Notes under the pieces: model-generated
Told to the model about the DNA's origin: nothing
Database searches by the model: none
What the model saw: the letters and a program-made list of their open reading frames with translations, nothing else
Source: a virus
IMG/VR virus record: IMGVR_UViG_3300047553_000733
Span: 1-64,000 of that record
Reading direction: 5' to 3' (one strand)
Length of the DNA stretch: 64,000 bases
Position numbers and translations under genes: made by a program
Shown here: in pieces, positions 1 to 64,000 of the stretch
Position numbering within the stretch: the stretch's first letter is position 1
Layout of the letters: each line of letters starts with the position of its first letter

Positions 1-7
1 CTAGGGG

Positions 8-34
8 TTGTGTGGTCTAAAAATCGTGTATAAT
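8..34 (+). promoter_or_regulatory. Promoter for the first gene, nearly leaderless
   Basis: A perfect -10 TATAAT lies at 29-34. The -35 is weak (TTGTGT at 8, 15-bp gap). The ATG at 42 falls at the expected transcription start, so the mRNA probably has no 5' leader. Confidence 0.5.
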
Positions 35-41
35 ACAGGAC

Positions 42-419
42 ATGGACAGAACAAAATTGCAACAATTCCTAACCCGACAAACCGACAGGGTTTGGGGTAG
101 GCTTTGCGAAAGTTATCCAAAATTGGTTAGATATAATCCGCCCATTATTAAACTGAATAATCGTTTGTGGCGCACTGCGGGTTATTGCCAACAGGATCAA
201 AATATTGTAGAATTGGGTTATAAATTTTTTATTGCAAACCAAAATTATTATGCTGAAATGATAGATATTATTTTACCGCATGAGATTATTCACCAAGCAG
301 ATTATAATTTATTTGGTGAAAGCGAGAAAAAATGTGGACATGGTAAAAATTGGTGTGCTATAATGGAAACCTACGGATTACCCGCTAACCCTCATCATTC
401 AATGGAGATTTTAAGATGA
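42..419 (+). CDS. SprT-like zinc metalloprotease-fold protein
   Basis: A 125-residue protein with the zinc-protease signature HEIIH (residues 80-84) followed by CGHGKNW (residues 98-104), the spacing seen in SprT-like proteins. The family includes DNA-protein crosslink proteases; the phage role is not known. No Shine-Dalgarno (SD) sequence precedes the ATG, which sits at the predicted +1 of its promoter. The stop overlaps the next ATG (ATGA), suggesting coupling. Fold assignment is fairly safe, substrate is not. Confidence 0.75.
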   Translation: MDRTKLQQFLTRQTDRVWGRLCESYPKLVRYNPPIIKLNNRLWRTAGYCQQDQNIVELGYKFFIANQNYYAEMIDIILPHEIIHQADYNLFGESEKKCGHGKNWCAIMETYGLPANPHHSMEILR

Positions 420-508
420 TTTTAGATATTATTGGTTTTAGCCTTTTGGCTTTTCATTTTTCTAGCCCATTTTGGATTAGCAAATTAATGGATTATATTG
501 GTGATTAA
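416..508 (+). CDS. Tiny hydrophobic protein, unknown
   Basis: A 30-residue frame starting in the ATGA overlap with the SprT-like gene and ending just before the next membrane-protein gene. It is aromatic and hydrophobic (MILDIIGFSLLAF at the N-terminus) and could be a single membrane-associated helix. Support is its coupling position only; I recognise no family. Confidence 0.45.
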   Translation: MILDIIGFSLLAFHFSSPFWISKLMDYIGD

Positions 509-509
509 A

Positions 510-725
510 ATGCTTAATATTATAAGTTGGTTTGGTACATTTACCAGTATATTCGGCAGTTTTTTGGTTGCCATGCAATATATTCAAATTGGATATATTG
601 CATTTATATTCGGCTCTGCCAGTTGGTTATATGTTGCATTTAAAACTAATAATCGTTCGCTTTTGGTTTTAAATACTACATTTTTTGTAGCCAATATAAT
701 CGGAATTTATAACGCTTTTAAATAA
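510..725 (+). CDS. Small multi-pass inner-membrane protein
   Basis: About 71 residues from the ATG at 510; a GTG at 501 is an alternative. Nearly the whole length is hydrophobic, with roughly three predicted membrane helices (around 2-22, 27-42, 50-70) split by a short polar loop (KTNNRS). It resembles the small PnuC/YgjV-like membrane proteins seen in phages, but that is resemblance only. It is the last gene of the first small operon. Confidence 0.6.
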   Translation: MLNIISWFGTFTSIFGSFLVAMQYIQIGYIAFIFGSASWLYVAFKTNNRSLLVLNTTFFVANIIGIYNAFK

Positions 726-726
726 A

Positions 727-752
727 AATAACCCTACTGCCGGTAGGGTTAT
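727..752 (-). terminator. Hairpin, terminator in the leftward direction
   Basis: An 11-bp perfect stem (AATAACCCTAC with its complement, 5-nt loop). On the minus strand it is followed by a T-rich run, so it looks like an intrinsic terminator for leftward RNA from the promoter at 763-792. It gives no good U-tract rightward. Confidence 0.6.
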
Positions 753-759
753 TGGCGCC

Positions 760-784
760 AAAATTATATCATATAATTTTGGCC
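760..784. promoter_or_regulatory. Operator palindrome over the leftward -10
   Basis: A perfect 12-bp inverted repeat with a 1-nt centre, CCAAAATTATAT-C and its complement, covers the -10 of the leftward promoter. A close relative with 10-bp arms lies at 1309-1331. The arrangement is what a dimeric repressor site would show. Confidence 0.6.
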
Positions 785-792
785 GGTGTCAA
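763..792 (-). promoter_or_regulatory. Leftward sigma-70-type promoter
   Basis: On the minus strand TTGACA and TATAAT are 18 bp apart. The start near 756 is followed at once by the hairpin terminator at 752-727, so the product would be an RNA of only about 40 nt. Confidence 0.65.
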
Positions 793-836
793 TAGGGACA
801 AACCCTAATGTTGCGAAAACATCAAAAACCCTAGTG

Positions 837-865
837 TTGACAGGGGATTGGGTTTTCCGTATAAT
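837..865 (+). promoter_or_regulatory. Consensus promoter for the HTH-like gene at 912
   Basis: Perfect TTGACA and TATAAT with a 17-bp spacer. The leader is about 40 nt and includes an AAAGG-type ribosome site before ATG 912. Confidence 0.85.
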
Positions 866-911
866 CTACTCTGTTAATTCGATAAATCCTAACTGTGAAA
901 GGCGATTTAAA

Positions 912-1238
912 ATGACTGCAAAAACTGTAAACTATACTCCCGAGCAAACCCTGCAAATGGTTGCAGATTATCAAGCCGGTGTTTCCGTGGAAACTATTGC
1001 CCAAAGCATGGGCAAAACTGTTCGCTCTGTGGTTGCAAAACTCTCACGCGAAAAAGTATATCAGGCTAAAACCTATGTTTCCAAAACTGGTGAAAAGCCC
1101 GTGAAAAAAGATGTTCACGCGGACGCTATCGGTGCAATTTTGCGATTGCCCGAAAATGATATTGATTCGCTCACCAAGGCGAACAAATCTGCCCTCAAAG
1201 CGATTTTTGACGCTTTGGCAAACTCAAAACCGATTTAA
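912..1238 (+). CDS. HTH-like small protein, YTPEQT family (copy 1)
   Basis: A 108-residue protein. I chose ATG 912 because the promoter at 837-865 lies inside the longer open frame and GGCGATTTAAAATG gives a ribosome site. The N-terminal half holds a helix-turn-helix-like segment (IAQSMGKTVRSVVAKLSRE, about residues 31-49); the C-terminal part is a short conserved helical domain (D-SLTKANKSALKAI). Paralogs lie at 1856, 3318, 23556 and, as a multi-repeat protein, 26882. DNA binding is inferred. The gene ends in its own terminator. Confidence 0.7.
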   Translation: MTAKTVNYTPEQTLQMVADYQAGVSVETIAQSMGKTVRSVVAKLSREKVYQAKTYVSKTGEKPVKKDVHADAIGAILRLPENDIDSLTKANKSALKAIFDALANSKPI

Positions 1239-1245
1239 TCGGTTT

Positions 1246-1270
1246 AAATCCCCGAAAGGGGATTTTTTAT
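1246..1270 (+). terminator. Intrinsic terminator after the first HTH-like gene
   Basis: Stem AAATCCCC/GGGGATTT with a GAAA tetraloop followed by a T run. A second small palindrome (AACCGATT-T-AATCGGTT) overlaps the stop codon just upstream. Confidence 0.85.
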
Positions 1271-1277
1271 TATCCTG

Positions 1278-1303
1278 AACTGAAGTGAGTGCTCACTTCA
1301 GTT
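1278..1303. promoter_or_regulatory. 26-bp perfect palindrome (GAAGTGAG type, copy 1)
   Basis: AACTGAAGTGAG-TG-CTCACTTCAGTT is fully symmetrical. The core GAAGTGAG(T/C)GCTCACTTC recurs at 1391-1412, which suggests a protein-binding site rather than a chance hairpin. It lies just downstream of the leftward start near 1306. Confidence 0.6.
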
Positions 1304-1308
1304 TGCGC

Positions 1309-1331
1309 CAAAATTATACCATAATTTTGGG
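1309..1331. promoter_or_regulatory. Operator palindrome, second copy
   Basis: CCAAAATTAT-ACC-ATAATTTTGG is a 10-bp inverted repeat over the -10 of the leftward promoter, matching the arrangement at 760-784. Confidence 0.6.
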
Positions 1332-1342
1332 GAGCGTGTCAA
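1313..1342 (-). promoter_or_regulatory. Leftward sigma-70-type promoter, second copy
   Basis: TTGACA and TATAAT on the minus strand, 18-bp spacer, with the same operator and the same GGCGC just downstream as the promoter at 763-792. The RNA would run into the palindrome at 1278-1303 and then antisense to the terminator of the HTH-like gene. Confidence 0.65.
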
Positions 1343-1356
1343 TAGGTGTTTTCCCT

Positions 1357-1376
1357 GTGTTGCGCTGGCGCAACAC
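1357..1376. promoter_or_regulatory. Palindrome GTGTTGCGC-TG-GCGCAACAC
   Basis: A 9-bp perfect inverted repeat in the regulatory hub, followed on the plus strand by CTTTT. It could be a protein site or a weak terminator. Confidence 0.4.
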
Positions 1377-1390
1377 TTTTGGTCAATTTT

Positions 1391-1412
1391 GCGAAGTGAG
1401 CGCTCACTTCGC
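1391..1412. promoter_or_regulatory. 22-bp perfect palindrome (GAAGTGAG type, copy 2)
   Basis: GCGAAGTGAGC with its exact mirror complement. It shares the GAAGTGAG core with the site at 1278-1303. No T run follows, so a binding site is more likely than a terminator. Confidence 0.6.
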
Positions 1413-1427
1413 GCCAGCAACGCAAAT

Positions 1428-1446
1428 GCGAATCATTATCATTTGC
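1428..1446. promoter_or_regulatory. Fur-box-like site
   Basis: Read on the minus strand the 19 bases GCAAATGATAATGATTCGC match the Fur consensus GATAATGATAATCATTATC at 14 of 19 positions by eye. It is nested in a wider inverted repeat (AATGCGAAT ... ATTCGCATT, 1426-1455). Iron control by the host Fur protein is inference. Confidence 0.5.
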
Positions 1447-1546
1447 ATTCGCATTACGATTTGACCAACCCACCATTTGGGTGCATTAAGCGCGCTGCGC
1501 CAGTGCAAAACCTCAAGTGGAAAAACTTGAAGGTGCCGGCGCGCCC

Positions 1547-1576
1547 ATTATACAGTGGAAAACCTTTACTTGTCAA
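1547..1576 (-). promoter_or_regulatory. Leftward sigma-70-type promoter, third copy
   Basis: TTGACA and TATAAT on the minus strand, 18-bp spacer. The predicted RNA begins near 1540 and soon meets a hairpin (ACTTGA arms, about 1511-1532) followed by TTTT, so it would also be very short. The stretch is a diverged repeat of 3203-3231. Confidence 0.6.
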
Positions 1577-1620
1577 GTGTATTTTTAGCGGCCGTGCCGA
1601 TAACCAGCAAAAATAGTCAC

Positions 1621-1649
1621 TTGCCGCAAGTGTCAAAACTATTTATAAT
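1621..1649 (+). promoter_or_regulatory. Promoter for the 47-residue gene at 1679
   Basis: TTGCCG and a perfect TATAAT 17 bp apart. The palindrome CACTTGC-C-GCAAGTG (1617-1631) covers the -35 and could be an operator. Confidence 0.65.
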
Positions 1650-1678
1650 TTATTTATTAAATCGGAAAGGAATCCAAC

Positions 1679-1822
1679 ATGATGCAACTTGAACTTTTTC
1701 CCCTGGAATTGACACAGTGGGAGTTGGAAAAACTTAACCAATGGGTTTATGAAATTTGTTGTGAGTGCTACCTACACGACGAATTTTTTGAAGTTGAACA
1801 GGGTAGCTTTGTTGAAGTATAA
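1679..1822 (+). CDS. Small acidic protein, unknown
   Basis: 47 residues with a good ribosome site (GGAAAGGAATCCAAC before ATG 1679). It has a Cys cluster (ICCECY) and many acidic and aromatic residues; no family recognised. Its stop codon lies inside the -10 of the next promoter (1794-1823). The regulated promoter and ribosome site support a real gene. Confidence 0.6.
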   Translation: MMQLELFPLELTQWELEKLNQWVYEICCECYLHDEFFEVEQGSFVEV

Positions 1823-1823
1823 T
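1794..1823 (+). promoter_or_regulatory. Promoter for the HTH-like gene at 1856
   Basis: TTGAAC and TATAAT with an 18-bp spacer. It lies within the end of the preceding coding region. Confidence 0.7.
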
Positions 1824-1855
1824 ATACTCTTAGACACACAGAAAGGAAATAAACT

Positions 1856-2164
1856 ATGACCGCCGAAGTCAACAAGGTTAACTACACACCTGAGCAAACG
1901 CTTGAAGTAGTTAGCAAGTACCAATCGGGTATGCCCGTGGAAATGATTGCTCGCGAAATGGGCAAAACCACTCGCAGTATCGTTGCCAAGCTCTCGCGCG
2001 AGGGCGTTTACCAAGCCAAAACCAAAGCCGCTCAACCTCGTGTTAAGAAGGCAGATCTGGTCGACAAGCTAGCACAAGCTTGCGGTGTCCCGGCTGAACA
2101 GTTTGAGTCGCTTGAAAAAGCTAACTTGGACGTACTGGAAGCACTTGCTACCAAGCTGGCGTAA
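1856..2164 (+). CDS. HTH-like small protein, YTPEQT family (copy 2)
   Basis: 102 residues, ribosome site AGAAAGGAAATAAACT before the ATG. It aligns through its length with the protein at 912: VNYTPEQTL near the N-terminus, IAREMGKTTRSIVAKLSRE as the HTH-like part, and ESLEKANLDVLEAL at the C-terminus. Basic residues lie between the two conserved parts. Probably a DNA-binding regulator or nucleoid-type protein; no target is visible from the protein alone. Confidence 0.7.
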   Translation: MTAEVNKVNYTPEQTLEVVSKYQSGMPVEMIAREMGKTTRSIVAKLSREGVYQAKTKAAQPRVKKADLVDKLAQACGVPAEQFESLEKANLDVLEALATKLA

Positions 2165-2196
2165 GCTAGCGCGGTTTAGGGTCAAAAAATTCTGAC

Positions 2197-2225
2197 TTGA
2201 ATTGAGACCCTAAATCCTATATAAT
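2197..2225 (+). promoter_or_regulatory. Promoter of a noncoding transcript
   Basis: TTGAAT and TATAAT, 17-bp spacer. The spacer contains a GACCCTAAA copy. No coding frame with a ribosome site follows. Confidence 0.7.
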
Positions 2226-2231
2226 AGATAT

Positions 2232-2410
2232 ATCGCAGTCGGGAAAGATAAACAAAATTAACCAGACCCATTACACCGCAAATCAGTCACTGTTAGTCGA
2301 CACACCTGTAATGCTCATGGTCTCTTTAATCCCAGTAGTCTGTTTGTTATAGCCACTACTTCAACCTAATAAAATCTTAGTAGTCCAGTGCTATTAACAA
2401 CGATTGCGAA
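2232..2410 (+). ncRNA. Structured noncoding RNA, about 180 nt
   Basis: The region after the promoter at 2197-2225 has no plausible gene but shows paired segments: ATTACA with TGTAAT (around 2271 and 2308), and ACTACT with AGTAGT enclosed by TAGC/GCTA (about 2347-2397). The 3' end is not clear; a T run near 2412 could end it, or it could run into the next RNA. Function unknown. Confidence 0.45.
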
Positions 2411-2419
2411 ATTTTTTAC

Positions 2420-2449
2420 TTGAACTATAAAGCTGTTTTGTTATATAAT
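2420..2449 (+). promoter_or_regulatory. Promoter of the large structured RNA
   Basis: TTGAAC and TATAAT, 18-bp spacer. The predicted start is near 2456. Confidence 0.75.
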
Positions 2450-2630
2450 ATATTTATAGTTTGATGAAGGGTGTAAGCGGTCACCGAGCAAATCACGGTG
2501 ATACTACTTAATTGTTGGGAAGCTAATCGCCGAGCAACAGCCCGTTACAGTTTATGGGTGTTATGAGCCTGGCGTATTTGTCCAGATAACAACTTGATTG
2601 GTGGCGAAGCCTCTACCACCAGCCCCCTAA

Positions 2631-2732
2631 ACCCTCTGATGAGTGCCCTGCAATGGGCCGAAACTCTAAGCATCGTGTCTAGTTGCTGACAGACTTCAAA
2701 ACTGCCACCTAGATGCACCTTAGGGTCAGGGT
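2631..2732 (+). ncRNA. Candidate hammerhead self-cleaving ribozyme
   Basis: The core is present: CUGAUGA at 2636-2642, GAAA at 2660-2663 and cleavage triplet GUC at 2725-2727. Stem I pairs ACCCU (2631-2635) with AGGGU (2728-2732). Stem II pairs GCCC with GGGC (2645-2648, 2655-2658) plus G2643-C2659, leaving U2644 bulged. Stem III pairs ACUCUAAG (2663-2670) with CUUAGGGU (2719-2726), one G-U, and has a long folded extension. Cleavage is predicted after C2727. The bulge and the use of a recurrent GACCCTAA word in the stems are the main doubts. Confidence 0.65.
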
Positions 2733-3120
2733 ATGAACCCAGCACATTGGCCTGTGGCCGCTGGTAATAGTAATACCCAACCGCTTTAACACGGTCGGCG
2801 GGATACAAGTGGATTGTACTCCGGAGAAAGAACTCCTTAAAATACAGCCATCTTCTAACACAAGAGCCTCGGCAGAGGTAATGCAAGTCTGGAGTCTTGC
2901 TGGCGCTAGGTATGGTGTGAACATACCACAACGACCCTAAACTGCGGAGGGTGCGTATAATATATCCAGTCAGAGACAACTGCACTAAACCGCTAGCAAA
3001 TGCGACAACCTATGTTACCGCACGGATATCGCAAGCACTGGAACTGTAGCGACTGAAACGTGCGCGGCTCGCGAGCCACAAAAACACGCTGTTTAGCTAA
3101 ATCACTGTGACGTGTTCAAA

Positions 3121-3159
3121 AGCCCCTACTACCGGCAGGTAGTAGGGGCTTTTGTTTTG
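3121..3159 (+). terminator. Strong terminator of the large RNA
   Basis: A 13-bp perfect stem (AGCCCCTACTACC and complement) with a GGCA loop, then TTTTGTTTT. Confidence 0.9.
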
Positions 3160-3202
3160 GTTTTTACAATTTAGGGTCCAAAATTTTAGCGCTGCTGCGC
3201 CA

Positions 3203-3231
3203 ATTATACAGTGCTAAACCTTGTTTGTCAA
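3203..3231 (-). promoter_or_regulatory. Leftward sigma-70-type promoter, fourth copy
   Basis: TTGACA and TATAAT on the minus strand, 17-bp spacer, in a sequence related to 1547-1576. The RNA would start near 3197 and meet GCGC-AGCA-GCGC followed by TAAAATTTT, again giving a very short product converging on the large RNA. Confidence 0.6.
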
Positions 3232-3270
3232 GTGGATTTTCTTGAAACTGACCCTAAACCGCAAAAAATA

Positions 3271-3299
3271 AAGCCTACTTAGCAAAACTAAGTAGGCTT
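3271..3299 (-). terminator. Terminator of the leftward operon 4465-3318
   Basis: Stem AAGCCTACTTAG with its complement and a 5-nt loop. On the minus strand it is followed by TTTATTTTTT. It may also act rightward. Confidence 0.85.
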
Positions 3300-3317
3300 T
3301 TGGCGTTATTGGGTGAG

Positions 3318-3641
3318 TTAAGTGCAATTGCCTTGGTTTAGGGTCAGTTTTCGTTCCAACAAAACCAGCACCCCTTTGTTTACCTTCTCCAAGCTCTCCA
3401 GTTGGTCGCTGGGGACGTCCAGAAGCTCAGCAAGGCGTTCGATATGCTCCGATTTTTTCACTGGCAGCTCACCACGCTTGTTGAGGTACTGTTTTTTCTG
3501 GTACACGCCCAGACTGCTCAGCTTAGCAATTATGCTACGTTCAGGTACTTCCAGCTCAACTGCAAGCTGCGTTACTGGTATACCGCCTTTATAGTCCTTG
3601 ATCAATTTATCTGTTACTTCTTTTGTGTATTTCATAGCCAT
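3318..3641 (-). CDS. HTH-like small protein, YTPEQT family (copy 3)
   Basis: 107 residues, a diverged paralog of the proteins at 912 and 1856: an HTH-like block (LAVELEVPERSIIAKLSSLG, about residues 26-45), then a linker with PVKKSEH, then ESLEKVNKGVLVLLERK. It overlaps the upstream gene by about 10 bases, so the two are probably co-translated. ATG 3641 or the ATG two codons later could be used. DNA binding is inferred. Confidence 0.7.
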   Translation of the reverse strand: MAMKYTKEVTDKLIKDYKGGIPVTQLAVELEVPERSIIAKLSSLGVYQKKQYLNKRGELPVKKSEHIERLAELLDVPSDQLESLEKVNKGVLVLLERKLTLNQGNCT

Positions 3642-4465
3642 GGCATTGCAAATGTATCTTGTTTAGGTTGTGTTTGTTCAGGTACTGTAAAAATCTCACT
3701 AGTAACTAGTGGTTCGGGCATCAAATCCCAGTTAATGGGATCTAAGATCATGTATTTAGTGCGCTTGCTGGGGTGTGCTATCCAGATTTGAGTAAGCATC
3801 GACTGTGTTAACTTGGGGAGTGTGCCTAGCTTGGTATGCTGAATGCCTGTTAGTGCCCAAGTACTTTCGGCAGGCTTCAATTCACCTGCCTTCTTGCCCG
3901 ATTTATTCATCAAGCCTTCACTTCTGATTGCCAGCAACTCCTCTGACCCTAAATCGCCAACAACTTGCAGTTGCTCCGCACTCAAGTTCACTGCCTCCAA
4001 GAGTTTAGGTTCTAGTAAGTACTCCAAGTGTTTTAGACCCTGCCAGCTCCCATAAGGTACGTCTTTGTAGAGCTTAAACCCCATTAGTATAAGTGGGGTA
4101 AACTGTGCGTACTGGGGGTGTTGTGTTTGGCTGGGCAGTAGTAATGACCTGGTAACCCTGCTGAGCTTCCACAACCCCTGCAGTTTAGGGTCCTGGCCAA
4201 CGTTGTGCTTGAGCGTGGCTAAAATATCCCAACGATCGCCAGAGTCTTTGACCAGCTTCCAGGTGCCAAAGTGTGCAACCAGCTGTGGCAGCAACCATTG
4301 GTGAAGTGGGGCAATATGCTCCTGTTTGATCCATTGCTCCAGCTCTACTTGACTCATGCTATTTATTGTGCTTAGTGGCAGTTCAAATATGTCTTGCTTT
4401 TTTAATATCATTTTTAAATTTAGTGGTTTGATTTTAGACGCAATTATCCTACTTATTAGTTGCAC
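3632..4465 (-). CDS. Unknown 260-277 residue protein
   Basis: A continuous frame; GTG 4465 (weak AAAGG upstream) or ATG 4411 (MILKKQDIF) could be the start. No signal peptide or membrane helix. The protein is rich in Trp, Leu and Lys with a helical look (SMSQVELEQWIKQ) and a Pro-rich end. I recognise no domain. It lies between its own promoter (4613-4642) and an HTH-like gene, so a regulatory role is possible but not shown. Confidence 0.6.
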   Translation of the reverse strand: MQLISRIIASKIKPLNLKMILKKQDIFELPLSTINSMSQVELEQWIKQEHIAPLHQWLLPQLVAHFGTWKLVKDSGDRWDILATLKHNVGQDPKLQGLWKLSRVTRSLLLPSQTQHPQYAQFTPLILMGFKLYKDVPYGSWQGLKHLEYLLEPKLLEAVNLSAEQLQVVGDLGSEELLAIRSEGLMNKSGKKAGELKPAESTWALTGIQHTKLGTLPKLTQSMLTQIWIAHPSKRTKYMILDPINWDLMPEPLVTSEIFTVPEQTQPKQDTFAMPWL

Positions 4466-4612
4466 TTAGCCTTTGGTCTTTGACCCTAAACTTACAAAAA
4501 TTGCTGTAATTAAGGGGCCCTCGTGTATCGTCCCTTATTACTAGCATTTTGTGTTGTTTAGGTCAACAACCACGGCTGTGCAACTTGTATCTGTCTCTGT
4601 AATTTATACAAT
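4466..4612 (-). other. Untranslated leader of the unknown gene
   Basis: About 140 bases between the leftward start and the first start codon. It contains a GACCCTAAAC copy (4482-4491) and an imperfect pairing of AAGGG and CCCTT segments (about 4513-4535). I see no known riboswitch. Confidence 0.35.
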
Positions 4613-4642
4613 ATTATAGCACACTAGGCAAATACTCTGCAA
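4613..4642 (-). promoter_or_regulatory. Leftward promoter
   Basis: Minus-strand TTGCAG and TATAAT, 18-bp spacer. Confidence 0.6.
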
Positions 4643-4693
4643 GCTAATTTTTTATGTGGAGGTTGTTACTGATTTTATTGGTTAGTGGGTACG

Positions 4694-4718
4694 AAAAAAG
4701 CCGCTTGTGCGGCTTTTT
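4694..4718 (-). terminator. Terminator of the 6.7-4.7 kb operon
   Basis: AAAAAGCCGC-TTGT-GCGGCTTTTT, symmetrical and usable in both directions, overlapping the stop codon of the last leftward gene. Confidence 0.85.
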
Positions 4719-5361
4719 AATCCCAGAGTGCCTGGTAGTACTTGCCAAACAGTTTAAATCCTTGTTGCTTTCTGTGTTCCCAGTGGTTGTGAGCCTCACT
4801 ATCATGCTTGATCTGGTAGATTTGCTGGTTTAGCTCTGCTTTAGGGTCAACCTCACTGTGGTCATAGAACTGGTCTTGACTGTCCGCGTTTTGGTGCTGT
4901 TCAAAAGCCCAGATCATTTCGTCGATAACATACTCCCAGCGTTGGTGCCAGAACTCGTCTGTATCCCACTCATTCTCCTTAGGCTTTGCGTGTGTACTCC
5001 ACAGGTGTTGTGGACAGTCAAAGTCGTCTACCTTAGGGCTGCCGTGCTTGGTAGCTTTCAGTTGACGGAGCATTGGCAGGATAATGATGCTCAGGGTATG
5101 ATCCATTGACCAGGTGTCGTACTTGTCAATACGCACATACTCTTGGCGCTTACGCTTCTTATCCAACCAGTTTAGGAACTTGGTAAGCTTGCTATCACTG
5201 CCGTCCTTGTTCTCTGCTAGCCAAGTGCCGAAGTTGTGCACCCAGTCTTTGTGTCTGGGAAAGCCCACTTCGTCCTTGACTTTTGGACTCCAAAAACACA
5301 GTAGTTCAGCAATTTGATAAGGCCCCCACCAAGTTTTGTAGGGTCCAATGATAACTTTCAT
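4717..5361 (-). CDS. Conserved phage protein, unknown function
   Basis: 214 residues starting MKVIIGPYKTWWGPYQIAEL, a signature I recognise from many tailed-phage hypothetical proteins. It is rich in Trp, His and charged residues with no membrane segment. A run of helices with KKRKRQEY near residue 90 and a conserved FGKYYQALWD end are visible. Function unknown. It overlaps the upstream proline-rich gene by 4 bases and ends in a terminator. Confidence 0.75.
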   Translation of the reverse strand: MKVIIGPYKTWWGPYQIAELLCFWSPKVKDEVGFPRHKDWVHNFGTWLAENKDGSDSKLTKFLNWLDKKRKRQEYVRIDKYDTWSMDHTLSIIILPMLRQLKATKHGSPKVDDFDCPQHLWSTHAKPKENEWDTDEFWHQRWEYVIDEMIWAFEQHQNADSQDQFYDHSEVDPKAELNQQIYQIKHDSEAHNHWEHRKQQGFKLFGKYYQALWD

Positions 5362-5543
5362 GGTAGTGGTCCTGTTATGGGTTCTTGTTCATCACCTTCT
5401 AGTGGTGGGGGAAATGGCCAAGGTGTTGGTGGATATGGCCAGGTCGCTGGCGGAGTGTGCTCGTCCAGTTCCTTGGCTAGTTGGTTTACCCTGTGAAACC
5501 ATTCTTCAATGGTTTTAATTGGTGTGGAATTCTCTGTCGACAT
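5358..5543 (-). CDS. Small proline-rich protein
   Basis: 61 residues: a helical N-terminal half (TIEEWFHRVNQLAKELDEH) and a Pro-rich tail (PPATWPYPPTPWPFPPP). It overlaps its neighbours on both sides by a few bases, the pattern of a coupled operon gene. No function recognised. Confidence 0.6.
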   Translation of the reverse strand: MSTENSTPIKTIEEWFHRVNQLAKELDEHTPPATWPYPPTPWPFPPPLEGDEQEPITGPLP

Positions 5544-5727
5544 AGTATTGAATAAGCTCTCGTTGGATTTGTGTTAGCAGGTCGCCGTAGTCTTGGTCGA
5601 CAACGAATCTGACTGGGCAAGTGCCCCAGGTTCTGGTTTTATTAAACTCTGCAAACCAGCGGCGGTGATCTTCGTTGTGTGGATCAAATACTGCCCAAGG
5701 CCTGCCGTATAGCTGTAGTCTACTCAT
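5515..5727 (-). CDS. Small soluble protein, unknown
   Basis: 70 residues beginning MSRLQLYGRPWAVFDP, rich in aromatic and charged residues, overlapping the genes on both sides (start inside the stop region of the gene ending at 5720). I recognise the general look of a phage accessory protein but no family. Confidence 0.6.
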   Translation of the reverse strand: MSRLQLYGRPWAVFDPHNEDHRRWFAEFNKTRTWGTCPVRFVVDQDYGDLLTQIQRELIQYYVDREFHTN

Positions 5728-5902
5728 CGTTATTATCCTTTAGTGCTTGTTCATATCCTGCTTTAAATGCCTGACGCATCCACCAATCGCGACATTCGTG
5801 CTTTTGCAGATCAGCGTGGTCACGCATCCAGCCGTTGCGGTTGTGATTAGGCTCTGCGTATACTTCGTGGTAAAACCACTCAATAAACTTTTTATCAATC
5901 AT
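5720..5902 (-). CDS. Small protein, unknown
   Basis: 60 residues from ATG 5902 (MIDKKFIEWFYHEVY), preceded by GAGGTGATC as ribosome site and overlapping the end of the upstream gene. The longer frame upstream is an artefact of that overlap. Trp- and His-rich (HECRDWWMRQAFKAGYEQAL) and likely helical. Confidence 0.6.
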   Translation of the reverse strand: MIDKKFIEWFYHEVYAEPNHNRNGWMRDHADLQKHECRDWWMRQAFKAGYEQALKDNNDE

Positions 5903-6287
5903 GATCACCTCTATGTTCGCTACACAGTGTACGAATCCAGCCGCCACGGGTCTGTGTACCAGGCTTACCACACTGCTCACACAGTTTAGCACTAAAGCCC
6001 TCAGCAAACCAAATCATGTTACGAATATTTTCGTCCCCGCCTTCGCCGTAAAATCTCAGTGTACCAAACTTCTCCTTAACCTGTACCGCAACAAACTGTG
6101 TGGTGCCAGGCTTGGCATTTTTATCTAGGTGCCACTGAATCTCACTGCACAGGTGGTCAATCAAGTCATACCAGCCATCACCACACTCAAAGCCCCAGCA
6201 CATTGCTGTTTTATCTGGGCTGGCATAGCGATTAGCAAAGATTTTAGGATACTTGTTGACAAGCTGTTCGTCTAGTGTTTTATTCAT
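5895..6287 (-). CDS. Conserved phage protein with C-terminal Cys motif
   Basis: 130 residues. It has the phrase CWGFECGDGWYDLIDHLC and then VKEKFGTLRFYG, which I know from a widespread phage family of unknown function. Near the C-terminus CEQCGKPG and a later Cys/His suggest a zinc site. It starts one base into its neighbour's stop. Role unknown. Confidence 0.7.
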   Translation of the reverse strand: MNKTLDEQLVNKYPKIFANRYASPDKTAMCWGFECGDGWYDLIDHLCSEIQWHLDKNAKPGTTQFVAVQVKEKFGTLRFYGEGGDENIRNMIWFAEGFSAKLCEQCGKPGTQTRGGWIRTLCSEHRGDHD

Positions 6288-6493
6288 TAATAGGCTCCGG
6301 TGTGGTTATCTAGTGCGCGGTAGAAGTCTTGCTCAAACTGGTCAAACACCTTAAGCTGATCTTGTTCAGTACCATGCTTGCGTGCATTACGCATTGCGTT
6401 TAGGTAGTCCTGCATCAAGTGGTGCAGTTGAGTGGCGTTACTCAGCATACGCACCTCATCCCAGTCTTCACATTGTACAGTAATACTTATCAT
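6287..6493 (-). CDS. Small protein, unknown
   Basis: 68 residues from ATG 6493 with GGAG six bases upstream; the longer open frame is a shadow of the next gene. Helical, charged (QDYLNAMRNARKHGTEQDQL). No family recognised. Confidence 0.6.
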   Translation of the reverse strand: MISITVQCEDWDEVRMLSNATQLHHLMQDYLNAMRNARKHGTEQDQLKVFDQFEQDFYRALDNHTGAY

Positions 6494-6494
6494 G

Positions 6495-6707
6495 TTAAAC
6501 TCCAAAATAACGTTGATTGCCGCCCTTGCTGTTAATACCAACAAGGTCTTGGCGATTGAATACTGGAATGTAGTTTGACTTATGCATAGGCACAATGGTA
6601 TGCTTGTGCTCACGAGCTTGCTTGTCGCCACAAGGCAAGCAGGTATGATAACCTAGTTGCCAACGCTGTGGCATAACATCGTCACTACAATGAACACAAT
6701 AAAACAT
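6495..6707 (-). CDS. Small zinc-ribbon-like protein
   Basis: 70 residues with two CxxC pairs, CVHC (residues 4-7) and CLPC (about 23-26), spaced like a zinc ribbon, then a basic tail. First gene behind the promoter at 6737-6765, with GGGTTAACT before the ATG. Nucleic-acid binding is possible but not shown. Confidence 0.65.
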   Translation of the reverse strand: MFYCVHCSDDVMPQRWQLGYHTCLPCGDKQAREHKHTIVPMHKSNYIPVFNRQDLVGINSKGGNQRYFGV

Positions 6708-6736
6708 AGTTAACCCTTTAGTAATTTATAAATAAT

Positions 6737-6765
6737 ATTATACACTGTGGCAACTCAAAAGTCAA
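6737..6765 (-). promoter_or_regulatory. Promoter of the 6.7-4.7 kb operon
   Basis: Minus-strand TTGACT and TATAAT, 17-bp spacer. Confidence 0.75.
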
Positions 6766-6766
6766 G

Positions 6767-7129
6767 TCAGCGGTTCTTCATGGCTTTTTGCAGTTGCTCA
6801 ACCAAACCTAAGATTGTTCGCTGATACCAGTTAACTGCTTGCTGTTGACCAGGCAACCAATCAGGACGGAGCGCTAGTGCAAGTTCGTCGTTGTTGGTCA
6901 TAAGAATTGTCTTTAGTGTATCGTCTTCCCAGCGTAGCTTTCTACAGTAGATATCAATTACCTCTGGCATTGCAGGGATTTCCTGATTCATTGCTTCAGC
7001 AATGCTTTTCAGTGTTGGTGCAACTGCAATCCTAATAGTGCCTTGCTTTTCTAGCTGCTCCAACAACCACAGCGGAATATCTAACACAGTGATTGGCTCA
7101 AAATCTTTGGTATATAGTACAACTCTCAT
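6767..7129 (-). CDS. Unknown 120-residue protein
   Basis: Soluble protein starting MRVVLYTKDFEPITVLDIP, overlapping the upstream gene by 4 bases. The N-terminus (beta strand then LWLLEQL) and a central DELALALRPDWLPGQQ are the only notable parts. I know similar short phage proteins but no function. Confidence 0.65.
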   Translation of the reverse strand: MRVVLYTKDFEPITVLDIPLWLLEQLEKQGTIRIAVAPTLKSIAEAMNQEIPAMPEVIDIYCRKLRWEDDTLKTILMTNNDELALALRPDWLPGQQQAVNWYQRTILGLVEQLQKAMKNR

Positions 7130-7443
7130 AGTTTAGACGCCTTAAGTGTCCAGCTGCCATCGCCGTTGTCCAGCCATTCAATAACTGTGCCTTCTTGCCA
7201 GCCTTGGGCTTTTAGGAACTCTTCTGGAAAGGTAATGTGTGGCTCTTCGTCTGTACCCTCAACCTGTAGCACATAGCTATGTTGCATCCGTGCTGCATAG
7301 AACGCAGCCTCCAACCACTTACGCAAATTTGTAAATCTATCTATGCTGTGGTGTATGTCATAGTCGTCATAGCAGCGCTCTGCACGAGTAGCATAGTTTT
7401 CAATCTCGTGAAACCAGGACTCAAAGGTTGGGTAGTTATTCAC
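7126..7443 (-). CDS. Protein with C-terminal AbrB/SpoVT-like fold
   Basis: 105 residues from GTG 7443, chosen because AGGAG lies seven bases upstream and the GTG overlaps the thyX stop. The N-terminal half is helical; the C-terminal half (ITFPEEFLKAQGWQEGTVIEW then LDNGDGSWTL) has the swapped-hairpin pattern of AbrB/SpoVT DNA-binding domains, as in antitoxins. No toxin partner is seen next to it. The fold call is by pattern only. Confidence 0.55.
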   Translation of the reverse strand: MNNYPTFESWFHEIENYATRAERCYDDYDIHHSIDRFTNLRKWLEAAFYAARMQHSYVLQVEGTDEEPHITFPEEFLKAQGWQEGTVIEWLDNGDGSWTLKASKL

Positions 7444-8104
7444 TGGTAAGCTCCTGCATAAGTGGAAAGATTTTGCTGATAATGGTAGCACATTCTTTAG
7501 CTACCAGCTGGTGCTCAAGTTGTGTGCCATTAGCACTACGCAATTCAATAAAGTGTACCCACGATCTCAGTGTACCATTCATGTAGAGTCGCGACTCCAT
7601 AAGACCCTCAGGCAACACGGCTCTGGCCTGTTCCTTAGCAATGCCATTTTTAACGGCCCAGTCATAGGCTTCACCAGCCTCACGAATCACACGTTTTTGG
7701 CGCTCTTGCCAAAATGTTTGTAATTGCAGATTGTCTGTGTGCACACTATTTTGGCGATTCTTTGGGTCTTGCATCCTAGCTTCCCGCAGCACAAAGTTTA
7801 GATCTTGTGTTGGATCAGCATAGCGTTGCGAAAACTCCTGAAAGCTAAAGCTTCGGTGTCGCAAGATTTGGCGTGCAATATCGCGAGTGGTAGTAATCTC
7901 TAAACAAGCACTGACCATCTCCAGCGGAGACCAGTGTTTGTGTTTAACCAAGTACTTGATTAGCTTTTCACTAGTTTCAGTATTTAGTTGGTTGCTGGGA
8001 TTGCTAACACGAGCACAGAAAGCAATTAGGTCTTGTGCGTCCTGCAACCCCTGCTCAATAAATTCAGCACTTGGCTGACTATAGCTAATAAGTTTAACTT
8101 GCAT
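7436..8104 (-). CDS. thyX: FAD-dependent thymidylate synthase ThyX
   Basis: 222 residues, full length for ThyX. The signature RHRSFSFQEFSQRY (about residues 83-96) fits the RHRxxSxxxxSxR flavin/dUMP motif, and the C-terminus holds RSWVHFIELRS. It makes dTMP from dUMP using methylenetetrahydrofolate and NAD(P)H. Together with dUTPase and ribonucleotide reductase it supports phage DNA synthesis. It overlaps the genes on both sides, indicating an operon. Confidence 0.95.
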   Translation of the reverse strand: MQVKLISYSQPSAEFIEQGLQDAQDLIAFCARVSNPSNQLNTETSEKLIKYLVKHKHWSPLEMVSACLEITTTRDIARQILRHRSFSFQEFSQRYADPTQDLNFVLREARMQDPKNRQNSVHTDNLQLQTFWQERQKRVIREAGEAYDWAVKNGIAKEQARAVLPEGLMESRLYMNGTLRSWVHFIELRSANGTQLEHQLVAKECATIISKIFPLMQELTSE

Positions 8105-8237
8105 GATTAATAAAGTAATAATAAAAATTGATTTTAATTAGGTGCGTGAGCTGTTGTGGATAATGTTCGTGCAAAGATTGCAGGTATTCCTCGCCGTACA
8201 GCTCACGCAGTTTGTTCACAAATTGCTCTTGTGTCAT
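8094..8237 (-). CDS. Small protein between phosphoesterase and thyX
   Basis: 47 residues (MTQEQFVNKLRELYGEEYL at the N-terminus). Its ATG overlaps the phosphoesterase stop as ATGA and its end overlaps the thyX start by about 11 bases. The N-terminus is an amphipathic helix and the C-terminus is aromatic. Coupling on both sides is the main support. Confidence 0.55.
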   Translation of the reverse strand: MTQEQFVNKLRELYGEEYLQSLHEHYPQQLTHLIKINFYYYFINHAS

Positions 8238-8980
8238 ACAACAATAGACATAAATGGGTCAAAATGATTGTACTCGTTCGGATAACCCATAGGGTTACAC
8301 ACAAGTCTAGTACTACCAAGTTTATGATTCATTGCGTCATGTGTGTGACCATACATCCACACAGTATTGTCTAGAGTTTCAATCCAGCTGCCAAGATCGT
8401 TGGCAAAATACTTATTTAATGCCTGGCCAGCATACTTGTGGTGAACACACTCCATAGCTGGCAAAAAGTGAGTAACGATTACTTTTTTGTGAGTAGGGTA
8501 CTGTTTATAAACACGCTTGATCCAAGCCTCGTCATTGTAGTACAAAGCTTTGCACATCGCAGGCTTAAACCCTTTAATTACCCTGAAGTCACTAATAGAA
8601 ATCTTGCAGACATCCTCAATATTTGGATTTTCACCAAAATTAGTCCACAGCGTGCCACCAAAGAAAACTACGCCGTCTTTAACCAATTTAGTGCCTGGAC
8701 GCAGTAATGTTACATCCCGATGATGACAAATAATTTCTAGATCTGCCATTACTTCTGTATAATAGTTGCCGTAAAACTCGTGATTGCCAGGCACATACAC
8801 AATCTTCCTGTGACCTGCAAGCAAAAACATATCCAAGACTTTGGCCACATTATTAGCACCCACGGCAATATCTCCGGCCAGCACAGTAACATCTTCGCCA
8901 CTGTGCTTCAGGAATTGCTGGTGTGTAAAAGTATCTGGCCTGAACTCGTGGTGTAGGTCGCTGAGCAGTCTGATTTTCAT
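8234..8980 (-). CDS. Calcineurin-like metallophosphoesterase
   Basis: 248 residues with the standard metal-binding blocks: SDLHHE near the N-terminus, AGDI, GNHEFYG, then TH and GHTHDA near the C-terminus. The family hydrolyses phosphomono- or diesters with a two-metal centre. Phage members are common but their substrates are mostly unknown. First gene behind its own promoter at 9005-9033. Confidence 0.85.
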   Translation of the reverse strand: MKIRLLSDLHHEFRPDTFTHQQFLKHSGEDVTVLAGDIAVGANNVAKVLDMFLLAGHRKIVYVPGNHEFYGNYYTEVMADLEIICHHRDVTLLRPGTKLVKDGVVFFGGTLWTNFGENPNIEDVCKISISDFRVIKGFKPAMCKALYYNDEAWIKRVYKQYPTHKKVIVTHFLPAMECVHHKYAGQALNKYFANDLGSWIETLDNTVWMYGHTHDAMNHKLGSTRLVCNPMGYPNEYNHFDPFMSIVV

Positions 8981-9004
8981 GGATAATCCTAAAAGTTATA
9001 TAAT

Positions 9005-9033
9005 ATTATATCAAAAACAAAAAGGGCTAGCAA
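9005..9033 (-). promoter_or_regulatory. Promoter of the phosphoesterase-thyX operon
   Basis: Minus-strand TATAAT with TTGCTA 17 bp upstream. A hairpin-forming GGGCTAGCA...TGCTAGCCC pair flanks this area (9024-9060) and may end the gene at 9067. Confidence 0.55.
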
Positions 9034-9060
9034 GTCAAAATTTATGACTGTGCTAGCCCC
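9024..9060 (-). terminator. Hairpin after the cell-wall hydrolase gene
   Basis: GGGCTAGCA (9024-9032) pairs with TGCTAGCCC (9051-9059), and on the minus strand a T-rich run follows. It probably terminates the leftward gene at 9067-9543 and overlaps the -35 of the next promoter. Confidence 0.65.
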
Positions 9061-9066
9061 TGCAGT

Positions 9067-9543
9067 TTAATGGTAGAACACGTGATTGCCGATCACTTTG
9101 TGGTTAATCTTTGTTTGACCATGTTCTATAGTTTTATTGTGAAAGTATGTAAAGTTAAAGTTCTTGATAAATAACTTTCCAGTAAACACACCAAAAGCAA
9201 TCTCTTTGGCTTCTTGCCAAGCCTTTTTGTCTACTATCTTTGTATCCATAGTAGTCCAACTAAACTGTGGTATACCTTTTACTTGTTGATAAACAACATC
9301 GCAAACTGTACTAGGCCACTTAGTTTTATGATTTGCTCGGTTCATTGTTACCTGTGCAACAGCAATTTTTCCTAGTTGTGATTCCCCACGAGCTTCGTGG
9401 TATATATTCTTAGTTAAGCAATAAAGTTCTTTTAAAGTTTCTTGTGAGTATTCTTTTATTGGTTCTGTAGATTTTGCAAAATGTATAGGAAAACTTAATG
9501 CCGTTGCTACTAGTGCTATGCGCAGTGTTAGTAGCACGCTCAT
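9067..9543 (-). CDS. SleB/CwlJ-type cell-wall hydrolase, secreted
   Basis: 158 residues from ATG 9543, chosen for AAGGAG seven bases upstream. An N-terminal signal peptide (MSVLLTLRIALVATALSFP) precedes the hydrolase domain with NIYHEARGE, AVAQVTMNR and WPSTVCDVVYQ, the marks of the SleB/CwlJ (Hydrolase_2) family. Members cut peptidoglycan, often as lytic or amidase enzymes. It is one of three peptidoglycan enzymes here (also 17182 and 49927). Confidence 0.85.
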   Translation of the reverse strand: MSVLLTLRIALVATALSFPIHFAKSTEPIKEYSQETLKELYCLTKNIYHEARGESQLGKIAVAQVTMNRANHKTKWPSTVCDVVYQQVKGIPQFSWTTMDTKIVDKKAWQEAKEIAFGVFTGKLFIKNFNFTYFHNKTIEHGQTKINHKVIGNHVFYH

Positions 9544-9578
9544 TTCTACGCTCCTTAAAACAAAGTTGATAAGTCTCA

Positions 9579-9607
9579 ATTATATAGCACTGGGTAAAAA
9601 ATTTCAA
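9579..9607 (-). promoter_or_regulatory. Promoter of the cell-wall hydrolase gene
   Basis: Minus-strand TTGAAA and TATAAT, 17-bp spacer. It diverges from the promoter at 9652-9680. Confidence 0.7.
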
Positions 9608-9651
9608 GTCGGAGTTTAACTGGGTCGGCGCCAAACACAAAAAATTGTGGC

Positions 9652-9680
9652 TTGAAAATTATTTGCCGCGGTGTTATAAT
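9652..9680 (+). promoter_or_regulatory. Rightward promoter, start of the large plus-strand region
   Basis: TTGAAA and TATAAT, 17-bp spacer. Confidence 0.75.
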
Positions 9681-9699
9681 AGTTGGACAGGAGCAACAA

Positions 9700-9897
9700 A
9701 TGTCTGAATCTAACGAATACACGCAACAACTGGAAAATTTAATTACCAGGACTTTATTACCAGTATATGAACAGTATTGTAAACAAAATGGACTCAATAT
9801 ATACGAATCTGGAATACCAGTAAACTTGTTATATTCGCTAAAGTTAAGATCTAAACCTGTAGCAGCATTGTTGCGAGAAAAAAATTCGGGGTGTTAA
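9700..9897 (+). CDS. Small soluble protein, unknown
   Basis: 65 residues from ATG 9700 with AGGAG upstream. It begins MSESNEYTQQLENLITRTLL and ends in a basic, Cys-terminated segment. Similar to short phage proteins without known function. A structured leader for hsp20 follows. Confidence 0.6.
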   Translation: MSESNEYTQQLENLITRTLLPVYEQYCKQNGLNIYESGIPVNLLYSLKLRSKPVAALLREKNSGC

Positions 9898-10146
9898 GCT
9901 TTTGACCCTGAACCGCAGTAGTTGCAAGAAACAACTCAAATTGCTTTAAAATTCTGCATCGAAGCCAAGGCCAGCAAGCTGCGGCGGGACAGCTAGAATG
10001 AATGTAGCGTAATTCCCATTGCTGTGGGGTGCTACCGACCCTACCTAAGGGTAGGGTCACTCAAGCTAATCAATAGTGGTTGGCTTGATTGACCCTAAAC
10101 CGCGGTGCCCTATGGGGCCGCACTAGTTTGCCTAAAAGGAAACGCA
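9898..10146 (+). ncRNA. Structured leader or small RNA upstream of hsp20
   Basis: About 250 bases with no ribosome-bound gene. A perfect 9-bp stem with a TAAG loop (GACCCTACC/GGTAGGGTC, about 10029-10050), GTAGC/GCTAC enclosing CCCA/TGGG (about 9995-10032), and CAAGC/GCTTG (10053-10086) are visible. GACCCTGAACCGC and GACCCTAAACCGC copies flank it. It may be a regulatory 5' leader or a separate RNA. Confidence 0.45.
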
Positions 10147-10560
10147 ATGACAAAATTTGGATTACAAGAGTTAAATCGCAATCTTATTGGATTTGACAGA
10201 CTATTTCAGCAAGCAGAAGCTAAACTACAAAACATTACAAGCTATCCACCACATAACGTGATTAAACTGGACGAGCATGGTGACAAGTATGTTGTAGAAT
10301 TTGCAGTAGCTGGATTTCAAAAACAAGATGTACAACTAGAAGTAGTTGATCAAACACTGGTAGTGCGCGGACAACGCGAACAAGAGTCGTTTGGTACTTA
10401 TGTATATCATGGCTTAGCAAAGCGCAGCTTTGTAAAGCAAATCGCACTTAGTGAATATGTAGAAGTTACTGGTGCAAAACTAGAACACGGTATTCTTGCG
10501 GTTCACCTAGAACGCAAAGTCCCAGAGGCTATGAAGCCCAAACAGATTGAGATTAGTTAA
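10147..10560 (+). CDS. Hsp20-family small heat-shock protein
   Basis: 137 residues from ATG 10147, which has AAAAGGAAACGCA upstream. The alpha-crystallin domain covers about residues 40-130: KYVVEFAVAGFQKQDVQLEV, then VVRGQRE, then LEHGILAVHLERKVPE with the conserved G-I-L. Small heat-shock proteins hold unfolded proteins; phage copies are known in aquatic myophages. Preceded by a structured leader and followed by its own terminator. Confidence 0.9.
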   Translation: MTKFGLQELNRNLIGFDRLFQQAEAKLQNITSYPPHNVIKLDEHGDKYVVEFAVAGFQKQDVQLEVVDQTLVVRGQREQESFGTYVYHGLAKRSFVKQIALSEYVEVTGAKLEHGILAVHLERKVPEAMKPKQIEIS

Positions 10561-10566
10561 CTAACC

Positions 10567-10594
10567 TTAGGGCGGCTACGACCGCCCTTTTTAA
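10567..10594 (+). terminator. Terminator of hsp20
   Basis: AGGGCGG-CTACGA-CCGCCCT followed by TTTTTAAT. The next ATG is only three bases beyond. Confidence 0.85.
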
Positions 10595-10596
10595 TC

Positions 10597-10974
10597 ATGC
10601 CTAAATTAGACGAACAATTAACAGAACAGTTAGAACTTAACATTGTGGTCGGTGAACACCGTCCACAGGGCAGTGCCATGAAATTTGATATGGACAAGCT
10701 GCCGCTGCACTTGCTGAGCACAGAAGCACTTAATCAAACAGCGGCTGTGCTGAAGTTCGGAGCAGACAAGTATGCAGAACACAACTGGCGAAAGGGCTTT
10801 GTTTGGAGCCGTCCCATGAGTGCCGCAATGAGACATATTACAGCATTTAATGCTGGTGAAGATGTCGACCCAGAATCAGGACTGTCACACCTAGCACACG
10901 CTATGTGTTGTATTATGTTCCTGTTAGAATTCCAAAAAACTCACCCTGAGTTAGACGATCGTTATAAGCCGTAA
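10597..10974 (+). CDS. dATP/dGTP diphosphohydrolase-like (DUF5664) protein
   Basis: 125 residues with the phage family signature KFGADKYAEHNWRKGF, SRPMSAAMRHITAF and ESGLSHLAHAMCCIMFLLE. The helical fold with a conserved HLAHA motif resembles MazG-like/dATP-dGTP hydrolases used to tune nucleotide pools. No ribosome site precedes the ATG, which sits right after a terminator, so translation may need read-through or another start. Function by family. Confidence 0.7.
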   Translation: MPKLDEQLTEQLELNIVVGEHRPQGSAMKFDMDKLPLHLLSTEALNQTAAVLKFGADKYAEHNWRKGFVWSRPMSAAMRHITAFNAGEDVDPESGLSHLAHAMCCIMFLLEFQKTHPELDDRYKP

Positions 10975-11189
10975 TGTACAAACGTTTAGTAAAGCATTTA
11001 GACAGAACTCGTAAATCCCTGTGGGAAGTATGCCGCGAGTTAGGTATAGACTACGACGAAGTAGACATATACACACTAGAAAAACAAATAACGCAGTGCA
11101 CACACTGTGATATCTGGACAAAGCAACCTGTTTTGGATCTAGACGGCAATCCCATTTGCAAAGTATGCTTAGGTATAAGTGGATTATAA
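10974..11189 (+). CDS. Small protein with a C-terminal zinc pair
   Basis: 71 residues starting in the TAATG overlap. Two CxxC pairs, CTHC and CKVC, in the C-terminal half fit a small zinc-binding module (DLDGNPICKVC). A helical basic N-terminus (KRLVKHLDRTRKSLWEVCRE). Function unknown. Confidence 0.65.
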   Translation: MYKRLVKHLDRTRKSLWEVCRELGIDYDEVDIYTLEKQITQCTHCDIWTKQPVLDLDGNPICKVCLGISGL

Positions 11190-11190
11190 C

Positions 11191-11619
11191 ATGGCTAAAA
11201 TTACAGATACAATAAACTATACCTGGATGACACAGCCACCCAGACACAGCATACCACAAGAAGGCAACTTTAGACGCTGGCTTTTTGTGGATGAAACTGG
11301 TCGCATAGGCAGTGCCACAGCAGCTACAATGGCTGCTAGTATTGGTATAAATGCTCGTGTTGTTGGCACAGACTTTAATAACTGCCTTCAACCAATTTCA
11401 CCTATACTGATAAACTGGGCAGAAAAAATAATCTTTTTAAATCAAACTAGTTACGATCAAGCTGTTGCGCTACTAAACACATCTACGTATAGTAATGTTT
11501 TAAACACATTACAATCAAAGTCACAAGTATTAAATATTCCCAGCACGTTTGTGTATATGGAATATGGCTTACAAGAAACTATTAAACAGCAGATGCCAGA
11601 CTTAACTGTGATTAATTAA
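11191..11619 (+). CDS. Degenerate phosphatase-like protein (inactive twin)
   Basis: 142 residues from ATG 11191. It aligns with the next gene over most of its length (RWLFVDETGRIGSATAA against RWLFVCSAGLLRSPTGA). In the CX5R phosphatase loop the Cys is replaced by Asp (residue 34) and the Arg by Gly (residue 40). So it is probably a non-catalytic paralog, perhaps a substrate-binding or regulatory partner. Tandem duplication is inferred. Confidence 0.65.
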   Translation: MAKITDTINYTWMTQPPRHSIPQEGNFRRWLFVDETGRIGSATAATMAASIGINARVVGTDFNNCLQPISPILINWAEKIIFLNQTSYDQAVALLNTSTYSNVLNTLQSKSQVLNIPSTFVYMEYGLQETIKQQMPDLTVIN

Positions 11620-11631
11620 AAAAATATTGTC

Positions 11632-11660
11632 TTGAAATGTTGAGTTGATCAGTGTATAAT
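11632..11660 (+). promoter_or_regulatory. Promoter of the phosphatase-like gene
   Basis: TTGAAA and TATAAT, 17-bp spacer. Confidence 0.75.
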
Positions 11661-11683
11661 ATTATCTTTAGTCGGAGAATGTT

Positions 11684-12115
11684 ATGAACATGGCAACACC
11701 ATTCTTGAAAGGCACAAAAAATGCACAAATATTTAGCACAACAGCACCCTATGATAACTTTTATCAAGGTTTGGATCATCGTTGGCTTTTTGTGTGCAGT
11801 GCTGGCCTCCTGCGAAGCCCAACCGGTGCCAGGGTTGCTACCATAAAAGGTATAAATGCTCGTAGTTGCGGCAGTGCTGTGGGCTGGGCGCTGATTCCTA
11901 TTTCGGCAAACTTGATTAACTGGGCACAAAAGATTATTTTTGTGTGCAGTGATAACTACGACCAAGCACTAGACCTATTCAAAGATGTTGGTGACCTACA
12001 CTATCAGTTAGTGACTAAAAGTGTTGTACTGGACATTCCTGATATGTTTGAGTATATGGAACCACAACTAGTAGAGATATTCAATCAGCAATTGTTCAAT
12101 GCTGGCTCAAACTGA
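11684..12115 (+). CDS. Low-molecular-weight protein phosphatase-like
   Basis: 143 residues, ribosome site CGGAGAATGTT. The loop VCSAGLLRSPTGAR (from residue 37) contains Cys38-X5-Arg44-Ser, the catalytic CX5R loop of low-molecular-weight tyrosine phosphatases. Members dephosphorylate tyrosine or arsenate/phosphosugar substrates; here the target is unknown. The stop codon overlaps the tRNA-Arg gene by 4 bases. An inactive twin precedes it. Confidence 0.7.
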   Translation: MNMATPFLKGTKNAQIFSTTAPYDNFYQGLDHRWLFVCSAGLLRSPTGARVATIKGINARSCGSAVGWALIPISANLINWAQKIIFVCSDNYDQALDLFKDVGDLHYQLVTKSVVLDIPDMFEYMEPQLVEIFNQQLFNAGSN

Positions 12116-12188
12116 CTGTAGCTCAGAAGGATAGAGCAATAACCTTCTAAGTTATTGGTCGGGGGTTCGAATCCCTCCAGTCAGGCCA
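12112..12188 (+). tRNA. tRNA-Arg (anticodon TCT)
   Basis: Seven-pair acceptor CUGACUG/CAGUCAG, anticodon loop CUUCUAA, T loop UUCGAAU and encoded CCA. Its first bases lie inside the upstream stop region. Confidence 0.95.
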
Positions 12189-12200
12189 GAAATTATTTTG

Positions 12201-12229
12201 TTGATTTACTCATCTTTATATTATATAAT
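12201..12229 (+). promoter_or_regulatory. Promoter after tRNA-Arg
   Basis: TTGATT and TATAAT, 17-bp spacer. Confidence 0.7.
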
Positions 12230-12254
12230 ATAGTCTGTTCTGTGGAGAAATAAC

Positions 12255-12452
12255 ATGGCTGCTTATACAAAAGAATTTTTAGTTGCTGCTTACATGAGCA
12301 GATTTATCAAGTGTAGTTTGATTACTATTGAACAGCTTGAAAGTCTTGAACTGCAAGCCAACACATTCTATGATAAAGTTGGCCGTGATAAGTTTCGCAC
12401 ATACGCTAGCTTAGATGCCGAAGCTATCAGACTATACAAGGCTGAGCTATGA
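12255..12452 (+). CDS. Small helical protein, unknown
   Basis: 65 residues (MAAYTKEFLVAAYMSRFIKC at the N-terminus) with TGGAGAAATAAC as ribosome site. Mostly helical, with LESLELQANTFYDKVGRDKFR. Overlaps the next ATG as ATGA. No family recognised. Confidence 0.65.
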   Translation: MAAYTKEFLVAAYMSRFIKCSLITIEQLESLELQANTFYDKVGRDKFRTYASLDAEAIRLYKAEL

Positions 12453-12637
12453 TAGTTGAAAGTGTTGGACGCCTGTGGCGTTGGGTAAGAGATAGGCAAG
12501 TTGTAGAAGTACAACGACAAATGCTTGATCCTAAAACTCACAAAACCTGGTACGAATACCATACGCTAATCTATAATGCTCAAGCCAAAGTAGTAGAATC
12601 TGAAGCAGTCGGCACAAAGTTTGATAAAACAGTTTAA
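12449..12637 (+). CDS. Small basic protein, unknown
   Basis: 62 residues, coupled to the previous gene through ATGA. Basic and Trp/Val-rich (GRLWRWVRDRQVVEVQRQM). No domain recognised. The structured RNA region before tRNA-Glu starts right after its stop. Confidence 0.6.
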   Translation: MIVESVGRLWRWVRDRQVVEVQRQMLDPKTHKTWYEYHTLIYNAQAKVVESEAVGTKFDKTV

Positions 12638-12639
12638 AT

Positions 12640-12904
12640 TAAGTCCCGTCCCACTTGTTGCCACAGTCCCTAGTGGTTAGCAGTGCACCGCGACGCTATA
12701 TGACCGCCTGGCACATATAGGTAAAACATACGAGTGATGGTGGACTGCGTATGCGGATATTTTAGACCTGCGGGCCGTCGCCCAATAGTAGCAAGACAAT
12801 ATAGCACAGTTTAGGGACTGTGCCTATATTTTAGCACAGCACTTCACTGATAAGGAAGACTGGTCGGCTGTATTCAACTGGCTAGTGCTGTGCTAAAATA
12901 TAGT
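12640..12904 (+). ncRNA. Structured spacer RNA before tRNA-Glu
   Basis: No gene in 265 bases. Stems visible: CTATATG/CATATAG (about 12695-12721), CATACG/CGTATG (about 12728-12755), GGGC/GCCC, AATATAGCACAGT with ACTGTGCCTATATT (about 12799-12831), and a perfect 19-bp helix (arms at 12823-12841 and 12885-12903) that ends one base before tRNA-Glu. The 12823 arm can pair with two partners, so the RNA could switch folds. Confidence 0.55.
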
Positions 12905-12980
12905 GTCCCGTTCATCTAGTGGCCAAGGATAGTGCCCTTTCACGGCATTCACGCGAGTTCGAATCTCGCACGGGACGCCA
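12905..12980 (+). tRNA. tRNA-Glu (anticodon TTC)
   Basis: Acceptor GUCCCG with CGGGAC, anticodon loop CUUUCAC, T loop UUCGAAU, encoded CCA. Confidence 0.95.
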
Positions 12981-12989
12981 CAATTTCAA

Positions 12990-13073
12990 GCCCCGGTGGT
13001 GTAATGGTAGCCACGCTGGTCTTAGAAGCCAGTGCCGAAAGGCGTGCGAGTTCGAGTCTCGCCTGGGGCACCA
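12990..13073 (+). tRNA. tRNA-Leu (anticodon TAG)
   Basis: Long variable arm, anticodon loop CUUAGAA, acceptor GCCCCGG, encoded CCA. Confidence 0.95.
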
Positions 13074-13074
13074 G

Positions 13075-13246
13075 TTAATTTTTATGGGTCAATGCAAAAG
13101 ACTTCCACACCCTAACTGCTAAGGGAGAAAATTGCCTTATTACGCTAGCTTGGAATGCTAGGTAGCTTGGTGTAGCGTATAATGCACTTGTAAGGTAGGC
13201 CGCCCACGATTGCCTTTAAAATGACAGCAGTACCCATAAAAATTAA
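13075..13246 (+). ncRNA. Structured spacer RNA after tRNA-Leu
   Basis: A perfect 15-bp helix (TTAATTTTTATGGGT at 13075-13089 with its complement at 13232-13246) closes a 142-nt domain that begins one base after the tRNA CCA. Inside, TACGCTA pairs with TAGCGTA (about 13140-13180). No coding frame with a ribosome site. Confidence 0.55.
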
Positions 13247-13247
13247 C

Positions 13248-13276
13248 TTGACACACAATACTATTTAGTATATAAT
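13248..13276 (+). promoter_or_regulatory. Perfect consensus promoter over a start codon
   Basis: TTGACA and TATAAT with a 17-bp spacer. The last bases of the -10 are part of the ATG at 13275, so RNA from here would start about eight bases inside that gene. Confidence 0.8.
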
Positions 13277-13499
13277 GACAGTACAAGAACTAATAAACAA
13301 ACTACAACAATTTGACCCTACCCTGCCCGTCGTGCTTAGTGGCTACGAGGGCGGGGTATACTTGCCTGAGCACGTCAACATTGTGCTTATGGCAGAAAAT
13401 GTCAATGACGCCTGGTATTACGGACCACACGAAATTGTGTGGCCTGATATCAATGAATTCACAGACTACAAAAAATTTCACGGAGTTTATATAAAATGA
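13275..13499 (+). CDS. Conserved small phage protein (TVQELI family)
   Basis: 74 residues; the N-terminus MTVQELINKLQQFDPTLPVV is typical of a widespread phage/bacterial family, which supports this start. It lacks a ribosome site, and the -10 of a perfect promoter overlaps the ATG. Ends in an ATGA overlap with the next gene. Function unknown. Confidence 0.75.
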   Translation: MTVQELINKLQQFDPTLPVVLSGYEGGVYLPEHVNIVLMAENVNDAWYYGPHEIVWPDINEFTDYKKFHGVYIK

Positions 13500-13813
13500 A
13501 TACCTATACCCCAGATCGTTGGGTTGTGTTGCGTATTACTTACGGCAGTGAAACTATTGATAAAGTGCTAGCTGGTTGGTACGGCGGATTCGCTGGTAGC
13601 GATCACTGGAAACTTAACAGTGGTATCCTTCACACCGAGGAGTTTGATAACCGCTTTGAGTTTTACGGCTACAGTGGTAGTGTTTATGTGTGTTATAAAG
13701 CAGCACACGGATTTACTAGCTTAACTCGTAGTATGCTAGCTAGTTGGCAAAACAAAGAAAATATAGATATTAAAATACTAGAAGAAAAATACAATGTTCG
13801 ATCAACAAATTAA
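13496..13813 (+). CDS. Conserved phage protein, unknown function
   Basis: 105 residues with the family phrase LAGWYGGFAGSDHWKLNSGI and FYGYSGSVYVCYK, which I recognise from many T4-like and other phage hypotheticals. A beta-rich small domain is likely. It overlaps both neighbours. Confidence 0.75.
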   Translation: MNTYTPDRWVVLRITYGSETIDKVLAGWYGGFAGSDHWKLNSGILHTEEFDNRFEFYGYSGSVYVCYKAAHGFTSLTRSMLASWQNKENIDIKILEEKYNVRSTN

Positions 13814-14792
13814 ACGGATCGGCTTTGCGTGTAAAATTCAAAGTGAACACGACAAAGCAGACCCTAAACTGAATACAAAAACAACTACACTAACTTGGTT
13901 AAATAACCAAACACGCGACAAAGCTGTTGAGAAACTGTGGATGGTGATGGAGCACAATGCTCAAGCACTAAAGCAACAACTCAACTGGGTAGGGAAACAG
14001 CCCAAGGGTCAGCGTATGTTTCGACTTAGCAGTGACCTGTGTCCTGCATATACTCACGACGACTGGACATGGTGGTACTTTGAACCAGATGTTCAGCGAT
14101 ACATGGAAAAACACTACGGCGAGATTGGTGAACTCATCCGTACACACGATATCAAGGCCAGCTTTCACCCAGGCCAATTTTGCGTACTAGCATCGGAGCA
14201 TGATGGAATTGTTGATAACAGCGTGGCTGAGTTTGAGTATCATTGCGACCTCATCCGCTACATGGGTTTTGGTAAGTCATTTCAAGACTTTAAGTGCAAT
14301 GTTCACATCGGCGGTAAGCGCGGACCTGACGGAATTAAAGCTGCTCTAAAAAAGCTGAGTCGCGAAGCACGAAACACTATCACCATTGAAAATGCTGAGT
14401 ACACATGGGGTCTTGACGCTAGCCTAGAGCTTGCACAAGACTGTGCACTGGTGCTTGACATACATCACCACTGGATTAATACCGGAGAATATATAAGTGC
14501 AGACAATCCTAAACTTCAACCCATTTGGGATAGCTGGCGCGGAGTTAGGCCTACCATTCACTACTCTGTCAGCCGTGAAGATTGCTTGGTCGACCACGAC
14601 CCAACAACAAAACCCGATCTGGCAGAACTCAAGCGTATGGGCTTTACCAGTGCAAAACTTCGCGCACACAGCGACTACTACTGGAACTCAGAAGTAAATA
14701 AATGGGCCTTGACTTTCTTAGACAAAGCTGATATAATGTGTGAATCAAAACAAAAGAACTTGGCAAGCAGCGAGCTTGCCAAGCTTTTGTAA
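13794..14792 (+). CDS. uvsE: UV damage endonuclease UvsE/UVDE
   Basis: 332 residues of the UVDE TIM-barrel family. Metal-site phrases are visible: SFHPGQFCVLAS, NVHIGGKRG, ITIENAEYTWG, LVLDIHHHW and the C-terminal KLRAHSDYYW. The enzyme nicks DNA 5' of UV photoproducts, an alternative repair route useful to a phage in sunlit water. The start overlaps the upstream gene by 20 bases, and a terminator hairpin lies inside the last codons. Confidence 0.9.
   Translation: MFDQQIKRIGFACKIQSEHDKADPKLNTKTTTLTWLNNQTRDKAVEKLWMVMEHNAQALKQQLNWVGKQPKGQRMFRLSSDLCPAYTHDDWTWWYFEPDVQRYMEKHYGEIGELIRTHDIKASFHPGQFCVLASEHDGIVDNSVAEFEYHCDLIRYMGFGKSFQDFKCNVHIGGKRGPDGIKAALKKLSREARNTITIENAEYTWGLDASLELAQDCALVLDIHHHWINTGEYISADNPKLQPIWDSWRGVRPTIHYSVSREDCLVDHDPTTKPDLAELKRMGFTSAKLRAHSDYYWNSEVNKWALTFLDKADIMCESKQKNLASSELAKLL
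14760..14788 (+). terminator. Terminator inside the end of uvsE
   Basis: A perfect 9-bp stem TTGGCAAGC/GCTTGCCAA with a 5-nt loop, then GCTTTT, all before the stop codon. Confidence 0.7.
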
Positions 14793-14800
14793 TTAAATTT

Positions 14801-14879
14801 CGGGGTGTAGGCTAGCCTGGTTTAAGTCGCTGCGTTTGGGACGCAGAGATCGTGAGTTCGAATCCCACCACCCCGACCA
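14801..14879 (+). tRNA. tRNA-Pro (anticodon TGG)
   Basis: Acceptor CGGGGUG/CACCCCG, anticodon stem CUGCG/CGCAG with loop UUUGGGA, encoded CCA. Confidence 0.95.
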
Positions 14880-15058
14880 TTTAGTTTGTGTGTTGCTAGA
14901 ACACCGATTCGGTTCGGGGCTTTGCAATCCTGAGACCACAGACACCTAGGAAGGTTTGTGGGTATGGTTTGACCCTAAGCATAGGCCAGTGTCGCGAACT
15001 GGGTAAACTTAGGGCACTGGCTTAGCGGCTAGGGTAGTAAAGAGCGCACAAACTAAAT
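14880..15058 (+). ncRNA. Structured spacer RNA between tRNA-Pro and tRNA-Ala
   Basis: TTTAGTTTGTG (14880-14890) pairs perfectly with CACAAACTAAA (15047-15057), closing about 155 nt exactly between two tRNAs. Inside, CCAGTG/CACTGG makes a stem and CCCTAAG (14973) could pair with CTTAGGG (15008) as a pseudoknot. No gene. Function unknown. Confidence 0.6.
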
Positions 15059-15133
15059 GGGGGATTAGTGCTAATGGGAACACGCGTGCTTTGCAAGCAT
15101 GAGTTGGGAGTTCGATCCTCCCATCCTCCACCC
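15059..15133 (+). tRNA. tRNA-Ala (anticodon TGC)
   Basis: Acceptor GGGGGAU/AUCCUCC, anticodon loop UUUGCAA within GUGCU/AGCAU-type stem, T loop UUCGAUC. The 3' end reads ACCC rather than ACCA, so the CCA would be added or repaired by the host enzyme. Confidence 0.85.
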
Positions 15134-15147
15134 ACTAGGAGCACAAT

Positions 15148-15366
15148 ATGTGGCGTAATTCATTGGGTCAGTATACATTGAATGCTGTATTTGTACCTGC
15201 TTGGTATAATACAAAACGAGAAAAATTTAAACCAATAGAATATAAAAGGATTGATTGTGAAATTACAGAAACCGAAACAACGAAACCCATTTGTGGCACT
15301 GGCCATGAAGCGGAAAGCGGGATCACACCGAAAGACAAACAAACAACTACGCAAGCAACTGAATAA
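15148..15366 (+). CDS. Small hydrophilic protein, unknown
   Basis: 72 residues with a clear ribosome site (AGGAGCACAAT). The N-terminal third is aromatic, the rest is rich in Lys, Thr and Glu and looks unstructured. It lies between tRNA-Ala and the promoter of tRNA-Ile. No family recognised; low complexity makes it uncertain. Confidence 0.5.
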   Translation: MWRNSLGQYTLNAVFVPAWYNTKREKFKPIEYKRIDCEITETETTKPICGTGHEAESGITPKDKQTTTQATE

Positions 15367-15368
15367 GC

Positions 15369-15398
15369 TTACACAGGAGTCTTCTATAAGTGTATAAT
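15369..15398 (+). promoter_or_regulatory. Promoter in a hairpin, before tRNA-Ile
   Basis: TTACAC and TATAAT, 18-bp spacer. The -10 lies in the loop of a 9-bp inverted repeat (CTTCTATAA at 15381-15389, TTATAGAAG at 15405-15413), whose right arm starts at the predicted +1 and runs to the tRNA. Confidence 0.6.
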
Positions 15399-15412
15399 GT
15401 ACATTTATAGAA

Positions 15413-15513
15413 GGCCCCGTAGCTTAATTGGTTAAAGAACCGAGCTTATACCTCGGCATAGCGCTGTCTAGATAAGGCAGAGTGTGGGGGTTCGAGTCCC
15501 TCCGGGGCTACCA
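15413..15513 (+). tRNA. tRNA-Ile (anticodon TAT) with a long variable arm
   Basis: 101 nt. Acceptor GGCCCCG/CGGGGCU, anticodon stem CCGAG/CUCGG with loop CUUAUAC (anticodon UAU, for AUA), T loop UUCGAGU and encoded CCA. About 29 nt lie between the anticodon and T arms, folding as a class-II-like variable arm (CUGUC/GGCAG), which is unusual for tRNA-Ile. Confidence 0.8.
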
Positions 15514-15518
15514 TAATA

Positions 15519-15610
15519 GGAAGTGTGGCCGAGTGGCCGAAGGCAGCGGCTTGCTAAGCCGTCAGTCGCAGAAATGCGGCTCGTGGGTTCGAATCCCACC
15601 GCTTCCACCA
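15519..15610 (+). tRNA. tRNA-Ser (anticodon GCT)
   Basis: Class II tRNA, acceptor GGAAGUG, anticodon loop UUGCUAA, encoded CCA. Confidence 0.95.
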
Positions 15611-15626
15611 ATAACAAGGATTGAGT

Positions 15627-15938
15627 ATGAATACTTATGTACAAACAATCGAGCGGTATAGTGAAATGCTGCGTCGAATTGAAGAAAAGGCTGCTAGTGT
15701 AAAACGGGGTGATAGCGTTAGCTGGAATAGCAGCGGTGGTACAGCTCGTGGCAAGGTTACCAAAGTAATCACTAATGGTGAAGAACAGGTACCTGGCAGT
15801 AGTTTTAAGATTACTGGCACACCAGACGATCCAGGTGCACTTATCAGAGTATACCAAAAAGACGGTGATGGCTACAAGCCAACCGATACTATTGTAGGAC
15901 ATAAAGTTAAAACACTAACCAAAATTGAAGCACTATAA
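15627..15938 (+). CDS. HVA1/Tudor-like small protein (DUF2945)
   Basis: 103 residues from ATG 15627, six bases after AAGGA; a TTG two codons earlier is less likely. The segment VKRGDSVSWNSSGGTARGKV followed by GTPDDPGALIRVY and HKVKTL matches the hypervirulence-associated Tudor-like (DUF2945) family of small beta-barrel proteins. Function unclear in phages. It directly follows tRNA-Ser. Confidence 0.75.
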   Translation: MNTYVQTIERYSEMLRRIEEKAASVKRGDSVSWNSSGGTARGKVTKVITNGEEQVPGSSFKITGTPDDPGALIRVYQKDGDGYKPTDTIVGHKVKTLTKIEAL

Positions 15939-16055
15939 TGCCTTGCAAGAAACCAATGATGTAATCCCCGATTATCTAACGCTCTACGGGGGCAGTACCG
16001 GAAAGTTAAACTGCTAAAATAAACTTTCCACAACACACAACACATAGGAAATATT
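15939..16055 (+). other. Noncoding gap with two hairpins
   Basis: CCCCG/CGGGG (about 15967-15992) and GGAAAGTT/AACTTTCC (about 15999-16030) can form stems. The end carries the leader ACACAACACATAGGAAATATT of the next gene. No tRNA or gene seen. Confidence 0.4.
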
Positions 16056-16310
16056 ATGTTCGGACCACATTTTTTTATTGATACCTTTCAAACTTCAAAA
16101 AAGGTAATCACAGACGCAGTTTTCAAAGATGCTACTTTGAACAAGGCTGCTCATAACTACATTGACGCGCAAACATCTTTTGCCAAGATGATGGCTACCA
16201 ATGCTATTGATCTTGCTAAATATTCTGTAGATTCAGTATCTAAGGTACTATTTCCGCAGACGGAGCAAGCTTCACGAGCTCCATACAAAATAGAAAAAGA
16301 AGCCAACTAA
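16056..16310 (+). CDS. Small helical, phasin-like protein
   Basis: 84 residues, almost all amphipathic helix (DATLNKAAHNYIDAQTSFAKM), with the Ala/Phe/Asp pattern of phasin-type proteins; I would not name a function on that. It shares a near-identical 21-base leader containing AGGAAA with the next gene, so the two are probably expressed at similar levels. Confidence 0.6.
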   Translation: MFGPHFFIDTFQTSKKVITDAVFKDATLNKAAHNYIDAQTSFAKMMATNAIDLAKYSVDSVSKVLFPQTEQASRAPYKIEKEAN

Positions 16311-16334
16311 TACACACAACACATAGGAAATATT

Positions 16335-16562
16335 ATGACACCTTTTGAAATTCGTGCCCAAATGCTTGAAATGGCACAAGACTACCTACAGAAACAGTTT
16401 GAACTCAACAGTGAGTTTGCTAAGCGTACATTTGACGAACTAGTCAAAAGTGGCGAAAAAGTACAAAGCGACTACAATCAATATATGCCAAAAATGTATG
16501 GCTTTGATGAAGTTGTTAGTAAGGCAAAGGAACTATATGGTTTTGTTAAAGATGTTAAGTGA
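16335..16562 (+). CDS. Conserved aquatic-myophage protein (MTPFEIR family)
   Basis: 75 residues starting MTPFEIRAQMLEMAQDYLQK and ending in a DEVVSKAKELYGFV helix. I recognise this pattern from small proteins of T4-like marine phages, function unknown. Helical throughout. Confidence 0.65.
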   Translation: MTPFEIRAQMLEMAQDYLQKQFELNSEFAKRTFDELVKSGEKVQSDYNQYMPKMYGFDEVVSKAKELYGFVKDVK

Positions 16563-16704
16563 ACTATGGCTTAACTTACAAAGCATGTTAAAACCTTACT
16601 CTCTAGAAGATTTTATCAATGATTATAAGCCGCGAGACCATGCTGACCTAGAGCGTGCAGAACGCCTGTGGCAACAGCATAAAGAACAAGGTTTTTGGCA
16701 TTAA
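16552..16704 (+). CDS. Small helical protein, unknown
   Basis: 50 residues from ATG 16552, overlapping the previous gene by 11 bases. Helical and charged (LEDFINDYKPRDHADLERAE). It stops just before tRNA-Met. No family recognised. Confidence 0.5.
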   Translation: MLSELWLNLQSMLKPYSLEDFINDYKPRDHADLERAERLWQQHKEQGFWH

Positions 16705-16706
16705 AT

Positions 16707-16785
16707 AGCAGAGTAGGGGAGTCTAGCCGTCCCCGCCAGTCTCATAAGCTGGAGATCACAGGTGCGAATCCTGTCTCTGCAACCA
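16707..16785 (+). tRNA. tRNA-Met (anticodon CAT), possibly initiator-like
   Basis: Anticodon loop CUCAUAA, D stem GGGG/CCCC, T stem ACAGG/CCUGU with loop UGCGAAU, encoded CCA. The terminal acceptor pair is A-A, a mismatch as in initiator tRNAs, but the anticodon stem lacks the three G-C pairs. Ile2-type use of CAT is also possible. Confidence 0.8.
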
Positions 16786-17000
16786 ATTGCAGGCTTGTAA
16801 CCATTGTTGTGTAAAGACAACATCCTGCGTCCGCTGAAGCGAAAACAAGATGGGCTGCTCTCACGGGGTCGATTAGTACCTGACATAAAAAACTATACCA
16901 CTACCCGGGACCGTAGTCAGTCGGTCAGAGCGAGAGAGTGTGGGCTCTAAGCTAATGCTTAGATTTAGTAGTCTAGTGGCTATTAAATCTAAGCATTATT
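16786..17000 (+). ncRNA. Structured spacer RNA after tRNA-Met
   Basis: No gene. GCAGG/CCTGC encloses TGTTGT/ACAACA (about 16789-16827), GACC/GGTC and AGAGC/GCTCT follow (about 16910-16948), and a perfect 15-bp helix has arms at 16953-16967 and 16984-16998. That helix is AT-rich and followed by a T-rich stretch, so it may also terminate. Function unknown. Confidence 0.5.
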
Positions 17001-17024
17001 ATTATTTGCAACAAAGGAATAAAC

Positions 17025-17246
17025 ATGAGTGATGGCGGTAAGGGCAGTAAGCCCAGACCTTTTAGTGTAAGTCAACAGGAGTGGTCAACTCGCTGGGATG
17101 CTATATTTGGCAGGGATGTACCAAATGATTTTCAAGACATACTTTCAACTGAAGACTGTATGCTTGAAGCGTTTAAAGAGCGTGAAGAACGAGAGTCACG
17201 AAATAACGAAGAAACGCAACAAGCACACGAACAGGCTAAAAATTAG
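17025..17246 (+). CDS. Conserved small phage protein (MSDGGKGS family)
   Basis: 73 residues starting MSDGGKGSKPRPFSVSQQEW, a sequence seen in many phage hypotheticals. AAAGGAATAAAC is the ribosome site. The C-terminus is a charged helix. Function unknown. It overlaps the start region of the next gene. Confidence 0.75.
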   Translation: MSDGGKGSKPRPFSVSQQEWSTRWDAIFGRDVPNDFQDILSTEDCMLEAFKEREERESRNNEETQQAHEQAKN

Positions 17247-17937
17247 TCTACTAGCCACCTTAATGGCATTTATGCCTAGCAGCTTTGCCGATAATCATAG
17301 TATTAAGGCTAAAAGCTGGTTAGTAACTGATAGTACGGGTAGTGTACAAACTGGCAGTAACTACGAAGAACAGCGCAGTATTGCTAGCATAACTAAACTG
17401 ATGACAGTTATGGCAGTGCTAGATCATGGGCAAAACTTAGCTGAAAAGCTGGGCAAGTATACCCGTGAGCAACTAATAAAACTTAGTTTAATTAAGTCAG
17501 ATAATTGGGCTACAGATGTGCTGTGTAACAGCATGCCTGGTGGCCGTAGTGCTTGTGTAAAGTACATGAATGAAAAAGCTGGTAAACTTGGTATGCAGAA
17601 TACAAAGTTTATAGAGCCTACGGGCTTAAGCCCAATGAATATTAGTACAGCAACCGACTTAATTAAACTAGTAAAAGAAGCTAGTCACTACCCACAAATT
17701 GTGGAGGCTAGTGGTACAGCAAAGTATCCTCTAGTAGAAAATAAAAAGACTACAACTGTATATAACACAAATAAGTTAGTTGGCAGTGGCCGTGAGCTAC
17801 TAGTTAGTAAAACTGGTACTACAAACGCTGCTGGACAGTGTGTAGTGATGATGGATGCTGATGGCAGAGTATATATTCTATTAGGTATGCAGCCTGGTAG
17901 AAGATTATTAGAATCAAAAGAAATAGTTACAATGTAG
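17182..17937 (+). CDS. D-alanyl-D-alanine carboxypeptidase/endopeptidase (S11)
   Basis: About 251 residues from a possible GTG at 17182; the true start is uncertain because the frame overlaps the previous gene. A signal peptide (basic start, then KISLLATLMAFMPSSFA) precedes the domain. The three penicillin-binding motifs are present: SITK, SDN and KTG. S11 enzymes trim or cut peptide crosslinks in peptidoglycan. Its place in the tRNA region is odd. tRNA-Trp starts one base after the stop. Confidence 0.85.
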   Translation: MKNESHEITKKRNKHTNRLKISLLATLMAFMPSSFADNHSIKAKSWLVTDSTGSVQTGSNYEEQRSIASITKLMTVMAVLDHGQNLAEKLGKYTREQLIKLSLIKSDNWATDVLCNSMPGGRSACVKYMNEKAGKLGMQNTKFIEPTGLSPMNISTATDLIKLVKEASHYPQIVEASGTAKYPLVENKKTTTVYNTNKLVGSGRELLVSKTGTTNAAGQCVVMMDADGRVYILLGMQPGRRLLESKEIVTM

Positions 17938-17938
17938 T

Positions 17939-18012
17939 GTCTCGCTAGTGTAATGGCAGCATACCAGTCTCCAAAACTGTTGGTCGGGGTTCGAGTCCCT
18001 GGCGGGATGCCA
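17939..18012 (+). tRNA. tRNA-Trp (anticodon CCA)
   Basis: Acceptor GUCUCGC/GCGGGAU, anticodon loop CUCCAAA, encoded CCA. Confidence 0.95.
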
Positions 18013-18022
18013 AAATTTTAAT

Positions 18023-18051
18023 TTGAATTATTTCCTTAACAGTGCTACAAT
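18023..18051 (+). promoter_or_regulatory. Promoter after tRNA-Trp
   Basis: TTGAAT and TACAAT, 17-bp spacer. Confidence 0.6.
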
Positions 18052-18077
18052 ATATTTTTAATCAGAGGAAATACTAC

Positions 18078-18293
18078 ATGAATCTATTAGCACAAGTTTC
18101 TAGTCCTATGTTTTTACTGCCTGCGTATGGTCGCAGCTATAAAACTAAACAAGAAGCATTGAGTGCATGGAATAGCGGCAAGGATTTTCAAATCTATAGA
18201 GGCCCATACTGTAGTAAACGCGATATTGATCAGCTACATGATTTGGCTGATAGAGTATATATTCAGTATGATAACGGAATAGTAGAAGTATAG
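18078..18293 (+). CDS. Small conserved phage protein, unknown
   Basis: 71 residues from ATG 18078 with AGAGGAAA upstream. It contains GRSYKTKQEALSAWNSGKDF and then IYRGPYCSKRDI, a small alpha/beta pattern I know from phage hypotheticals. Its stop codon's last base is the first base of tRNA-Tyr. Confidence 0.7.
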   Translation: MNLLAQVSSPMFLLPAYGRSYKTKQEALSAWNSGKDFQIYRGPYCSKRDIDQLHDLADRVYIQYDNGIVEV

Positions 18294-18385
18294 GGTGTGT
18301 TGATGCTATGGTGTGTGCATCCCAAGACTGTAAATCTTGTCCCGCTGGGTAAACACTGTTGGTTCGACTCCAACCACACCCACCA
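18293..18385 (+). tRNA. tRNA-Tyr (anticodon GTA)
   Basis: Class II tRNA, acceptor GGGUGUG/CACACCC, anticodon loop CUGUAAA, encoded CCA. Confidence 0.95.
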
Positions 18386-18389
18386 ATAC

Positions 18390-18472
18390 GCCCCTGTGGT
18401 GGAATGGTAGACACAGGAGACTTAAAATCTCCCGCTTTTGGCGTGCCAGTTCGACTCTGGCCAGGGGTACCA
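18390..18472 (+). tRNA. tRNA-Leu (anticodon TAA)
   Basis: Class II tRNA, acceptor GCCCCUG/CAGGGGU, anticodon loop CUUAAAA, encoded CCA. Confidence 0.95.
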
Positions 18473-18474
18473 CT

Positions 18475-18657
18475 ATGAAACAAACTATGAATGAAATTTT
18501 ACTAGCATTACTAGGCTCACAAGAATTAGTAGAGCGCTGGTGGGCTACACCAAATAAAGCATTTGATGGTGAAATACCAGATGATTTGCTACATACACCT
18601 CGTAAAATTGAGGTGTATAAATATATAATGGCTCAAGTAAGTGGTCATTACAGTTAA
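18475..18657 (+). CDS. MbcA/ParS/Xre antitoxin C-domain-like protein
   Basis: 60 residues starting two bases after tRNA-Leu. The pattern LLGSQELVERWWATPNKAFD then GEIPDDLLHTPRK and a C-terminal helix resembles the toxin-binding (DUF2384-type) domain of Xre/MbcA/ParS antitoxins, but no HTH and no toxin gene are next to it. It might act as an anti-toxin decoy; that is speculation. Confidence 0.5.
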   Translation: MKQTMNEILLALLGSQELVERWWATPNKAFDGEIPDDLLHTPRKIEVYKYIMAQVSGHYS

Positions 18658-18659
18658 TA

Positions 18660-18734
18660 GACTCTGAAGTGTTCATGGACGCACGTATGCCTGTCACGCA
18701 TAAAGAAGGGGATCGTTACCCCTCAGGGTCGCCA
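18660..18734 (+). tRNA. tRNA-Asp (anticodon GTC)
   Basis: Acceptor GACUCUG/CAGGGUC, anticodon stem UAUGC/GCAUA with loop CUGUCAC, T stem AGGGG/CCCCU with an atypical loop AUCGUUA, encoded CCA. The D arm is poor, so decoding activity is less certain. Confidence 0.8.
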
Positions 18735-18798
18735 TACTAAAGCATATTAGTAGTTATAAACTATAGCCTGCACTAGCGGGGCTATAGTTTATAGTTAT
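18735..18798 (+). ncRNA. Hairpin spacer between tRNA-Asp and tRNA-Asn
   Basis: A perfect 14-bp helix (TATAAACTATAGCC at 18755-18768, complement at 18780-18793) with an 11-nt loop, ending five bases before tRNA-Asn. No T run follows, so it is not a normal terminator. Confidence 0.5.
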
Positions 18799-18873
18799 TC
18801 CACTGTAGCTCAGAGGTAGAGCAGTTGACTGTTAATCAATTGGTCGTTGGTTCGATCCCAGCCAGTGGAGCCA
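18799..18873 (+). tRNA. tRNA-Asn (anticodon GTT)
   Basis: Acceptor UCCACUG/CAGUGGA, anticodon loop CUGUUAA, encoded CCA. Confidence 0.95.
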
Positions 18874-18886
18874 TTTGGGAGTATTT

Positions 18887-19042
18887 ATGTTAGTATATCA
18901 TGGCCGCAGTAGGGAAATGTGCGAGTGGGTTATTGCCCAGTATGAGCACTGCCCACTAAGCAAAAATAATTTGACTACACAGCTGTGGATACAAGCCTGT
19001 AAAGATTTTCTACAATCACTTGGGGATTCGCCAAGCAGGTAA
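18887..19042 (+). CDS. Small protein overlapping tRNA-Gln
   Basis: 51 residues (MLVYHGRSREMCEWVIAQYE) with TGGGAG as ribosome site. The last 22 bases lie inside tRNA-Gln. No family recognised. The ribosome site and position directly after tRNA-Asn support it. Confidence 0.5.
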   Translation: MLVYHGRSREMCEWVIAQYEHCPLSKNNLTTQLWIQACKDFLQSLGDSPSR

Positions 19043-19096
19043 GGCATCGGATTTTGATTCCGACATTCGGTGGTTCGAGTCCATCATCCCCAGCCA
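19021..19096 (+). tRNA. tRNA-Gln (anticodon TTG)
   Basis: Acceptor UGGGGAU/AUCCCCA, anticodon loop UUUUGAU, encoded CCA. Confidence 0.95.
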
Positions 19097-19103
19097 AAAC
19101 ATC

Positions 19104-19574
19104 ATGAAAAAATTTAATATTGAACAAGTTCGCGAATTTATATATAATCAATCTTTAGAAACCAAAGTTTATCTTGGCGCAGACAGTGAGCGCGTAAATG
19201 TTGGTGGCAAGTGGTGTGTAGACTATACCATGGCTGTAGTAGTGCATATAGACGGACGACACGGCTGTAAGGTGTTTGGTTATGTAGAGCGCGAACCGGA
19301 CTGGGATCAAAAAAAGAATAAGCCTGCTCTTAGACTAATGAACGAAGTCTACAAAGTAGCACATCTATTCAGCGAATTGAGTGAGGTATTACAAGACAGA
19401 CACGTTGAAGTACATCTAGACTTAAATCCGCAAGAACACTTTGCCAGTAGCCAGGTTGTACAGCAAGCAGTAGGATACATTCGCGGAGTGTGCAATATTG
19501 ATCCACAAGTAAAGCCACAAGCATTTGCAGCAACTTACGCAGCCGATAGACTTAAATTTGTATTGAGTAACTAA
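19104..19574 (+). CDS. RNase H-like fold protein (DUF458/YkuK type)
   Basis: 156 residues from ATG 19104, eight bases after tRNA-Gln. The acidic first strand (YLGADSERV), the DYTMAVVVHIDGRHGCKV sheet and later VHLDLNP resemble the YkuK-like RNase H-like family. Catalysis is not established for the family. No strong ribosome site is seen. Confidence 0.7.
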   Translation: MKKFNIEQVREFIYNQSLETKVYLGADSERVNVGGKWCVDYTMAVVVHIDGRHGCKVFGYVEREPDWDQKKNKPALRLMNEVYKVAHLFSELSEVLQDRHVEVHLDLNPQEHFASSQVVQQAVGYIRGVCNIDPQVKPQAFAATYAADRLKFVLSN

Positions 19575-19575
19575 A

Positions 19576-19794
19576 ATGACACTATTTAAACAAAAAGACC
19601 GCTTTGACTTGGAACAAGAGATTATGGAGTGCTGGAATGTAACCAAAGACATTCAGAACTTCTATTATGCTCAAGAAAACCTGGACGAAGATCAGCGTGC
19701 AAACTATATTCTTGGACTAGAGCAGATTTATGAAGTAAAGTTTGAAAAGCTGTGGGCTACTTTTGAACAGTGCATTCGTAATAAACAAATCTAA
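19576..19794 (+). CDS. Small helical phage protein, unknown
   Basis: 72 residues one base after the previous stop. Helical and acidic (DLEQEIMECWNVTKDIQNFY). The start of tRNA-Cys directly follows the stop. No function recognised. Confidence 0.65.
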   Translation: MTLFKQKDRFDLEQEIMECWNVTKDIQNFYYAQENLDEDQRANYILGLEQIYEVKFEKLWATFEQCIRNKQI

Positions 19795-19870
19795 CTTGGT
19801 GTGACCCGAACGGCTAGGGAGCGGATTGCAAATCCGTTATATGCAGGTTCGAATCCTGTCACCAAGTCCA
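19795..19870 (+). tRNA. tRNA-Cys (anticodon GCA)
   Basis: Acceptor CUUGGUG/CACCAAG, anticodon loop UUGCAAA, encoded CCA. Confidence 0.95.
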
Positions 19871-19871
19871 T

Positions 19872-19946
19872 GCCGGTTTAGCTCAGTGGTAGAGCAACCG
19901 CCTTGTAAGCGGTAGGTCGTCAGTTCGATCCCGACATCCGGCACCA
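19872..19946 (+). tRNA. tRNA-Thr (anticodon TGT)
   Basis: Acceptor GCCGGUU/AUCCGGC with one mismatch, anticodon loop CUUGUAA, encoded CCA. Confidence 0.95.
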
Positions 19947-20053
19947 TAACAAAACACACTACTTGCCACTTAATCAATATATGCGGAGCTGTTCCGGACT
20001 GTAGCCTTCCGCGGGTAACTGGGAGCACCCAGCATAGGTAGTGTGTTTTGTTA
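19947..20053 (+). ncRNA. Structured spacer RNA between tRNA-Thr and tRNA-Ser
   Basis: A perfect 16-bp helix (TAACAAAACACACTAC at 19947-19962, complement at 20038-20053) starts right after one tRNA and ends one base before the next. Inside are GCGGA/TCCGC and CTGGG-AGCA-CCCAG stems, giving a compact three-way-junction shape. The clearest of the inter-tRNA modules. Confidence 0.65.
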
Positions 20054-20054
20054 T

Positions 20055-20143
20055 GGAGGGTTAACTAGGCTGGGCCTGGCACTGTTTTGAACACAGATGG
20101 ACTTGGAAACAGGTTGGAGTTCGATTCTACCATCCCTCCTCCA
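20055..20143 (+). tRNA. tRNA-Ser (anticodon TGA)
   Basis: Class II tRNA, acceptor GGAGGG/CCCUCC, anticodon loop UUUGAAC, variable arm ACUU/AGGU, encoded CCA. The T stem has a mismatch. Confidence 0.85.
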
Positions 20144-20157
20144 TTAAAAAGGTTTTT

Positions 20158-20286
20158 ATGTTAATAAATATTCTACTAATAATTCTTGCAGTATTTTGTG
20201 TAAGTTATTGGGCGTACTATGTAGCCGTGTATGATTGGGATAATTTTGAACAAGATCAGCAACGAGCAAAAGAAGACTTTTTTTAA
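20158..20286 (+). CDS. Small single-pass membrane protein
   Basis: 42 residues with AAAAGG before the ATG. Residues 2-22 are a membrane helix (INILLIILAVFCVSYWAYYV), then an acidic tail (FEQDQQRAKEDFF). Orientation N-in or N-out is not clear. Unknown role. Confidence 0.55.
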   Translation: MLINILLIILAVFCVSYWAYYVAVYDWDNFEQDQQRAKEDFF

Positions 20287-20296
20287 TGGAGCGCAA

Positions 20297-20395
20297 ATGC
20301 AGTATATAATGATGTTTCCTCCAAAGCAGTTTATACATTGGTATATTGATGAGCATGGCTTTTTAGATTTAGAATTAATTGATTTATCAGATTAA
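20297..20395 (+). CDS. Very small protein, unknown
   Basis: 32 residues with GGAG before ATG 20297, aromatic then acidic (MQYIMMFPPKQFIHWYIDEH). tRNA-Gly starts two bases after the stop. Short, so uncertain. Confidence 0.4.
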   Translation: MQYIMMFPPKQFIHWYIDEHGFLDLELIDLSD

Positions 20396-20396
20396 C

Positions 20397-20473
20397 GCGT
20401 GCGTCGTATAGCCTGGTTATTATCGCTGGTTGCCAACCAGTGGACAGGGGTTCGAATCCCCTCGCCCGCACCA
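20397..20473 (+). tRNA. tRNA-Gly (anticodon GCC)
   Basis: Anticodon stem CUGG/CCAG with loop UUGCCAA, acceptor GCGUGCG/CGCCCGC with one mismatch, encoded CCA. Confidence 0.95.
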
Positions 20474-20474
20474 A

Positions 20475-20548
20475 GCGTGGTTAGTTTAATGGCAAAACGG
20501 TAGGCTTCCAACCTTCAGTCAAGAGTTCGATTCTCTTACCCCGCACCA
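20475..20548 (+). tRNA. tRNA-Gly (anticodon TCC)
   Basis: Anticodon loop CUUCCAA, acceptor GCGUGGU/ACCCCGC with one mismatch, encoded CCA. Confidence 0.9.
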
Positions 20549-20567
20549 CACAACACAAAGGAAAACA

Positions 20568-21020
20568 ATGTTGAGTAATACACTTAAAAACTTGGAGAGT
20601 GCGCTCGCTGGCGAGAGCATGGCTCACATCAAGTACCGATACTTTGCAAAGATTGCTCGTGAATCAGGCTACGACGATATTGCCGATCACTTTGAGCATA
20701 CAGCAAATCAGGAAATTAAACACGCCTGGGGCCATCTAGAACTACTAGTAGGCTACCCCAGTGTGCGGGAATGTTTGGAACTAGCAATCAAGGGCGAGAC
20801 TTATGAGTATACAGAAATGTATCCAAAGTTTCAAGAAGAAGCTGAACTAGAAGGTGATGAAAATGCCTTGCTAGAAGCCAGATTGCAAGCTAAAGAATCT
20901 AAGGAGCACGCAGAAGCGTTTCAAGAACTACTATATAAAGCTGAAGCACGATTTGCTGCACTGGCTAAAGTAGAGGAACGGCATGCAAATGCTTACAAGA
21001 AAAAGCTGGAGGCACTATGA
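20568..21020 (+). CDS. Rubrerythrin (ferritin-like domain only)
   Basis: 150 residues. The di-iron helices are visible: LAGESMAHIKYRYFA, ADHFEHTANQEIKHAWGH and later ESKEHAEAF. This is the four-helix rubrerythrin domain, which reduces peroxide. The usual C-terminal rubredoxin domain is missing here and is encoded by the next gene, which starts in an ATGA overlap. Its leader (ACACAACACAAAGGAAA) resembles those at 16056 and 16335. Confidence 0.9.
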   Translation: MLSNTLKNLESALAGESMAHIKYRYFAKIARESGYDDIADHFEHTANQEIKHAWGHLELLVGYPSVRECLELAIKGETYEYTEMYPKFQEEAELEGDENALLEARLQAKESKEHAEAFQELLYKAEARFAALAKVEERHANAYKKKLEAL

Positions 21021-21163
21021 GTAACTGCGAATATGTATGCATAGTGTGTGGTCATATACATGACGAAGAAGTCGAAGGTCAATGGGATACCTTACCTGAT
21101 GACTTTGAGTGCCCAGAGTGTGGAGTAGGCAAAGAAGATTACGAAGTGTATAGCTTTGATTAA
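21017..21163 (+). CDS. Rubredoxin
   Basis: 48 residues with two iron-binding pairs, CIVCG and CPECGVGKEDYE, and the connecting WDTLPDDFEC, a standard rubredoxin. It is translationally coupled to rubrerythrin and probably passes electrons to it. Together they form a peroxide-reducing pair, rare in phages. tRNA-Val begins two bases after the stop. Confidence 0.9.
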   Translation: MSNCEYVCIVCGHIHDEEVEGQWDTLPDDFECPECGVGKEDYEVYSFD

Positions 21164-21164
21164 T

Positions 21165-21239
21165 GCCTGATTAACTCAGCGGTAGAGTGCCTCCTTTACA
21201 CGGAGTAGGTCGGCGGTTCGATCCCGTCATCAGGTACCA
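21165..21239 (+). tRNA. tRNA-Val (anticodon TAC)
   Basis: Acceptor GCCUGAU/AUCAGGU, anticodon loop UUUACAC, encoded CCA. Confidence 0.95.
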
Positions 21240-21249
21240 AATTATTAAC

Positions 21250-21278
21250 TTGATTTATATCCCCAAACTTAGTATAAT
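21250..21278 (+). promoter_or_regulatory. Promoter nested in a terminator
   Basis: TTGATT and TATAAT, 17-bp spacer. The -10 is in the loop of the terminator hairpin at 21259-21305, and the left arm lies in the spacer. Confidence 0.75.
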
Positions 21279-21305
21279 ATATACTGGTTTGGGGATTTTT
21301 TATTT
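21259..21305 (+). terminator. Terminator after tRNA-Val, with promoter in its loop
   Basis: A 10-bp perfect stem ATCCCCAAAC/GTTTGGGGAT followed by a T run. RNA from upstream would form the stem and stop; RNA starting at the internal promoter lacks the left arm and would pass. Confidence 0.8.
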
Positions 21306-21445
21306 ATGCAAACACCTTGTATTAAAATATGTAAACTAAATCCCTACACACAAGCGTGTATAGCCTGTAAGCGGACTATAGAAGAAATACAGCGCTGGGC
21401 ATACATGACCCCTGCAGAACGTGAAAAAATAATGAAACAATTACT

Positions 21446-21455
<10 letters not shown>
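21306..21455 (+). CDS. DUF1289-type small cysteine protein
   Basis: 49 residues: PCIKICKLNPYTQACIACKR, then TIEEIQRWAYMTPAEREKIM. The Cys pattern and the W..MTP..ER end match the DUF1289 family of small bacterial proteins, probably metal-binding. The last ten bases overlap tRNA-Met. No ribosome site: the short leader comes from the terminator arm. Confidence 0.75.
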
Positions 21456-21523
<68 letters not shown>

Positions 21524-21533
21524 AGGACACAAA

Positions 21534-21863
21534 ATGGAAAATTCAGAAATTAAAAAAGAACTAGATGAAACTGCTAGAGAGTTTGATAAGTATGTTCAGG
21601 CCTTGGAACAAGAACAAGAAACTTACTGGAATAGTCTAACCGAAGACCAGAGACTAATGGCTTTTTGTTCTGTAGTACGACGTATTTACAAAGGCGAAGT
21701 AGAAGAGCGTGGCACTTATCGCTATGTTCTGTATGATGTTTTTGATTTTGGTCCACAAAGCTACATGCTTGCACAACTAGCAGGTTACTTGACTATACAC
21801 AACTTAATCTTTGAAGGACTAGATGCCGAGGAGAAGGTAATCACTAGTGGAGAACAGACTTAG
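21534..21863 (+). CDS. Acidic helical protein, unknown
   Basis: 109 residues from ATG 21534, ten bases after tRNA-Met. Helical N-terminus (KKELDETAREFDKYVQALEQ) and a C-terminal globular part (YVLYDVFDFGPQSYMLAQ) that I recognise from phage hypotheticals. Function unknown. Confidence 0.65.
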   Translation: MENSEIKKELDETAREFDKYVQALEQEQETYWNSLTEDQRLMAFCSVVRRIYKGEVEERGTYRYVLYDVFDFGPQSYMLAQLAGYLTIHNLIFEGLDAEEKVITSGEQT

Positions 21864-21893
21864 TAAGTGATTTTTTGTTGCAAAATTATTTTG

Positions 21894-21922
21894 TTGACAA
21901 GTTGTGATTAATTTAGTATAAT
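21894..21922 (+). promoter_or_regulatory. Consensus promoter
   Basis: TTGACA and TATAAT, 17-bp spacer, upstream of the gene at 21954. Confidence 0.85.
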
Positions 21923-21953
21923 ATTAGATTCTTAACCACGTAAAGGATATATA

Positions 21954-22313
21954 ATGAAGATTTATTTTGGCAAAGCCGACCCTCATGATGTGAGTATGTT
22001 TGGTGATGATGGTATGTTTACCATTGAGCGCAATGGAGAAACTCACTGGTTTTATCAAGGCGTAGAACATGGCACTAATCCAGGAGGCCTAGATGAAGTA
22101 CGGATTTTTGATGGTTGTAATCGTAGTATTCCAATCAGCATTGATCAAATTCCAGAACTTGTAGAAGCTCTCAATTACTGCTATAACAATCATACTAGCG
22201 TTACTCATGGTCAAGCTTTGGTAGATCGCATTGAAAGTGATGAAGAAGCTTTTGTAGAGTCCGAAGACGGCTATATTTTGGTTAATGATAGTGATTACTC
22301 AGACGAGGAATAA
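21954..22313 (+). CDS. Acidic protein, unknown
   Basis: 119 residues with GTAAAGGATATATA before the ATG. Beta-rich N-terminal half, very acidic C-terminus (ESDEEAFVESEDGYI ... SDYSDEE). It overlaps the next basic gene by one base; the acid/base pair could interact, but that is a guess. Confidence 0.65.
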   Translation: MKIYFGKADPHDVSMFGDDGMFTIERNGETHWFYQGVEHGTNPGGLDEVRIFDGCNRSIPISIDQIPELVEALNYCYNNHTSVTHGQALVDRIESDEEAFVESEDGYILVNDSDYSDEE

Positions 22314-22705
22314 TGTCAAAAAGCGCAAGTAAATCTAAACAGGGCTATTATAGCAATTACAAGGCTAATAGTCGTTGGAAAACTAATCGTGAGCGTAAAC
22401 TTAAAAAGTTAATGCGTGAACAGCCAAACAACCTACAACTTGGAGAAGCGCTAAAGAATATTACTTATAGACGCAGAACTCCAGGTACTACTGGTCAGTG
22501 GTCTAAAACCAATATTCAAACTGCAAAAATGTTTAAGTTCTTTACAGGCATGGCAAGCCATGACTTATTTAGTAGCAATGATAAAATTCGTGCTGCTGCA
22601 CTACATTTACGCGGTAATAGGCAGAATCCCAAGATCGAAGGCCGTGTTAGCTTTACACTAGGAGCACGTGCTCACGATAAACTTGGTAATCTTGTATGGG
22701 GTTGA
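22313..22705 (+). CDS. Strongly basic protein, unknown
   Basis: 130 residues, rich in Lys and Arg (KTNRERKLKKLMREQ, YRRRTPGTTGQWSKT), probably binding nucleic acid. Follows the acidic gene with a TAATG overlap. No family recognised. Confidence 0.6.
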   Translation: MSKSASKSKQGYYSNYKANSRWKTNRERKLKKLMREQPNNLQLGEALKNITYRRRTPGTTGQWSKTNIQTAKMFKFFTGMASHDLFSSNDKIRAAALHLRGNRQNPKIEGRVSFTLGARAHDKLGNLVWG

Positions 22706-22956
22706 TTGAATTATATATTTTATTTGCACTAACTACAAGTCTTACGTGTTGCATTCTATTCTTTTGGCCATTAGTCAGTGAGGCAAGAGAAGCGGGTATT
22801 GACAATGAGTTTACTCAATATCCAGTAATGAGTGCACTAATCTTTATAGTAATTAGCTGTATTATGGCCCCATTTTTAATACTTCCTATTTTGTTCGAGT
22901 CAAAAGCAGAACAGTTTAGGCGTGGTCTGCACAGTAACATATTTGACAAACAATAA
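22696..22956 (+). CDS. Two-helix membrane protein
   Basis: 86 residues with two clear membrane helices (about 4-26 and 48-68: LIFIVISCIMAPFLILPILF) joined by an acidic loop. Overlaps the upstream gene by 10 bases. Unknown role. Confidence 0.65.
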   Translation: MGLIELYILFALTTSLTCCILFFWPLVSEAREAGIDNEFTQYPVMSALIFIVISCIMAPFLILPILFESKAEQFRRGLHSNIFDKQ

Positions 22957-22967
22957 AAATTTTACAG

Positions 22968-22996
22968 TTGACCCTAAGCCGTCAAACTTGTATAAT
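22968..22996 (+). promoter_or_regulatory. Promoter using the GACCCTAA word as -35
   Basis: TTGACC (part of GACCCTAAG) and TATAAT, 17-bp spacer. Confidence 0.7.
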
Positions 22997-23027
22997 AATA
23001 TATTGACAACTCAAGGAAACCACACAC

Positions 23028-23300
23028 ATGAAACTAATCGAATTTACTTACACAAAAACCGATGGCTCGCAAAGTTCCAGAGCAGTAATTGAGCTTCAGC
23101 AACCCTGTAAGTTTGTTGAAGGTATTGATGTTACTCAGATGCCTGAGCAAGAATTTGCACAGTTCTGTCTTGAGTTCGGTCAACTCAAACAACAACAACA
23201 CGAGCAAACTATGGCTGTTTTGAATAAGTTTGACTTGAATCATAACTATCGTCGGTTCATCCCTGAGCAAATGCAGGCAGTAACCGCCGATTATGTCTAA
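23028..23300 (+). CDS. Small soluble protein, unknown
   Basis: 90 residues, ribosome site AAGGAAACCACACAC. Starts MKLIEFTYTKTDGSQSSRAV (beta strands) and continues as a Gln-rich helix (FGQLKQQQHEQTMAVLNKF). Overlaps the next gene by 8 bases. Confidence 0.65.
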   Translation: MKLIEFTYTKTDGSQSSRAVIELQQPCKFVEGIDVTQMPEQEFAQFCLEFGQLKQQQHEQTMAVLNKFDLNHNYRRFIPEQMQAVTADYV

Positions 23301-23547
23301 ACAACGATTTAGAACATGGGATAGTGCGGCACTGGCAGAAGCCGCTAAATTAGGCTTACAGCTAAGTAAAAAAATAGAAGAAATTTCTATTGACAACGGC
23401 ATCTCGCCATCAGAACTGCCAGACAGTTTAATGCCAACTGATAAGTTATACTTACTAGCAATGGCTTATAATGCTGCATACGAAAAACTAATAGAATATG
23501 ACTTGGTAAAGTCAGGCAATATCAAACAAACTAAAAACACTCATTAA
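23293..23547 (+). CDS. Small helical protein, unknown
   Basis: 84 residues, helical (DSAALAEAAKLGLQLSKKIE). Positioned directly upstream of an HTH-like gene. No family recognised. Confidence 0.6.
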   Translation: MSKQRFRTWDSAALAEAAKLGLQLSKKIEEISIDNGISPSELPDSLMPTDKLYLLAMAYNAAYEKLIEYDLVKSGNIKQTKNTH

Positions 23548-23555
23548 GGAAACAA

Positions 23556-23930
23556 ATGGCTACAACTACACAGTGGACTGACGAACTCAAGGCTAAGGTT
23601 ATTGAGATGTATGAGGGTGCAGGCCCTACACCCGAGTCCAGTACTGAAATCATCAAAGACATTGCTGAAGAAATCGAAATGTCACCCAATGGCGTACGCA
23701 TGGTGCTTGTGCAAGCTGGCGTATATGTCAAGAAAGACCCCGGTGCTAGTTCCGGTGGCACTAAGACCAAGACCCCTAGTGGCGAAGGCAGCAAGCGTGT
23801 TAGCAAAGAGTCTAGCATCGCAGAACTACGTGCGGCTATTGAAGCCAAGGGCGCACCTATTGATGAAGATATTCTAAGCAAACTTACTGGCAAAGCTGCC
23901 GTATACCTGCTTAGCGTTATCAAGGCTTAA
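23556..23930 (+). CDS. HTH-like protein, distant YTPEQT family member (copy 4)
   Basis: 124 residues, ribosome site TAAGGAAACAA. QWTDELKAKVIEMYEG and EIEMSPNGVRMVLVQAGVYV parallel the HTH-like part of the proteins at 912 and 1856; a Gly/Ser/Lys linker leads to a C-terminal helical domain (IAELRAAIEAKGAPIDEDIL). Own terminator follows. DNA binding is inferred from the family pattern. Confidence 0.65.
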   Translation: MATTTQWTDELKAKVIEMYEGAGPTPESSTEIIKDIAEEIEMSPNGVRMVLVQAGVYVKKDPGASSGGTKTKTPSGEGSKRVSKESSIAELRAAIEAKGAPIDEDILSKLTGKAAVYLLSVIKA

Positions 23931-23933
23931 TTA

Positions 23934-23962
23934 TAGGCGGCCCAGTGCCGCCTATTCTTTTT
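23934..23962 (+). terminator. Terminator
   Basis: TAGGCGGC-CCAGT-GCCGCCTA followed by TTCTTTTTT. Confidence 0.85.
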
Positions 23963-23963
23963 T

Positions 23964-24158
23964 ATGGACAACATTATGGATCAAGACATTGTAGACAGAC
24001 TACGCATTCGTGCTAGTATACGGCGACAAATTCCTGGTCGCAAAAGTGTCCAGGAAAACAAGCCAGATAGAATTGCAGACTTGTTAGACGAGGCTGCCCA
24101 AGAAATAATGGACTTGCGAAATCTTGTGCAACAGATGATGGGAGATGACAATGGCTAA
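23964..24158 (+). CDS. Small helical protein, unknown
   Basis: 64 residues (or 60 from ATG 23976). Arg-rich first half (RLRIRASIRRQIPGRKS), then a helical segment (RIADLLDEAAQEIMDLRNLV) of a type common in phage coiled-coil proteins. Overlaps the next gene. Confidence 0.6.
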   Translation: MDNIMDQDIVDRLRIRASIRRQIPGRKSVQENKPDRIADLLDEAAQEIMDLRNLVQQMMGDDNG

Positions 24159-24774
24159 ACGAAAACGCAGCGAACTAGAAGAAGAATTGATGACAGATGC
24201 AAATATTGCACGAGTTATCCGTCTACTAGAACCTGTGGAAGAAGGTGCAAAACCTATTACAAAAAAAGATGCTTGTCAAATTCTGGGTATGAGTTATAAT
24301 ACTACTCGTCTTGGAACTATTATTCAACAGTACAAAGATAAGCAAGCACGCGATAAAAAGTTTCGCGCTGAAAAACGCGGCAAGCCGCTTACCAACGACG
24401 AGCTAACTTATATTATCAGTGAGTATCTAGCTGGCGAACCTATTGATGGTATTAGCAAAAGCATTTATCGTAGTCCAGGATTTGTAAAACAAGTTTTGGA
24501 AGACTACAGTGTACCAATTCGTGTACCTGGTCACAGCTACTTTAGTCCGCAACTAATTCCTGAAGGTGCAGTGCGTGACCGATTTAAAGTTGGAGAGGTA
24601 GTGTACAGTGCTAGATATGACACACTAGCCAAGATTACTAGCGAGAAACAAGACCCTAAACATGGGTGGATTTATTCAATGTGGCTTCGTGGTAACTGGC
24701 AACAAAACGCATACCAGCCAGCGTATGAATTGGCCAGTCTAGAGCACTTGCGTGCAGTAGGGGTAACAATATGA
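24151..24774 (+). CDS. Putative DNA-binding protein with HTH motifs
   Basis: 207 residues from ATG 24151 with GGGAG seven bases upstream. Two HTH-like stretches are visible: ITKKDACQILGMSYNTTRLG (about residues 35-55) and LAGEPIDGISKSIYRSPGFV (about 92-112). The C-terminal third is beta-rich and aromatic. It may regulate transcription; the target is unknown. Next gene overlaps by 4 bases. Confidence 0.65.
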   Translation: MAKRKRSELEEELMTDANIARVIRLLEPVEEGAKPITKKDACQILGMSYNTTRLGTIIQQYKDKQARDKKFRAEKRGKPLTNDELTYIISEYLAGEPIDGISKSIYRSPGFVKQVLEDYSVPIRVPGHSYFSPQLIPEGAVRDRFKVGEVVYSARYDTLAKITSEKQDPKHGWIYSMWLRGNWQQNAYQPAYELASLEHLRAVGVTI

Positions 24775-25052
24775 GCGAAGGTACACTACATTACGAAAAA
24801 ATGATTTACCACAATGAGGATAAGTATTATCAGCTTATGCTTACTGTGTCGGAATTTCGCGACAAGCACTATATCAACATACGTAAATACTTTCAAAGTT
24901 ATGAAGGCGATTTCGTTCCTAGTAAAGAAGGTGTCAGTATGGAAGCAAGCCTAGACAACATCTATGCGCTGCTGGACGGATTATTTGATATAGTTAGCAA
25001 AGGCGAGGCCGAAGAAATCATTGGTCGCTATGCTGAAAAAATTCACAGTTGA
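24771..25052 (+). CDS. Conserved small phage protein, unknown
   Basis: 93 residues with YQLMLTVSEFRDKHYINIRK (strand-turn-strand) then FVPSKEGVSMEASL, a pattern close to PC4-like single-stranded DNA-binding small proteins seen in phages. PC4-like fold is a cautious guess. It precedes the ligase gene. Confidence 0.55.
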   Translation: MSEGTLHYEKMIYHNEDKYYQLMLTVSEFRDKHYINIRKYFQSYEGDFVPSKEGVSMEASLDNIYALLDGLFDIVSKGEAEEIIGRYAEKIHS

Positions 25053-25077
25053 TTTCAGTAACTTAAACCTGTATAAT
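25049..25077 (+). promoter_or_regulatory. Promoter of the ligase adenylation gene, leaderless
   Basis: TTGATT and TATAAT, 17-bp spacer. ATG 25085 is eight bases after the -10, at the expected +1. Confidence 0.75.
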
Positions 25078-25084
25078 ATATACT

Positions 25085-26038
25085 ATGACTGAACTAGAAC
25101 AATTCTTGAATAAAGCGGCCCGAGCATACTATGCAGGCCAACCAATCATCACTGACGATCAGTTTGATCGTCTTGCCGATAGCTGTGGCTACTCGGCTGT
25201 TGGCGCACGCAGTACTGGCCCAACCGAGCGTCACCTATACCAAATGTATTCACTTCAAAAGTATTATGAAGATGAAGGCAAGCGTCCGCTTGAAGGTATT
25301 CAAGACTTGTGCATGACTGCCAAACTAGACGGCGCAGCCGTTAGTTTACTGTATGTAGATGGCGTTCTAGTGCGAGCACTTACTCGTGGTGATGGAGTAG
25401 AGGGTCAGATTATCACAGACAAGATTCTGGCACATAAAGGTTTAGTGCCTAATAATATCAACTTGCCAGGAGTGTATCAGATTACTGGTGAGATTGTAGC
25501 ACCTAAGCATATTGAAAATGCCCGCAACTATGCGGCAGGCTCACTAAACCTTAAAGATGTAGAAGAGTTCAAAACTCGTGCACTTAGCTTCTTTGCCTAT
25601 GGCGTTCAGCCTAGCCTAGAACTAAAGTACGATGACGACTTACTGTGTCTACAACGGCGCGGATTTGGAACAATTAACGAACCCGAGCTAGACAAAATTT
25701 ACCCTTGCGATGGTATTGTGTTCCGTGTAAACTGTAACAAAACCTTTGTAGAAATGGGGTATACGGCAAAGCATCCGCGCGGTGCATATGCCAAAAAAGA
25801 ACGCGCAGAGCACGTAGAGACTAAACTCATCGGTGTAGAGTGGCAAGTTGGCAAGTCGGGTAAGGTTACCCCTGTTGCTATTCTAGAGCCTATCATGATC
25901 GGCGATGCCTTAGTATCACGAGCAACTCTCAACAATCCTGGATTTATTGAGAGCCTGGGCTTGCAGATCGGAGATACAGTAGCTGTTATTCGTAGCGGTG
26001 AAATTATCCCTTGTATCCTGCACAAAGTTGACGCGTAA
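25085..26038 (+). CDS. NAD-dependent DNA ligase, adenylation/OB part
   Basis: 317 residues. Catalytic Lys80 in AKLDGAAVS, EIV (about 136-138), NARNYAAGSL and DGIVFRV are the nucleotidyltransferase motifs, and GKVTPVAILEPIMIGDALVS marks the OB domain. The C-terminal zinc, helix-hairpin-helix and BRCT parts are in the separate next gene. It seals nicks in replicated DNA using NAD. No ribosome site: probably a leaderless mRNA. Confidence 0.9.
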   Translation: MTELEQFLNKAARAYYAGQPIITDDQFDRLADSCGYSAVGARSTGPTERHLYQMYSLQKYYEDEGKRPLEGIQDLCMTAKLDGAAVSLLYVDGVLVRALTRGDGVEGQIITDKILAHKGLVPNNINLPGVYQITGEIVAPKHIENARNYAAGSLNLKDVEEFKTRALSFFAYGVQPSLELKYDDDLLCLQRRGFGTINEPELDKIYPCDGIVFRVNCNKTFVEMGYTAKHPRGAYAKKERAEHVETKLIGVEWQVGKSGKVTPVAILEPIMIGDALVSRATLNNPGFIESLGLQIGDTVAVIRSGEIIPCILHKVDA

Positions 26039-26073
26039 ATTTTATTTTGCTAATGGGCAAACAAAATTTTAAC

Positions 26074-26102
26074 TTGTCAACGAGCAGTTAATGCTGTATA
26101 AT
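26074..26102 (+). promoter_or_regulatory. Promoter of the ligase C-terminal gene
   Basis: TTGTCA and TATAAT, 17-bp spacer. Confidence 0.7.
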
Positions 26103-26127
26103 TATATCTTAAATTGATAAAGCAACT

Positions 26128-26889
26128 ATGAGAATCACAATACCAACTGAATGTCCTTGCTGTAGTTACAAATTAGAACTGGTCAATGATCAGCTCTACT
26201 GTCGCAACACAGCCTGCGGTGCTCAGCTTAGTAAAAAAGTCGAGCACTTCTGCAAGACTCTTGGCATTAAGGGTATGGGTTCTCGCACAATTGAAAAACT
26301 CGGCTTAGCAGATATTACAGAGCTGTATTATCTCGAACCCGAAGAAGTTACCAGTCAGCTTAGTAGTGAGAAAGTGGCCACAAAGCTACTCGAAGAAATT
26401 GATAAGAGTCGCAGTGCTGATCTAGCCACTGTACTCAGTTCATTTTCAATACCACTGGTAGGTCAAACTGCAAGCAAGAAATTGTGTGAAGTAGTAGCAT
26501 CTGTAGACGAGATCAGTTTCGAGACTTGCAAGCAGGCCGGGTTGGGCGACAAAGTTACAGAAAACTTGCTCACCTGGCTAGAGACTGATTTCCAAGAGAT
26601 GAGAGAGTTCTTGCCTTTCTCGTTTCGTAGTGAAAGAGTTAGTGGTGTAAACAGCAATGCAAAAACTGTTTGTATCACTGGCAAATTAAATTCTTATAAA
26701 ACTAAAACCGAAGCACACAAAGCATTGGAGTCTGCAGGATTCAAACCTGTAGAGTCTGTAACAAAAACAACAGACTATTTAGTAGACGAAGAAGATAAAG
26801 GTAGCGCAAAACGCAAAAAAGCCGAGTCTCTCGGTATTACAATAATCACAAACTTAAATACTTTCTTGAAAGAAATTAGAAATGACTGA
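26128..26889 (+). CDS. DNA ligase zinc/HhH/BRCT part
   Basis: 253 residues. Zinc Cys residues at 9, 12, 25 and 30 (CPCC ... CRNTAC), helix-hairpin-helix segments (LGIKGMGSRTIEKLGL; FSIPLVGQTASKKLCE), and a C-terminal BRCT domain (about 177-250: KTVCITGKLNSYKTKTEAHK). These are exactly the domains the previous gene lacks, so the two probably form one ligase. It has its own promoter, unlike a simple frameshift. Confidence 0.85.
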   Translation: MRITIPTECPCCSYKLELVNDQLYCRNTACGAQLSKKVEHFCKTLGIKGMGSRTIEKLGLADITELYYLEPEEVTSQLSSEKVATKLLEEIDKSRSADLATVLSSFSIPLVGQTASKKLCEVVASVDEISFETCKQAGLGDKVTENLLTWLETDFQEMREFLPFSFRSERVSGVNSNAKTVCITGKLNSYKTKTEAHKALESAGFKPVESVTKTTDYLVDEEDKGSAKRKKAESLGITIITNLNTFLKEIRND

Positions 26890-27634
26890 AAAAGCTAAAA
26901 AGTGGTCCGATTCCGCTGTTAACACATTGATGGGCGTTATTGGTAGTCAGCGTCCAGTAAGCGCTGAAACCGTAGAACGTGCTGCACAAGCACTTGGCGC
27001 AGACTTTACTGCCCGTAGCGTTGCTAGCAAGTTGCGTCAACTCGAAGTTGAAGTAACTAGCATGGCTAAAGAAAAGACAAGCGCATTCACCGAAGATGAA
27101 GGTGCTAGCCTTGCTGAGTTCGTTATCAGCAACAACGGCAATCTCACATATAAGCAGATTGCTGAACAGTTTGCTGGTGGTAAGTTTACTGCCAAGCAAA
27201 TCCAAGGTAAATTGCTTGCCCTTGAACTGACTGGTAGCGTTAAGCCTGCCGAAAAGGTTGAAGTTGCTCGTACTTATACCGATGCAGAAGAAAGCAAGTT
27301 CGTACAGATGGCTGAAGCCGGTAGCTTTATCGAAGATATTGCTAGCGCACTTAACAAGACTGTTGCCAGTGTTCGCGGTAAGGCATTGAGCCTAACTCGT
27401 AAGGGTCAAATCGCTAAGATTCCAGCACAGCGCGTTAGCCATGCTAAGGAACAAGTTGACCCCGTTACTGCTCTAGGCGATCGTATTCACGGCATGACCG
27501 TGGCTGAAATTGCCAAGGCTGTTGACAAGACTGAGCGTGGTCTTCGCACTCTGCTAACTCGTCGTGGCATCAAGGTTGCCGATTACGACGGAGCTGCTAA
27601 GAAGGCTAAGGCAGAAGCAAAAGCTGCTGCCTAA
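26882..27634 (+). CDS. Multi-repeat HTH-like protein
   Basis: 250 residues holding about four related helix-turn-helix-like units: WSDSAVNTLMG...RSVASKLRQL; FTEDEGASLAEFV...AKQIQGKLLAL; YTDAEESKFVQMA...ASVRGKALSL; and MTVAEIAKAVDKTERGLRTL. The units resemble the single-unit paralogs at 912, 1856 and 3318. The tail is Lys/Ala-rich. It looks like a tandem DNA-binding or DNA-coating protein placed among the replication genes. A strong terminator follows. Confidence 0.7.
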   Translation: MTEKAKKWSDSAVNTLMGVIGSQRPVSAETVERAAQALGADFTARSVASKLRQLEVEVTSMAKEKTSAFTEDEGASLAEFVISNNGNLTYKQIAEQFAGGKFTAKQIQGKLLALELTGSVKPAEKVEVARTYTDAEESKFVQMAEAGSFIEDIASALNKTVASVRGKALSLTRKGQIAKIPAQRVSHAKEQVDPVTALGDRIHGMTVAEIAKAVDKTERGLRTLLTRRGIKVADYDGAAKKAKAEAKAAA

Positions 27635-27656
27635 TCTAGCAGGTATTATACCTATA

Positions 27657-27692
27657 GGTCGGGAGTTGGTTAAACGGCTCCCGACCTTTTTT
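27657..27692 (+). terminator. Strong terminator
   Basis: GGTCGGGAG and CTCCCGACC with a 12-nt loop, then TTTTTTC. Confidence 0.9.
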
Positions 27693-27710
27693 CTTTTGCG
27701 GAGTCGAAGT

Positions 27711-28010
27711 ATGAAAGTCACTATTACATACCACGACAACGAATCTTTTACCGTGGAGGAAGTTGTCAAACAAGCTGTTCACAATTATGGTAAAGCTGTT
27801 AGCGTAGATATTATGCCCGAGTCAATGATGGCATATGATCACATCTACTTTGGTCTACAGCAACTTATTACCCACGAACAACTTAGCATACTTTTTGAGC
27901 AAGGCGGTACATATCAACAAGATATTAAAAAGCTCAGAGAACAGATACTGTACAAAGTTACTGAAATTATAGACCAAGTTATTATTGACAATGAATCGAA
28001 AGTAGGGTAA
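27711..28010 (+). CDS. Unknown 99-residue protein before the helicase
   Basis: ATG 27711, ribosome site GCGGAGTCGAAGT. Begins MKVTITYHDNESFTVEEVVK and ends in a helical charged tail. Directly upstream of the helicase, so a loader or cofactor role is conceivable but not shown. Confidence 0.65.
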   Translation: MKVTITYHDNESFTVEEVVKQAVHNYGKAVSVDIMPESMMAYDHIYFGLQQLITHEQLSILFEQGGTYQQDIKKLREQILYKVTEIIDQVIIDNESKVG

Positions 28011-28012
28011 TC

Positions 28013-29401
28013 TTGGATACTTCAGCAGTAGTCTTAAATAAATTATTAACAGAGCGAAATCTAGAAATCTGGGCAAAGCTCAAGTTAGTATTCTTAGACG
28101 CTGCGTACTCTTCCCTTTATGGTGCCATTAACAAGTATTATGAAAAATACAATGGTATCCCATCGTTTGACGATCTAGAACTAACCTTAAGGGAGGGTCC
28201 GGCGTCAAAAACGTTAGCAACCCTTAAGTTGACCGAGGTTCCTGATGTTTCAGCAGAAGTCGCATTAGACGCACTAATAGATCAATATACACAAAACGAA
28301 ACAGTAAAATTACTAGATAAATTTGTAGATAAATTACCGCTTTACGATACAAACGAAATAAAAGATAGTTTAGCAAATATTGCGCTAACTATTGAAGAAA
28401 AGACACACACCAGTGAAAAAGTTTTCACTATGGCCGATTTAATGATGTTTCAACATCCCGACGATCTGGAGAAAGAGCGTGTTTATTTGGGTCTTAATAA
28501 TACTTTTGACGCTGTGCTGGGTGGCGTGGCTAGGCAAGAGCTCGTACTCATTGGGGGTCGGCGAGGATCTGGCAAATCTATTACTAGTAGCAATATTTTT
28601 GTTAATCAATATGAGTCTGGTAATAGCAGTATTTACTTTAGTATTGAGATGACTGCGATAGAAGTCATGCATCGCAACTTATCTATATTAGCTAATGTAA
28701 ACTTACAAAATTTAAAACAAAATAAACTAACAGATGACGAAATACTAAAAGTAGTTAGGGCTAGAGCAGGAATGTTTGATGCTTCTGATGAAACTGTGCA
28801 TAACTTTTTAAGACACAGAGACCGATACAGGTTCGAGGAAGAGTTAGTACGAAATCACACATTAAAAGTAGATAATCAAATGATTATTGTAGACGATCGC
28901 GATCTTACCCTAAGCAGTATCGACTTGCACATTGGCAAAGCCAAGGCAAAGTTTGGTGATAAGTTAAAGGTAGTAGTGGTTGACTACATTAATCAAATTG
29001 TACTAGAAGGACAGGATCAATATGATTGGAAACCACAGATTGAAGTGTCCAAAAAGCTTAAGAACCTCGCACGCAAATACGAAGTGGTTATGGTTTCACC
29101 GTATCAAATTGATGCAACAGGTGAAGCCCGATTTGCGAAGGGTATTCTTGATGCGGCCGATATTGCTCTTACAATGGAAGCCCATGACAAAGAAACAAAT
29201 GCTGTTAGCTTTGAGACCACAAAAATTCGTGGAGGAAAAGAAATGGCTTTTACATGCCCTATCGACTGGGATACCCTACGGATTAGCCCGCAATCCGTGG
29301 ACAGACCCCAGGCTAAAGAACCAATTAAAAAGACTGGTAAAAAGAAAGAACAACCGGATTTAAAGCAAGACGATAGCAACGCAGACATACCGTGGAATTA
29401 A
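28013..29401 (+). CDS. Replicative DNA helicase, DnaB/gp41-like
   Basis: 462 residues from a TTG start two bases after the previous stop. Walker A GGRRGSGKS at 181-189, a Walker B-type strand (LKVVVVDYINQI), and YQIDATGEARFAKG near the C-terminus fit RecA-fold DnaB-family helicases. The N-terminal ~150 residues are helical, as expected for the primase-interacting part. It unwinds phage DNA; the primase gene follows at once. Confidence 0.85.
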   Translation: MDTSAVVLNKLLTERNLEIWAKLKLVFLDAAYSSLYGAINKYYEKYNGIPSFDDLELTLREGPASKTLATLKLTEVPDVSAEVALDALIDQYTQNETVKLLDKFVDKLPLYDTNEIKDSLANIALTIEEKTHTSEKVFTMADLMMFQHPDDLEKERVYLGLNNTFDAVLGGVARQELVLIGGRRGSGKSITSSNIFVNQYESGNSSIYFSIEMTAIEVMHRNLSILANVNLQNLKQNKLTDDEILKVVRARAGMFDASDETVHNFLRHRDRYRFEEELVRNHTLKVDNQMIIVDDRDLTLSSIDLHIGKAKAKFGDKLKVVVVDYINQIVLEGQDQYDWKPQIEVSKKLKNLARKYEVVMVSPYQIDATGEARFAKGILDAADIALTMEAHDKETNAVSFETTKIRGGKEMAFTCPIDWDTLRISPQSVDRPQAKEPIKKTGKKKEQPDLKQDDSNADIPWN

Positions 29402-29402
29402 A

Positions 29403-30257
29403 ATGAGTGATCCAGTTTTAGACATATTAAAAAAGAATGGCCTGGCACCTGCGGTGTCGGGCCGTGACTATTTAATTAAGTGTCTAAATCCTGAGCATGA
29501 CGACAGCAATCCTAGTTTTAGAATTGATCGTGTATCAGGAGTTGCACACTGCTTTAGTTGTGGGTTTAAAACCAATATATTTAAATTTTTTGGTGTATTT
29601 ACCAATCCTGTGCCAATTAGAATTGCTGCGCTAAAAGAAAAACTAGCGGAGTTAAAGACTAGCGGTACTGGACTAGACTTGCCTAGTGGTCATACACCCT
29701 ACACCAAACAGTTTCGTGGCATCAGTCCACAAACATTACGTCATTTTGGTGCATTTTATACAACGCAAGTTGAAAAACTACAAGATCGTATAGTTTTTCC
29801 TATTAAAGATATTACTGGAAAAATTGCAGTATTTGTTGCTCGTCATACTATGAGTAATGGTAACCCCAGATATGTAAACTATCCTAGTGGAGTTAGAATA
29901 CCTGTATTTCCAAGTTACTTGCCGAGTGGATATAAGTCTATGGTTCTAGTAGAAGGCATATTTGATATGCTAAACTTGTACGACAATGGACTAGAGAATG
30001 TAGTTGCAGTATTTGGCACAAATACCTTACAGAATGAAACTAAAGCTAAGTTATTGCCTTTTAAAGCTCAGGGCATAACTCATATATACTTACTATTTGA
30101 TGGTGACGAAGCTGGTCGTAAAGCATCACAGCAAGTAAAACCGCTGATAGAACAAGAAGGCTTTATAGTAGAAGTTATTAACCTACCTGATGGTACAGAC
30201 CCAGGTGAATTAGATAAAGAAGATATACGCAGCATTGCTGAGTATATTGATAAATAG
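29403..30257 (+). CDS. DNA primase, CHC2 zinc and Toprim
   Basis: 284 residues. Zinc site Cys27, His32, Cys50, Cys53 (KCLNPEHDDSNPSF; HCFSCGF), then a Toprim domain with MVLVEGIFDML and YLLFDGDEAGRKA (acidic metal residues). Shorter than bacterial DnaG. It makes RNA primers and lies immediately after the helicase, before the polymerase. Confidence 0.9.
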   Translation: MSDPVLDILKKNGLAPAVSGRDYLIKCLNPEHDDSNPSFRIDRVSGVAHCFSCGFKTNIFKFFGVFTNPVPIRIAALKEKLAELKTSGTGLDLPSGHTPYTKQFRGISPQTLRHFGAFYTTQVEKLQDRIVFPIKDITGKIAVFVARHTMSNGNPRYVNYPSGVRIPVFPSYLPSGYKSMVLVEGIFDMLNLYDNGLENVVAVFGTNTLQNETKAKLLPFKAQGITHIYLLFDGDEAGRKASQQVKPLIEQEGFIVEVINLPDGTDPGELDKEDIRSIAEYIDK

Positions 30258-30259
30258 TC

Positions 30260-30288
30260 TTGAATATTTAGCCAAGATACGCTATAAT
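30260..30288 (+). promoter_or_regulatory. Promoter of the DNA polymerase gene
   Basis: TTGAAT and TATAAT, 17-bp spacer. GATAC/GTATC flank the -10. Confidence 0.75.
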
Positions 30289-30313
30289 AAAGTATCACAA
30301 AGGAACTAAACAC

Positions 30314-32593
30314 ATGAAAATCGCAGTAATTGACAAAGCACCAAATCGCACTAGGTATAGTGATTACTTTCAGTTCGAGTATGATCACTACCACATGAGT
30401 AGTAAGCCTATCACTAAACTACTCAAAAAAGATGTAGATTTAGAGGTAGACCTAGAGCCATACAACTATGTTATCTTGGTCGGTGCAGAAGCAGCCAAAG
30501 AATACGCTAAAATTACCTCAGTAACAAACTATGCTGGACAACTAGTAAATGATAAATTTATTCCTATCAGTAACCCTGCTATGTTGGCTTTTAAGCCGGA
30601 GGGCAAGCCTGACTTCCAGCGAGCAGTTGATAAAATCCACAAGTATATTGAGGGGGTTTTGCGACCAACTGCTGATGGAGACTATAAAGGGATTAGTGAC
30701 ACAGCAGAGGCAGCAGCTTTCTTGCAAGAAGTCATTGACAATGCACAAGGCTATGTAGCACTAGATACAGAAACAACAGCACTATATCCTCGTGATGGAT
30801 ATGTTCTCGGACTGTCCATTAGTTATAAAACTAAGCATGGACGATATATTCTTACTGACTGTTTAGATGAAGAATGTATGGCTTTGCTGGAGCGAATTGT
30901 TGCCGACTTTAGCATAGTATTTCACAACATGAAGTTTGACTATAAAATGATTAAGTATCATTTAGGTTTAGACTTCAATCGTGATAAAGTACATGACACT
31001 ATGGTCATGCACTACGTGCTTGATGAAGCAGATACACACGGACTAAAACAGCTGGCGCTGAAGTATACCGACTATGGTGACTACGACAGTGAACTTGACG
31101 ATTTTAAGAAAGAATACTGTGCTAAAAATGGTATTCTACAGGATGACTTTACTTATGACCTTATTCCGTTCGATGTTATTAGCCGTTACGCTGCAATTGA
31201 CACAGCCGTTACATACGATCTTTTCCAGAAATTCTGGCCTATCGTACAGAAAAACGATAAACTGCTCCATGTATACAAGCAGATTCTAATTCCAGGTACA
31301 TTATTCCTAATGGATATGGAAGAAGTTGGCATCCCCATTAGTCGTGAGCGAATGGAAGCAGCTAATCTATACTTGGATGAAGAAGTACAGAAAGCAAAAG
31401 AGGCCATCTATGCCTTTGAAGAAGTTAAGCGGTTTGAGCAAGACACTGGTAAGATTTTTAATCCTAATAGTGTTATGCAGCTGCGTGTCGTCTTGTTCGA
31501 TTATCTTGGTTTGGAACCTACTGGAAAAAAGACAGCAACAGGAGCAATCTCAACCGACGCAGAAGTCCTTGAGCAGTTGAGTGAGTTGCACCCACTTCCA
31601 GCAGCAATTTTGAAAGTGAGACAGCTTGGCAAGATTCAGAATACCTACATTCAAAAAATTCTACCAGAGCTTGATAGAGATAATAGAATTCGTACCAATT
31701 TTAATCTTACTTTTACCACTAGCGGTCGTCTCAGTAGTTCTGGTAAGTTTAACGCTCAGCAAATTCCTCGTGACGACCCTATTATCAAAGGTTGTATTCA
31801 GGCTCCGGCGGGCTATAAAATCGTATCGCAGGACTTGACGACAGCAGAAATGTACTATGCTGCTGTGCTGAGCGGTGACAAAAATCTGCAGAAAGTATTC
31901 TCTAGTGGCGGTGACTTTCACAGTACAATTGCAAAAATGGTTTTCAATTTACCTGGCGAAGTTGAGGACGTAAAGAAACAGTATGGTGCTATGCGTCAAA
32001 GCGCAAAAGCTATTAGCTTTGGTATTCTATATGGTAGTGGCGCTAATAAAGTCTCACAAACTGTTACCAAGGCCACTGGTGAAGAGTATCCAGTAGAACA
32101 GGCCCGTGACGATATTAAGCAATACTTCAGCAGATTTAGCAAACTAAAGCAGTGGTTAGATACTAGAAAAACATTTATTGAACAAAATGGTTACACATAC
32201 TCATTCTTTGGCAGAAAACGCAGACTACCTAATGTATTTAGCTCAGATAAAGGTATTGCGGCTCACGAAGTGCGCAGCGGAATCAATGCCGAAGTTCAAT
32301 CACTCGCAAGTGATGTTAACTTACTTGGAGCTATGCGAACAGCGAATGAGATTAAGGCGCGTGGACTAGATGCTAGTATTTTTATGCTAGTACACGACTC
32401 CATTGTTGCTTTAGTACGCGAAGATCAAGTTGGAGACTACTGTGAGATCCTAAAGCGTAATACTCAACACGATTGGGGCTGCTCTATTCCAGACTCTCCT
32501 ATCGGAGTAGACCAAGATATAGGAGATGATTACAGTTTTGGAAAATTCATCGAGACCTATGCTATTACAGGAAATAAGCTTTCCCGTATTTAG
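30314..32593 (+). CDS. Family A DNA polymerase with 3'-5' exonuclease
   Basis: 759 residues. The exonuclease part shows DTETTAL, HNMKFDYKM and the later Tyr/Asp motif (YAAIDTAVTYD). Polymerase motifs: TSGRLSS, motif A as QDLTTAEMYYAAVL, motif B RQSAKAISFGILYG and motif C HDSIV. No 5'-3' exonuclease domain; that activity is a separate gene at 39358. Motif A has DLTTAE in place of the usual DYSQIE. It is the main replicative polymerase here. Confidence 0.95.
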   Translation: MKIAVIDKAPNRTRYSDYFQFEYDHYHMSSKPITKLLKKDVDLEVDLEPYNYVILVGAEAAKEYAKITSVTNYAGQLVNDKFIPISNPAMLAFKPEGKPDFQRAVDKIHKYIEGVLRPTADGDYKGISDTAEAAAFLQEVIDNAQGYVALDTETTALYPRDGYVLGLSISYKTKHGRYILTDCLDEECMALLERIVADFSIVFHNMKFDYKMIKYHLGLDFNRDKVHDTMVMHYVLDEADTHGLKQLALKYTDYGDYDSELDDFKKEYCAKNGILQDDFTYDLIPFDVISRYAAIDTAVTYDLFQKFWPIVQKNDKLLHVYKQILIPGTLFLMDMEEVGIPISRERMEAANLYLDEEVQKAKEAIYAFEEVKRFEQDTGKIFNPNSVMQLRVVLFDYLGLEPTGKKTATGAISTDAEVLEQLSELHPLPAAILKVRQLGKIQNTYIQKILPELDRDNRIRTNFNLTFTTSGRLSSSGKFNAQQIPRDDPIIKGCIQAPAGYKIVSQDLTTAEMYYAAVLSGDKNLQKVFSSGGDFHSTIAKMVFNLPGEVEDVKKQYGAMRQSAKAISFGILYGSGANKVSQTVTKATGEEYPVEQARDDIKQYFSRFSKLKQWLDTRKTFIEQNGYTYSFFGRKRRLPNVFSSDKGIAAHEVRSGINAEVQSLASDVNLLGAMRTANEIKARGLDASIFMLVHDSIVALVREDQVGDYCEILKRNTQHDWGCSIPDSPIGVDQDIGDDYSFGKFIETYAITGNKLSRI

Positions 32594-33089
32594 ACTAGGT
32601 GAAAAAAGACCGACTATAGATGCTGGAGTAACTTTCTTTATGGCCGAATATAGTGATAAAGATAGTGCAAAATACTCCAGTAACTATAGAATAGTTGATG
32701 ATAAAAATATAGATAAGCCAACCCTAGGGCTGCGAAGATTGATGCTAGCACAAAAAGTTTCGTTATTTCCTATCGGTTCGGCTATTTATTTTTTAGCAGA
32801 CTTAATAAAATTAGCAAAAAGTACAACCTGGTTTGTGGACAACACCGGTCAGGTTTTTCAACATAAAAAATCCACACGCGCCAAGCTGACAACAAAGAAG
32901 ATAAAACAAGTTTTACCTGCAAGTACCTTAGGGTGTGTAATAGAAGTTGATGGTCTGTCTCAGAGATTCAAGTCTATGCAGCCACCTCAAGCATATCAAA
33001 AATATGCCGGACTATTAGAAATATCTGGTGGTCACATATTATATGGATTCTATGAGACGCAGATAAAAGACACTTGGAGACTAGTATAA
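32559..33089 (+). CDS. Unknown protein, overlaps the polymerase end
   Basis: About 176 residues if ATG 32559 is used (ATG 32526 is also open). It contains ISFPVFRLGEKRPTIDAGVT and a C-terminal SGGHILYGFYETQIK. Conserved look among phage replication clusters, no domain recognised. It overlaps the polymerase by about 35 bases. Confidence 0.6.
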   Translation: MLLQEISFPVFRLGEKRPTIDAGVTFFMAEYSDKDSAKYSSNYRIVDDKNIDKPTLGLRRLMLAQKVSLFPIGSAIYFLADLIKLAKSTTWFVDNTGQVFQHKKSTRAKLTTKKIKQVLPASTLGCVIEVDGLSQRFKSMQPPQAYQKYAGLLEISGGHILYGFYETQIKDTWRLV

Positions 33090-34384
33090 TGCCTAAAGCA
33101 ATAATATCTAATAGAATATATATGGATGATCCGGGCAGAGATCATACAAAACACATAATCAAAACTCTTACATACAAGATTCATAAGGATACTGGTAGTA
33201 AAAAGTTTGTGAGTGTGGAAACAATTAGAAATTATAAATCGCTTGTAAATGGTATCATAACAGTACCACAGGGCAGACTAGATTTAATACCGAAAGAATA
33301 TGAAGTTGTAGATAAAAGGGTACTTCATCCAGTACCTTTTCCAAATCCAAAATTCGAACTAAGAGAAGATCAAGAGATAATATACAATCAAATTACCGAT
33401 ACTTGTTTTATTAATGCTCTAGTAGGTTGGGGTAAGACTTTTACCGCCCTACACGCTGCTAGAAAGCTAGGGCAAAAAACTCTTGTAATTACCCACACAA
33501 CCGCTCTGCGAGATCAGTGGATAGAAGAAGTAGAAACACTTTTTGGTATCTCTCCAGGAGTGATAGGTAGTGGAAAGTTCGATATTGAAGATCATGCTAT
33601 AGTAGTGGGTAATATACAAACCATAGTTAAAAATCTTGACAGTTTGTGCAAAGAATTTGGAACACTAATATTGGACGAAGCACATCACTGTCCAGCTACC
33701 ACTTTTGCAGGTACTGTAGACGCATTTCATGCTAGATACAGAATAGCCCTTAGCGGCACAATGACTCGTAAAGATGGCAAGCACATACTGTTTCAAGATT
33801 ACTTTGGTCACACTGTATACAAGCCCCCACAGGCAAATACAATAAATCCTACGGTACACATAGTCAAAAGTGGGCTTACATTAAAGCCTGGCGCAACTTG
33901 GGTTGAGAAAATTAATGATTTAACCCAAAATGACAATTATAGAAAGTTTATTGCTGGTTTGGCTAATATGCATATTAGTTCAGGCCATAGTGTTCTCATT
34001 GTAGCAGATAGAGTAGAGTTTTTAGAAAAGGTAAAAGAATATGTTGGAGAAACGTGTTTGTTGGTTACTGGCGAAACGGACTTTGAAGCAAGACAACGAG
34101 CCAAAGAACAAATACTTAACAAACAAAAAATGTGTATTGCTGGTTCCCGCCAAATATTTGCAGAAGGAATCTCAATAAATATTTTAAGTTGTGTTATATT
34201 AGCTGTACCTATGAGTAATGATAGTTTACTAGAACAGATTGTAGGCAGAATAATGCGTCCACATGAGGGTAAAATAGATCCTATAGTTGTTGACATACAG
34301 TTTGCTGGCTGGGCAGATAAAAAGCAGAATACTGACAGGCTAGGTCTTTACCTACGCAAAGGCTGGGAAGTTGTAACGGTTTAA
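33089..34384 (+). CDS. Superfamily 2 helicase (UvsW/DEAH type)
   Basis: 431 residues. Walker A LVGWGKTFTA (112 onward), motif II LILDEAHHCPA, motif III ALSGTMTR and motif VI QIVGRIMRPH. Similar to phage UvsW and other branch-migrating SF2 helicases, acting in recombination-dependent replication and repair. The start overlaps the previous stop by one base (TAATG). Confidence 0.9.
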   Translation: MPKAIISNRIYMDDPGRDHTKHIIKTLTYKIHKDTGSKKFVSVETIRNYKSLVNGIITVPQGRLDLIPKEYEVVDKRVLHPVPFPNPKFELREDQEIIYNQITDTCFINALVGWGKTFTALHAARKLGQKTLVITHTTALRDQWIEEVETLFGISPGVIGSGKFDIEDHAIVVGNIQTIVKNLDSLCKEFGTLILDEAHHCPATTFAGTVDAFHARYRIALSGTMTRKDGKHILFQDYFGHTVYKPPQANTINPTVHIVKSGLTLKPGATWVEKINDLTQNDNYRKFIAGLANMHISSGHSVLIVADRVEFLEKVKEYVGETCLLVTGETDFEARQRAKEQILNKQKMCIAGSRQIFAEGISINILSCVILAVPMSNDSLLEQIVGRIMRPHEGKIDPIVVDIQFAGWADKKQNTDRLGLYLRKGWEVVTV

Positions 34385-34394
34385 AAAATTCAAC

Positions 34395-34423
34395 TTGTAA
34401 CTACATAGCCAGTGTGCTATAAT
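34395..34423 (+). promoter_or_regulatory. Promoter before the gene at 34443
   Basis: TTGTAA and TATAAT, 17-bp spacer. It drives the gene at 34443 and probably the ssDNA-binding protein. Confidence 0.7.
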
Positions 34424-34442
34424 ATAACATAAGTTCTAGATT

Positions 34443-34841
34443 ATGGCACTTTTCTTTGACTTACAAACTCTTGAGACTAAAACACGGAGTGATTCTGTAA
34501 AATTAGTCGAAGTTTTGCGATTGCATTATTTAGGTAAAACAGCACCAAAAAACGCTAGAGATTTAGTGAAACCACTTAATAAACTTGTTGGAACTAGTTT
34601 CTTACTTAATGCAAAAGCACTTTTCGAAGATAAAACTACTGATATAGCTTATAAAGCCCAATACATCAAACTAGCTGGGCGAAGAGACTATTTACTTTAT
34701 AAACTATATGGTTATAAACATTTAGATTTATCTTATTTTTTGGATATAAATGTTAAAATAATACAACATAAACCGCTACTAACGATAACCGAAAACAAAA
34801 TTTATTTTAAATACGAGGAAATAATTAAAAATGGCACTTAG
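34443..34841 (+). CDS. Small protein, unknown
   Basis: 132 residues, basic and Leu/Tyr-rich (GRRDYLLYKLYGYKHLDLSY). No clear ribosome site. Overlaps the next gene by 11 bases. I recognise no domain. Confidence 0.55.
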   Translation: MALFFDLQTLETKTRSDSVKLVEVLRLHYLGKTAPKNARDLVKPLNKLVGTSFLLNAKALFEDKTTDIAYKAQYIKLAGRRDYLLYKLYGYKHLDLSYFLDINVKIIQHKPLLTITENKIYFKYEEIIKNGT

Positions 34842-35472
34842 TTTTAAACAAACCAAAGGCAAAGCAATCAAAAATACAGTTGAAGCATACGAATACAAAG
34901 ACGGTGAAAACACAGTTCGTTTGATTGGCGGAGTCCTACCACGATACATCTATTGGCTGAAGGGTACTAATAACAAGGATATTCCTGTTGAGTGCCTGGC
35001 TTTTAGTCGTGAAAAAGAAAAGTTTGATAATTTAGAAAAAGATCACGTCCAGGAATTCTTTCCAGATGCAAAATGCAGCTGGAGCTATAGCGTCAATTGT
35101 ATTGACCCTAAGGACGGTAAAGTTAAGGCACTAAATCTTAAGAAGAAACTGTTTGAGCAAATTCTAACAGCCGCTGAAGATTTGGGCGATCCTACGGATT
35201 ACGATACAGGCTGGGACGTAGTATTTAAGCGTACTAAGACAGGCCCATTAGCTTTCAATGTAGAATATACATTGCAAGTTTTACGTTGTAAAACACGTTC
35301 ATTAACTCCTGAAGAAAGGGAATTGGCAGATAAAGCTCAACCTATTGATGAGAAATTTGTACGTCCAACACCAGAGGAGGTTTTAGCGCTTTTAACTAAG
35401 ATTACTACTAATACAGAAGAAAGCGATGCTGCTGATACTTCAGAGCAAGAAGCTGTAAAAGAATTAGGCTAA
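34831..35472 (+). CDS. Single-stranded DNA-binding protein
   Basis: 213 residues. The central region (ENTVRLIGGVLPRYIYWLKG ... KCSWSYSVNCIDPKDGKV) and the acidic C-terminus (EESDAADTSEQEAVKELG) fit phage gp32-like/SSB proteins that coat unwound DNA and contact replication proteins through the acidic tail. Own strong terminator. Position between helicase and recombination genes agrees. Confidence 0.75.
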   Translation: MALSFKQTKGKAIKNTVEAYEYKDGENTVRLIGGVLPRYIYWLKGTNNKDIPVECLAFSREKEKFDNLEKDHVQEFFPDAKCSWSYSVNCIDPKDGKVKALNLKKKLFEQILTAAEDLGDPTDYDTGWDVVFKRTKTGPLAFNVEYTLQVLRCKTRSLTPEERELADKAQPIDEKFVRPTPEEVLALLTKITTNTEESDAADTSEQEAVKELG

Positions 35473-35478
35473 AATTAT

Positions 35479-35518
35479 AAAAGCCCGCTAAGTCTAAACA
35501 TTAGCGGGCTTTTTTGTC
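35479..35518 (+). terminator. Terminator of the SSB gene
   Basis: AAAGCCCGCTAA and TTAGCGGGCTTT with a 9-nt loop, then TTTTG. Confidence 0.9.
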
Positions 35519-35533
35519 TCGTAAAAGGAAAGC

Positions 35534-36493
35534 ATGAAAATTTTATTTACAGCAGATATACACATAAAACTGGGGCAGAAGAATGTTCCAGTGGAGTGGG
35601 CAAAAAATCGCTATGACTTATTGTGGAAAGAGTTTGAGCGTTGCCAAGAACAGGCAGATGTGTTTATTATAGGTGGTGATGTTTTTGACAAACTACCTAA
35701 TATGGAGGAATTAGAAGTATATTTTGATTTAATTAATCATTGTACTATTCCTACTATAATTTATAGTGGCAATCATGAAGCTATCAAGAAAAATACGACT
35801 TTCATGTCTAATCTTGCAAAAGCCACTAACAAAATGAATAAAAACGTAATAGTTATTGATGACTATTATAGCGACTACGGCATAGAGTTTGTTCCTTACA
35901 ACAAACTAAAAGACTTTGAGCAAGGTAACTATCCGTGGCCAGAGGGCGGCCAAATACTGTGTACTCATGTTCGTGGCGAGATCCCGCCACACGTTCAAGC
36001 AGAAGTAGATTTGAATATTTTTAAAGACTGGGACGTAGTTCTAGCAGGTGATCTTCACAGTTATGAAAACTCGCAACTTAATATTCTGTATCCAGGCAGT
36101 CCTGTTACCACTAGCTTTCATAGGCATCCCGTGGACACTGGAGTTATCTTGTTTGATAACGATACTATGGATCATACTTGGATCAAACTCAAAGTACCAC
36201 AACTTATCAGAAAAACAGTAGGTGTAAGTGACCCTAAACCGCCAACTGACTACGATCACACAATCTATCAGGTTGAAGGTGATATGCAAGAATTGGGTGG
36301 ATTAGAGGATAGCGAATTAATTGATCGCAAAGTATTAAAGCGAGAAACAGATACTGCGCTATTACTAGACAAAGATATGAGTCTAAATGAAGAAGTAAGC
36401 GAATATTTACGATACATACTTCAATTACCAGACGGCACTATTGAACAAGCATTACAGGAATTACAGAATTATGCAGATAAAATCGAACAGTGA
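35534..36493 (+). CDS. SbcD/gp47-like recombination exonuclease subunit
   Basis: 319 residues, ribosome site AAAAGGAAAGC. Metallophosphoesterase motifs: TADIHIKLG, GGDVFDK, YSGNHEA and later CTHVRGE, AGDLHSY. With the SbcC-like gene at 36716 it should form the Mre11/Rad50-type complex that resects DNA ends. The glutaredoxin gene lies between the two, overlapping both ends. Confidence 0.9.
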   Translation: MKILFTADIHIKLGQKNVPVEWAKNRYDLLWKEFERCQEQADVFIIGGDVFDKLPNMEELEVYFDLINHCTIPTIIYSGNHEAIKKNTTFMSNLAKATNKMNKNVIVIDDYYSDYGIEFVPYNKLKDFEQGNYPWPEGGQILCTHVRGEIPPHVQAEVDLNIFKDWDVVLAGDLHSYENSQLNILYPGSPVTTSFHRHPVDTGVILFDNDTMDHTWIKLKVPQLIRKTVGVSDPKPPTDYDHTIYQVEGDMQELGGLEDSELIDRKVLKRETDTALLLDKDMSLNEEVSEYLRYILQLPDGTIEQALQELQNYADKIEQ

Positions 36494-36719
36494 TACTCTT
36501 ATAGAGATATGGTCTCAACCTGACTGTGCTGGTTGTTTAAGTGCAAAAAGAATGCTACACTCTAAGAATATTCCTTATACTGAAAGAATGTTAGGAGTTG
36601 ATGCTACACTAGAAGATTTAATTATAAAGCTACCTGGTGCTAGAAGTGTTCCTCAAATATTTATAGATGGCCGACATTTAGGCGGTCTACCTGAACTAGC
36701 AAACTACCTAAACAAATGA
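36471..36719 (+). CDS. Glutaredoxin-like protein
   Basis: 82 residues. Active site WSQPDCAGCLSAKR (CxxC), then SVPQIFIDGRHLGG, the cis-Pro and GG motifs of glutaredoxins. It could reduce the class II ribonucleotide reductase at 40703. It overlaps the upstream exonuclease gene by 23 bases and the downstream one by 4. Confidence 0.85.
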   Translation: MQIKSNSDTLIEIWSQPDCAGCLSAKRMLHSKNIPYTERMLGVDATLEDLIIKLPGARSVPQIFIDGRHLGGLPELANYLNK

Positions 36720-38512
36720 TAACTATTAAAGAATTACGTTGGAGTAATGCCTTTAGTTATGGTCAAAATAATCGTGTAAACTTTATTACAGCACCGCTAA
36801 CACAGTTAGTTGGTAAAAATGGTCATGGCAAAAGCAGTATAGCCCTAATCCTAGAAGAAGTGCTATTTAACAAAAATAGCAAGGGCATTAAAAAAGCGGA
36901 TATTCTTAATCGCTATATAAAAGATAAGACATACACTATTGAGCTTGACTTAGAAAAAGACGGCATACAGTATACAATTAAGAGCAGTCGTGGCACACAA
37001 CAAACAGTTAAGCTGCTAAAAGATGGTCAAGATATTAGTGGTCATACGGCCACCACAACCTATAAAATGATAGAAGATATTATAGGTATTGATCACAAGG
37101 GATTCTCACAAATTGTATATCAAAGCAATGCCAGTAGTCTAGAATTTTTAACAGCTGCAGACACTGCCCGTAAAAAGTTCTTAATTGAAATATTAAATTT
37201 AACTAAGTATACACGTGCAGCTGAAGTTTTTAAGGAAGTTGCTGGAGATTTAAGCAAAGATATAAGCTCAGTACAAGGTCAAGTTAACACTGTAAAAGCC
37301 TGGTTAGATAAGTACGAAAAGATAGACTTAACCCCAAAGCCACTAATAGAAGTACCAGTTCTAGAAGAAGAATTGGTACAGCGCGCAGCGGAACTAGAGT
37401 CTAGTCTTAAAAGTATTGATAGTACAAACAAAAAGATTGGACAAAATAATACTTATAAAAAGCTACAGGGCGATATACAATTAGTGCCAATTCCTGAAAT
37501 GCCAACTGAATCTATTGAGCCAGTACAGGCAGAAAAAGTAAGACTAGACAAAACAATTCAGGATGCAAATACTTTTGTTAAAAAGATGCAAGTATTGAAT
37601 GGTACTTGTCCAACTTGTTTATCACAGATTGATGAGTCTAAAGTAGCTGATATGATTAGCGAAAAGACTACAGAAATTGATACTGCAAAAGCTAGAGTAA
37701 GCGAACTATCTGCAGTAATAAAAGACTTGCAACAAGCGCAAAAAGATTGGGAAAATGCTCAGAAATCACAAGATTCTTGGGAAAAATACCATCAGTTAAT
37801 AGATTTGACACTGCCAGATGAATTGTTGAATAAAGACGAACTACAGCAGCAGTTAACTGGTCTACAGAGTAGTATTCAACAGACTAAGCAACGAATCAAA
37901 GATGCAGAGGCTCATAACAATAGTGCTAACACGCATAATGCAAAAGTAGATACTATTGGCAAGCAGTTAGTAGAAATGACTGAAGAGCTAGAAACCTATA
38001 GTGAATCACTACATAAACTTAGTGAAAGAATGTCTATAGTAAATATTCTTACTAAAACTTTTAGTACTACAGGTCTGGTTGCTTATAAAATAGAGTGTTT
38101 AGTAAAAGACTTAGAAGCAATTACTAATCATTATCTTGTTGATCTAAGTGATGGCAGGTTTCAGATAAGTTTCAAGGTTAATAGCAGTGATAAACTAAAT
38201 GTAGTTATTACTGATAATGGCAAAGACATTGAAATGGCCGCACTAAGCGGTGGCGAAAAAGCACGTGTTAATGTCGCCACACTACTAGCAATACGTAAAT
38301 TAATGCAAACACTTAGCAGTAGTAGAATTAATTTGCTTATTTTAGATGAAACAGTTGAAGCGCTTGATGTAGATGGCAAAGAAAAACTAGTAGAAGTTTT
38401 GCTAAAAGAAGAACATCTTAACACATTTTTAGTATCACATGGATTTACACATCCATTGCTAGAAAAAGTAAATGTTGTAAAGCGTGGAAATATCTCTAGT
38501 ATAGAGGCATAA
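36716..38512 (+). CDS. SbcC/gp46-like recombination ATPase
   Basis: 598 residues, a Rad50-type SMC-like ATPase: Walker A VGKNGHGKSSIALIL near residue 38, a long coiled coil interrupted by a zinc-hook-like CPTCL, signature ALSGGEKARV and Walker B LLILDET at the C-terminus. Partner of the nuclease at 35534. Function in DNA-end processing for recombination and replication restart. Confidence 0.9.
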   Translation: MITIKELRWSNAFSYGQNNRVNFITAPLTQLVGKNGHGKSSIALILEEVLFNKNSKGIKKADILNRYIKDKTYTIELDLEKDGIQYTIKSSRGTQQTVKLLKDGQDISGHTATTTYKMIEDIIGIDHKGFSQIVYQSNASSLEFLTAADTARKKFLIEILNLTKYTRAAEVFKEVAGDLSKDISSVQGQVNTVKAWLDKYEKIDLTPKPLIEVPVLEEELVQRAAELESSLKSIDSTNKKIGQNNTYKKLQGDIQLVPIPEMPTESIEPVQAEKVRLDKTIQDANTFVKKMQVLNGTCPTCLSQIDESKVADMISEKTTEIDTAKARVSELSAVIKDLQQAQKDWENAQKSQDSWEKYHQLIDLTLPDELLNKDELQQQLTGLQSSIQQTKQRIKDAEAHNNSANTHNAKVDTIGKQLVEMTEELETYSESLHKLSERMSIVNILTKTFSTTGLVAYKIECLVKDLEAITNHYLVDLSDGRFQISFKVNSSDKLNVVITDNGKDIEMAALSGGEKARVNVATLLAIRKLMQTLSSSRINLLILDETVEALDVDGKEKLVEVLLKEEHLNTFLVSHGFTHPLLEKVNVVKRGNISSIEA

Positions 38513-38513
38513 T

Positions 38514-38867
38514 ATGATTAAAATAGAACAATTAAAAGATGGTGCTAAAGCCACTTACATTCGTGACGGTAAGCGCAGAGAAGTATACTTACATCACCTA
38601 ATTACACATGACGAACTGGCAACTCTCGAAGTTACAGCAGGTACAGTTGTGTACAGTGTAGACGAAATGGAAATCTGTGAACGGAGTGCACTTAGGCACA
38701 GTAATAACGAAACCAAGATTACCGAAGCCACAGCAACCACTGAACCCACATATGGCGAATCGGTGGCCCCTACCGCACCGCCTGAGCGAAAGCTAACAGC
38801 TAAAGAAAAAGCAAAAGCTTTAAAACTAGCCGCTGAGCAGGCCCAAAACTCAGAACAAGCCGATTAA
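38514..38867 (+). CDS. Small protein, unknown
   Basis: 117 residues; N-terminal beta-rich region (IKIEQLKDGAKATYIRDGKR), then a Thr/Pro-rich linker and a helical Lys/Ala/Gln tail. Overlaps the next ATG by one base. No domain recognised. Confidence 0.6.
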   Translation: MIKIEQLKDGAKATYIRDGKRREVYLHHLITHDELATLEVTAGTVVYSVDEMEICERSALRHSNNETKITEATATTEPTYGESVAPTAPPERKLTAKEKAKALKLAAEQAQNSEQAD

Positions 38868-39319
38868 TGGTAGATAGCAGAGCAAAAGGTGCTCGCACAG
38901 AAACAGTTGCTAGAGATATGTTGCGTAAACATACCAAGCTAAGTTGGGAAAGAGTGCCAGGAAGTGGTGCTCTTGACCCTAAACATCAGCTAAAGGGCGA
39001 CTTGTACGTGCCTGGCATGACAAACTTATTTGCTGTAGAAGTAAAGGGTTATGCCGAGGATCACCTAACATCCCAAGTATTAACAGCAAAAAACCCACAA
39101 CTTATTGAGTTTTGGAAACAGACATATAGACAAGCCTGTCAAGTAAATAAACATCCACTGCTAATCTTTAAATTTGACAGATCTAAGTTATTTGTTGCGT
39201 TTGAAGATTTACCTACTAGTAATTATAGATTTTTGTGTGTAAGTTGTGATGGGCATGAATTTTTTGTGGCGCTACTCGAAGATTGGCTTGAACACGAGAA
39301 AACACAATTTGTGTCTTGA
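38867..39319 (+). CDS. PD-(D/E)XK nuclease, Holliday-junction-resolvase-like
   Basis: 150 residues. Active-site residues are readable: Glu12 in ARTETVARDM, Asp45 in KGDLYVPG, Glu58-Val-Lys60 in AVEVKGY. The PGSGALDP segment is typical of this phage family. Predicted to cut branched DNA during recombination or packaging. Substrate inferred from family and position. Confidence 0.75.
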   Translation: MVDSRAKGARTETVARDMLRKHTKLSWERVPGSGALDPKHQLKGDLYVPGMTNLFAVEVKGYAEDHLTSQVLTAKNPQLIEFWKQTYRQACQVNKHPLLIFKFDRSKLFVAFEDLPTSNYRFLCVSCDGHEFFVALLEDWLEHEKTQFVS

Positions 39320-39344
39320 TTTTCTTAACTACTTGTAGTATAAT
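39316..39344 (+). promoter_or_regulatory. Promoter of the exonuclease-dut-nrd operon
   Basis: TTGATT and TATAAT, 17-bp spacer. Confidence 0.75.
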
Positions 39345-39357
39345 AAAAGATTAAACA

Positions 39358-40206
39358 ATGTCAAAAACTTTTCAAACAATGCAACAAACAGAAAATACAC
39401 TACTAGTGGTTGATGCTTTAAACTTGGCTTTCCGATACAAACACAGCGGAGCAACTGACTTTGCAGAGGACTACCTGCGTACTGTGCAAAGTCTTAAAAA
39501 ATCATATAAAGCTAGTAAGGTTATAATTGCCTGCGATCAAGGCAGTAGTCAGTATCGCAAAGAAATATATCCTGAATACAAACAAAATCGTAAAGATAAA
39601 TTTGCTGAACAAACTGAGGCCGAAAAAGCACAGTTTGAAATTTTCTTTGAAGATTTTACAAAAACGCTAGAACATATTGAACAAAATACCGATTATCCTG
39701 TTATAAAGTTTCAAGGCGTAGAGGCTGACGATATTGCTGCGTATATTGTAAACAATAAACAAAACTTGCAAGTAGATAATATTTGGCTAATTAGTAGTGA
39801 CAAGGATTGGGATTTATTAATTCAACCAAATGTCAGTAGATTTAGCTATGTTACACGCAAAGAAACTACAGTAGATAATTGGAGCACACACTATGACTTT
39901 AGTCCTGAGGACTACATTAGTATTAAGTGTCTTACAGGCGATTCTGGTGACAATGTCATTGGTGTGCCTGGTATTGGGCCTAAACGTGCTCAGCAGTTGG
40001 TTGCTGAGTATGGTAGTACTTACGACATTATTGCTAGCATTCCTATTGCTAGTCGATACAAATATGTTCAAGCACTCAATGAATCAAAAGAGCAACTCTT
40101 GCTCAACTATAAATTAATGGATTTAGTTACCTATGCACATGAAGCACTGGGTAGCGATAATTGTAAACAAATAGACGAAATATTGGAAATTTATGTCAAC
40201 GATTGA
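39358..40206 (+). CDS. 5'-3' exonuclease (FEN/T5-type)
   Basis: 282 residues. N-terminal VVDALNLAFR, middle VEADDIAAYIV and SSDKDWDLL acidic residues, and the H3TH segment TGDSGDNVIGVPGIGPKRAQ. It removes primers and flaps, supplying the activity missing from the polymerase at 30314. Overlaps dut by 14 bases. Confidence 0.9.
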   Translation: MSKTFQTMQQTENTLLVVDALNLAFRYKHSGATDFAEDYLRTVQSLKKSYKASKVIIACDQGSSQYRKEIYPEYKQNRKDKFAEQTEAEKAQFEIFFEDFTKTLEHIEQNTDYPVIKFQGVEADDIAAYIVNNKQNLQVDNIWLISSDKDWDLLIQPNVSRFSYVTRKETTVDNWSTHYDFSPEDYISIKCLTGDSGDNVIGVPGIGPKRAQQLVAEYGSTYDIIASIPIASRYKYVQALNESKEQLLLNYKLMDLVTYAHEALGSDNCKQIDEILEIYVND

Positions 40207-40690
40207 TACTGGTACTTATACTATTGCTACCTCAAATCTTAATAATTTTACATTTGGCCCATGTATTAGCTGCTTGGTTAGCCCAGGTGCTAAACTGCCA
40301 CAACGAGCACACAGCACTGACGCAGGTGCAGACTTATTTGCTTGGTTTGAAGGCAACACACAGGAATATGAAATTTTTCCTGGTGAACAAAAAATGATTG
40401 ATACTGGTATAGCAGTAAAAATTCCTAGAGGCTATGCTGGATTTGTATATAATAGATCGAGTCAAGGTAAAAAGGGAATTCAAATCCCTCACAGTGTAGG
40501 CATTATTGATAGTGACTATCGTGGAACTATTAAGGTAATTTTGAAAAATTTGGGTGAAGACCCTTACAAAATTACACTAGGCGATAGAATTGCACAACTG
40601 GTAATCCAAAAAGTAGAACTAGTAACATTTACTGATATTTGGAATGACACACAACGAGGTACTGGCGGTTTCGGCAGTACAGGAACTTAA
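40193..40690 (+). CDS. dut: dUTP pyrophosphatase
   Basis: 165 residues with the five trimeric dUTPase motifs: AHSTDAGADLFAW, NRSSQGKKGIQIPHSVGIID with DYRG, GDRIAQLVI, and the C-terminal RGTGGFGSTG. It turns dUTP into dUMP, feeding ThyX and keeping uracil out of DNA. Overlaps the exonuclease gene. Confidence 0.95.
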   Translation: MSTIDTGTYTIATSNLNNFTFGPCISCLVSPGAKLPQRAHSTDAGADLFAWFEGNTQEYEIFPGEQKMIDTGIAVKIPRGYAGFVYNRSSQGKKGIQIPHSVGIIDSDYRGTIKVILKNLGEDPYKITLGDRIAQLVIQKVELVTFTDIWNDTQRGTGGFGSTGT

Positions 40691-40702
40691 TTAAAGGATA
40701 AT

Positions 40703-42667
40703 ATGGCAGTTTCTACAAGAGCACAAGTCATCACACGTCGAACATATAACAGACCAGTTTCAGACGACGGTAAACAATTTGAAACCTGGCAAGAAACTGT
40801 TGCCCGAGTTATTGATCATCAGCAGTGGTTGTGGGAACGAGCAGTAGGCCGTGACCTAAATGACAGCGAATATGGCGAACTGTACGATCTAGAGCAGCTC
40901 ATGCTAGACAGAAAAGTTAGCATGAGTGGCAGAACACTGTGGCTGGGCGGTACAGATGTAGCTAAGCATCGTGAAGCTAGCCAATTTAATTGTAGCTTTA
41001 CTGAAGTCGAAACAGTATATGATGTTGTCGACGTGTTATGGCTATTGCTGCAAGGTTGCGGAGTAGGATTTAAGCCAGTAGTTGGTACATTAAATGGCTT
41101 TTCAAAACCAATCAAAAATATAAAAGTAGTTCGTAGTACACGAACTGCAAAGGGCGGCAATGAAGAAAATGTGGAATATTGGGAGCCTGATACCAAGATT
41201 TGGACAATCCAGGTCGGAGATAGTGCAGAGGCTTGGGCAAAGTCTGTGGGCAAGTTGCTTGCGGGTAAGTATCCTGCTGATACTCTGGTACTTGATTTTT
41301 CACAGCTTAGACCTGCTGGGGAAAGGTTAAAGGGCTATGGATGGATTAGTAGCGGCGATGAGGCGATTAGTGTGGCTTATACTGCTATTGCCACCATTCT
41401 TAATGGCAGGGCTGATAGTCTCCTCACACGGATGGACATTCTGGATATTGTTAATCATCTTGGGACAATTCTTAGCAGCCGCAGAAGTGCTGAAATAGCA
41501 CTTTTTGATTACGGGCAACCAGAGTGGGAAGAGTTTGCAGTAGCTAAAAAAGACTGGTGGTTATATAATAATAGTCATCGTCAACAAAGTAATAATAGTC
41601 TAGTTTTCCAAGAAAAACCTACTAAGGGCGACTTAGAAAAGATTTTTAACTTGATGTTAGAGGCGGGCGGTAGTGAGCCGGGCTTTATCAATGCAGTAGA
41701 AGCCCGTCGTCGTGCACCTTGGTATAAAGGCGCTAATCCTTGTGTAGAAATTCTACTCGGAAATAAATCGTTCTGCAATCTTACCGAAACTGATATTGCT
41801 AAGTTTAGGGGCGATACAGCTGGATTACATGAGGCAATCAGACTTGCAGCTCGTGCTAACTATCGTCAAACTTGTGTTAACCTAAAGGATGGTATTCTAC
41901 AAGAAGCGTGGCACTTAAACAACTACTTTTTGCGTTTGTGCGGAGTGGGGTTGACGGGTATTGCTAAGCGTCCTGATATGACTGGATATGATTACGAATA
42001 TCTTAAGCGTACAGCTACCGCAGCGGCAGTTGGTATGGCACAAGAACTTGGGCTACCAAGTCCCAAGAATATTACTTGTGTAAAACCTAGCGGCACATTG
42101 AGTAAAATCATGGATACAACTGAAGGCGTGCACAAGCCGCTTGGCAAGTATATATTCAACAACGTACAATTTAGCAGATTTGACCCAATCGTAGAAGTTG
42201 TTCGTGAAGCAGGTTATAAAGTTATTAATCATCCAACAGACCCTAGTGGCGTATTGATTACTTTTCCAGTTGAGTGGGCAGATGTACCATTCCATAAGGT
42301 TGCTGGTAAAGAAGTTAACTTAGACAGTGCAATCGAACAGCTAGAGAAGTACAAACTTATTCAAACCAGTTGGACTCAGCAAAATACTAGCGTAACTATT
42401 AGTTATGATCCTAGCGAAGTGCCACAAATTATTGACTGGCTATTAGACAACTGGGATTGTTATGTCGGCGTTAGTTTTATTTACAGAACTGATCCTACTA
42501 AAACAGCCAAAGACTTAGGGTATCTATATCTGCCACAAGAAGTTGTTGATGAGCAAACATATAGAGAGTATGTACAAAACTTACGCCCAGTAGATCTTGA
42601 AATGGCAAATAGCTTTGACGAGATTATGGGTGAAGACTGTGCAACAGGAGCTTGTCCAATAAAATGA
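40703..42667 (+). CDS. Class II (B12-dependent) ribonucleotide reductase
   Basis: 654 residues, ribosome site AAAGGATAAT. NPCVEI in the active-site region, a QTCVNLKDG segment, and a C-terminal CATGACP pair for re-reduction match monomeric adenosylcobalamin-dependent ribonucleotide reductases. It makes deoxynucleotides without oxygen but needs host B12. Glutaredoxin at 36471 may recycle it. ATGA overlap with the next gene. Confidence 0.85.
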   Translation: MAVSTRAQVITRRTYNRPVSDDGKQFETWQETVARVIDHQQWLWERAVGRDLNDSEYGELYDLEQLMLDRKVSMSGRTLWLGGTDVAKHREASQFNCSFTEVETVYDVVDVLWLLLQGCGVGFKPVVGTLNGFSKPIKNIKVVRSTRTAKGGNEENVEYWEPDTKIWTIQVGDSAEAWAKSVGKLLAGKYPADTLVLDFSQLRPAGERLKGYGWISSGDEAISVAYTAIATILNGRADSLLTRMDILDIVNHLGTILSSRRSAEIALFDYGQPEWEEFAVAKKDWWLYNNSHRQQSNNSLVFQEKPTKGDLEKIFNLMLEAGGSEPGFINAVEARRRAPWYKGANPCVEILLGNKSFCNLTETDIAKFRGDTAGLHEAIRLAARANYRQTCVNLKDGILQEAWHLNNYFLRLCGVGLTGIAKRPDMTGYDYEYLKRTATAAAVGMAQELGLPSPKNITCVKPSGTLSKIMDTTEGVHKPLGKYIFNNVQFSRFDPIVEVVREAGYKVINHPTDPSGVLITFPVEWADVPFHKVAGKEVNLDSAIEQLEKYKLIQTSWTQQNTSVTISYDPSEVPQIIDWLLDNWDCYVGVSFIYRTDPTKTAKDLGYLYLPQEVVDEQTYREYVQNLRPVDLEMANSFDEIMGEDCATGACPIK

Positions 42668-42837
42668 CACAAGAAGATCCAAAACAGAAAGTACTTAAAC
42701 TTGAGTTAAATGTTGAGGAAATTAATACTGTACTAAGTGGGCTACAAGAATTACCTGCAAAAGTATGTAATCCATTAACTAACAAAATAGTTAAACAAGC
42801 ACAACAACAGCTTCCACAAGAAGAAGTAGACAAATAA
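42664..42837 (+). CDS. Small helical protein coupled to nrd
   Basis: 57 residues from ATG 42664 (ATGA overlap). Helical and acidic (KQKVLKLELNVEEINTVLSG). Similar short tails occur after phage nrd genes; function unknown. Ends at the shared terminator. Confidence 0.6.
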   Translation: MTQEDPKQKVLKLELNVEEINTVLSGLQELPAKVCNPLTNKIVKQAQQQLPQEEVDK

Positions 42838-42875
42838 AAAAGCCCCGATAACGCAAGTTATCGGGGCTTTTTTCA
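42838..42875. terminator. Bidirectional terminator between convergent genes
   Basis: AAAAAGCCCCGATAAC and its complement with a 4-nt loop, T runs on both sides. Confidence 0.95.
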
Positions 42876-43511
42876 TACTGGTGTATCTAAATTACTATCT
42901 TCTTCATCCACAGTATCGCTACTGCCTTCTTCACTAATGTCTAGTTCGCTGAACACAGTAATTAATATATCTCTATACTCGGGATCTACCATATGTAGAT
43001 CTAGTAAATATACATCTAAGTGACCATTTCGTAGCAGCTGTGCATGGTACATAAACTGTCCAAATGCATCGTCTGACTCTGGAATACTTTGATTGGCATA
43101 GTCTTCTAGCATTTGAGCAGCAGCTTGTAGTAACATATCTGGTACAATACTTTTAGTAATTTGTACTAGTTTTAAGGCCTTACCTTCACGCTCACGCATA
43201 ATTTGATTACGTTTTGCACTGCTCCAACTATAACCACCATCTCCGCCCCATAAGTCCCAGGCTACACGACCTTTACTTGGAAAACCCTCTTCTCCACTGT
43301 TAAAGCCAGTTGCACGCTTATCTACTTCATGGCGACTGAAAAAACTATACATTCTGAGTACAGTTGATACCGTTAGTGGATCACGATCTTTTAGCTGATT
43401 TGCTCTGGCTAAGCCAACAAGTGTGCCGCCAGGTTTGCCTTCGTCTTTCCATTTTAGTGCTCGTTTAGCAGCACTGGCCATGCCACTTGTTGGTTTATAT
43501 GTCTTAGCCAT
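42873..43511 (-). CDS. Conserved phage protein (TPTSGMASAAKRAL-like)
   Basis: 212 residues with YKPTSGMASAAKRALKWKDE, SRHEVDKRATGF and GRVAWDLWGGDGGYSW, a motif set found in many phage proteins, some fused to structural or core proteins. The C-terminus is very acidic. Function unknown. GGAG precedes the ATG. Not clearly a nuclease or protease. Confidence 0.7.
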   Translation of the reverse strand: MAKTYKPTSGMASAAKRALKWKDEGKPGGTLVGLARANQLKDRDPLTVSTVLRMYSFFSRHEVDKRATGFNSGEEGFPSKGRVAWDLWGGDGGYSWSSAKRNQIMREREGKALKLVQITKSIVPDMLLQAAAQMLEDYANQSIPESDDAFGQFMYHAQLLRNGHLDVYLLDLHMVDPEYRDILITVFSELDISEEGSSDTVDEEDSNLDTPV

Positions 43512-43519
43512 TTTATCTC

Positions 43520-44200
43520 CTAATTTCTATATGCTAAAATAATTTCTTTGCATAGCTTGCTGCGAACAATATCTTCGTCAACAAATCTAACAATATCTAC
43601 CCCTTGTATAGACCCTAATCTATTAACGGCATCTGTTAAACCGCTGTTGGGTATATCACACTGATCTGTATCACCACTGATAATCATTTTGCAATTTTTG
43701 CCAATGCGTGATAAAATCATTTTCATCTCTTCTCGTGTAGCATTTTGTGCTTCGTCTAGCAAAACTACGCAATTATCAAAAGTAGTGCCGCGCATAAACC
43801 CTAGTGGTTTAGGCTCTATGTTTTTGTTTTTAAGTGCATACTCGTAAAAACCTTTGCCAAGACTTTTCGTAAAAATATTGTCAAAAGGTTCTAAATACGG
43901 AGCATACTTTTCCTCAAGTGTACCAGGTAAAAATCCTAAACCACGACCTGTTTCTATATTTGGCCTAGTTAGTATAATCTTCTGTATGCGTCTGTGAAAT
44001 AATTCACTTGCTGCATAAAGTGCTGCTATATATGTTTTACCGGTACCTGCACTACCTACACCAAATATTATTTGATTTTCATGTATTGCACGTAAATATT
44101 CGTGCTGAATATAGTTTAAAGGCTTTACTTCTTGAAATCCATATTCAACTGGATTATCTGGTGTATTATTTACTCGTCTTGCTTTTTTACCACTAGCCAT
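43520..44200 (-). CDS. phoH: PhoH-like ATPase
   Basis: 226 residues from ATG 44200 (GAGG six bases upstream). Walker A GSAGTGKTYIA, then FLPGTLEEKYAPYLEP, and Walker B NCVVLLDEAQNAT with ISGDTDQ. PhoH is very common in aquatic phages; its role, perhaps RNA metabolism or stress response, is unclear. First gene behind the promoter nested in a hairpin at 44227-44258. Confidence 0.9.
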   Translation of the reverse strand: MASGKKARRVNNTPDNPVEYGFQEVKPLNYIQHEYLRAIHENQIIFGVGSAGTGKTYIAALYAASELFHRRIQKIILTRPNIETGRGLGFLPGTLEEKYAPYLEPFDNIFTKSLGKGFYEYALKNKNIEPKPLGFMRGTTFDNCVVLLDEAQNATREEMKMILSRIGKNCKMIISGDTDQCDIPNSGLTDAVNRLGSIQGVDIVRFVDEDIVRSKLCKEIILAYRN

Positions 44201-44222
44201 AGAGTTCCTCAAAGGATTAATG

Positions 44223-44258
44223 AAAAGTGGTCTGCTAAGCTATATTATAGCAGACCAC
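44223..44258 (-). terminator. Hairpin with the phoH promoter -10 in its loop
   Basis: An 11-bp perfect stem (GTGGTCTGCTA at 44227-44237, complement at 44248-44258), then TTTTC on the minus strand. The -10 of the phoH promoter is in the loop. It would stop upstream leftward RNA while the internal promoter restarts. Confidence 0.75.
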
Positions 44259-44272
44259 CCAGCGTGTGTCAA
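44244..44272 (-). promoter_or_regulatory. Perfect consensus promoter of phoH
   Basis: Minus-strand TTGACA and TATAAT, 17-bp spacer. The predicted start is at the second arm of the hairpin. Confidence 0.85.
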
Positions 44273-44279
44273 CTATAAA

Positions 44280-44522
44280 TTATTTTTTGGCTGGTTCTTT
44301 TTTAGCATCTTCTACTTTAGTACCTTCAAGCTTTTTATGTTGCTTGACTTCTTTGCAGTCTTGTTGAGGCTTACCGTCTTTACCTAACACTGGCTTACCG
44401 TCCTTGATTTTATCAATGCAGACTTTTTTAGTTTCTGGTGCACTTGCAGGTTTTGCAGGTTCTGCCGCTGTTGCTGCTGTTACCATACCAAAACACAATA
44501 AAATTGTGGTTAATAGTTTCAT
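44280..44522 (-). CDS. Small periplasmic protein
   Basis: 80 residues with a signal peptide (MKLLTTILLCFGMVTAATAA). The mature part is Lys-rich with two Cys (VCIDKI, QQDCKEV) and a repeated GKPVLGKDGKPQ. Unknown role in the envelope; lies at the end of the lysis/envelope operon. Confidence 0.65.
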   Translation of the reverse strand: MKLLTTILLCFGMVTAATAAEPAKPASAPETKKVCIDKIKDGKPVLGKDGKPQQDCKEVKQHKKLEGTKVEDAKKEPAKK

Positions 44523-44531
44523 AAGTATCCT

Positions 44532-44987
44532 TTAAATTTCAGGAAAATATTGTTGTGGAGCCGGTTTTCCACCAAAACCTGTAGAAACCTGTGGTTGCAT
44601 GCTTCTAGGTTCTTGATAAGCCATCGGCTGAGGCTGTTGATATTGTACTTGTTGAGTTGTAGTTGTAATTGTAGCTGGTTGTGGAGTATTGGCTACACCA
44701 GCCATTTTTTCTTGTCCACGGCTCCAAGCAGTAATACCTAATACTGCACCCATTGCCATATGGAATAATCCACCACCTTGCAGTGTTAATGGTGCCCATT
44801 GACGAAATGCATCATTTTGTACTGCTGTTTCCCAAAATTGTACGATGGTAAACATTATAGGAAAAAGAATAAAATCACTGGCACATACGCACATGTACAT
44901 AACTGCCATCATTGGACGCCACTTCTTCTGAATCCAACTTTCTTCTTCTTTGGTTGGTTTATTATCGTCTTTTGTTTCTTCTGCCAT
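44532..44987 (-). CDS. Putative holin (3-TM type)
   Basis: 151 residues. Two to three membrane helices (WRPMMAVMYMCVCASDFILF; then PLTLQGGGLFHMAMGAVLGI) in the order of the 3TM holin family of gene-transfer-type and aquatic phages, followed by a Gln/Pro-rich tail. Holins time the release of the endolysin (49927). Name based on topology and family pattern. Confidence 0.7.
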   Translation of the reverse strand: MAEETKDDNKPTKEEESWIQKKWRPMMAVMYMCVCASDFILFPIMFTIVQFWETAVQNDAFRQWAPLTLQGGGLFHMAMGAVLGITAWSRGQEKMAGVANTPQPATITTTTQQVQYQQPQPMAYQEPRSMQPQVSTGFGGKPAPQQYFPEI

Positions 44988-45109
44988 TAGACATCCTTTT
45001 TACTAAATAGTCCTAGTGCTTTAGCTTTTATATTCTTTGCCCACTGTGGTTCTGGGAAGTGCCAACCAATAAGTGCACCTACTGCTAACCAAAAAATTGC
45101 TTCAATCAT
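44963..45109 (-). CDS. Tiny membrane protein
   Basis: 48 residues starting MIEAIFWLAVGALIGWHFPE, one membrane helix and a basic tail. Ribosome site AAGGAAATTAAA. It overlaps the holin gene start by 25 bases. Possibly a holin partner; not shown. Confidence 0.5.
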
Positions 45110-45119
45110 TTTAATTTCC

Positions 45120-45668
45120 TTATAATAATAGTGGAAGCCAAAGCCATACACCCTGACTCATTAACAATGCAGCCAATCCTCCTACCACTATACTAGCCCA
45201 GTAAAGAGGCATACTAACTGCAAGAATACTGGCACTCAGTAGTACAATACTAATTTGAAAAGCACTACCTGCAAAAGTTAACCACGGATTCTTTTTACGA
45301 ATTTCATCGCGCTCTGCTTCTAGGGCTCTAGCCTTAATCATTAATTCCTTTTTGCCCTCGCCAGTTTGTGGGTCGCTCTCATATCTATCAATTTTGGCTT
45401 GTAGTTTAGCTACTTTTTGAGGTTCTTTGCGAAATTCAGCATCTTCTTTTGCCATCTCTGCTAGTGTTTGCTTAATACTTTTTGCTTGATAAAAGGCCCA
45501 AGTATCGTTTGCTTTTATTGTATTGTTGAGCACCTTACTACTATTGCCACTACTAATATAAGTATTAATGGCCAGCAGAGCAGCAAGCACAGTGATAACC
45601 CATCCGGCTTTATCTTTGATTTTTGCTTCTCGTTCACTTCTACTAAGAGGTTTCTTTTCTTCTATCAT
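45120..45668 (-). CDS. Multi-pass membrane protein, unknown
   Basis: 182 residues with AAGGAG before the ATG. One helix near the N-terminus, a long charged coiled middle (about 50-125) and a C-terminal pair of helices (ISIVLLSASILAVSMPLYWA; VVGGLAALLMSQ). Part of the envelope gene block; no function known. Confidence 0.65.
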   Translation of the reverse strand: MIEEKKPLSRSEREAKIKDKAGWVITVLAALLAINTYISSGNSSKVLNNTIKANDTWAFYQAKSIKQTLAEMAKEDAEFRKEPQKVAKLQAKIDRYESDPQTGEGKKELMIKARALEAERDEIRKKNPWLTFAGSAFQISIVLLSASILAVSMPLYWASIVVGGLAALLMSQGVWLWLPLLL

Positions 45669-45678
45669 CTAGTACTCC

Positions 45679-46173
45679 TTAACGACTGCAACCAACTTGG
45701 GAGCAATATTTAATTAATTCAACTGTGCCCCAAACCGCACCACTAGCCATAACTATAGTAAGAACAAAAATAAGTGCATATTCAAAATATTCTTGCATTT
45801 GCTGTTTTCGCTTTTTGGCTAACAATTGCTGCTTTTTAGCTTCTCTTGCAGCTTCAAGTTCCATTTGTTGAGCACGCAACTTAATCTTATTCCAAACATC
45901 TACCTTACCAGCTTGCATAAAAAGTAGCTGTAGTTGTTTTTCAAACTGTTGTGCTTGGTCCAGTGCCATTTCTATTTGTATGGCTGCACCCATTGCACTT
46001 TTATTACCGCTGTTTTTAGCTTCTACTACGGCTTTTGTTGCTACACTTTTAGCGTCAAAGTATTTACCAAGTGCAGGACCTAAGGAGGCTACATCATCTA
46101 CTGTGTGCTGTACCTTCTTTATAAAACTAACTGCTGCTTGTATACCTGCCAACGCTGTTATTGGATCTATCAT
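45679..46173 (-). CDS. Helical protein with C-terminal membrane anchor
   Basis: 164 residues. A helical N-terminal region, a long Gln/Lys/Ala-rich coiled coil (KLRAQQMELEAAREAKKQQL), and a membrane helix near 135-155 (YALIFVLTIVMASGAVWGTV). I recognise this layout from pelagic phage genomes; function unknown. Confidence 0.65.
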   Translation of the reverse strand: MIDPITALAGIQAAVSFIKKVQHTVDDVASLGPALGKYFDAKSVATKAVVEAKNSGNKSAMGAAIQIEMALDQAQQFEKQLQLLFMQAGKVDVWNKIKLRAQQMELEAAREAKKQQLLAKKRKQQMQEYFEYALIFVLTIVMASGAVWGTVELIKYCSQVGCSR

Positions 46174-46358
46174 TATACCCCCAATCTACAAATACTTTTA
46201 TATAATCTGTTTGAACAGTTTTTCTCACGTCGCTCTAAACAAATTACTTTTCTATTAAATACATCACCCGTCCAAGCCCACTTAATACACTCGTATATAG
46301 GTGGTTCTGGTAGTTTTGGAGGTTTTGTTAAGGCTATAAGTAATATAACTTCATACAT
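46173..46358 (-). CDS. Small protein, possibly secreted
   Basis: 61 residues (MYEVILLIALTKPPKLPEPP start, several Cys and basic residues later). Starts inside the stop of the upstream gene. Similar short Cys-containing proteins occur at this place in related phages. Unknown. Confidence 0.55.
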   Translation of the reverse strand: MYEVILLIALTKPPKLPEPPIYECIKWAWTGDVFNRKVICLERREKNCSNRLYKSICRLGV

Positions 46359-46936
46359 TACTTACCTGCCAGCGGATTGTCTATAGCTTTTTGTATTTTA
46401 CTATCAACTTCTTTTTTAAGCTGGTCCACTTCTTTGCTGATTTCTTTACGAGCATCTGCCATTTCTTTTCTTATGGACACTACCTCCGCTCTAGCTTTAT
46501 CCAAATCTTCACGAATATCTTTTCGCGCTTGTCGCATCTCTTGTTCAGTTTCACGTTGCGCTAATTTAACACTACGCTCAACTTGTTCTGTTACTGATTC
46601 ATTTCTGCGAATATCATTTTTTAAATCAGTTTTAATATCGCGAGTATAATCTGCCGCCTTAGAACTATTTTGCTCAATAACTGCTAGTCGTTTATCAAAC
46701 TCGCTGAGATCAGGTGCTTCATAACTAGCAATTTTCTTTTTCATTCCCACATAGTCTTTGTAGATTTCAAAAGTTCCGTACAACCCACCAAGGGCACTGC
46801 TAACTATTGTAAATGCAACCATTAATTTAGCTGGTGTAAACTCGTATCCACCTATGCTAATAACAGTATCTTTACTAGCATACTGTTTGGCAGCTGCCTC
46901 TAGTTTATCTACCTGCTTATTTAGATCTTCTGCCAT
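46358..46936 (-). CDS. Coiled-coil membrane-anchored protein
   Basis: 192 residues, ribosome site GGAGATAGT. A membrane helix near 35-52, then a long charged coiled coil (about 75-185, EQEMRQARKDIREDLDKARA). Probably spans or binds the inner membrane in the envelope block. No function recognised. Confidence 0.65.
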   Translation of the reverse strand: MAEDLNKQVDKLEAAAKQYASKDTVISIGGYEFTPAKLMVAFTIVSSALGGLYGTFEIYKDYVGMKKKIASYEAPDLSEFDKRLAVIEQNSSKAADYTRDIKTDLKNDIRRNESVTEQVERSVKLAQRETEQEMRQARKDIREDLDKARAEVVSIRKEMADARKEISKEVDQLKKEVDSKIQKAIDNPLAGK

Positions 46937-46937
46937 A

Positions 46938-48722
46938 CTATCTCCTATATTGACTATCTACAAGTTCTTTGTGCCTAGCATCACTGGCACCGCTAAGCCC
47001 TCGCATAGCTCGTTGATTGTCTACAGTAGTTTGACCACGATAAATTTCTGTAGACTTATAAAAGGGCACGTCTTGTAAAATTGCCATATAGGTTTCAAAA
47101 CCTTGCGGCTGTCTAGCAATACTTGCTATACTAACTCCGCCAGCTAATTCGCTATCCTGTGCCTTTTGATTAATTGGTTTCGGTGGTGATTGATTACTAA
47201 CATTATCTAAGTTAGGTATTGTGCCCAGAAATTTTTCTAGCGGATTGGTCGGCCCTATTACTTGTTTTTGCTCAGTGTTTATTTCAGGCAATAGGTCTAT
47301 TTTTTGCTGCAGCGGTGTTGCAGCATATGTAGATTGAACAACAATACTTGATTGCTGTAATTGTTGTGGCGGGGGTACTAAAGAATAAATACTGCTAGTT
47401 TGCTGCTGCTGTGATTGATCTACTAAAACAGGTAGTATAACTGTACTAACTACCTGTTGAGGTTCTACACTTTTTATCGTCACAGGTTGTGGTAAATTCT
47501 GAGAAAAACTTTCCACATTACTGCCGCCCGTACTTGCTAAACTAGTATTATTTCGCTGATTTTGATTGCTGGGCTGCAAGGAAAAATCTTGACGAATTGT
47601 ATTTACAAAAGTTTGTTGTACACTAGTACTTTGCGAATTTTGTTGAATTTGCTGTTGTTCTTGTTGTTGCTGATTTTGTTTACTACTAAAAGATTCTGCA
47701 TCTTGTGTTGCTTTTTCAGCTTGTTTTGTAGCTTCTTGTATAGCTTGTTGAACTACTGAACGCTCTGTTCTACTAACCTGGGACTGTACGCCAGTAATAA
47801 TACTTAACAATGTACCAATGCTTGGTTGAGAGCTTTGTTTTTGAGTAACTTGTGGTGTAACTACAGCCATTACTGGAGTAGTAGTAGCTGTAACTGTAGC
47901 TGTGGCAGTAGTAGCCGTAGTTGTAGTTACTGGTTGTTGACCTACTGCACTAGTAACCACAGGTTCTGCAACTACTGTAGATTGTTGCGGGGTCGGGTCC
48001 GCTATTGCAATAGTTTTTGGTATTAATTTATTAAAAGCATCTAAATAACCGGGACAAGTTGGGGAGTACAGTGAGTTACTTACACATGGATCAACACTGT
48101 ACTTTAAGCTAAAGTTAATATTGTTTATTTCAGGACCATATGGGCCTGCCCAACCATTACTGTCACGACCAACAAAACCATAAGTTACATTTTTTAAGTC
48201 GTTGGCTATGAAAGGTGTTGTAAAAGTTTCACTAAAATTAAAAGTTGTCCAATTAAACTTATTAGTTAAATTGTAAGTATTATAGCTAACTACTTGATTA
48301 TTTTGATTAGTAAAGTGAGTATAAGCATACAAGTAGTCAGTTTGTCCATTATCCCAGCCGTTACCATTTTTAGCAGTAAAACTAAAATTATAACCATTTA
48401 CTCTTAAACCTGTGGCTGAAGGCAGGACACTAGCTACAGCTTGACTTTGGTATAGGTCCGTTTGGCCAAAAGAGAAATTTATATTATTACCTGGTCGCAC
48501 AATTGCATTTGGTCCGCAATATCCAGGATCACCCCACGTCCAGCATGTTAGACTGTTCTGATAAACGCCATTTGTCCAAGTACTTGGTCCACCTTGTTGC
48601 GTTTGTTGAACTATATTACCAGTAGTGTACTGTTGTCCAGGTACTAATTCTTGTGAATTAGAATAGCTTGAAGGCAACCATGCCAAGCAGAGCACCAAGA
48701 CCCATTTTCTTATAAGTGTCAT
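46938..48722 (-). CDS. Large secreted Gln/Thr-rich protein
   Basis: 594 residues with a signal peptide (MTLIRKWVLVLCLAWLPSSYS). Residues about 30-230 form a beta-rich domain (YQNSLTCWTWGDPGYCGPNA, KNGNGWDNGQTDYLYAYT, GRDSNGWAGPYGPEI) known from aquatic myophages of unknown function. The rest is Gln/Thr/Ser low complexity. It overlaps the upstream repeat gene by 65 bases. Possibly a cell-envelope or adhesin-type protein. Confidence 0.75.
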   Translation of the reverse strand: MTLIRKWVLVLCLAWLPSSYSNSQELVPGQQYTTGNIVQQTQQGGPSTWTNGVYQNSLTCWTWGDPGYCGPNAIVRPGNNINFSFGQTDLYQSQAVASVLPSATGLRVNGYNFSFTAKNGNGWDNGQTDYLYAYTHFTNQNNQVVSYNTYNLTNKFNWTTFNFSETFTTPFIANDLKNVTYGFVGRDSNGWAGPYGPEINNINFSLKYSVDPCVSNSLYSPTCPGYLDAFNKLIPKTIAIADPTPQQSTVVAEPVVTSAVGQQPVTTTTATTATATVTATTTPVMAVVTPQVTQKQSSQPSIGTLLSIITGVQSQVSRTERSVVQQAIQEATKQAEKATQDAESFSSKQNQQQQEQQQIQQNSQSTSVQQTFVNTIRQDFSLQPSNQNQRNNTSLASTGGSNVESFSQNLPQPVTIKSVEPQQVVSTVILPVLVDQSQQQQTSSIYSLVPPPQQLQQSSIVVQSTYAATPLQQKIDLLPEINTEQKQVIGPTNPLEKFLGTIPNLDNVSNQSPPKPINQKAQDSELAGGVSIASIARQPQGFETYMAILQDVPFYKSTEIYRGQTTVDNQRAMRGLSGASDARHKELVDSQYRR

Positions 48723-49911
48723 CTAACTTCTCCTTTACTGGGCTAGGAATTTTCTCTGGATTCTGTTCCCATGCTAGCTTAGCTTGTTCACCGATTTTAC
48801 CTTCATAAGGACAAGGAGTACCTGCTGCCATCATTGCATCCCAAACACGACGATCTTGACACATAGTAGCAACTGCTGCTACTTTCATACCCATATCAAA
48901 TAGGGTTTTACTCAACTTTAGTCGCTCGCAGTTTAAATCACGAACTGTTCCACCACTGCTAACACCAAATATTTGTGTTTGTACACTGCCACTAGTACCT
49001 GTACTACATAGATCTTGATTACCACCACTTAACATACTTGGTGCAATTGCTGTTGCTGGTGGTTGTATTACTCGCTGCGTAACCTCACTAGTATTTTGAT
49101 TTACATTGGTAACTGTGCCACTGTTAATATTTTGATTAACATTGGTATTTTGGTTTACATTATTATTAGTACTAGTGCTTGTATTAATATTACGATTAGT
49201 CATATCACCAGTATTAATATTTGTATTAGTATTCTGATTAGTATTAGTACTTGTTGCCGTACTAGTATTAATATTGCGATTAGTCATATCGCCAGTATTA
49301 ATATTATTGTTTGTACTAGTAGAATTACTGGTATTAATATTTCTGTATGTCATATCACCAGTATTAATATTGTTGTTTGTGTTTGTACTTGTACTTACAT
49401 TATTGTTATTATAAGTCATTGTACCACTATTAACATTATAGTTAGTATTTGTACTAGTACTGGTGCTAGTATTAATATTGCGATTAGTCATATCGCCAGT
49501 ATTAACATTGTTGTTTTGATTAACATTGGTACTTGTACTAGTATTAACATTATTGTTATTGTTGGTCATTGTGCCAGTATTAACATTGTTGTTATTATAA
49601 GTCATTGTACCACTATTAACATTGTTGTTGTTAATAGTTTGTGTACCACTATTAATATTATTGTTTGTATTAACATTAGTACTTGTACTTGTACTCGTGT
49701 TATTATTATTGTTTGTGTTTGTACTATTAACAGTACTAGTACTTGTGTTAGTACTAGTACTAGTACTTGTGTTATTACTATTAACAGTACTTGTACTAGT
49801 GCTAGTACTGTTAGTATCTACCAGTGTTTTGTTATCATAGGTAGTTGTAGTTTGCGCTAAGGCAGAACCTACAGCAAAGGTTAATAATATTACCAAATTC
49901 TTTACTTGCAT
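48658..49911 (-). CDS. Secreted Asn/Thr/Ser tandem-repeat protein
   Basis: 417 residues. Signal peptide (MQVKNLVILLTFAVGSALA), then about 250 residues of imperfect repeats of the type NINTGDMTNRNINTSTSTST and VNSGTMTYNNNNVNT, then a Cys-containing globular end (CERLKLSKTLFDMGMKVAAV ... VWDAMMAAGTPCPYEG). The repeats at the DNA level span about 49,080-49,850. Rich in Ser/Thr, so a possible glycosylation substrate; that link is speculative. GGGGG precedes the ATG. Confidence 0.75.
   Translation of the reverse strand: MQVKNLVILLTFAVGSALAQTTTTYDNKTLVDTNSTSTSTSTVNSNNTSTSTSTNTSTSTVNSTNTNNNNNTSTSTSTNVNTNNNINSGTQTINNNNVNSGTMTYNNNNVNTGTMTNNNNNVNTSTSTNVNQNNNVNTGDMTNRNINTSTSTSTNTNYNVNSGTMTYNNNNVSTSTNTNNNINTGDMTYRNINTSNSTSTNNNINTGDMTNRNINTSTATSTNTNQNTNTNINTGDMTNRNINTSTSTNNNVNQNTNVNQNINSGTVTNVNQNTSEVTQRVIQPPATAIAPSMLSGGNQDLCSTGTSGSVQTQIFGVSSGGTVRDLNCERLKLSKTLFDMGMKVAAVATMCQDRRVWDAMMAAGTPCPYEGKIGEQAKLAWEQNPEKIPSPVKEKLDDTYKKMGLGALLGMVAFKLF
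49080..49850. repeat. Imperfect tandem repeats in the Asn/Thr/Ser gene
   Basis: Short AT-rich units such as GTATTAATATT, often with GTACTAGTAC, repeat many times. They encode the low-complexity region and probably change length by slippage or recombination. Confidence 0.8.
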
Positions 49912-49926
49912 TTCTGCCCCCTTTAT

Positions 49927-50541
49927 TTAAGCACCAAATACGTGTAGCGCGTGCTCGTAGTGTTTTTGTCTATCTTCTAATCCGATAGTACCGCCGTTAA
50001 TTCGTTTTGTTAATGTTACGATGTCACCACGATCTGCCCACTGATTTAGGTTATTTGTTTCCCAGAACCAGCATGCACTCTGTGCTGCACCCTCAAAAGT
50101 TTCCATATACTCACTAGCTTCTTCAGGGCTAATGCCTAAACTGGCTGCAAACCAGCTGTAATTGTCACGACCAGTTACCTGTATTAATCCGCGACCACAA
50201 AACCTCCAACCATCTCCGCTGGCCTCATCACCATTGCCCATGCGATTAGCATATACTCTGTTAGCAATCCTTTGTGGCTGCTTTTCGTATTGCTGCGCCA
50301 ATGCGTCCGTTTGAAAATACTTGGGAAAAGTTTTTCGTAGGGACTGCCACTTATAGTTTAGATTCTCTTTGATAAAAACAAAATTACCCGACTCATGAGC
50401 ACACTGTGCTAAAAAAGCTGCTAATCGTTGCGGAGTGTCAATTTGGTACTGCGGCAGCAATTGTTCCAGTGCATTGAACCAATATTGTGTATACTGATTT
50501 TTAGGTATAATTTGTTGTAAGTGTTGTAATTCTAATTCCAC
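49927..50541 (-). CDS. GH19 chitinase-fold endolysin
   Basis: 204 residues from GTG 50541, chosen for AAGGAG eight bases upstream and the overlap with the lipoprotein stop. AAFLAQCAHESGNFVFIKEN and GRGLIQVTGRDNYSWFA are glycoside hydrolase 19 motifs; the His-Glu pair is catalytic. Cuts peptidoglycan glycan strands in host lysis. No signal peptide, so it needs the holin. Confidence 0.9.
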   Translation of the reverse strand: MELELQHLQQIIPKNQYTQYWFNALEQLLPQYQIDTPQRLAAFLAQCAHESGNFVFIKENLNYKWQSLRKTFPKYFQTDALAQQYEKQPQRIANRVYANRMGNGDEASGDGWRFCGRGLIQVTGRDNYSWFAASLGISPEEASEYMETFEGAAQSACWFWETNNLNQWADRGDIVTLTKRINGGTIGLEDRQKHYEHALHVFGA

Positions 50542-50801
50542 TACTTTAACTCCTTGTAAATATTTTGTTGTGTTTTGTACCACTCTTGCCAGCCATGTAC
50601 TAACACACTACACTGATAGTGTTTTGTATAATTTTCTACAACTACTTTTGTTAAGTCTACTAAGCTGGCCTCTTTAGCTACTTCTTTAAGCTGCTCGCAT
50701 TGTTGCATTAACACATCAGGTGCTTGCGGAAATTTTTGAGTAACTGGCACAGTAGTACTGCAACCAGTTAGTAGTAATAAAATAAGGACAATATACTTCA
50801 T
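50541..50801 (-). CDS. Small lipoprotein, o-spanin-like
   Basis: 86 residues with a lipobox (ILLLLTGCS, Cys about residue 14). The short lipoprotein next to the endolysin and after a membrane-anchored coiled-coil protein is where outer-membrane spanins sit. No sequence proof of a spanin. Starts in an ATGA overlap. Confidence 0.6.
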   Translation of the reverse strand: MKYIVLILLLLTGCSTTVPVTQKFPQAPDVLMQQCEQLKEVAKEASLVDLTKVVVENYTKHYQCSVLVHGWQEWYKTQQNIYKELK

Positions 50802-51229
50802 GGTTTTGCTGCCTTATTTATTGTGGTAACTACCTCATCAGGTAATTTAGGACATTGTTCAATATACTTGACTACTTCTTGATTTTTTACAACTTCACGG
50901 TCTATATACTTTATAATGTCTTCACCACGCTCTTTTACGATTTGTTTTTTAGTGATTACTTTTTCAACTATTTTAACATTTTCCTCAGCGCTTTTAGCTT
51001 CTAAAGTTTTTACTTGTAGTTCTAAGGCGTGTGTACGCTTACGCCATGCATCATCATTGGCCTGCATTCCTAGCATGTACACACTTAAAAATACTATGGC
51101 TATAGACGCCCACTTAAAAGTGCTACTATATGGTAAAACCTTTAGTGTACTGGACACTAGATATAGTACAATGCCTAAAAAGAAAGTTAATTGAAATATC
51201 CACGAAGGTAAAAAATTAAATATCCACAC
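50798..51229 (-). CDS. Membrane-anchored coiled-coil protein, i-spanin-like
   Basis: 143 residues from a GTG start nine bases after GGAGG. Two N-terminal membrane helices (IFQLTFFLGIVLYLVSSTL; WASIAIVFLSVYMLGM) and a long charged helix (ELQVKTLEAKSAEENVKIVE). Together with the lipoprotein at 50541 it could bridge both membranes at lysis. Inference from layout. Confidence 0.55.
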   Translation of the reverse strand: MWIFNFLPSWIFQLTFFLGIVLYLVSSTLKVLPYSSTFKWASIAIVFLSVYMLGMQANDDAWRKRTHALELQVKTLEAKSAEENVKIVEKVITKKQIVKERGEDIIKYIDREVVKNQEVVKYIEQCPKLPDEVVTTINKAAKP

Positions 51230-51268
51230 TAAAATGCCTCCGGTAGTACTGAAAGTATTTCTTCCACG

Positions 51269-51958
51269 TCACTCCACCAATTCTGGAAATAAGTCTTTAT
51301 GTATAAAATCATGTACCATTTCCTCTGTAAATCCTAAAGCCTGCAACACTTTAGGTGTGTGCGGGTTTTGTTTTTGTTGCTGACAGTAAAAATTTTGGTG
51401 CTTGGTGTAGTTATACTCACGCACTAAGTCATCATAACTTTTAGGTGGTCTGCTATACATTATATTATCCAAGTAGTACACCAACAACTCTTTACTTAAG
51501 TCTAATATTTCTACTAACTCAAACTCAGTATTAATGTTACCAGCTGCAACCATCTTATCACTAAATATCTTTTTAGCCCAGTCTGGCAGTACTCTAGGTT
51601 TTGACCACTCATAGCGGCTAACTTTATCACTAAAGTACTGATTAAACTTGTGCTCGGGATCAACAGGGCTAAAGTCTAAGAAAGCTCCTGTAACTTTATT
51701 TGGGCCAGCAACAAGGTCAAAACCAAATATTGGTGCACCGTCAAAAATATGCGGAAATACACATAGGTGCATCATCCACAGTTTCTTTGTTTCTGTAGCG
51801 TCTATTATGTCTAAGTGCATGCGTCTTGCAAGTGCACTACTATAAACTTGGTTAGTCCAGTTATAGGTGTTTGTTTCAGGCAGTAAAAAGGCCCGTGAGC
51901 TTAAAACTTTTTCAAGTTCTAGCGCATGGGCCTTTAACCTATTAAAGATTATACTCAT
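51269..51958 (-). CDS. Ferredoxin-dependent bilin reductase (PcyX/PcyA-like)
   Basis: 229 residues from ATG 51958 with AGGA before it. The core HLCVFPHIFDGAPIFGFDLV and GAFLDFSPVDP fits bilin reductases: an Asp (residue 95 from this start) matches the catalytic Asp of PcyA, and a His (residue 70) may match the PcyA His. The enzyme would reduce biliverdin with electrons from ferredoxin. Heme oxygenase is directly upstream, overlapping by 17 bases. PcyX is known from phage sequences; subtype is not proved here. Confidence 0.75.
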   Translation of the reverse strand: MSIIFNRLKAHALELEKVLSSRAFLLPETNTYNWTNQVYSSALARRMHLDIIDATETKKLWMMHLCVFPHIFDGAPIFGFDLVAGPNKVTGAFLDFSPVDPEHKFNQYFSDKVSRYEWSKPRVLPDWAKKIFSDKMVAAGNINTEFELVEILDLSKELLVYYLDNIMYSRPPKSYDDLVREYNYTKHQNFYCQQQKQNPHTPKVLQALGFTEEMVHDFIHKDLFPELVE

Positions 51959-52463
51959 CTGCAATCCTGCTAAACAGGTGCAAGGTTAACTCAAAGCATT
52001 TATTTGCTTCACTAGCCATGCTAACATCCAATTTAGTCCTTAATAGTTGTATTAATTCTTGACGATTTTGAAACTGGTACATTGCTCCGCTACCAGGTAC
52101 TTTGCTTTTTATTATCTGACCACCGTATAAATCACCCATATGTTTGGTATATATGTGTGCCCATAAACCGTGATCAGTTAAACACTTTACGTGTCTGCAG
52201 TATTCTGCGGTACTGTCAAATATAATTACTGGCTCGTCTAATTCCAGTAAGTCTTGCAGTATGTACTCACTGCGTTGTATGCCTGGCAAATCTTGTAACA
52301 AATGGTCTGCACAGTGCTCTAGTACTTGATATTGTAGCAACTGATTTGCTAAGTAAGTGGCGTATATGCCGCTAGTAATTTTTCCACCAAGTAGTAGTTG
52401 TGTAAACTTGTGATTTTCTGCAATTTCGTGGTTGTGATGTGTTAATTCTTTTAATGTTGACAT
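51942..52463 (-). CDS. Heme oxygenase (HO1-like)
   Basis: 173 residues, shorter than bacterial HO1. The heme-ligand region THHNHEIAENHKF lies at the N-terminus and AHIYTKHMGDLYGGQIIKSK matches the distal-helix GDLSGGQ motif. It opens heme to biliverdin, CO and iron. It overlaps hldD by 13 bases and the bilin reductase by 17, so the three are co-translated. Confidence 0.85.
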   Translation of the reverse strand: MSTLKELTHHNHEIAENHKFTQLLLGGKITSGIYATYLANQLLQYQVLEHCADHLLQDLPGIQRSEYILQDLLELDEPVIIFDSTAEYCRHVKCLTDHGLWAHIYTKHMGDLYGGQIIKSKVPGSGAMYQFQNRQELIQLLRTKLDVSMASEANKCFELTLHLFSRIADEYNL

Positions 52464-53311
52464 ACATACTCATGTGGTTGTATAAATTTATAGTCGCCTA
52501 TAAGATTTGTTCGCAGCTTTGTTAAATCTGCTTTGCTATAGTATTGATACTTTCCGCGCAACTCGTTGGGCATATCAATCCTGTGCGAGTTATCTGTGTA
52601 CAGTCTAGCAATTTCTAAAAAGCTTGTAGCTACACCAGACCCTAAATTGTAGATGCCTGGGTGTTTGTTGGTATAATTAACCATGACGTTTACTACATCG
52701 TCAACGCACACAAAGTCTCGTAGTATTTTTTCACTGCCATGAAACAGTGTAACTATACCTTCCTGCTCAACCTGTTCTTTAAACTTGCTGATTGGGCTTT
52801 GCTGTGCACCTTTGTGCTGTTCGCCACTGCCGTAGACATTGAATGGTCTGAATACCCAGGTATTTGGCATGCTGGCAACCACCTCACTCAACTGTTTGGA
52901 CACTGCATACGGATTGAGTGGATCTAGCTTGTCAGTTTCACAGAATGTTTCGCTATTGCCATATACACTAGCGCTGCTTGTGTATACCAGAGGTATTTGC
53001 TTCAGCTGACAAAATTCTGACCAGCTAAGGGTATGGGTATAGTTATAGTTAAGCAGTCGTTTGCCATCCGTTTCTGTGGTGCTGGAAATCCCGCCACAGT
53101 GAAATACCTTGCATATGTCCAGCTTTAGCAACTCAGTCCAGTTTATATTGTCTAAATCACGGTAGGCCAAAAACTTTAGTGTTTTTAGGGTCATCAACTT
53201 GCTGGCATCACTACAATCATCAACAATTAATATATTTTCTATGCCTTGCTTATTAAGCAACTTGACCAAGTTACTACCAATAAAACCAGCACCGCCTGTT
53301 ACGACATACAT
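52451..53311 (-). CDS. NAD-dependent epimerase, HldD-like
   Basis: 286 residues, Rossmann TGGAGFIGSNL at the N-terminus, HCGGISSTTETDGK, SSASVYGNS and NPYAVSKQ (Tyr-Lys catalytic pair). The GGxSSTTExDG pattern is that of ADP-L-glycero-D-manno-heptose 6-epimerase (HldD). Fits the heptose genes upstream. Overlaps both neighbours. Confidence 0.85.
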   Translation of the reverse strand: MYVVTGGAGFIGSNLVKLLNKQGIENILIVDDCSDASKLMTLKTLKFLAYRDLDNINWTELLKLDICKVFHCGGISSTTETDGKRLLNYNYTHTLSWSEFCQLKQIPLVYTSSASVYGNSETFCETDKLDPLNPYAVSKQLSEVVASMPNTWVFRPFNVYGSGEQHKGAQQSPISKFKEQVEQEGIVTLFHGSEKILRDFVCVDDVVNVMVNYTNKHPGIYNLGSGVATSFLEIARLYTDNSHRIDMPNELRGKYQYYSKADLTKLRTNLIGDYKFIQPHEYVCQH

Positions 53312-53601
53312 TGAAAATATTCCTTGTCACTGAGCGCTTTATCGTCTATGAATACATCATAGCTAGGCTTTTTCATATGTAATTTGGTGTATTTGCAACC
53401 CCACGCCTCAAGCTGCTGTTGTGTAAGTTTGGTATAGTCTTTGCCACTGTGACCGCCACGCGCAGTCCAGTAGTGAATCTCATGCCCACTATCAAACAAC
53501 TGATTTATGTGCTCAATACGATTTGTGTAAGGTCTGGCCAACTTATAGTTGCCGTTTGTGTTTGTGCAAATAGTGCCGTCAATATCAATATAGTAAATCA
53601 T
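53299..53601 (-). CDS. HAD-type phosphatase
   Basis: 100 residues. IDIDGTICTN is the HAD aspartate loop and FIDDKA the acidic motif, with YWTARGG between. It could supply the heptose-bisphosphate phosphatase step (GmhB role) in this operon; the protein is shorter than typical GmhB. ATGA overlap with the cupin. Confidence 0.75.
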   Translation of the reverse strand: MIYYIDIDGTICTNTNGNYKLARPYTNRIEHINQLFDSGHEIHYWTARGGHSGKDYTKLTQQQLEAWGCKYTKLHMKKPSYDVFIDDKALSDKEYFQCMS

Positions 53602-53954
53602 CGCTGACTGTCGCCGGGTTGAACTCTGTAATTATCCTCTACGCTGTCTGGAGTGCTCACCTCTAATACAGTGCCTGCCTCCAAACAAATAATTCTGTGT
53701 GGTACTAGCTTGGCGTTGTGGTGTACCCCGCCTTCGCCAATGATCTTCTTATGCACTTCTGCTGTGTTGGTGTCAATAGTTTCAATTTCGAACCTACCAC
53801 TTAACACATACCAAGTTTCCACTTTTTTACTATGAAAGTGCATTGAAAACTTAGCACCTTGATTAAAGTTTAAAAACTTACTGCAGTAGTGATCGTTTGT
53901 AGCCCATATCAATTCACTGCCCCAGCCCTTTTTAACTAATCCCTCTAATCTCAT
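53598..53954 (-). CDS. Cupin, sugar-phosphate isomerase-like
   Basis: 118 residues with cupin motifs (FSMHFHSKKVETWYVLSGRF, then HHNAKLVPHRI) close to the cupin domain of type II mannose-phosphate isomerases and ManC. Possibly acts on a sugar nucleotide intermediate. Lies between the heptose kinase and the phosphatase. Confidence 0.7.
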   Translation of the reverse strand: MRLEGLVKKGWGSELIWATNDHYCSKFLNFNQGAKFSMHFHSKKVETWYVLSGRFEIETIDTNTAEVHKKIIGEGGVHHNAKLVPHRIICLEAGTVLEVSTPDSVEDNYRVQPGDSQR

Positions 53955-54735
53955 CTATTTCTTTCAGTTTAGGCGCGTATACGCCAACATGTTTTACTGT
54001 TATGCCTGCTGCTAAGTTAGCAAACTTAATTGCCTGTTGCATACTGTTTGTATTCAAATACTCAAACACTAGTGCGGATAAAAATGTATCGCCTGCTCCG
54101 CATACGTCGGCTACTTGCACTGGATCACTGGAAAAGTACTCACCCAGATATGTAGTACCGCGGCCGCCCAGTGTAACAATAATATTATTGCCTACAGTGT
54201 GTGCTTGATTGCGTTCGTGCTCATTAATTTTAATAAACACATTTGGCTTATCAAACTGTTGCAAGTCTGTTTTCTTGGTATCTATGAATACTGGACAAGT
54301 GGCTTGATCTATAATTTCGTGTAGTAACTCATAGCTTACACAGCCCTTGTTGTAATCACTAACCACAATTGCGTTATATATGGGAGGTATTTTAGTTTCC
54401 AGCTCCAGCGGCTTGCTGTATGCGTCTTGATCTAGGCGCATTATGTGCTGACCACTTTTACTGTCAATAAATCTAGTTTTAACACTGCCTGGCAGTGTAA
54501 GCAGCTCAACTGTGCAATCAAGTGCCTGCAAGTTCTCGCGAACATTGGCAGCCATGCCCGGCTTTTCCAGCTCTGTTTGTGGTACAAATACTGGCACAGG
54601 TGCTTCAGGGCTCAGCCTGTTAATACTTCCAAAAACATACTTATCAACGCAAACGTCGCCGATTAATAAAATGTTCCAAGATTTGCGTTGTTGAGTCAGT
54701 AGTTGTTCTGCTATAAAATTCAAGTCGTTTTGCAT
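53932..54735 (-). CDS. Heptose 7-phosphate kinase (HldE kinase domain)
   Basis: 267 residues of the PfkB/ribokinase family: GDVCVDKYVFG, GMAANVRENL and the anion hole/base motif ADVCGAGDTFLSALV. Matches the N-terminal kinase half of HldE, which phosphorylates D-glycero-D-manno-heptose 7-phosphate. The adenylyltransferase half is a separate upstream gene overlapping by about 92 bases. Confidence 0.8.
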   Translation of the reverse strand: MQNDLNFIAEQLLTQQRKSWNILLIGDVCVDKYVFGSINRLSPEAPVPVFVPQTELEKPGMAANVRENLQALDCTVELLTLPGSVKTRFIDSKSGQHIMRLDQDAYSKPLELETKIPPIYNAIVVSDYNKGCVSYELLHEIIDQATCPVFIDTKKTDLQQFDKPNVFIKINEHERNQAHTVGNNIIVTLGGRGTTYLGEYFSSDPVQVADVCGAGDTFLSALVFEYLNTNSMQQAIKFANLAAGITVKHVGVYAPKLKEIDEIRGIS

Positions 54736-55051
54736 ATTCTGAACCGATTACAGGCTTGTTGCGATAGTCACTGCCTACAATCATTATGTCTGGTCTATAT
54801 TGTTTTACTAGTTGTGTTAGTTCTACATCACTGTCGAACACAACCACTTCATCAACCCAGCGTAAACTTTCTAATAGTTTTTTTCTGTTTTGTTGTGGAT
54901 TTAGTGGTCTGTCCGCACCTTTTAACTTTGCAACCCTGTCATCAGAGTCGATACCTACAAGCAAAAAAGTACCTAAACTTGCCGCGTGCTGCAACAAGTT
55001 CAGGTGACTTGGATGTAAAACGTCAAAAGTGCCGTTTACAAATATTTTCAT
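54644..55051 (-). CDS. Heptose 1-phosphate adenylyltransferase (HldE C-domain)
   Basis: 135 residues. Nucleotidyltransferase motifs: NGTFDVLHPSHLNLLQ (HxxH-type), GIDSDDRVAKLKG and SRTTTDSTTQIL. This is the C-terminal half of HldE as its own gene. It would make ADP-D-glycero-D-manno-heptose for the HldD-like epimerase. Confidence 0.8.
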   Translation of the reverse strand: MKIFVNGTFDVLHPSHLNLLQHAASLGTFLLVGIDSDDRVAKLKGADRPLNPQQNRKKLLESLRWVDEVVVFDSDVELTQLVKQYRPDIMIVGSDYRNKPVIGSEYAKRLEFYSRTTTDSTTQILEHFINRRRLR

Positions 55052-56829
55052 TGGTTTGCTATTGTTACCAGTTTACCATACTCTGGTAGATAAAGATATT
55101 CAATTTCGCTTTGTTGCAGTGTCCACAGTGCGTCTTCCAATGTTTCTACCAGCGGCTCTCCACCAAGGTTAAAGCTAGTATTGAATATAATTGGTATTCC
55201 AGTTTGCTTTTTGAACTCACTAATTAGTGCGTAATAATGAGGATTCTCATTAGTGTTAACTGTCTGAATACGACAAGTTCCATCTACATGTATAATGCTA
55301 GGAATCTTATCCTCAACTCCAGGTTGGCAGTTAACCGCATACATCATATGCGGGCTTGAGTTCATGCCGCGTAAATCAAACCACTGGTGCACATCTTCTT
55401 CTAAAATGCTACCTGCAAAAGGTCTAAAATATTCACGGTGCTTGATGCGGTTTACGTAATCTTTTCCGTCCACAAAAGTAGGGTCAAACATTAGTGAGCG
55501 GTTGCCCAGTGCTCTGGGGCCGTTTTCACTGCGACCTTGAAACATTGCAACAATATTCTTTTTACGCATTAGTTCTACAACTTTTGCATTATCGCAAGTT
55601 TCTACGGTACCACCATACTGCTCAGCAATAGCCTCTATTTGATCAGTATAATCATACTTTGGACCTAAGTAGATTTCTCGTGGATGTGTTTCTGTGGCCT
55701 GTGTAAGTTGATGATAACCCCACAGTGCAACACCAATTGCTGTGCCGCCATCATTGCTAACTGGCTCAACATACAGCTCAACGCCTTCATCACGCAGTGT
55801 TTTTAAGTAGTAGTAGTTTGCAACACAGTTTAGGGCATATCCGCCACTAAGTACTACTTGTTTTTTACCTGTTAATTCTACTGCACTCTTAATTAGCTGT
55901 AGTACCTGTGCTTGAGTTTGTGTTTGACAAGTATATGCTAAATCTCGCCTATTTTGACACTTGGTAACATCCTGATCTGTAATAGTTTGTAGTTCGGAGT
56001 ACATTGATGCATTAACTATTGCACCGTTAGGATATCTAGGTATAATAACATTTCTGTCACTGATTGGGGCTACTTGTGAATCTATAAATAGCTTGGGTAT
56101 TTGTTCGTTTGATTTGCCATATGGAAATAATCCCATAGTTTTTCCAGCTTCAATAGAACTAAACCCACAATATTCTGTTACTGCTTCATATACTTTAGTA
56201 ATACCAGCATTTCCACTTATAAACTCTATATGTGTGCCTTGCTCACCAAATTTTTCACTATTTTCGCTGTGGTTGTAGTGACCAACAATTGGCTCTTTGC
56301 AACCCAAGTGTTTGTAAATAGTTTTAAAGTTTGCTGGATAGCTACAATCAAATACTGTTTCTGTTTCCCACAATATAACCTGTTGATTATCAAACATAGC
56401 TGGATACATCGTACCAGCTCCGTCAACAATAACTGCTACAGCATCGTTAAATCCACTGCGATAAAATGCAATTGCTGCATGAATTTTATGGTGTGAATGG
56501 CTAAGATCAATTACTTGTGGATGATTTCGTAAGTCTGCTTTACGATCTATAAATCCCATTTTTCTGGCTAAACCAGTATAAACGTCGTCGCCAGTATAGT
56601 CTACTTTGCCTGCGGTATCATGCAGTGATTGTGTGTGCGATACAAATATAAAATCAAGCTTATCAGTATACTCTTTTACCTTCATCATGGTGGCATAGGG
56701 ACCACCATCATATTTTTGACGACTTAATCGTTCTTCTTCTAAGCTAAAAACAATTTTTCCGTCTTTTAATAGACAGGCACCAGCATTGTGCCCTCTAGCA
56801 ATTCCTAAAATATATCCTGTTTTATTCAT
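55048..56829 (-). CDS. O-carbamoyltransferase (NodU/TobZ family)
   Basis: 593 residues. N-terminal Kae1-like domain: LGIARGHNAGACLLKDGKIV and SHSHHKIHAAIAFYRS (metal His); C-terminal YrdC-like part with GRSENGPRALGNRSLMFD and FNTSFNLGGEPLVETLEDA. It transfers a carbamoyl group from carbamoyl phosphate onto a sugar hydroxyl. Coupled to the heptose genes, so a heptose-containing glycan is a likely acceptor. Confidence 0.9.
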   Translation of the reverse strand: MNKTGYILGIARGHNAGACLLKDGKIVFSLEEERLSRQKYDGGPYATMMKVKEYTDKLDFIFVSHTQSLHDTAGKVDYTGDDVYTGLARKMGFIDRKADLRNHPQVIDLSHSHHKIHAAIAFYRSGFNDAVAVIVDGAGTMYPAMFDNQQVILWETETVFDCSYPANFKTIYKHLGCKEPIVGHYNHSENSEKFGEQGTHIEFISGNAGITKVYEAVTEYCGFSSIEAGKTMGLFPYGKSNEQIPKLFIDSQVAPISDRNVIIPRYPNGAIVNASMYSELQTITDQDVTKCQNRRDLAYTCQTQTQAQVLQLIKSAVELTGKKQVVLSGGYALNCVANYYYLKTLRDEGVELYVEPVSNDGGTAIGVALWGYHQLTQATETHPREIYLGPKYDYTDQIEAIAEQYGGTVETCDNAKVVELMRKKNIVAMFQGRSENGPRALGNRSLMFDPTFVDGKDYVNRIKHREYFRPFAGSILEEDVHQWFDLRGMNSSPHMMYAVNCQPGVEDKIPSIIHVDGTCRIQTVNTNENPHYYALISEFKKQTGIPIIFNTSFNLGGEPLVETLEDALWTLQQSEIEYLYLPEYGKLVTIANQ

Positions 56830-56835
56830 AAATAA

Positions 56836-57864
56836 TTATACTAAACTTGTTTTCTTTGCAAATGGTGGTATGGAGGCGTTGTGCTGGCAGCTATCAGTAT
56901 GTACATGATTAGTTGCAACTAGCTCAGGTTTAGAATCTTTTTGTTTAGATTTACCTAGTTTATCAGTAACGCTCTTAATCATTTTATCAAAAGTTTTATC
57001 TTCCAAAACCATTAAGTACTCATTAGTTCTATCACTAACAAAATCCATAGTAATTCGTATTGGACTATAGATGCGCTTGTCTTTACCATTATCTATAATA
57101 GTAAAATCCTTATTATCTGGATAACTAATGTTTTCAGGATAAGTGGCACCTATAACAACAGTTGCTGGTTTACTTAAGGCATGAGCATAGTGCTGTCCAA
57201 CACTATCACAACCTAAAAAATAATCTGCTGCATTAATTATACCCATCCACTGCAGTAAATTCGCATTTGGTATTGCTGCAGCCATTTGCTTATCTGTTGG
57301 TATTTCTACATTGGACATCATAATTACAGCATAATGTTTTCCGAGCTCTTCTACTGTTCTGTATACATCTCGTAACTCAAAACTACGACCACTGGAATCA
57401 ATTATAAAATTACCGTCTTTTTGTACACCGCTACCAAAAGGTTGAAATACTACAGCTTTTTGTTTACCTAACTGTGACTTTACTTGTGATACTAGTGTGT
57501 GCCCATACGCTTGGTCAACTTTATTTATCTGTAGATTAAATGGTTTGGTTGCTGGAATATCTTTTAAATCATTTATCAATATATCAAATGCTTGGATTAA
57601 GTTGCACTTTTGATTAAAATATGCATTTAATCTATAAGGTTCAGGACTAATTATTTCTTTATCTTTTAATTTTTCTTCAAAAAGACTTTTATGACCCATT
57701 GGCCATACATTATTACGCAATACAGGACTAGCTAAAAATATTTCGTTCCAGGCCTCTGCAACAATAACAACGTCTTGATCTATGTTTTGCTTATACCACT
57801 CTAATGCTGGAATAGCACAGAGTACTCTGCCTATTCCACCATTAATAAAAAATGCTTTTTTCAT
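56836..57864 (-). CDS. Glycosyltransferase family 9, heptosyltransferase-like
   Basis: 342 residues. N-terminal INGGIGRVLCAIPALEWYK and later VFQPFGSG, DYFLGCDSVGQHYAHALSKP fit GT9 enzymes that transfer heptose from ADP-heptose. First gene of the operon, behind the promoter at 57903-57931. The C-terminus is long, Lys/His-rich. Acceptor unknown: LPS, or a protein as in GT9-type autotransporter heptosyltransferases. Confidence 0.75.
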   Translation of the reverse strand: MKKAFFINGGIGRVLCAIPALEWYKQNIDQDVVIVAEAWNEIFLASPVLRNNVWPMGHKSLFEEKLKDKEIISPEPYRLNAYFNQKCNLIQAFDILINDLKDIPATKPFNLQINKVDQAYGHTLVSQVKSQLGKQKAVVFQPFGSGVQKDGNFIIDSSGRSFELRDVYRTVEELGKHYAVIMMSNVEIPTDKQMAAAIPNANLLQWMGIINAADYFLGCDSVGQHYAHALSKPATVVIGATYPENISYPDNKDFTIIDNGKDKRIYSPIRITMDFVSDRTNEYLMVLEDKTFDKMIKSVTDKLGKSKQKDSKPELVATNHVHTDSCQHNASIPPFAKKTSLV

Positions 57865-57902
57865 ATAGTTTCTGATGGTTTATTTTGGTAGTTAAAGATA
57901 AA

Positions 57903-57931
57903 ATTATACCACAAGTTACTAAAAAAGTAAA
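57903..57931 (-). promoter_or_regulatory. Promoter of the heptose/bilin operon
   Basis: Minus-strand TTTACT and TATAAT, 17-bp spacer. Confidence 0.65.
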
Positions 57932-57965
57932 ATGTATTTTTAACTACGCTTAACCATATAATACC

Positions 57966-58406
57966 TTATTCTGCTGGTACTTCCGCTGGTGGCGGTGGCG
58001 TTGGTTCAGGCTCTGGAGGTATATTTGGTGGTACATAGTCTGGTGCAACTACTTTTGGTGGTTGAACTATATACTCTGTGTCAAATACAAACTTTGCCTG
58101 CTCCTCGCTGTACTCTGAAGTTAGGTCGTTATAAGTTATAACTTCGTCAAATATTGCATCCATAGTGTCCGTAATAGGCAATAAATCTTGTTGATAGAGT
58201 GCAATAAAAGCAAATAGTGGACTATCAGCAACTGTTAGCTCCTGATAGTAGTACATATTTTTAGGATCATTAACAAAATCTTCTGCATCAATTGCAATTT
58301 GATCAAACTTATTATCCAGGTTCATTCTGCAATAAAGCGTATCTGGTAAGTCTATATCAAAAGTTTTTGTTTGCTTGTCTGCAATTAAATAAGTAATTGT
58401 TGTCAT
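57966..58406 (-). CDS. Small protein with proline-rich tail, tail-associated
   Basis: 146 residues: a globular part (TYLIADKQTKTFDIDLPDTL) and a Pro/Glu-rich C-terminus (PPNIPPEPEPTPPPPAEVPA). Directly downstream of the tail-fibre genes; could be a fibre assembly helper. Not recognised. Confidence 0.55.
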   Translation of the reverse strand: MTTITYLIADKQTKTFDIDLPDTLYCRMNLDNKFDQIAIDAEDFVNDPKNMYYYQELTVADSPLFAFIALYQQDLLPITDTMDAIFDEVITYNDLTSEYSEEQAKFVFDTEYIVQPPKVVAPDYVPPNIPPEPEPTPPPPAEVPAE

Positions 58407-58415
58407 TATATTTCC

Positions 58416-59465
58416 TTATTTAAATGTTACTATTACTAGTCCAGCGCTACCACAAGCGCCATAGTTAGGGCCTTCATAACAACTAGACACATTACCTGGG
58501 CCGCCCAGTCCTGGTTTGCGGAATACATTATAGGCATTAGCACAGCATCCGCTATATTCATATCCACTAAATCCGCAACTGATTGCGCAAACTGTATGAT
58601 TTGGCATTACAGTATAGTTCCACTGACACATATAACAAATGCTATTACCACACTGCGCTACTGCCCATACCAACGAAGGAATTTTTGCTTCTACAGCTAT
58701 AGCATTACCGGAAGTAACTCCACCCACACATAAGCCATCATATCTGTATGTAGGCTTACTAAAGTAATTACTACACTGAAAATAACCAGTACACGCCATT
58801 AAATTAGATTGACTAGTTGCGTAGTGATGGCCGTTGCTTGGGTAGTAGCATCTTGCACCAACACCACATAAATTACCATATCCAGTTAAACCACCACAGC
58901 TTAGTATACAAGTATCGTTACTGCCACACACAAAGCTATTACAACCATCATAGGCACAATAACTATAACAATTGTTTTGTGTGGTGGCTATACCGCCACC
59001 AGCACATAGCGTATACTGCTGGCCAGCCTGTACATTCATTAATACATAAGTATACTCGCCATTTCCACCACTTTGTGCAAAAGAGCAACAAGCGCCCCAG
59101 CTACACGCACTACCATTGCCGCCAGCACCCCAAATTTGAAACTGTGCCTGTGTAACGCCAGCTGGCACTGTCCATAAACAGCAGCAACCACCAGCGGTAC
59201 TGTAATTCGTAGTTTCTCCAACAGTTATAACTCCAGCGGCACCAGTCATCAACTGATTTGGGCTAGGCAGATTGTACCCACCATAAAAAGTAGTCCAGTT
59301 ACGACGCACACCATTAGCAGCAGACAATGCTGCTGCTGCGTTGGTAGTTGCACTGTCTACTTGAGTTTTTAGCGTATTTAGGTCAGCATCTCCAAAGTCA
59401 TTAGAATTATTAATTCTAATATTTTTCTTTACGGCCAACTCTAAAATATCATTAATTTTTGACAT
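58416..59465 (-). CDS. Cysteine- and glycine-rich tail adhesin candidate (1)
   Basis: 349 residues. A short helical N-terminus, then a domain starting CCCLWTVPAGVTQAQFQIWGAG, the opening of glycine-rich phage receptor-binding domains. About 27 Cys by eye, often in CC or CxxC. Ends GPNYGACGSAGLVIVTFK. Probably a tip or adhesin protein; the cysteines may bind metal or form disulfides. Paralog at 59498. Confidence 0.7.
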   Translation of the reverse strand: MSKINDILELAVKKNIRINNSNDFGDADLNTLKTQVDSATTNAAAALSAANGVRRNWTTFYGGYNLPSPNQLMTGAAGVITVGETTNYSTAGGCCCLWTVPAGVTQAQFQIWGAGGNGSACSWGACCSFAQSGGNGEYTYVLMNVQAGQQYTLCAGGGIATTQNNCYSYCAYDGCNSFVCGSNDTCILSCGGLTGYGNLCGVGARCYYPSNGHHYATSQSNLMACTGYFQCSNYFSKPTYRYDGLCVGGVTSGNAIAVEAKIPSLVWAVAQCGNSICYMCQWNYTVMPNHTVCAISCGFSGYEYSGCCANAYNVFRKPGLGGPGNVSSCYEGPNYGACGSAGLVIVTFK

Positions 59466-59497
59466 TTTGTCTCCAAATTATATATTTATATCTTAGA

Positions 59498-60538
59498 TTA
59501 GCACCAGCTAACCTTAACCATGCCCATACGGCCCCAATCACCACATAGTGAAGTACAGCCGCCAAATGCTACACTAGCCGTGCCACCCATACCAGGGAAT
59601 GTCCAAATTGGCGTACCATTTTGTGAATTTGTAGCTCCACAGCAAGCAGCTTGATAAAACGGGTTACAAGTTTGGCCATTATTAAACACAAGACAGCAGC
59701 AAGCTACTTGCGACTTACCGTCCACAGGACTTACTAGTGGAGGGTGAATATGGAACCCATAGATATTGGTATCCATGCAGGTTGCTCCATGTATACTATT
59801 ATGACCAAAAGGTGTACCATAAAAAGTTACTTCTGTATCATTAAATACTGGAATACAGCCACAAGTTGCGCAACTATTATCATTACAATAATAACTAGTA
59901 CCACAAATACATCCACCACTGCTAGTGCAAGTAGGATTTTGCCAGCGGCAGCACATACTAGTACCGCAAAGCTGTGTTCTTTGTTGACACATTCTGCGAA
60001 TAAGATTGTGACAACCACCATTTGCACAGAAATTGGTTAGCCCATATCCTGTTACTGATGATGGGCTACCTTGATATGTAGCATTTAGTGTGCAGCACAG
60101 TCTGTTTGCATCTGCACAACCGGCTGTTAATACATACTGACAGCCAGGGGTTACGGGAATTATTGTGGTAGCATATGCGCCTGTTGCACCAAATGGTGCA
60201 CCGCCACAACACATACCAGCACCACCTTGTGCCCCTGGGCCCCAGATTTCAAACTTTGCAAAGCTAACTCCGCTTGGAACAGTCCAAGTGCAGCTAGCTC
60301 CACATCGCTTAAAACTACTAGTATCACATACTTGCAGTGTACCAGTACACTGTGTTAAGTGCGGAAAAATACATTTCCAACACTCTGGATTACAGGCATG
60401 ACAAGCCAGCACGTTTTTAATTGAAGTAAAAGTACCAGCTGCTGTAAAAGTAGCCTCGGCCATTGCACTAGTTGCAACGGCCTTGGCTTTTGTTCCGACA
60501 GCTAACAAACTGCCATTTAAATCTACTATATTAAACAT
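59498..60538 (-). CDS. Cysteine- and glycine-rich tail adhesin candidate (2)
   Basis: 346 residues, 37 Cys by eye (over 10 percent). CTWTVPSGVSFAKFEIWGPG opens the same glycine-rich domain as in the neighbour, and GRMGMVKVSWC closes it. N-terminal ACHACNPECWKC adds a dense Cys block. Tail adhesin by position and resemblance; receptor unknown. Confidence 0.7.
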   Translation of the reverse strand: MFNIVDLNGSLLAVGTKAKAVATSAMAEATFTAAGTFTSIKNVLACHACNPECWKCIFPHLTQCTGTLQVCDTSSFKRCGASCTWTVPSGVSFAKFEIWGPGAQGGAGMCCGGAPFGATGAYATTIIPVTPGCQYVLTAGCADANRLCCTLNATYQGSPSSVTGYGLTNFCANGGCHNLIRRMCQQRTQLCGTSMCCRWQNPTCTSSGGCICGTSYYCNDNSCATCGCIPVFNDTEVTFYGTPFGHNSIHGATCMDTNIYGFHIHPPLVSPVDGKSQVACCCLVFNNGQTCNPFYQAACCGATNSQNGTPIWTFPGMGGTASVAFGGCTSLCGDWGRMGMVKVSWC

Positions 60539-60552
60539 TTATTGCAGCCTCC

Positions 60553-63500
60553 TTAAGATAGTACTACTGAAGTAATCTGTAAATTATTATTGTAATTTAC
60601 AGTATATGTGCCATTTTTGTATCCTTGCGCATGAGTTTCAGTAATCTTATCTATTACCTTTATCGGTGCACTTACATATGTTGCAATTTGGCCTGAGGTT
60701 AGTGTTGGTGAAGTAGTAGGTATTGTTATACTGTTACTTGTTAACCAAGCACTAAATCCTGGTATAAACTGACTGTACGGTATTCCGTCAGCATTTGCTG
60801 GTAGTGTTACATTTTTATATGTAACTGCGTAAGTATAAGCATCCCATGTTGCGGCAGTTAAATAACCATTTGCATCATAAGTTGTACTTGCTCCACTTAT
60901 GCCATTAGTATTAGTTAGTGTATTAACATAAGTTCTTACAGCATACTCAGTAGGTACAGCAGTATTACTGTTACCACTCATACTTGCATCACTACTAAAT
61001 TCGTTAATAGTTTCACCAAGTTGAGCACCAATACTACCAAGTTTCAAGCTAGTCAAACCAGCCAAGTCGAAAGCGTTAGCGTTCAGTGTAGCACGTCCAG
61101 TTGCCTGGTCAATACGGAAATATTCACCTACACGGAAGTTACCGTCTTGGTCAGTACTTACATAGAATACGCGACCTGGGTATGCTTCGTCTGTTTCATT
61201 GCCCTGCGCAGCTGCTTGTGTTGGAGTACCTGGATAGTTAGTAGTACTAATACCACCTGTACCAATACTCAAGAAGTCATGACCAGTTAAACGAATCTGT
61301 GAATACTTACTGCGTAGCGTAACTGCTGTGCCACTTGCACTGCCAGTTGGTTTTTCTTGTGCTAGCACAACTACCAATTGACTTGTAGCATCTACATAGG
61401 TACCGGTTACACTTTGTACCACATAAGCAACTGCATCGCCAGCTAGTTGAATACTTTGACCAGGTTTCGGTGCCGCTGTTAGATTGTTTAATACAAGTAC
61501 AAAACCTTTTTGGCCTTCCAATGCACCCGCACTTACAGTACCTGTTCCACCACTAGTAAATGTCAGCGTATTACCAAGTGCAAAAGTACCAGTTGTAGCT
61601 TTCAAGTACACCTTATTGGCACTGTACTGTACATTAGTAACTATACCAGTAGCACCACTGCTGCTTGTACAAGTATCACCAACGTTAATAGTACCGCCCT
61701 GATAAACAAAGTTTAGTTGCTGACCAATTAGCGCACCTGTTACTGCTGTTTCGTTAACATCGAATCCTCTACTTACAGCACCCCAAGTACCATAACTATT
61801 GTTACCATTTAGTGCACGAATATGTCCACCACCAGTACTTGCGTATCCAAAGTAACAGTAGTAGGTAAAGCAACTTACAATCTCAGCCTTGCCACCATCC
61901 TTCATCCAGTAACCAATACCATTATCACTGATAACAGTAAAGCCGTGGAAGATCATGGTTTTTGCACCGGTTGCGTGTACAGTACCGTCAACTAGCGCAC
62001 CAATTAATCCACTACCAATTGCACTGCACTCCAGTACATAAGGAGATTTTGTAGTAATTGGGCTTGCAGGATTCAATCTTGCTACAACACCACGAATAGT
62101 ACTAGTTGTAATATCGCCAGGTGTTGCACCAGGAACCCAGCCAGTCATGCCAACAAACGTCATTTTATTAAGAATGCTGCCATTGCTCAATAACCACATT
62201 GTTGATTGATTGTTTGGCGTTACGCCATCGTCACTGTTACCGCTTGCAGGCTGTACAATTGTAGTACGCTGATTGTCGCCAACAATGGCTACATTGGCTG
62301 GTACCGTTATTGGTAGTTGCTCACTGTATGTACCAGTTTTTACAAAAATTGTACTACCTGGTTCAGCTTGTTGGCAAGCATACTTGATACTTGCAAATGG
62401 TGTAGCTAAGTTGCTACCATTAACTGCTGTGTCCACACCGTGTGGGGCAACATAGTAAACTTTACTAGACTCTGTAGCACCAAGCCACAGTGCTGCTGTA
62501 CCTGCCGAAGATATAGTAGGGGATCTACCAACCTTTGTGCCACCAGCATTTAGTGGTGCAGCATTTACCTGATTAGCTAGTAGGTCATAATAAAGGATAT
62601 TATTACCCTGATTTGTACTTGGTACTGCTACAACTTCACCAGTGTTATTTAGCACCGAGAAGCCTACAAATTCATAGCTGTTATATGGTAGTCCGTAATC
62701 TTTTAGTTCTTTTATTTCCTGTGTAGCATACTGGAAAGCTTCGCGTATACTGTTGAATACGTAGCTGCTAGGTATTTTAATAACACGATCTGTGCTATTT
62801 GTTGCCACAAAATAAGTATTTGTAAACTTATTAGCAGGAATATTGTTTAAGTCAAATCCAGTTCCGGCGTTAACATAGTTATTATATTGTGGAACTGGTG
62901 TTAGTGTTGTTGTAGCCGCAAAGCCAGTTGCACCGCCAGTATCTGTTGCAATAATATTTGCATAGCTGTAATGCTTGCCAGGGTCAACAATTGTAACGCC
63001 TAAAATACCGCTTGGTGTAGCTTGTATAGTAAATTGGGCTCCAGTACCTGGGGTACTGCTGTTAATTGTGGCTGTTGCGTATGTGTAGTTTGTACCAGGA
63101 TTAGTAATTGACACGCTGCCAATACTATTACCCTCAGCAAGTGTAAGTGCAATTGCACCGTTTTGTGCATATTGATTAGCAGTTAGCTGAACAGTTGGTG
63201 TACTTGTGTAGTTTTTACCTGGATTGGTAACTGTTACACTGCCAATTGGGTAACCACTCAGTATAGGGTTAACTGTTGCTCCAGTACCACCACCACCACT
63301 AAATGTCATGGTTGCGTATGTGTAGCCATGTCCACCATTGGTGATTACCACATCAGTAACACCACCAGCAGTTACTTGCGCAGTTGCAGTAGCACCATGT
63401 CCGTCACCAGTAATGGTAACTGTTGGTGCACTGGTATAGCCACTACCCACATTGGTGATCTCATAGCCCTGAATAAAACTCTTTAGAGTATACGCAGTTG

Positions 63501-64000
63501 CTGTAGCACCAGTACCGTTACCAGTAATTGTTACGTTTGCGTAAGTATAGCCGCTACCGCCATTAGTAATGTCAATGTCAGTAACTGCTCCGGCAACTAT
63601 GGTTACTGTTGCTGTTGCACCAGTACCGTCACCAGTAATTGTTGCAGTTGCATTTGTATAGCCGCTGCCCAATGTATCCATGTGCACGTGTGCAACCGGT
63701 GTACCTGTGTTTAGCGTAATTGCAACTGTGGCACCTGTGCCACCTCCACCTACCACTGTACCAGTTACACTAGTATAACGGCTACCTGCATTAGTAATTG
63801 CTGCGCTTGCAACGTTTTTACCTGGTGCTACTACTAGTGCCGCTGTTGCTCCAGTACCGTCACCACTTAGGGTAATGGTAGAGTCATTGGCATAGTTATA
63901 ACCAGCATTAGTTAGTGTAATGCTTTGTAGTGGTGCACCTGCTAGTACAGGTGTAACTACTGCTCCAGTACCATCACCCTGCACGCTTAATGTGGTAGAT
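60553..64000 (-). CDS. Large tail protein, 5' end beyond the window
   Basis: At least 1148 residues; the frame is open to the right edge, and the first Met-like codon (63984) is internal, since STTLSVQGDG continues the repeat. The first about 350 residues carry some nine repeats of about 36 residues (GSGYTSAPTVTITGDG type). Then comes a parallel-helix-like part (FVKTGTYSEQLPITVPANVA) and a T4-like fibre end (DQDGNFRVGEYFRIDQATGR). Probably a long tail fibre or baseplate-associated protein. Confidence 0.85.
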   Translation of the reverse strand, partial: STTLSVQGDGTGAVVTPVLAGAPLQSITLTNAGYNYANDSTITLSGDGTGATAALVVAPGKNVASAAITNAGSRYTSVTGTVVGGGGTGATVAITLNTGTPVAHVHMDTLGSGYTNATATITGDGTGATATVTIVAGAVTDIDITNGGSGYTYANVTITGNGTGATATAYTLKSFIQGYEITNVGSGYTSAPTVTITGDGHGATATAQVTAGGVTDVVITNGGHGYTYATMTFSGGGGTGATVNPILSGYPIGSVTVTNPGKNYTSTPTVQLTANQYAQNGAIALTLAEGNSIGSVSITNPGTNYTYATATINSSTPGTGAQFTIQATPSGILGVTIVDPGKHYSYANIIATDTGGATGFAATTTLTPVPQYNNYVNAGTGFDLNNIPANKFTNTYFVATNSTDRVIKIPSSYVFNSIREAFQYATQEIKELKDYGLPYNSYEFVGFSVLNNTGEVVAVPSTNQGNNILYYDLLANQVNAAPLNAGGTKVGRSPTISSAGTAALWLGATESSKVYYVAPHGVDTAVNGSNLATPFASIKYACQQAEPGSTIFVKTGTYSEQLPITVPANVAIVGDNQRTTIVQPASGNSDDGVTPNNQSTMWLLSNGSILNKMTFVGMTGWVPGATPGDITTSTIRGVVARLNPASPITTKSPYVLECSAIGSGLIGALVDGTVHATGAKTMIFHGFTVISDNGIGYWMKDGGKAEIVSCFTYYCYFGYASTGGGHIRALNGNNSYGTWGAVSRGFDVNETAVTGALIGQQLNFVYQGGTINVGDTCTSSSGATGIVTNVQYSANKVYLKATTGTFALGNTLTFTSGGTGTVSAGALEGQKGFVLVLNNLTAAPKPGQSIQLAGDAVAYVVQSVTGTYVDATSQLVVVLAQEKPTGSASGTAVTLRSKYSQIRLTGHDFLSIGTGGISTTNYPGTPTQAAAQGNETDEAYPGRVFYVSTDQDGNFRVGEYFRIDQATGRATLNANAFDLAGLTSLKLGSIGAQLGETINEFSSDASMSGNSNTAVPTEYAVRTYVNTLTNTNGISGASTTYDANGYLTAATWDAYTYAVTYKNVTLPANADGIPYSQFIPGFSAWLTSNSITIPTTSPTLTSGQIATYVSAPIKVIDKITETHAQGYKNGTYTVNYNNNLQITSVVLS
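62910..64000 (-). repeat. Protein-level tandem repeats in the tail protein
   Basis: Nine or so diverged units with a Y-T-A core and GTGATA ends. Runs off the window edge, so the full number is unknown. Confidence 0.75.

What the first reader, a model, noticed from the sequence alone, without database searches (positions are those of the whole stretch)
2420..3160. A ~700-nt highly structured noncoding RNA in phage
Seen: strong promoter, strong terminator, no plausible gene, and at least ten perfect local stems. Known: few RNA classes are this large and ornate (for example GOLLD and ROOL, often phage-borne). Inference: it is such a class or a new one, and its position suggests early or constant expression.
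Basis: partly seen in the sequence, partly recalled or inferred. Interest (0 to 1): 0.88.

Follow-up and report, generated by a model that had tools for sequence, protein, structure and literature searches.

The report
Phage giant RNA with hammerhead ribozyme

Summary
Window 2420-3154 is a promoter-to-terminator unit without a conserved reading frame. Single-sequence folding energy does not prove structure (z -0.6 without the terminator), but comparative evidence does. About 65 non-duplicate IMG/VR contigs, mostly T5-like (~100 kb), carry homologues, usually just behind a D5-like DNA-binding gene. Four separate domains show many compensatory changes.

It is not GOLLD or ROOL: Rfam 15 has no match for the window or tested relatives. 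The unit is modular: two tandem copies of one three-way-junction fold (2469-2543, 2556-2625), a type-I hammerhead ribozyme (2631-2732, predicted cleavage 2727|2728), and a 3' domain with hairpins and terminator. All conserved hammerhead core bases are invariant in 34 aligned sequences, with C17 in 33 and A in one. Twelve relatives carry tRNA-Glu(UUC) in or beside the RNA, in several ending directly against the hammerhead.

The nearest described object is T5 'RNAX', a 719-nt stable RNA of unknown function with the same size and tRNA association but no detectable homology. Most likely this is a highly expressed structured RNA that cuts itself into ~272- and ~427-nt halves. Cleavage and function are untested.

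The parts
2420..2449 (+). sigma-70-type promoter of the large RNA (TTGAAC, 18 nt, TATAAT)
   Evidence: equivalent promoter upstream of module A in 26 of 33 relatives against 1.5% of random stretches
2456..3154 (+). large noncoding RNA, about 700 nt (5' end inferred from the promoter)
2469..2543 (+). module A: three-way junction GGGU-[helix]-CUUAAU-[helix]-GCCC
   Evidence: alignment A6 and counts; model R2 matches at 70.1 bits (the window is one of the model's sequences)
2556..2625 (+). module B: a second copy of the module A plan, strongly covarying
   Evidence: the module A model R2 also matches here, E = 0.003
2631..2732 (+). type-I hammerhead ribozyme domain: stem I 2631-2635/2728-2732, stem II 2643-2648/2655-2659 (bulged U), stem III 2663-2670/2719-2726
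2636..2642 (+). hammerhead core CUGAUGA
   Evidence: CUGANGA invariant in 34 sequences except the free position 7
2660..2663 (+). hammerhead core GAA + A15.1
   Evidence: invariant in 34 sequences
2727..2728 (+). predicted cleavage site, GUC|A (C17 = 2727)
   Evidence: C in 33 of 34 sequences, A in one, never G; position computed. Cleavage not tested
2823..2905 (+). 3' domain: GGAG-AAAGAA-CUCC hairpin, conserved AAAUACAGCYAUC.UCUAA, two further hairpins
   Evidence: alignment A8 and counts
2933..2955 (+). conserved GACCCUAA motif, repeated several times in some relatives
3019..3064 (+). conserved CACGGAUAUC ... CUGAAACGUG helix with internal loop
3117..3154 (+). intrinsic terminator
2197..2225 (+). 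promoter of a second, upstream conserved RNA
2234..2417 (+). adjacent separate conserved structured RNA, about 180 nt (closing helix CGCAGUCG 2234-2241 / CGAUUGCG 2401-2408, then U6)
   Evidence: covariation not formally tested
1856..2164 (+). D5-like DNA-binding protein gene, the usual upstream neighbour of the RNA
   Evidence: PHROG 1725 and 323

Best explanation
It is transcribed from its own strong promoter, folds into two tandem three-way junctions, a type-I hammerhead ribozyme and a structured 3' domain, and ends at an intrinsic terminator. The hammerhead most likely cuts the primary transcript once, after C2727, giving a ~272-nt 5' half (which in some relatives carries tRNA-Glu) with a 2',3'-cyclic phosphate and a ~427-nt 3' half with a 5' hydroxyl. 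The mature pieces most likely act as stable structural RNAs early in infection, as the counterpart of T5's stable RNAX. Shown here: the conserved unit, its covarying helices and the hammerhead consensus. Inferred: transcription, cleavage, abundance, timing and role.
For: Homologues behind the same gene type in about 65 non-duplicate IMG/VR contigs. Near-complete records with the hammerhead carry one copy each; one carries two. Covariation against shuffles: hammerhead domain score 0.339 vs 0.158, with 126 cells changed on both sides; module B 0.663 vs 0.201 with 90% of cells paired; 3' domain 0.618 vs 0.205 with 97% paired. Sliding the partners by 1-3 columns destroys the signal in each. Conserved hammerhead bases CUGANGA, GAAA and U16.1 are invariant in 34 sequences and C17 is never G. 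RNAalifold, given no prior, finds stems II and III and a stem I shifted by two columns. Loci not used to build the model match R1 strongly (e.g. L124 85.7 bits, L114 71.6), and none of the matches in 1 Mb lies outside the expected place or strand. R1 also matches L298, which Rfam's Hammerhead_3 marks at the same place (E 0.005). T5 annotates RNAX, 719 nt, 'stable RNA with unknown functions'.
Against: No experiment. The native window sequence reaches no Rfam hammerhead score, and related ones only 16-18 bits, below gathering. Stem I is short (3-5 bp) in many members, and the window's stem II has a bulged U, so cleavage may be slow. Locally the hammerhead fold is 3.1 kcal/mol above the minimum-energy fold. 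Some members have module A but no hammerhead hit (L110, L113, L118, L128), so the ribozyme is not universal. The functional role rests on analogy.
Confidence: 0.72

Rival explanations
1. The hammerhead fold is kept only as a rigid three-way junction; it does not cleave, and the RNA works as one ~700-nt molecule.
For: Short stem I, bulged stem II in the window, and members without a hammerhead.
Against: Catalytic bases with no obvious structural need (G8, G12, C17) stay fixed, and position 17 obeys the NUH rule in all 34 sequences.
Confidence: 0.13
2. The unit is mainly a tRNA-Glu maturation or delivery device: the RNA and its hammerhead process an embedded tRNA, as theta ribozymes are proposed to do.
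For: tRNA-Glu(UUC) in or beside the RNA in 12 non-redundant loci, always Glu; its CCA end directly abuts hammerhead stem I in L065, L070 and L075 and nearly so in L003, L076, L114 and L124.
Against: Most members, including the window, lack the tRNA there. Cleavage would fall about 95 nt beyond the CCA end, not at it.
Confidence: 0.12
3. Member of GOLLD or ROOL.
For: Phage-borne, large, ornate, tRNA-associated.
Against: No Rfam match in the window or relatives even at E up to 10.
Confidence: 0.02
4. A DNA-level element (injection stop signal, origin, regulator-binding array) that only looks like an RNA.
For: T5 has a ~1-kb injection-stop region; GACCCTAA copies are dense here.
Against: Promoter-terminator frame, strand-specific hammerhead consensus and compensatory changes.
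Confidence: 0.03
5. The hammerhead releases or circularises an RNA, as in viroid-like systems.
For: One record carries two copies, which would lie about 1 kb apart if its ends join (G004).
Against: A single hammerhead per transcript in almost all members; circularisation needs two cuts or ligation.
Confidence: 0.03

Closest known systems
Escherichia phage T5 RNAX (AY543070 40848-41566)
   Same: T5-like phage, ~700-nt stable noncoding RNA, own strong promoter, tRNA association (embedded tRNA-like element, next to tRNA-Arg), function unknown
   Different: No nhmmer, R1 or R2 similarity; R1 finds no hammerhead; RNAX has DNA matches in 521 cultured-phage records, while tested members of this family have no DNA match in that collection beyond tRNA-Glu
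GOLLD RNA
   Same: Large ornate phage RNA near tRNAs, with tRNAs sometimes in the linker (PMC12286853)
   Different: No covariance-model match; a hammerhead is not described for GOLLD in that paper
ROOL RNA
   Same: Large ornate RNA of phages and prophages near tRNA islands (PMC12286853)
   Different: No covariance-model match
Bacterial and phage type-I hammerhead ribozymes (Perreault 2011, PMC3088659; Rfam RF00163, RF00008, RAGATH-1-hammerhead)
   Same: Core, three-stem plan, NUH site
   Different: Embedded in a large modular RNA; stem III about 60 nt and elaborated; below Rfam gathering scores
Theta ribozymes (PMC10879173)
   Same: Self-cleaving motif next to phage tRNAs
   Different: Those are HDV-like with the site within 5 nt of the tRNA 3' end; here hammerhead, with the site about 95 nt downstream

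Membership tests
Hammerhead ribozyme (type I) | CUGANGA and GAAA core strands | tested here: met
   invariant in 34 sequences
Hammerhead ribozyme (type I) | three helices around the core, stem I open | tested here: met
   86%, 96% and 89% of cells paired with changes on both sides in stems I, II and III; stem I is short
Hammerhead ribozyme (type I) | NUH cleavage triplet | tested here: met
   GUC in 33, GUA in 1 of 34
Hammerhead ribozyme (type I) | match to an Rfam hammerhead model at gathering score | tested here: not met
   window none; L057 16.2 bits and L161 18.3 bits below threshold. Textbook-like hammerheads in other phage contigs also fail it, so the test is insensitive and is not itself a defining feature of the ribozyme
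Hammerhead ribozyme (type I) | self-cleavage | not testable with these tools
   needs in vitro transcription
GOLLD | match to the family covariance model | tested here: not met
ROOL | match to the family covariance model | tested here: not met
T5 RNAX | sequence homology | tested here: not met
   nhmmer --max of RNAX against the family at E up to 1 gives nothing
T5 RNAX | ~700-nt RNA of a T5-like phage, own promoter, tRNA or tRNA-like element associated | tested here: met
   (tRNA in relatives, not in the window copy)
T5 RNAX | stable transcript | not testable with these tools
   no RNA data held
Theta ribozyme | HDV-like fold with the site within 5 nt of the tRNA 3' end | tested here: not met
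   hammerhead core; site about 95 nt from CCA

The most novel reading that the evidence does not exclude
T5-like phages as a whole rely on a lineage-specific, very large early RNA (RNAX in enterobacterial phages, this class in environmental ones). In this lineage the RNA matures itself with an internal hammerhead and assembles with, or protects, a tRNA-Glu as part of takeover or counter-defence: a new kind of self-processing phage ribonucleoprotein or RNA-only assembly.
Probability: 0.3. Interest if true: 0.88.

Novelty: new variant of a known kind. Interest (0 to 1): 0.74.

Why it matters
Large ornate RNAs are rare and their functions are mostly unknown. This adds a class with a clear, testable biochemical handle: a hammerhead at a predicted nucleotide inside a ~700-nt phage RNA, with tandem repeated junctions and an optional tRNA. 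It also draws attention to T5 RNAX, a stable RNA annotated without function in a model phage and conserved in hundreds of cultured relatives, so the role of such RNAs can be tested in E. coli.

Tried and rejected
GOLLD, ROOL or any Rfam family: no match. Coding on the minus strand (2545-2985): only short patchy matches along conserved RNA blocks. Proof from folding energy: fails without the terminator. blastn of four members (window, L086, L062, L161) against 50,697 phage records: no match except tRNA-Glu. Neighbour protein 3635-4465 gave no relatives. A 14-mer of module A in GTDB genomes: 118 or more stretches, none of the 80 fetched matching model R2, so chance. R1 and R2 on parts of T5, Erwinia phage KEY and Vibrio phage Thalassa: nothing significant. 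RNAX vs family by nhmmer: nothing. The attempt to calibrate Rfam on ordinary phage hammerheads failed at gathering score and worked only sub-threshold. Literature searches found no description of a hammerhead in a large T5-like phage RNA, but only open-access text is held.

Full report
Setting. The window is the first 64 kb of a 102,184-bp virus record. Its DNA polymerase is 49% identical to those of T5-like Demerecviridae such as Vibrio phage Thalassa and VPT02, and it carries about 20 tRNA genes. The finding lies between D5-like DNA-binding protein genes, at 1856-2164 (+) and 3318-3641 (-).

Observation. A promoter (2420-2449) and a 17-bp terminator hairpin with T-run (3117-3154) frame a stretch without a + strand ORF of 60 aa. 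Folding energy is a poor argument: z is -2.7 with the terminator, -0.6 without it and -0.1 for the 5' half, and the antisense strand scores better. The case rests on comparison.

Homologues. The neighbour gene at 1856 brought one relative with blocks of 76-80% DNA identity in the intergenic region (L003). A nine-sequence profile of the D5-like family brought 79 loci. Most carry homologues of the RNA shortly downstream, on the same strand. Counting later pattern and model searches, roughly 65 non-duplicate contigs carry the hammerhead and/or module A (hand count). Near-complete ~100-kb records that have the hammerhead have one copy each; one has two. In the collection of 50,697 phage isolate records, four family members searched give only tRNA-Glu matches.

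Anatomy. (a) Module A, 2469-2543: GGGU...GCCC closes a three-way junction. Its second helix changes from GAC/GUC to GUA/UAC (window) and GUC/GAC (L003), and its third from UGUGG/CCACA to UGUUG/CAACA. (b) Module B, 2556-2625, repeats the plan and covaries strongly: 90% of cells paired, 13 of 14 pairs with double changes, score 0.663 against 0.201 shuffled. The module A model also hits module B (E = 0.003). (c) Hammerhead, 2631-2732, see below. (d) 3' domain, 2823-2905: two tested helices, 97% of cells paired, 40 double-changed cells, around a near-invariant AAAUACAGCYAUC.UCUAA. (e) Further conserved pieces and the terminator. Modules are optional: L071, L073, L088 and L093 start directly with module B; L095, L097 and L105 are short forms; L110, L113, L118 and L128 have module A but no hammerhead hit.

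Hammerhead. In the window, stem I ACCCU/AGGGU, CUGAUGA, stem II G(U)GCCC/GGGCC, GAA, stem III ACUCUAAG/CUUAGGGU, then C2727|A2728. Across 34 sequences CUGANGA, GAAA and U16.1 are invariant and position 17 is C (33) or A (1). Stem I appears as ACCCU/AGGGU, UCCCU/AGGGA, UCCU/AGGA, UCCA/UGGA and, in L004, ACCUU/AAGGU. RNAalifold, without prior knowledge, finds stems II and III and a stem I shifted by two columns; the hammerhead register fits better, because the A-U variants pair in it and break in the shifted one. Model R1 found L124, L114, L106, L076, L082, L004 and others that were not used to build it, and nothing outside the expected place in 1 Mb. It also found ordinary clustered hammerheads in other phages, one type of which (L298) Rfam's Hammerhead_3 marks at the same place. 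My simple descriptor gives false positives in coding DNA, all with very long loops. Rfam itself misses both sets at gathering score.

tRNA-Glu. ARAGORN finds tRNA-Glu(UUC), and no other tRNA, in the region of 12 non-redundant loci. In L065, L070 and L075 the CCA end runs directly into stem I (ACCA|ACCCU-CUGAYGA); in L003, L076, L114 and L124 it is a few bases away. In L128 the tRNA lies upstream of module A. The window's own tRNA-Glu is elsewhere (12905). Cleavage would fall about 95 nt beyond the CCA, so this is not the theta-ribozyme arrangement (PMC10879173).

What it is. Not GOLLD or ROOL (Rfam), though it shares their style (PMC12286853). T5 itself annotates 'RNAX', 719 nt, 'stable RNA with unknown functions', behind promoter P16-17 and next to tRNA-Arg. 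Rfam sees only a tRNA-like element in it, and it has matches in 521 phage records. No homology with the window's family was detected, so RNAX is a counterpart by position, size and tRNA association, not a shown relative.

How it likely works. Inferred: strong transcription (the promoter resembles T5 early promoters, from general knowledge), co-transcriptional self-cleavage after C2727, and two stable structured RNAs of ~272 and ~427 nt; what they do is open. I put about 0.97 on a real structured noncoding RNA class, about 0.88 on a cleaving hammerhead in the family, and about 0.45 on the 'stable structural RNA, RNAX counterpart' role.

Noticed in passing
window 2197-2417: A second conserved structured RNA (~180 nt; ~130-145 nt in relatives) with its own promoter; its U-run overlaps the -35 region of the large RNA's promoter. 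In relatives it shares a GGGC-UUAAU...GCCC element with module A.
   Followed up: partly
window, mainly 2176-4841: GACCCTAA/TTAGGGTC occurs 22 times in 64 kb (about 2 expected), half of them in 2.1-4.9 kb, also inside genes and promoters; it equals one strand of the hammerhead's stem III. Possibly a DNA signal.
   Followed up: partly
L294 40848-41566 (T5): T5 RNAX, 719-nt stable RNA of unknown function with an embedded tRNA-like element; no Rfam family.
   Followed up: partly
G004 (L063, L164): Two copies of module A and the hammerhead at the two ends of one record, about 1 kb apart if the ends join.
   Followed up: no
L297, L306, L308, L313, L327: Clusters of two or more type-I hammerheads, about 0.4-1.2 kb apart, in other phage contigs, missed by Rfam gathering scores.
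   Followed up: partly
L318 2634-3007: A tRNA with a long insertion followed about 170 nt downstream by a hammerhead, in a 110-kb phage record.
   Followed up: no
L161, L111, L173: A further conserved module (UUAGUGUUAUCA.GGUAU ... CGAUAGCACUAA) lies between or beside modules A and B in some relatives.
   Followed up: no
window 15413-15513: ARAGORN reports a tRNA-like gene with an odd anticodon loop (tRNA-???).
   Followed up: no

What the first reader, a model, noticed from the sequence alone, without database searches (positions are those of the whole stretch)
51269..52463. Heme oxygenase plus bilin reductase in a phage operon
Overlapping genes for heme opening and bilin reduction form a minimal heme-to-bilin pathway. 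Known: cyanophage ho1/pebS and PcyX-type reductases from uncultured aquatic phages. Here the genes sit at the end of a sugar-modification operon and the host may not be a cyanobacterium, so the pigment's purpose (phytochrome chromophore, iron release, redox) is open.
Basis: partly seen in the sequence, partly recalled or inferred. Interest (0 to 1): 0.78.

Follow-up and report, generated by a model that had tools for sequence, protein, structure and literature searches.

The report
Phage heme-to-bilin enzyme pair
A T5-like phage carries two overlapping genes that should open heme and turn it into a pink bile pigment; the pair is a known phage gene set found here in a different phage lineage that probably does not infect cyanobacteria, and why the phage needs it is still unknown.

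Summary
Window 51942-52463(-) is a short (173 aa) heme oxygenase. Window 51269-51958(-) is a ferredoxin-dependent bilin reductase of the PcyX type; it overlaps hemO by 17 bp. Both keep the expected catalytic residues, fold confidently onto solved relatives, and evolve under purifying selection. The PcyX-specific Asp (Asp55; window Asp50) is present, which predicts phycoerythrobilin (PEB) rather than phycocyanobilin; no product was tested. Phage hemO-pcyX cassettes are already published (pelagimyophages; a freshwater peat-bog phage, CB_2). New here: the phage is T5-like, its PcyX falls outside the subclade holding characterised PcyX, and the pair is an optional module parked just before the Rz-Rz1-endolysin genes (14 of 38 kin have it, 19 lack it, 5 cannot be scored). 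The pair is independent of the sugar operon: relatives keep it with no sugar genes beside it, and other phages keep the sugar genes without it. Related pairs elsewhere sit behind DnaK-Hsp20-ClpS or beside 2OG-Fe(II) oxygenases. No ferredoxin, phytochrome, GAF, phycobilisome-type globin or AlaS was found in the 102-kb record. My preferred, unproven purpose is heme breakdown for iron, with the reductase clearing biliverdin. Interest is moderate: a new setting for a known kind of system.

The parts
51942..52463 (-). hemO: biliverdin-producing-type heme oxygenase, 173 aa (short form); proximal His12, Gly110-Asp111, Gly114-Gly115
   Evidence: PF01126 1.2e-14; invariant residues in 16 rows; AlphaFold2 mean pLDDT 94.9, Foldseek to HO-1/HO-2/HmuO
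51269..51958 (-). pcyX: ferredoxin-dependent bilin reductase, PcyX type, 229 aa; Asp50 (=PcyX Asp55 / PcyA Glu76), His64 (=PcyA His88), Asp81 (=PcyA Asp105)
   Evidence: PF05996 7.9e-21; 5owg PcyX 3.3e-49 against PcyA 2.6e-15; tree and residues; model pLDDT 92.1, Foldseek
51942..51958 (-). 17-bp overlap of hemO end and pcyX start
   Evidence: overlap kept in 120 of 129 loci that hold both genes
50798..51229 (-). 143-aa protein in the Rz position, directly downstream; anchors the conserved lysis junction (Rz assignment inferred from position and N-terminal hydrophobic segment)
   Evidence: phrog_4952 'signal peptide motif'; no Pfam match over a cut-off; same place in kin
50541..50801 (-). Rz1/LysC-like lipoprotein spanin
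   Evidence: PF23793 6.7e-06, just under cut-off; phrog_456 Rz-like spanin 1.8e-06
49927..50583 (-). GH19-type endolysin
   Evidence: phrog_181 endolysin 5.2e-78
52451..53311 (-). NAD-dependent epimerase of the adjacent sugar operon; neighbour, not part of the bilin pathway
   Evidence: PF01370 1.9e-31
53299..57864 (-). rest of the sugar operon: HAD-like 53299-53601, cupin 53598-53954, HldE-N-like PfkB kinase 53932-54735, HldE-C-like cytidylyltransferase 54644-55051, carbamoyltransferase 55048-56829, GT9-like 56836-57864; neighbour, separable from the pair
   Evidence: separability

Best explanation
A functional two-enzyme phage cassette. HemO (inferred active) opens heme to biliverdin IXalpha, CO and Fe(II). 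PcyX (inferred active, using host ferredoxin) reduces biliverdin by four electrons to phycoerythrobilin. The two are made together from overlapping genes as an optional module at the lysis junction of a T5-like phage of a Gram-negative, probably non-cyanobacterial host. Shown here: gene identity, residues, fold prediction, selection, pairing and position. Inferred: activity, product, host and purpose. For purpose I commit, at about 0.4, to breakdown of host heme to free iron and remove free heme during infection, with PcyX pulling the reaction by clearing biliverdin.
For: HMM, PDB and fold matches. 90 of 90 dereplicated phage reductases have Asp at window 50, His at 64 and Asp at 81; the five PcyA references have Glu at the first. 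Purifying selection on both genes. hemO adjacent to the reductase in 123 of 129 loci holding both, overlapping in 120; the other 6 have 556-1487 bp between them. Same slot before the endolysin in 13 of 14 kin that carry the pair. T5-like kinship. For the iron reading: no bilin acceptor or ferredoxin found in the record, and 2OG-Fe(II) oxygenases enriched near the pair, 28 of 614 near ORFs against 6 of 748 far ORFs. A role in iron supply is discussed in Wegner 2024, citing earlier work.
Against: No activity, product or expression data. Iron release alone does not explain why the PcyX-specific Asp is kept in 90 of 90 sequences: that suggests the bilin itself, or at least this chemistry, is under selection. 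2OG oxygenases lie within 3 kb in only 20 of 80 loci, and the rows are related; none is within the window's operon. HxH iron motifs are not enriched in this phage's tail proteins. The hemO sequence match to solved enzymes is weak (best 2.4e-07) and the protein is about 30-60 residues shorter than the solved ones.
Confidence: 0.7

Rival explanations
1. Stress or antioxidant role: the pair acts like animal heme oxygenase-1 plus biliverdin reductase, removing pro-oxidant free heme late in infection and leaving a reduced, radical-scavenging bilin.
For: In T4-like relatives the pair lies behind chaperone genes: clpS in 23, hsp20 in 21 and dnaK in 19 of 80 dereplicated loci. The window phage has a rubrerythrin and a glutaredoxin.
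Against: No chaperone genes beside the pair in the window lineage; those relatives form part of one PcyX subclade, so the association may be a single event. The HO-1/biliverdin-reductase parallel is recalled, not tested.
Confidence: 0.22
2. Chromophore role: the bilin is made for a bilin-binding protein of the host (phytochrome, globin-type BBAG) or of the virion.
For: PcyX-specific Asp kept in 90 of 90. Freshwater CB_2 phage PcyA product assembles with phytochrome Cph1 (Wegner 2024, read); bilin-binding globins accompany bacterial pre-PcyA (PMC10151467, passages). Tail-like proteins with 7.7-10.7% Cys, possible thioether sites, lie nearby.
Against: No PHY, GAF or phycobilisome-type globin in the record. 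Cys-rich proteins follow the GT9-carbamoyltransferase genes, not the pair. Host unknown.
Confidence: 0.22
3. Cyanophage-like light-harvesting support: PEB for host phycobilisomes.
For: PEB is a phycobilisome chromophore, and PcyX supplies it to phycobilisomes when put into Synechococcus 7942 (PMC13197396, abstract and passages).
Against: T5-like phage genes; reductase outside the PcyA references, which include four cyanophage enzymes; no phycobilisome-type globin. Photosystem genes were not specifically searched for.
Confidence: 0.03
4. Passenger or decaying genes without function.
For: Patchy: 19 of 38 kin loci lack the pair with at least 3 kb upstream visible.
Against: Intact frames, conserved residues, dN/dS 0.05-0.29, near-universal pairing.
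Confidence: 0.03

Closest known systems
Phage hemO-pcyX cassette (pelagiphage Mosig EXVC030M; marine metagenomic PcyX_EBK42635, PDB 5owg)
   Same: Two overlapping genes in the same order; PF01126 plus PF05996; PcyX-specific Asp present; reductase 44% identical to the Mosig protein over 86% of the length.
   Different: Mosig is T4-like (Gp23 hit) with the pair beside 2OG oxygenases and a putative ferrochelatase and before neck genes; the window phage is T5-like with the pair before lysis genes; window PcyX lies outside the supported 38-row subclade (100/99) that holds Mosig and 5owg.
CB_2 freshwater phage vHemO-vPcyA (-valaS) (Wegner 2024)
   Same: Phage hemO plus FDBR; host probably not cyanobacterial (paper text).
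   Different: CB_2 enzyme lacks Asp55 and makes PCB; the window enzyme has the Asp. CB_2 carries valaS; no AlaS hit in this record.
Cyanophage PebS and PcyA
   Same: PF05996; cyanophages also carry a heme oxygenase.
   Different: In P-SSM2 the two genes are far apart (hemO near 213.7 kb, reductase near 51.1 kb); cyanophage PcyA has Glu at the PcyX Asp in four of four examined, and PebS does not align there.

Membership tests
Ferredoxin-dependent bilin reductase (PF05996) | Family profile and alpha/beta/alpha FDBR fold | tested here: met
   75.2 bits against cut-off 31; Foldseek E 9.7e-13 to PcyA 2g18 and 3.0e-11 to PcyX 5owg
PcyX | Catalytic Asp55 | tested here: met
   Window Asp50 aligns with residue 55 of the Mosig protein and Glu76 of Synechocystis PcyA
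PcyX | Phylogenetic placement with PcyX, apart from PcyA and PebS | tested here: met
   91-row clade of phage rows plus 5owg, support 98/97 against 5 PcyA references and 1 PebS; long branches, few references, alphaproteobacterial PcyA and CB_2 not included, bootstrap not fully settled
PcyX | Four-electron reduction of biliverdin to PEB | not testable with these tools
   Needs enzyme assay
PcyA | Glu76 | tested here: not met
   Asp in the window and in all 90 phage rows
Heme oxygenase, HO-1 type (PF01126) | Profile, all-helical fold | tested here: met
   55 bits against cut-off 23; model pLDDT 94.9; Foldseek to HO-1, HO-2, HmuO, TMq mostly 0.81-0.86
Heme oxygenase, HO-1 type (PF01126) | Proximal His and distal Gly-Asp..Gly-Gly motif (residue roles recalled) | tested here: met
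   His12, Gly110, Asp111, Gly114, Gly115 invariant in 16 of 16 rows
Heme oxygenase, HO-1 type (PF01126) | Heme to biliverdin IXalpha | not testable with these tools
   Needs assay
Phage hemO-pcyX(-alaS) cassette | Adjacent hemO and FDBR | tested here: met
   17-bp overlap
Phage hemO-pcyX(-alaS) cassette | alaS third gene | tested here: not met
   No TIGR01821 match in the 102,184-base record; the paper also describes two-gene and truncated loci, so this is not a required feature
T5-like phage | T5-type replication and head genes | tested here: met
   DNA polymerase about 49%, terminase 47-50%, capsid about 35-37% identity to T5-like phages ('T5-like' as a label for those phages is recalled); two-gene NAD ligase (as a T5 trait, recalled)

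The most novel reading that the evidence does not exclude
Phage bilin synthesis has little to do with light harvesting: across T4-like and T5-like phages of heterotrophic bacteria, HemO-PcyX is a heme-stress and iron module deployed with chaperone or late lysis genes, and the PEB it makes is a phage-specific effector (antioxidant, photosensitiser or ligand of a host or virion protein) whose identity is under selection.
Probability: 0.2. Interest if true: 0.75.

Novelty: new member of a known kind. Interest (0 to 1): 0.42.

Why it matters
Why phages of presumably heterotrophic bacteria make a light-harvesting pigment is an open question stated in print (Wegner 2024: 'still enigmatic'). The presence/absence pairs among close kin make natural controls.

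Tried and rejected
Sugar-operon link: rejected. Relatives carry the pair with no sugar genes directly upstream (L030, L031, L033-L036, L049, L050, L059, L062, L101; some of these contigs are short upstream), and of 40 loci found with the HldE-like kinase only 10 have the pair.

Cys-rich tail proteins as the bilin acceptor: not supported. Of the 40 kinase loci, Cys-rich ORFs (5% or more, at least 150 aa) occur in 15 of 17 with both the GT9-like and carbamoyltransferase genes, against 2 of 23 without both, irrespective of hemO-pcyX (four apparent near-duplicate pairs not removed).

Iron packed in tails through HxH motifs: no enrichment. Phage ferredoxin as electron donor: no Fer2 match, and no plausible motif in a six-frame scan.

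Genuine bacterial PcyX: the one genome scan gave 4 loci, all in contigs with phage-like genes inside metagenome bins; that scan used two peptide patterns, so its reach is limited. Host from close isolates: no megablast match of 22 kb to 50,697 phage records; class II RNR matched roseophages and environmental phages at about 60-70%, not decisive. Promoters and terminators: at or near shuffle background, uninformative. The two primary PcyX papers (10.1111/febs.14341, 10.1111/1462-2920.13290) are not held. Print searches for the chaperone-operon context, a T5-like carrier and freshwater cases returned nothing describing them in the listings I saw; only this open-licence library was searched.

Full report
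What is there. Two same-strand genes, hemO (51942-52463) and a bilin reductase (51269-51958), overlap by 17 bp. hemO matches Pfam Heme_oxygenase at 1.2e-14, and the reductase matches Fe_bilin_red at 7.9e-21, both over the curated cut-offs. The best solved relative of the reductase is PcyX 5owg (3.3e-49), far ahead of PcyA (2.6e-15). hemO is only distantly like solved enzymes by sequence (2.4e-07), but its model (mean pLDDT 94.9) matches rat HO-1, human HO-2 and HmuO, TMq mostly 0.81-0.86. The reductase model (92.1) matches PcyA and PcyX.

Residues. In hemO, His12, Gly110, Asp111, Gly114 and Gly115 are invariant in all 16 aligned phage rows; that these are the proximal His and the distal-pocket motif of HO-1 is from general knowledge. 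In the reductase, window Asp50 aligns with residue 55 of the Mosig protein and Glu76 of Synechocystis PcyA. Wegner 2024 names Asp55 as the PcyX-specific catalytic residue, whose absence in CB_2 goes with a PCB product. Across 90 dereplicated phage reductases, Asp50, His64 (PcyA His88) and Asp81 (PcyA Asp105) are present in 90 of 90; five PcyA references have Glu at the first position, and PebS does not align there. So I predict PEB, untested. The 90 come from 126 complete sequences reduced to 91 at 95% identity, with one cyanophage PcyA then moved to the references; nearly all were found by similarity to the window or to alignment A1, so the sample is biased towards PcyX.

Tree. All 90 phage rows and 5owg form one clade (98/97) apart from five PcyA references and PebS; Mosig and 5owg sit in a supported 38-row subclade (100/99) that does not include the window; the window pairs with L124 (100/100). 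Caveats: long reference branches, bootstrap not quite settled, no alphaproteobacterial PcyA and no CB_2.

Selection and pairing. NG86 dN/dS in ten pairs per gene is 0.06-0.29 for hemO and 0.05-0.28 for pcyX, several with near-saturated dS. Of 131 loci with a reductase and 131 with hemO, 129 hold both; 123 of these are adjacent and 120 overlap; six have 556-1487 bp between. Two of the genes without partner are cut at a contig end (L037, L071); the other two are named cyanophage stretches (L118, L119). Several loci are overlapping cuts of one contig, so these counts are not independent. In L172 and L186 the gene between is a 2OG-Fe(II) oxygenase.

The phage. The window is part of a 102,184-base linear IMG/VR record. 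Its DNA polymerase (about 49%), terminase (47-50%) and capsid protein (about 35-37%) match T5-like phages of Vibrio, Salmonella, Aeromonas and others. A two-gene NAD ligase fits T5, from general knowledge. Spanin and endolysin genes and an HldE-like sugar operon indicate a Gram-negative host. No close isolate exists in the collection searched. A cyanobacterial host is unlikely but not excluded.

Position. I fetched 80 loci through the endolysin (best 80 of at least 598) and took as kin the 38 with RNR at 80% or PhoH at 65% identity or more. Fourteen carry the pair, 19 lack it with at least 3 kb upstream visible, and five are too short to tell; five near-identical pairs were not removed. In 13 of the 14, pcyX ends 670-725 bp before the endolysin match, that is, directly before the two spanin-position genes; L049 is the exception (4617 bp). 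What lies directly upstream varies: the sugar operon (window, L003, L043, L064), two 2OG-Fe(II) oxygenases (L049, L050), or tail-fibre and tail-chaperone genes (L033, L059, L062, L101). The pair is therefore an optional module at a fixed junction and does not belong to the sugar pathway.

Wider context. Carriers include T4-like records (Gp23 capsid over the cut-off in 8 of 39 records tested, among them 217, 267, 278 and 353 kb) and another T5-like one (terminase 78% identical in L130's record). Most of the 39 are fragments, so a missing marker says little. Of 89 dereplicated loci with both genes, 80 have at least 1.5 kb upstream. Within 3 kb of the pair, 2OG-Fe(II) oxygenases occur in 20 of 80, clpS in 23, hsp20 in 21 and dnaK in 19; Pfam confirms examples of each. 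2OG genes make up 28 of 614 near ORFs against 6 of 748 far ORFs, Fisher p 1.1e-5, but rows are related, the profiles are home-made from cassette neighbours, and that selection favours the near set.

What is missing. The record gives no Fer2 ferredoxin, no phycobilisome-type globin, no PHY, no GAF and no AlaS. Electrons must come from the host, and any bilin acceptor is host-encoded or of an unknown type. The record may be incomplete.

Mechanism. HemO: heme to biliverdin IXalpha, CO and Fe(II). PcyX: biliverdin to PEB with reduced ferredoxin. Both steps are inferred from family knowledge and residues. Purpose: I put iron release and heme removal first (about 0.4), with PcyX clearing biliverdin; antioxidant and chromophore roles follow at about 0.22 each. 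The invariant PcyX Asp counts against a pure iron role, and the missing acceptor counts against a chromophore role.

Known or new. The cassette is known: marine hemO-pcyX, Mosig, and CB_2 with valaS (Wegner 2024, PMC11480375; parts 1-3 of 8 and a term search read). That paper reports its contigs clustering with myovirus-type pelagiphages and says PcyX had been found only in marine viruses. I could not establish the habitat of the window. A T5-like carrier, the lysis-junction slot and the DnaK-Hsp20-ClpS-HemO-PcyX arrangement did not appear in my searches (listings only, open-licence library). Filed as a new member of a known kind.

Noticed in passing
window 58416-59465 and 59498-60538 (-); also L003, L043, L070, L080, L213-L216, L219-L223, L225, L226, L229, L231, L234, L237: Glycine-rich tail-like proteins with 7.7% and 10.7% cysteine (record median about 1%). 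Such Cys-rich ORFs occur in 15 of 17 kinase-bearing loci that also have the GT9-like and carbamoyltransferase genes, against 2 of 23 without both: a possible tail-protein heptosylation and carbamoylation system acting on Cys-rich proteins.
   Followed up: partly
L120, L162, L164, L168, L170, L177, L178, L182, L188, L197 and others (19 loci with dnaK): Phage operon dnaK-hsp20-clpS-hemO-pcyX, including in a 353-kb T4-like record.
   Followed up: partly
L025, L031, L036, L049, L050, L120, L172, L186: 2OG-Fe(II) oxygenase genes beside, and in L172 and L186 between, hemO and pcyX.
   Followed up: partly
record G000 92739-94661 (-), outside the window (L027:8939-10861): Prohead protease and major capsid protein in one 640-aa reading frame (PF04586 plus PF05065); several Vibrio phage matches annotate protease and capsid as separate genes.
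   Followed up: no
window 20568-21020 and 36441-36719 (+): Rubrerythrin and glutaredoxin genes: possible oxidative-stress functions in the same phage.
   Followed up: no
window 40703-42667 (+): RNR with class II (B12-dependent) domain matches, closest to an environmental phage and to roseophage RNRs rather than to T5-like phages.
   Followed up: no
window 12112-21523 (+): Cluster of 20 tRNA calls, one with a four-base anticodon call.
   Followed up: no
window 48658-49911 (-): Low-complexity Asn/Ser/Thr repeat protein (phrog_20531) just after the endolysin, with similar proteins at that place in kin loci.
   Followed up: no
L120-L123: Bacterial metagenome bins (titled Halobacteroidaceae, Pirellulales, Neomarinimicrobiota, Rickettsiales) contain phage-like contigs carrying hemO-pcyX, one of 335 kb: likely binning errors.
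   Followed up: partly
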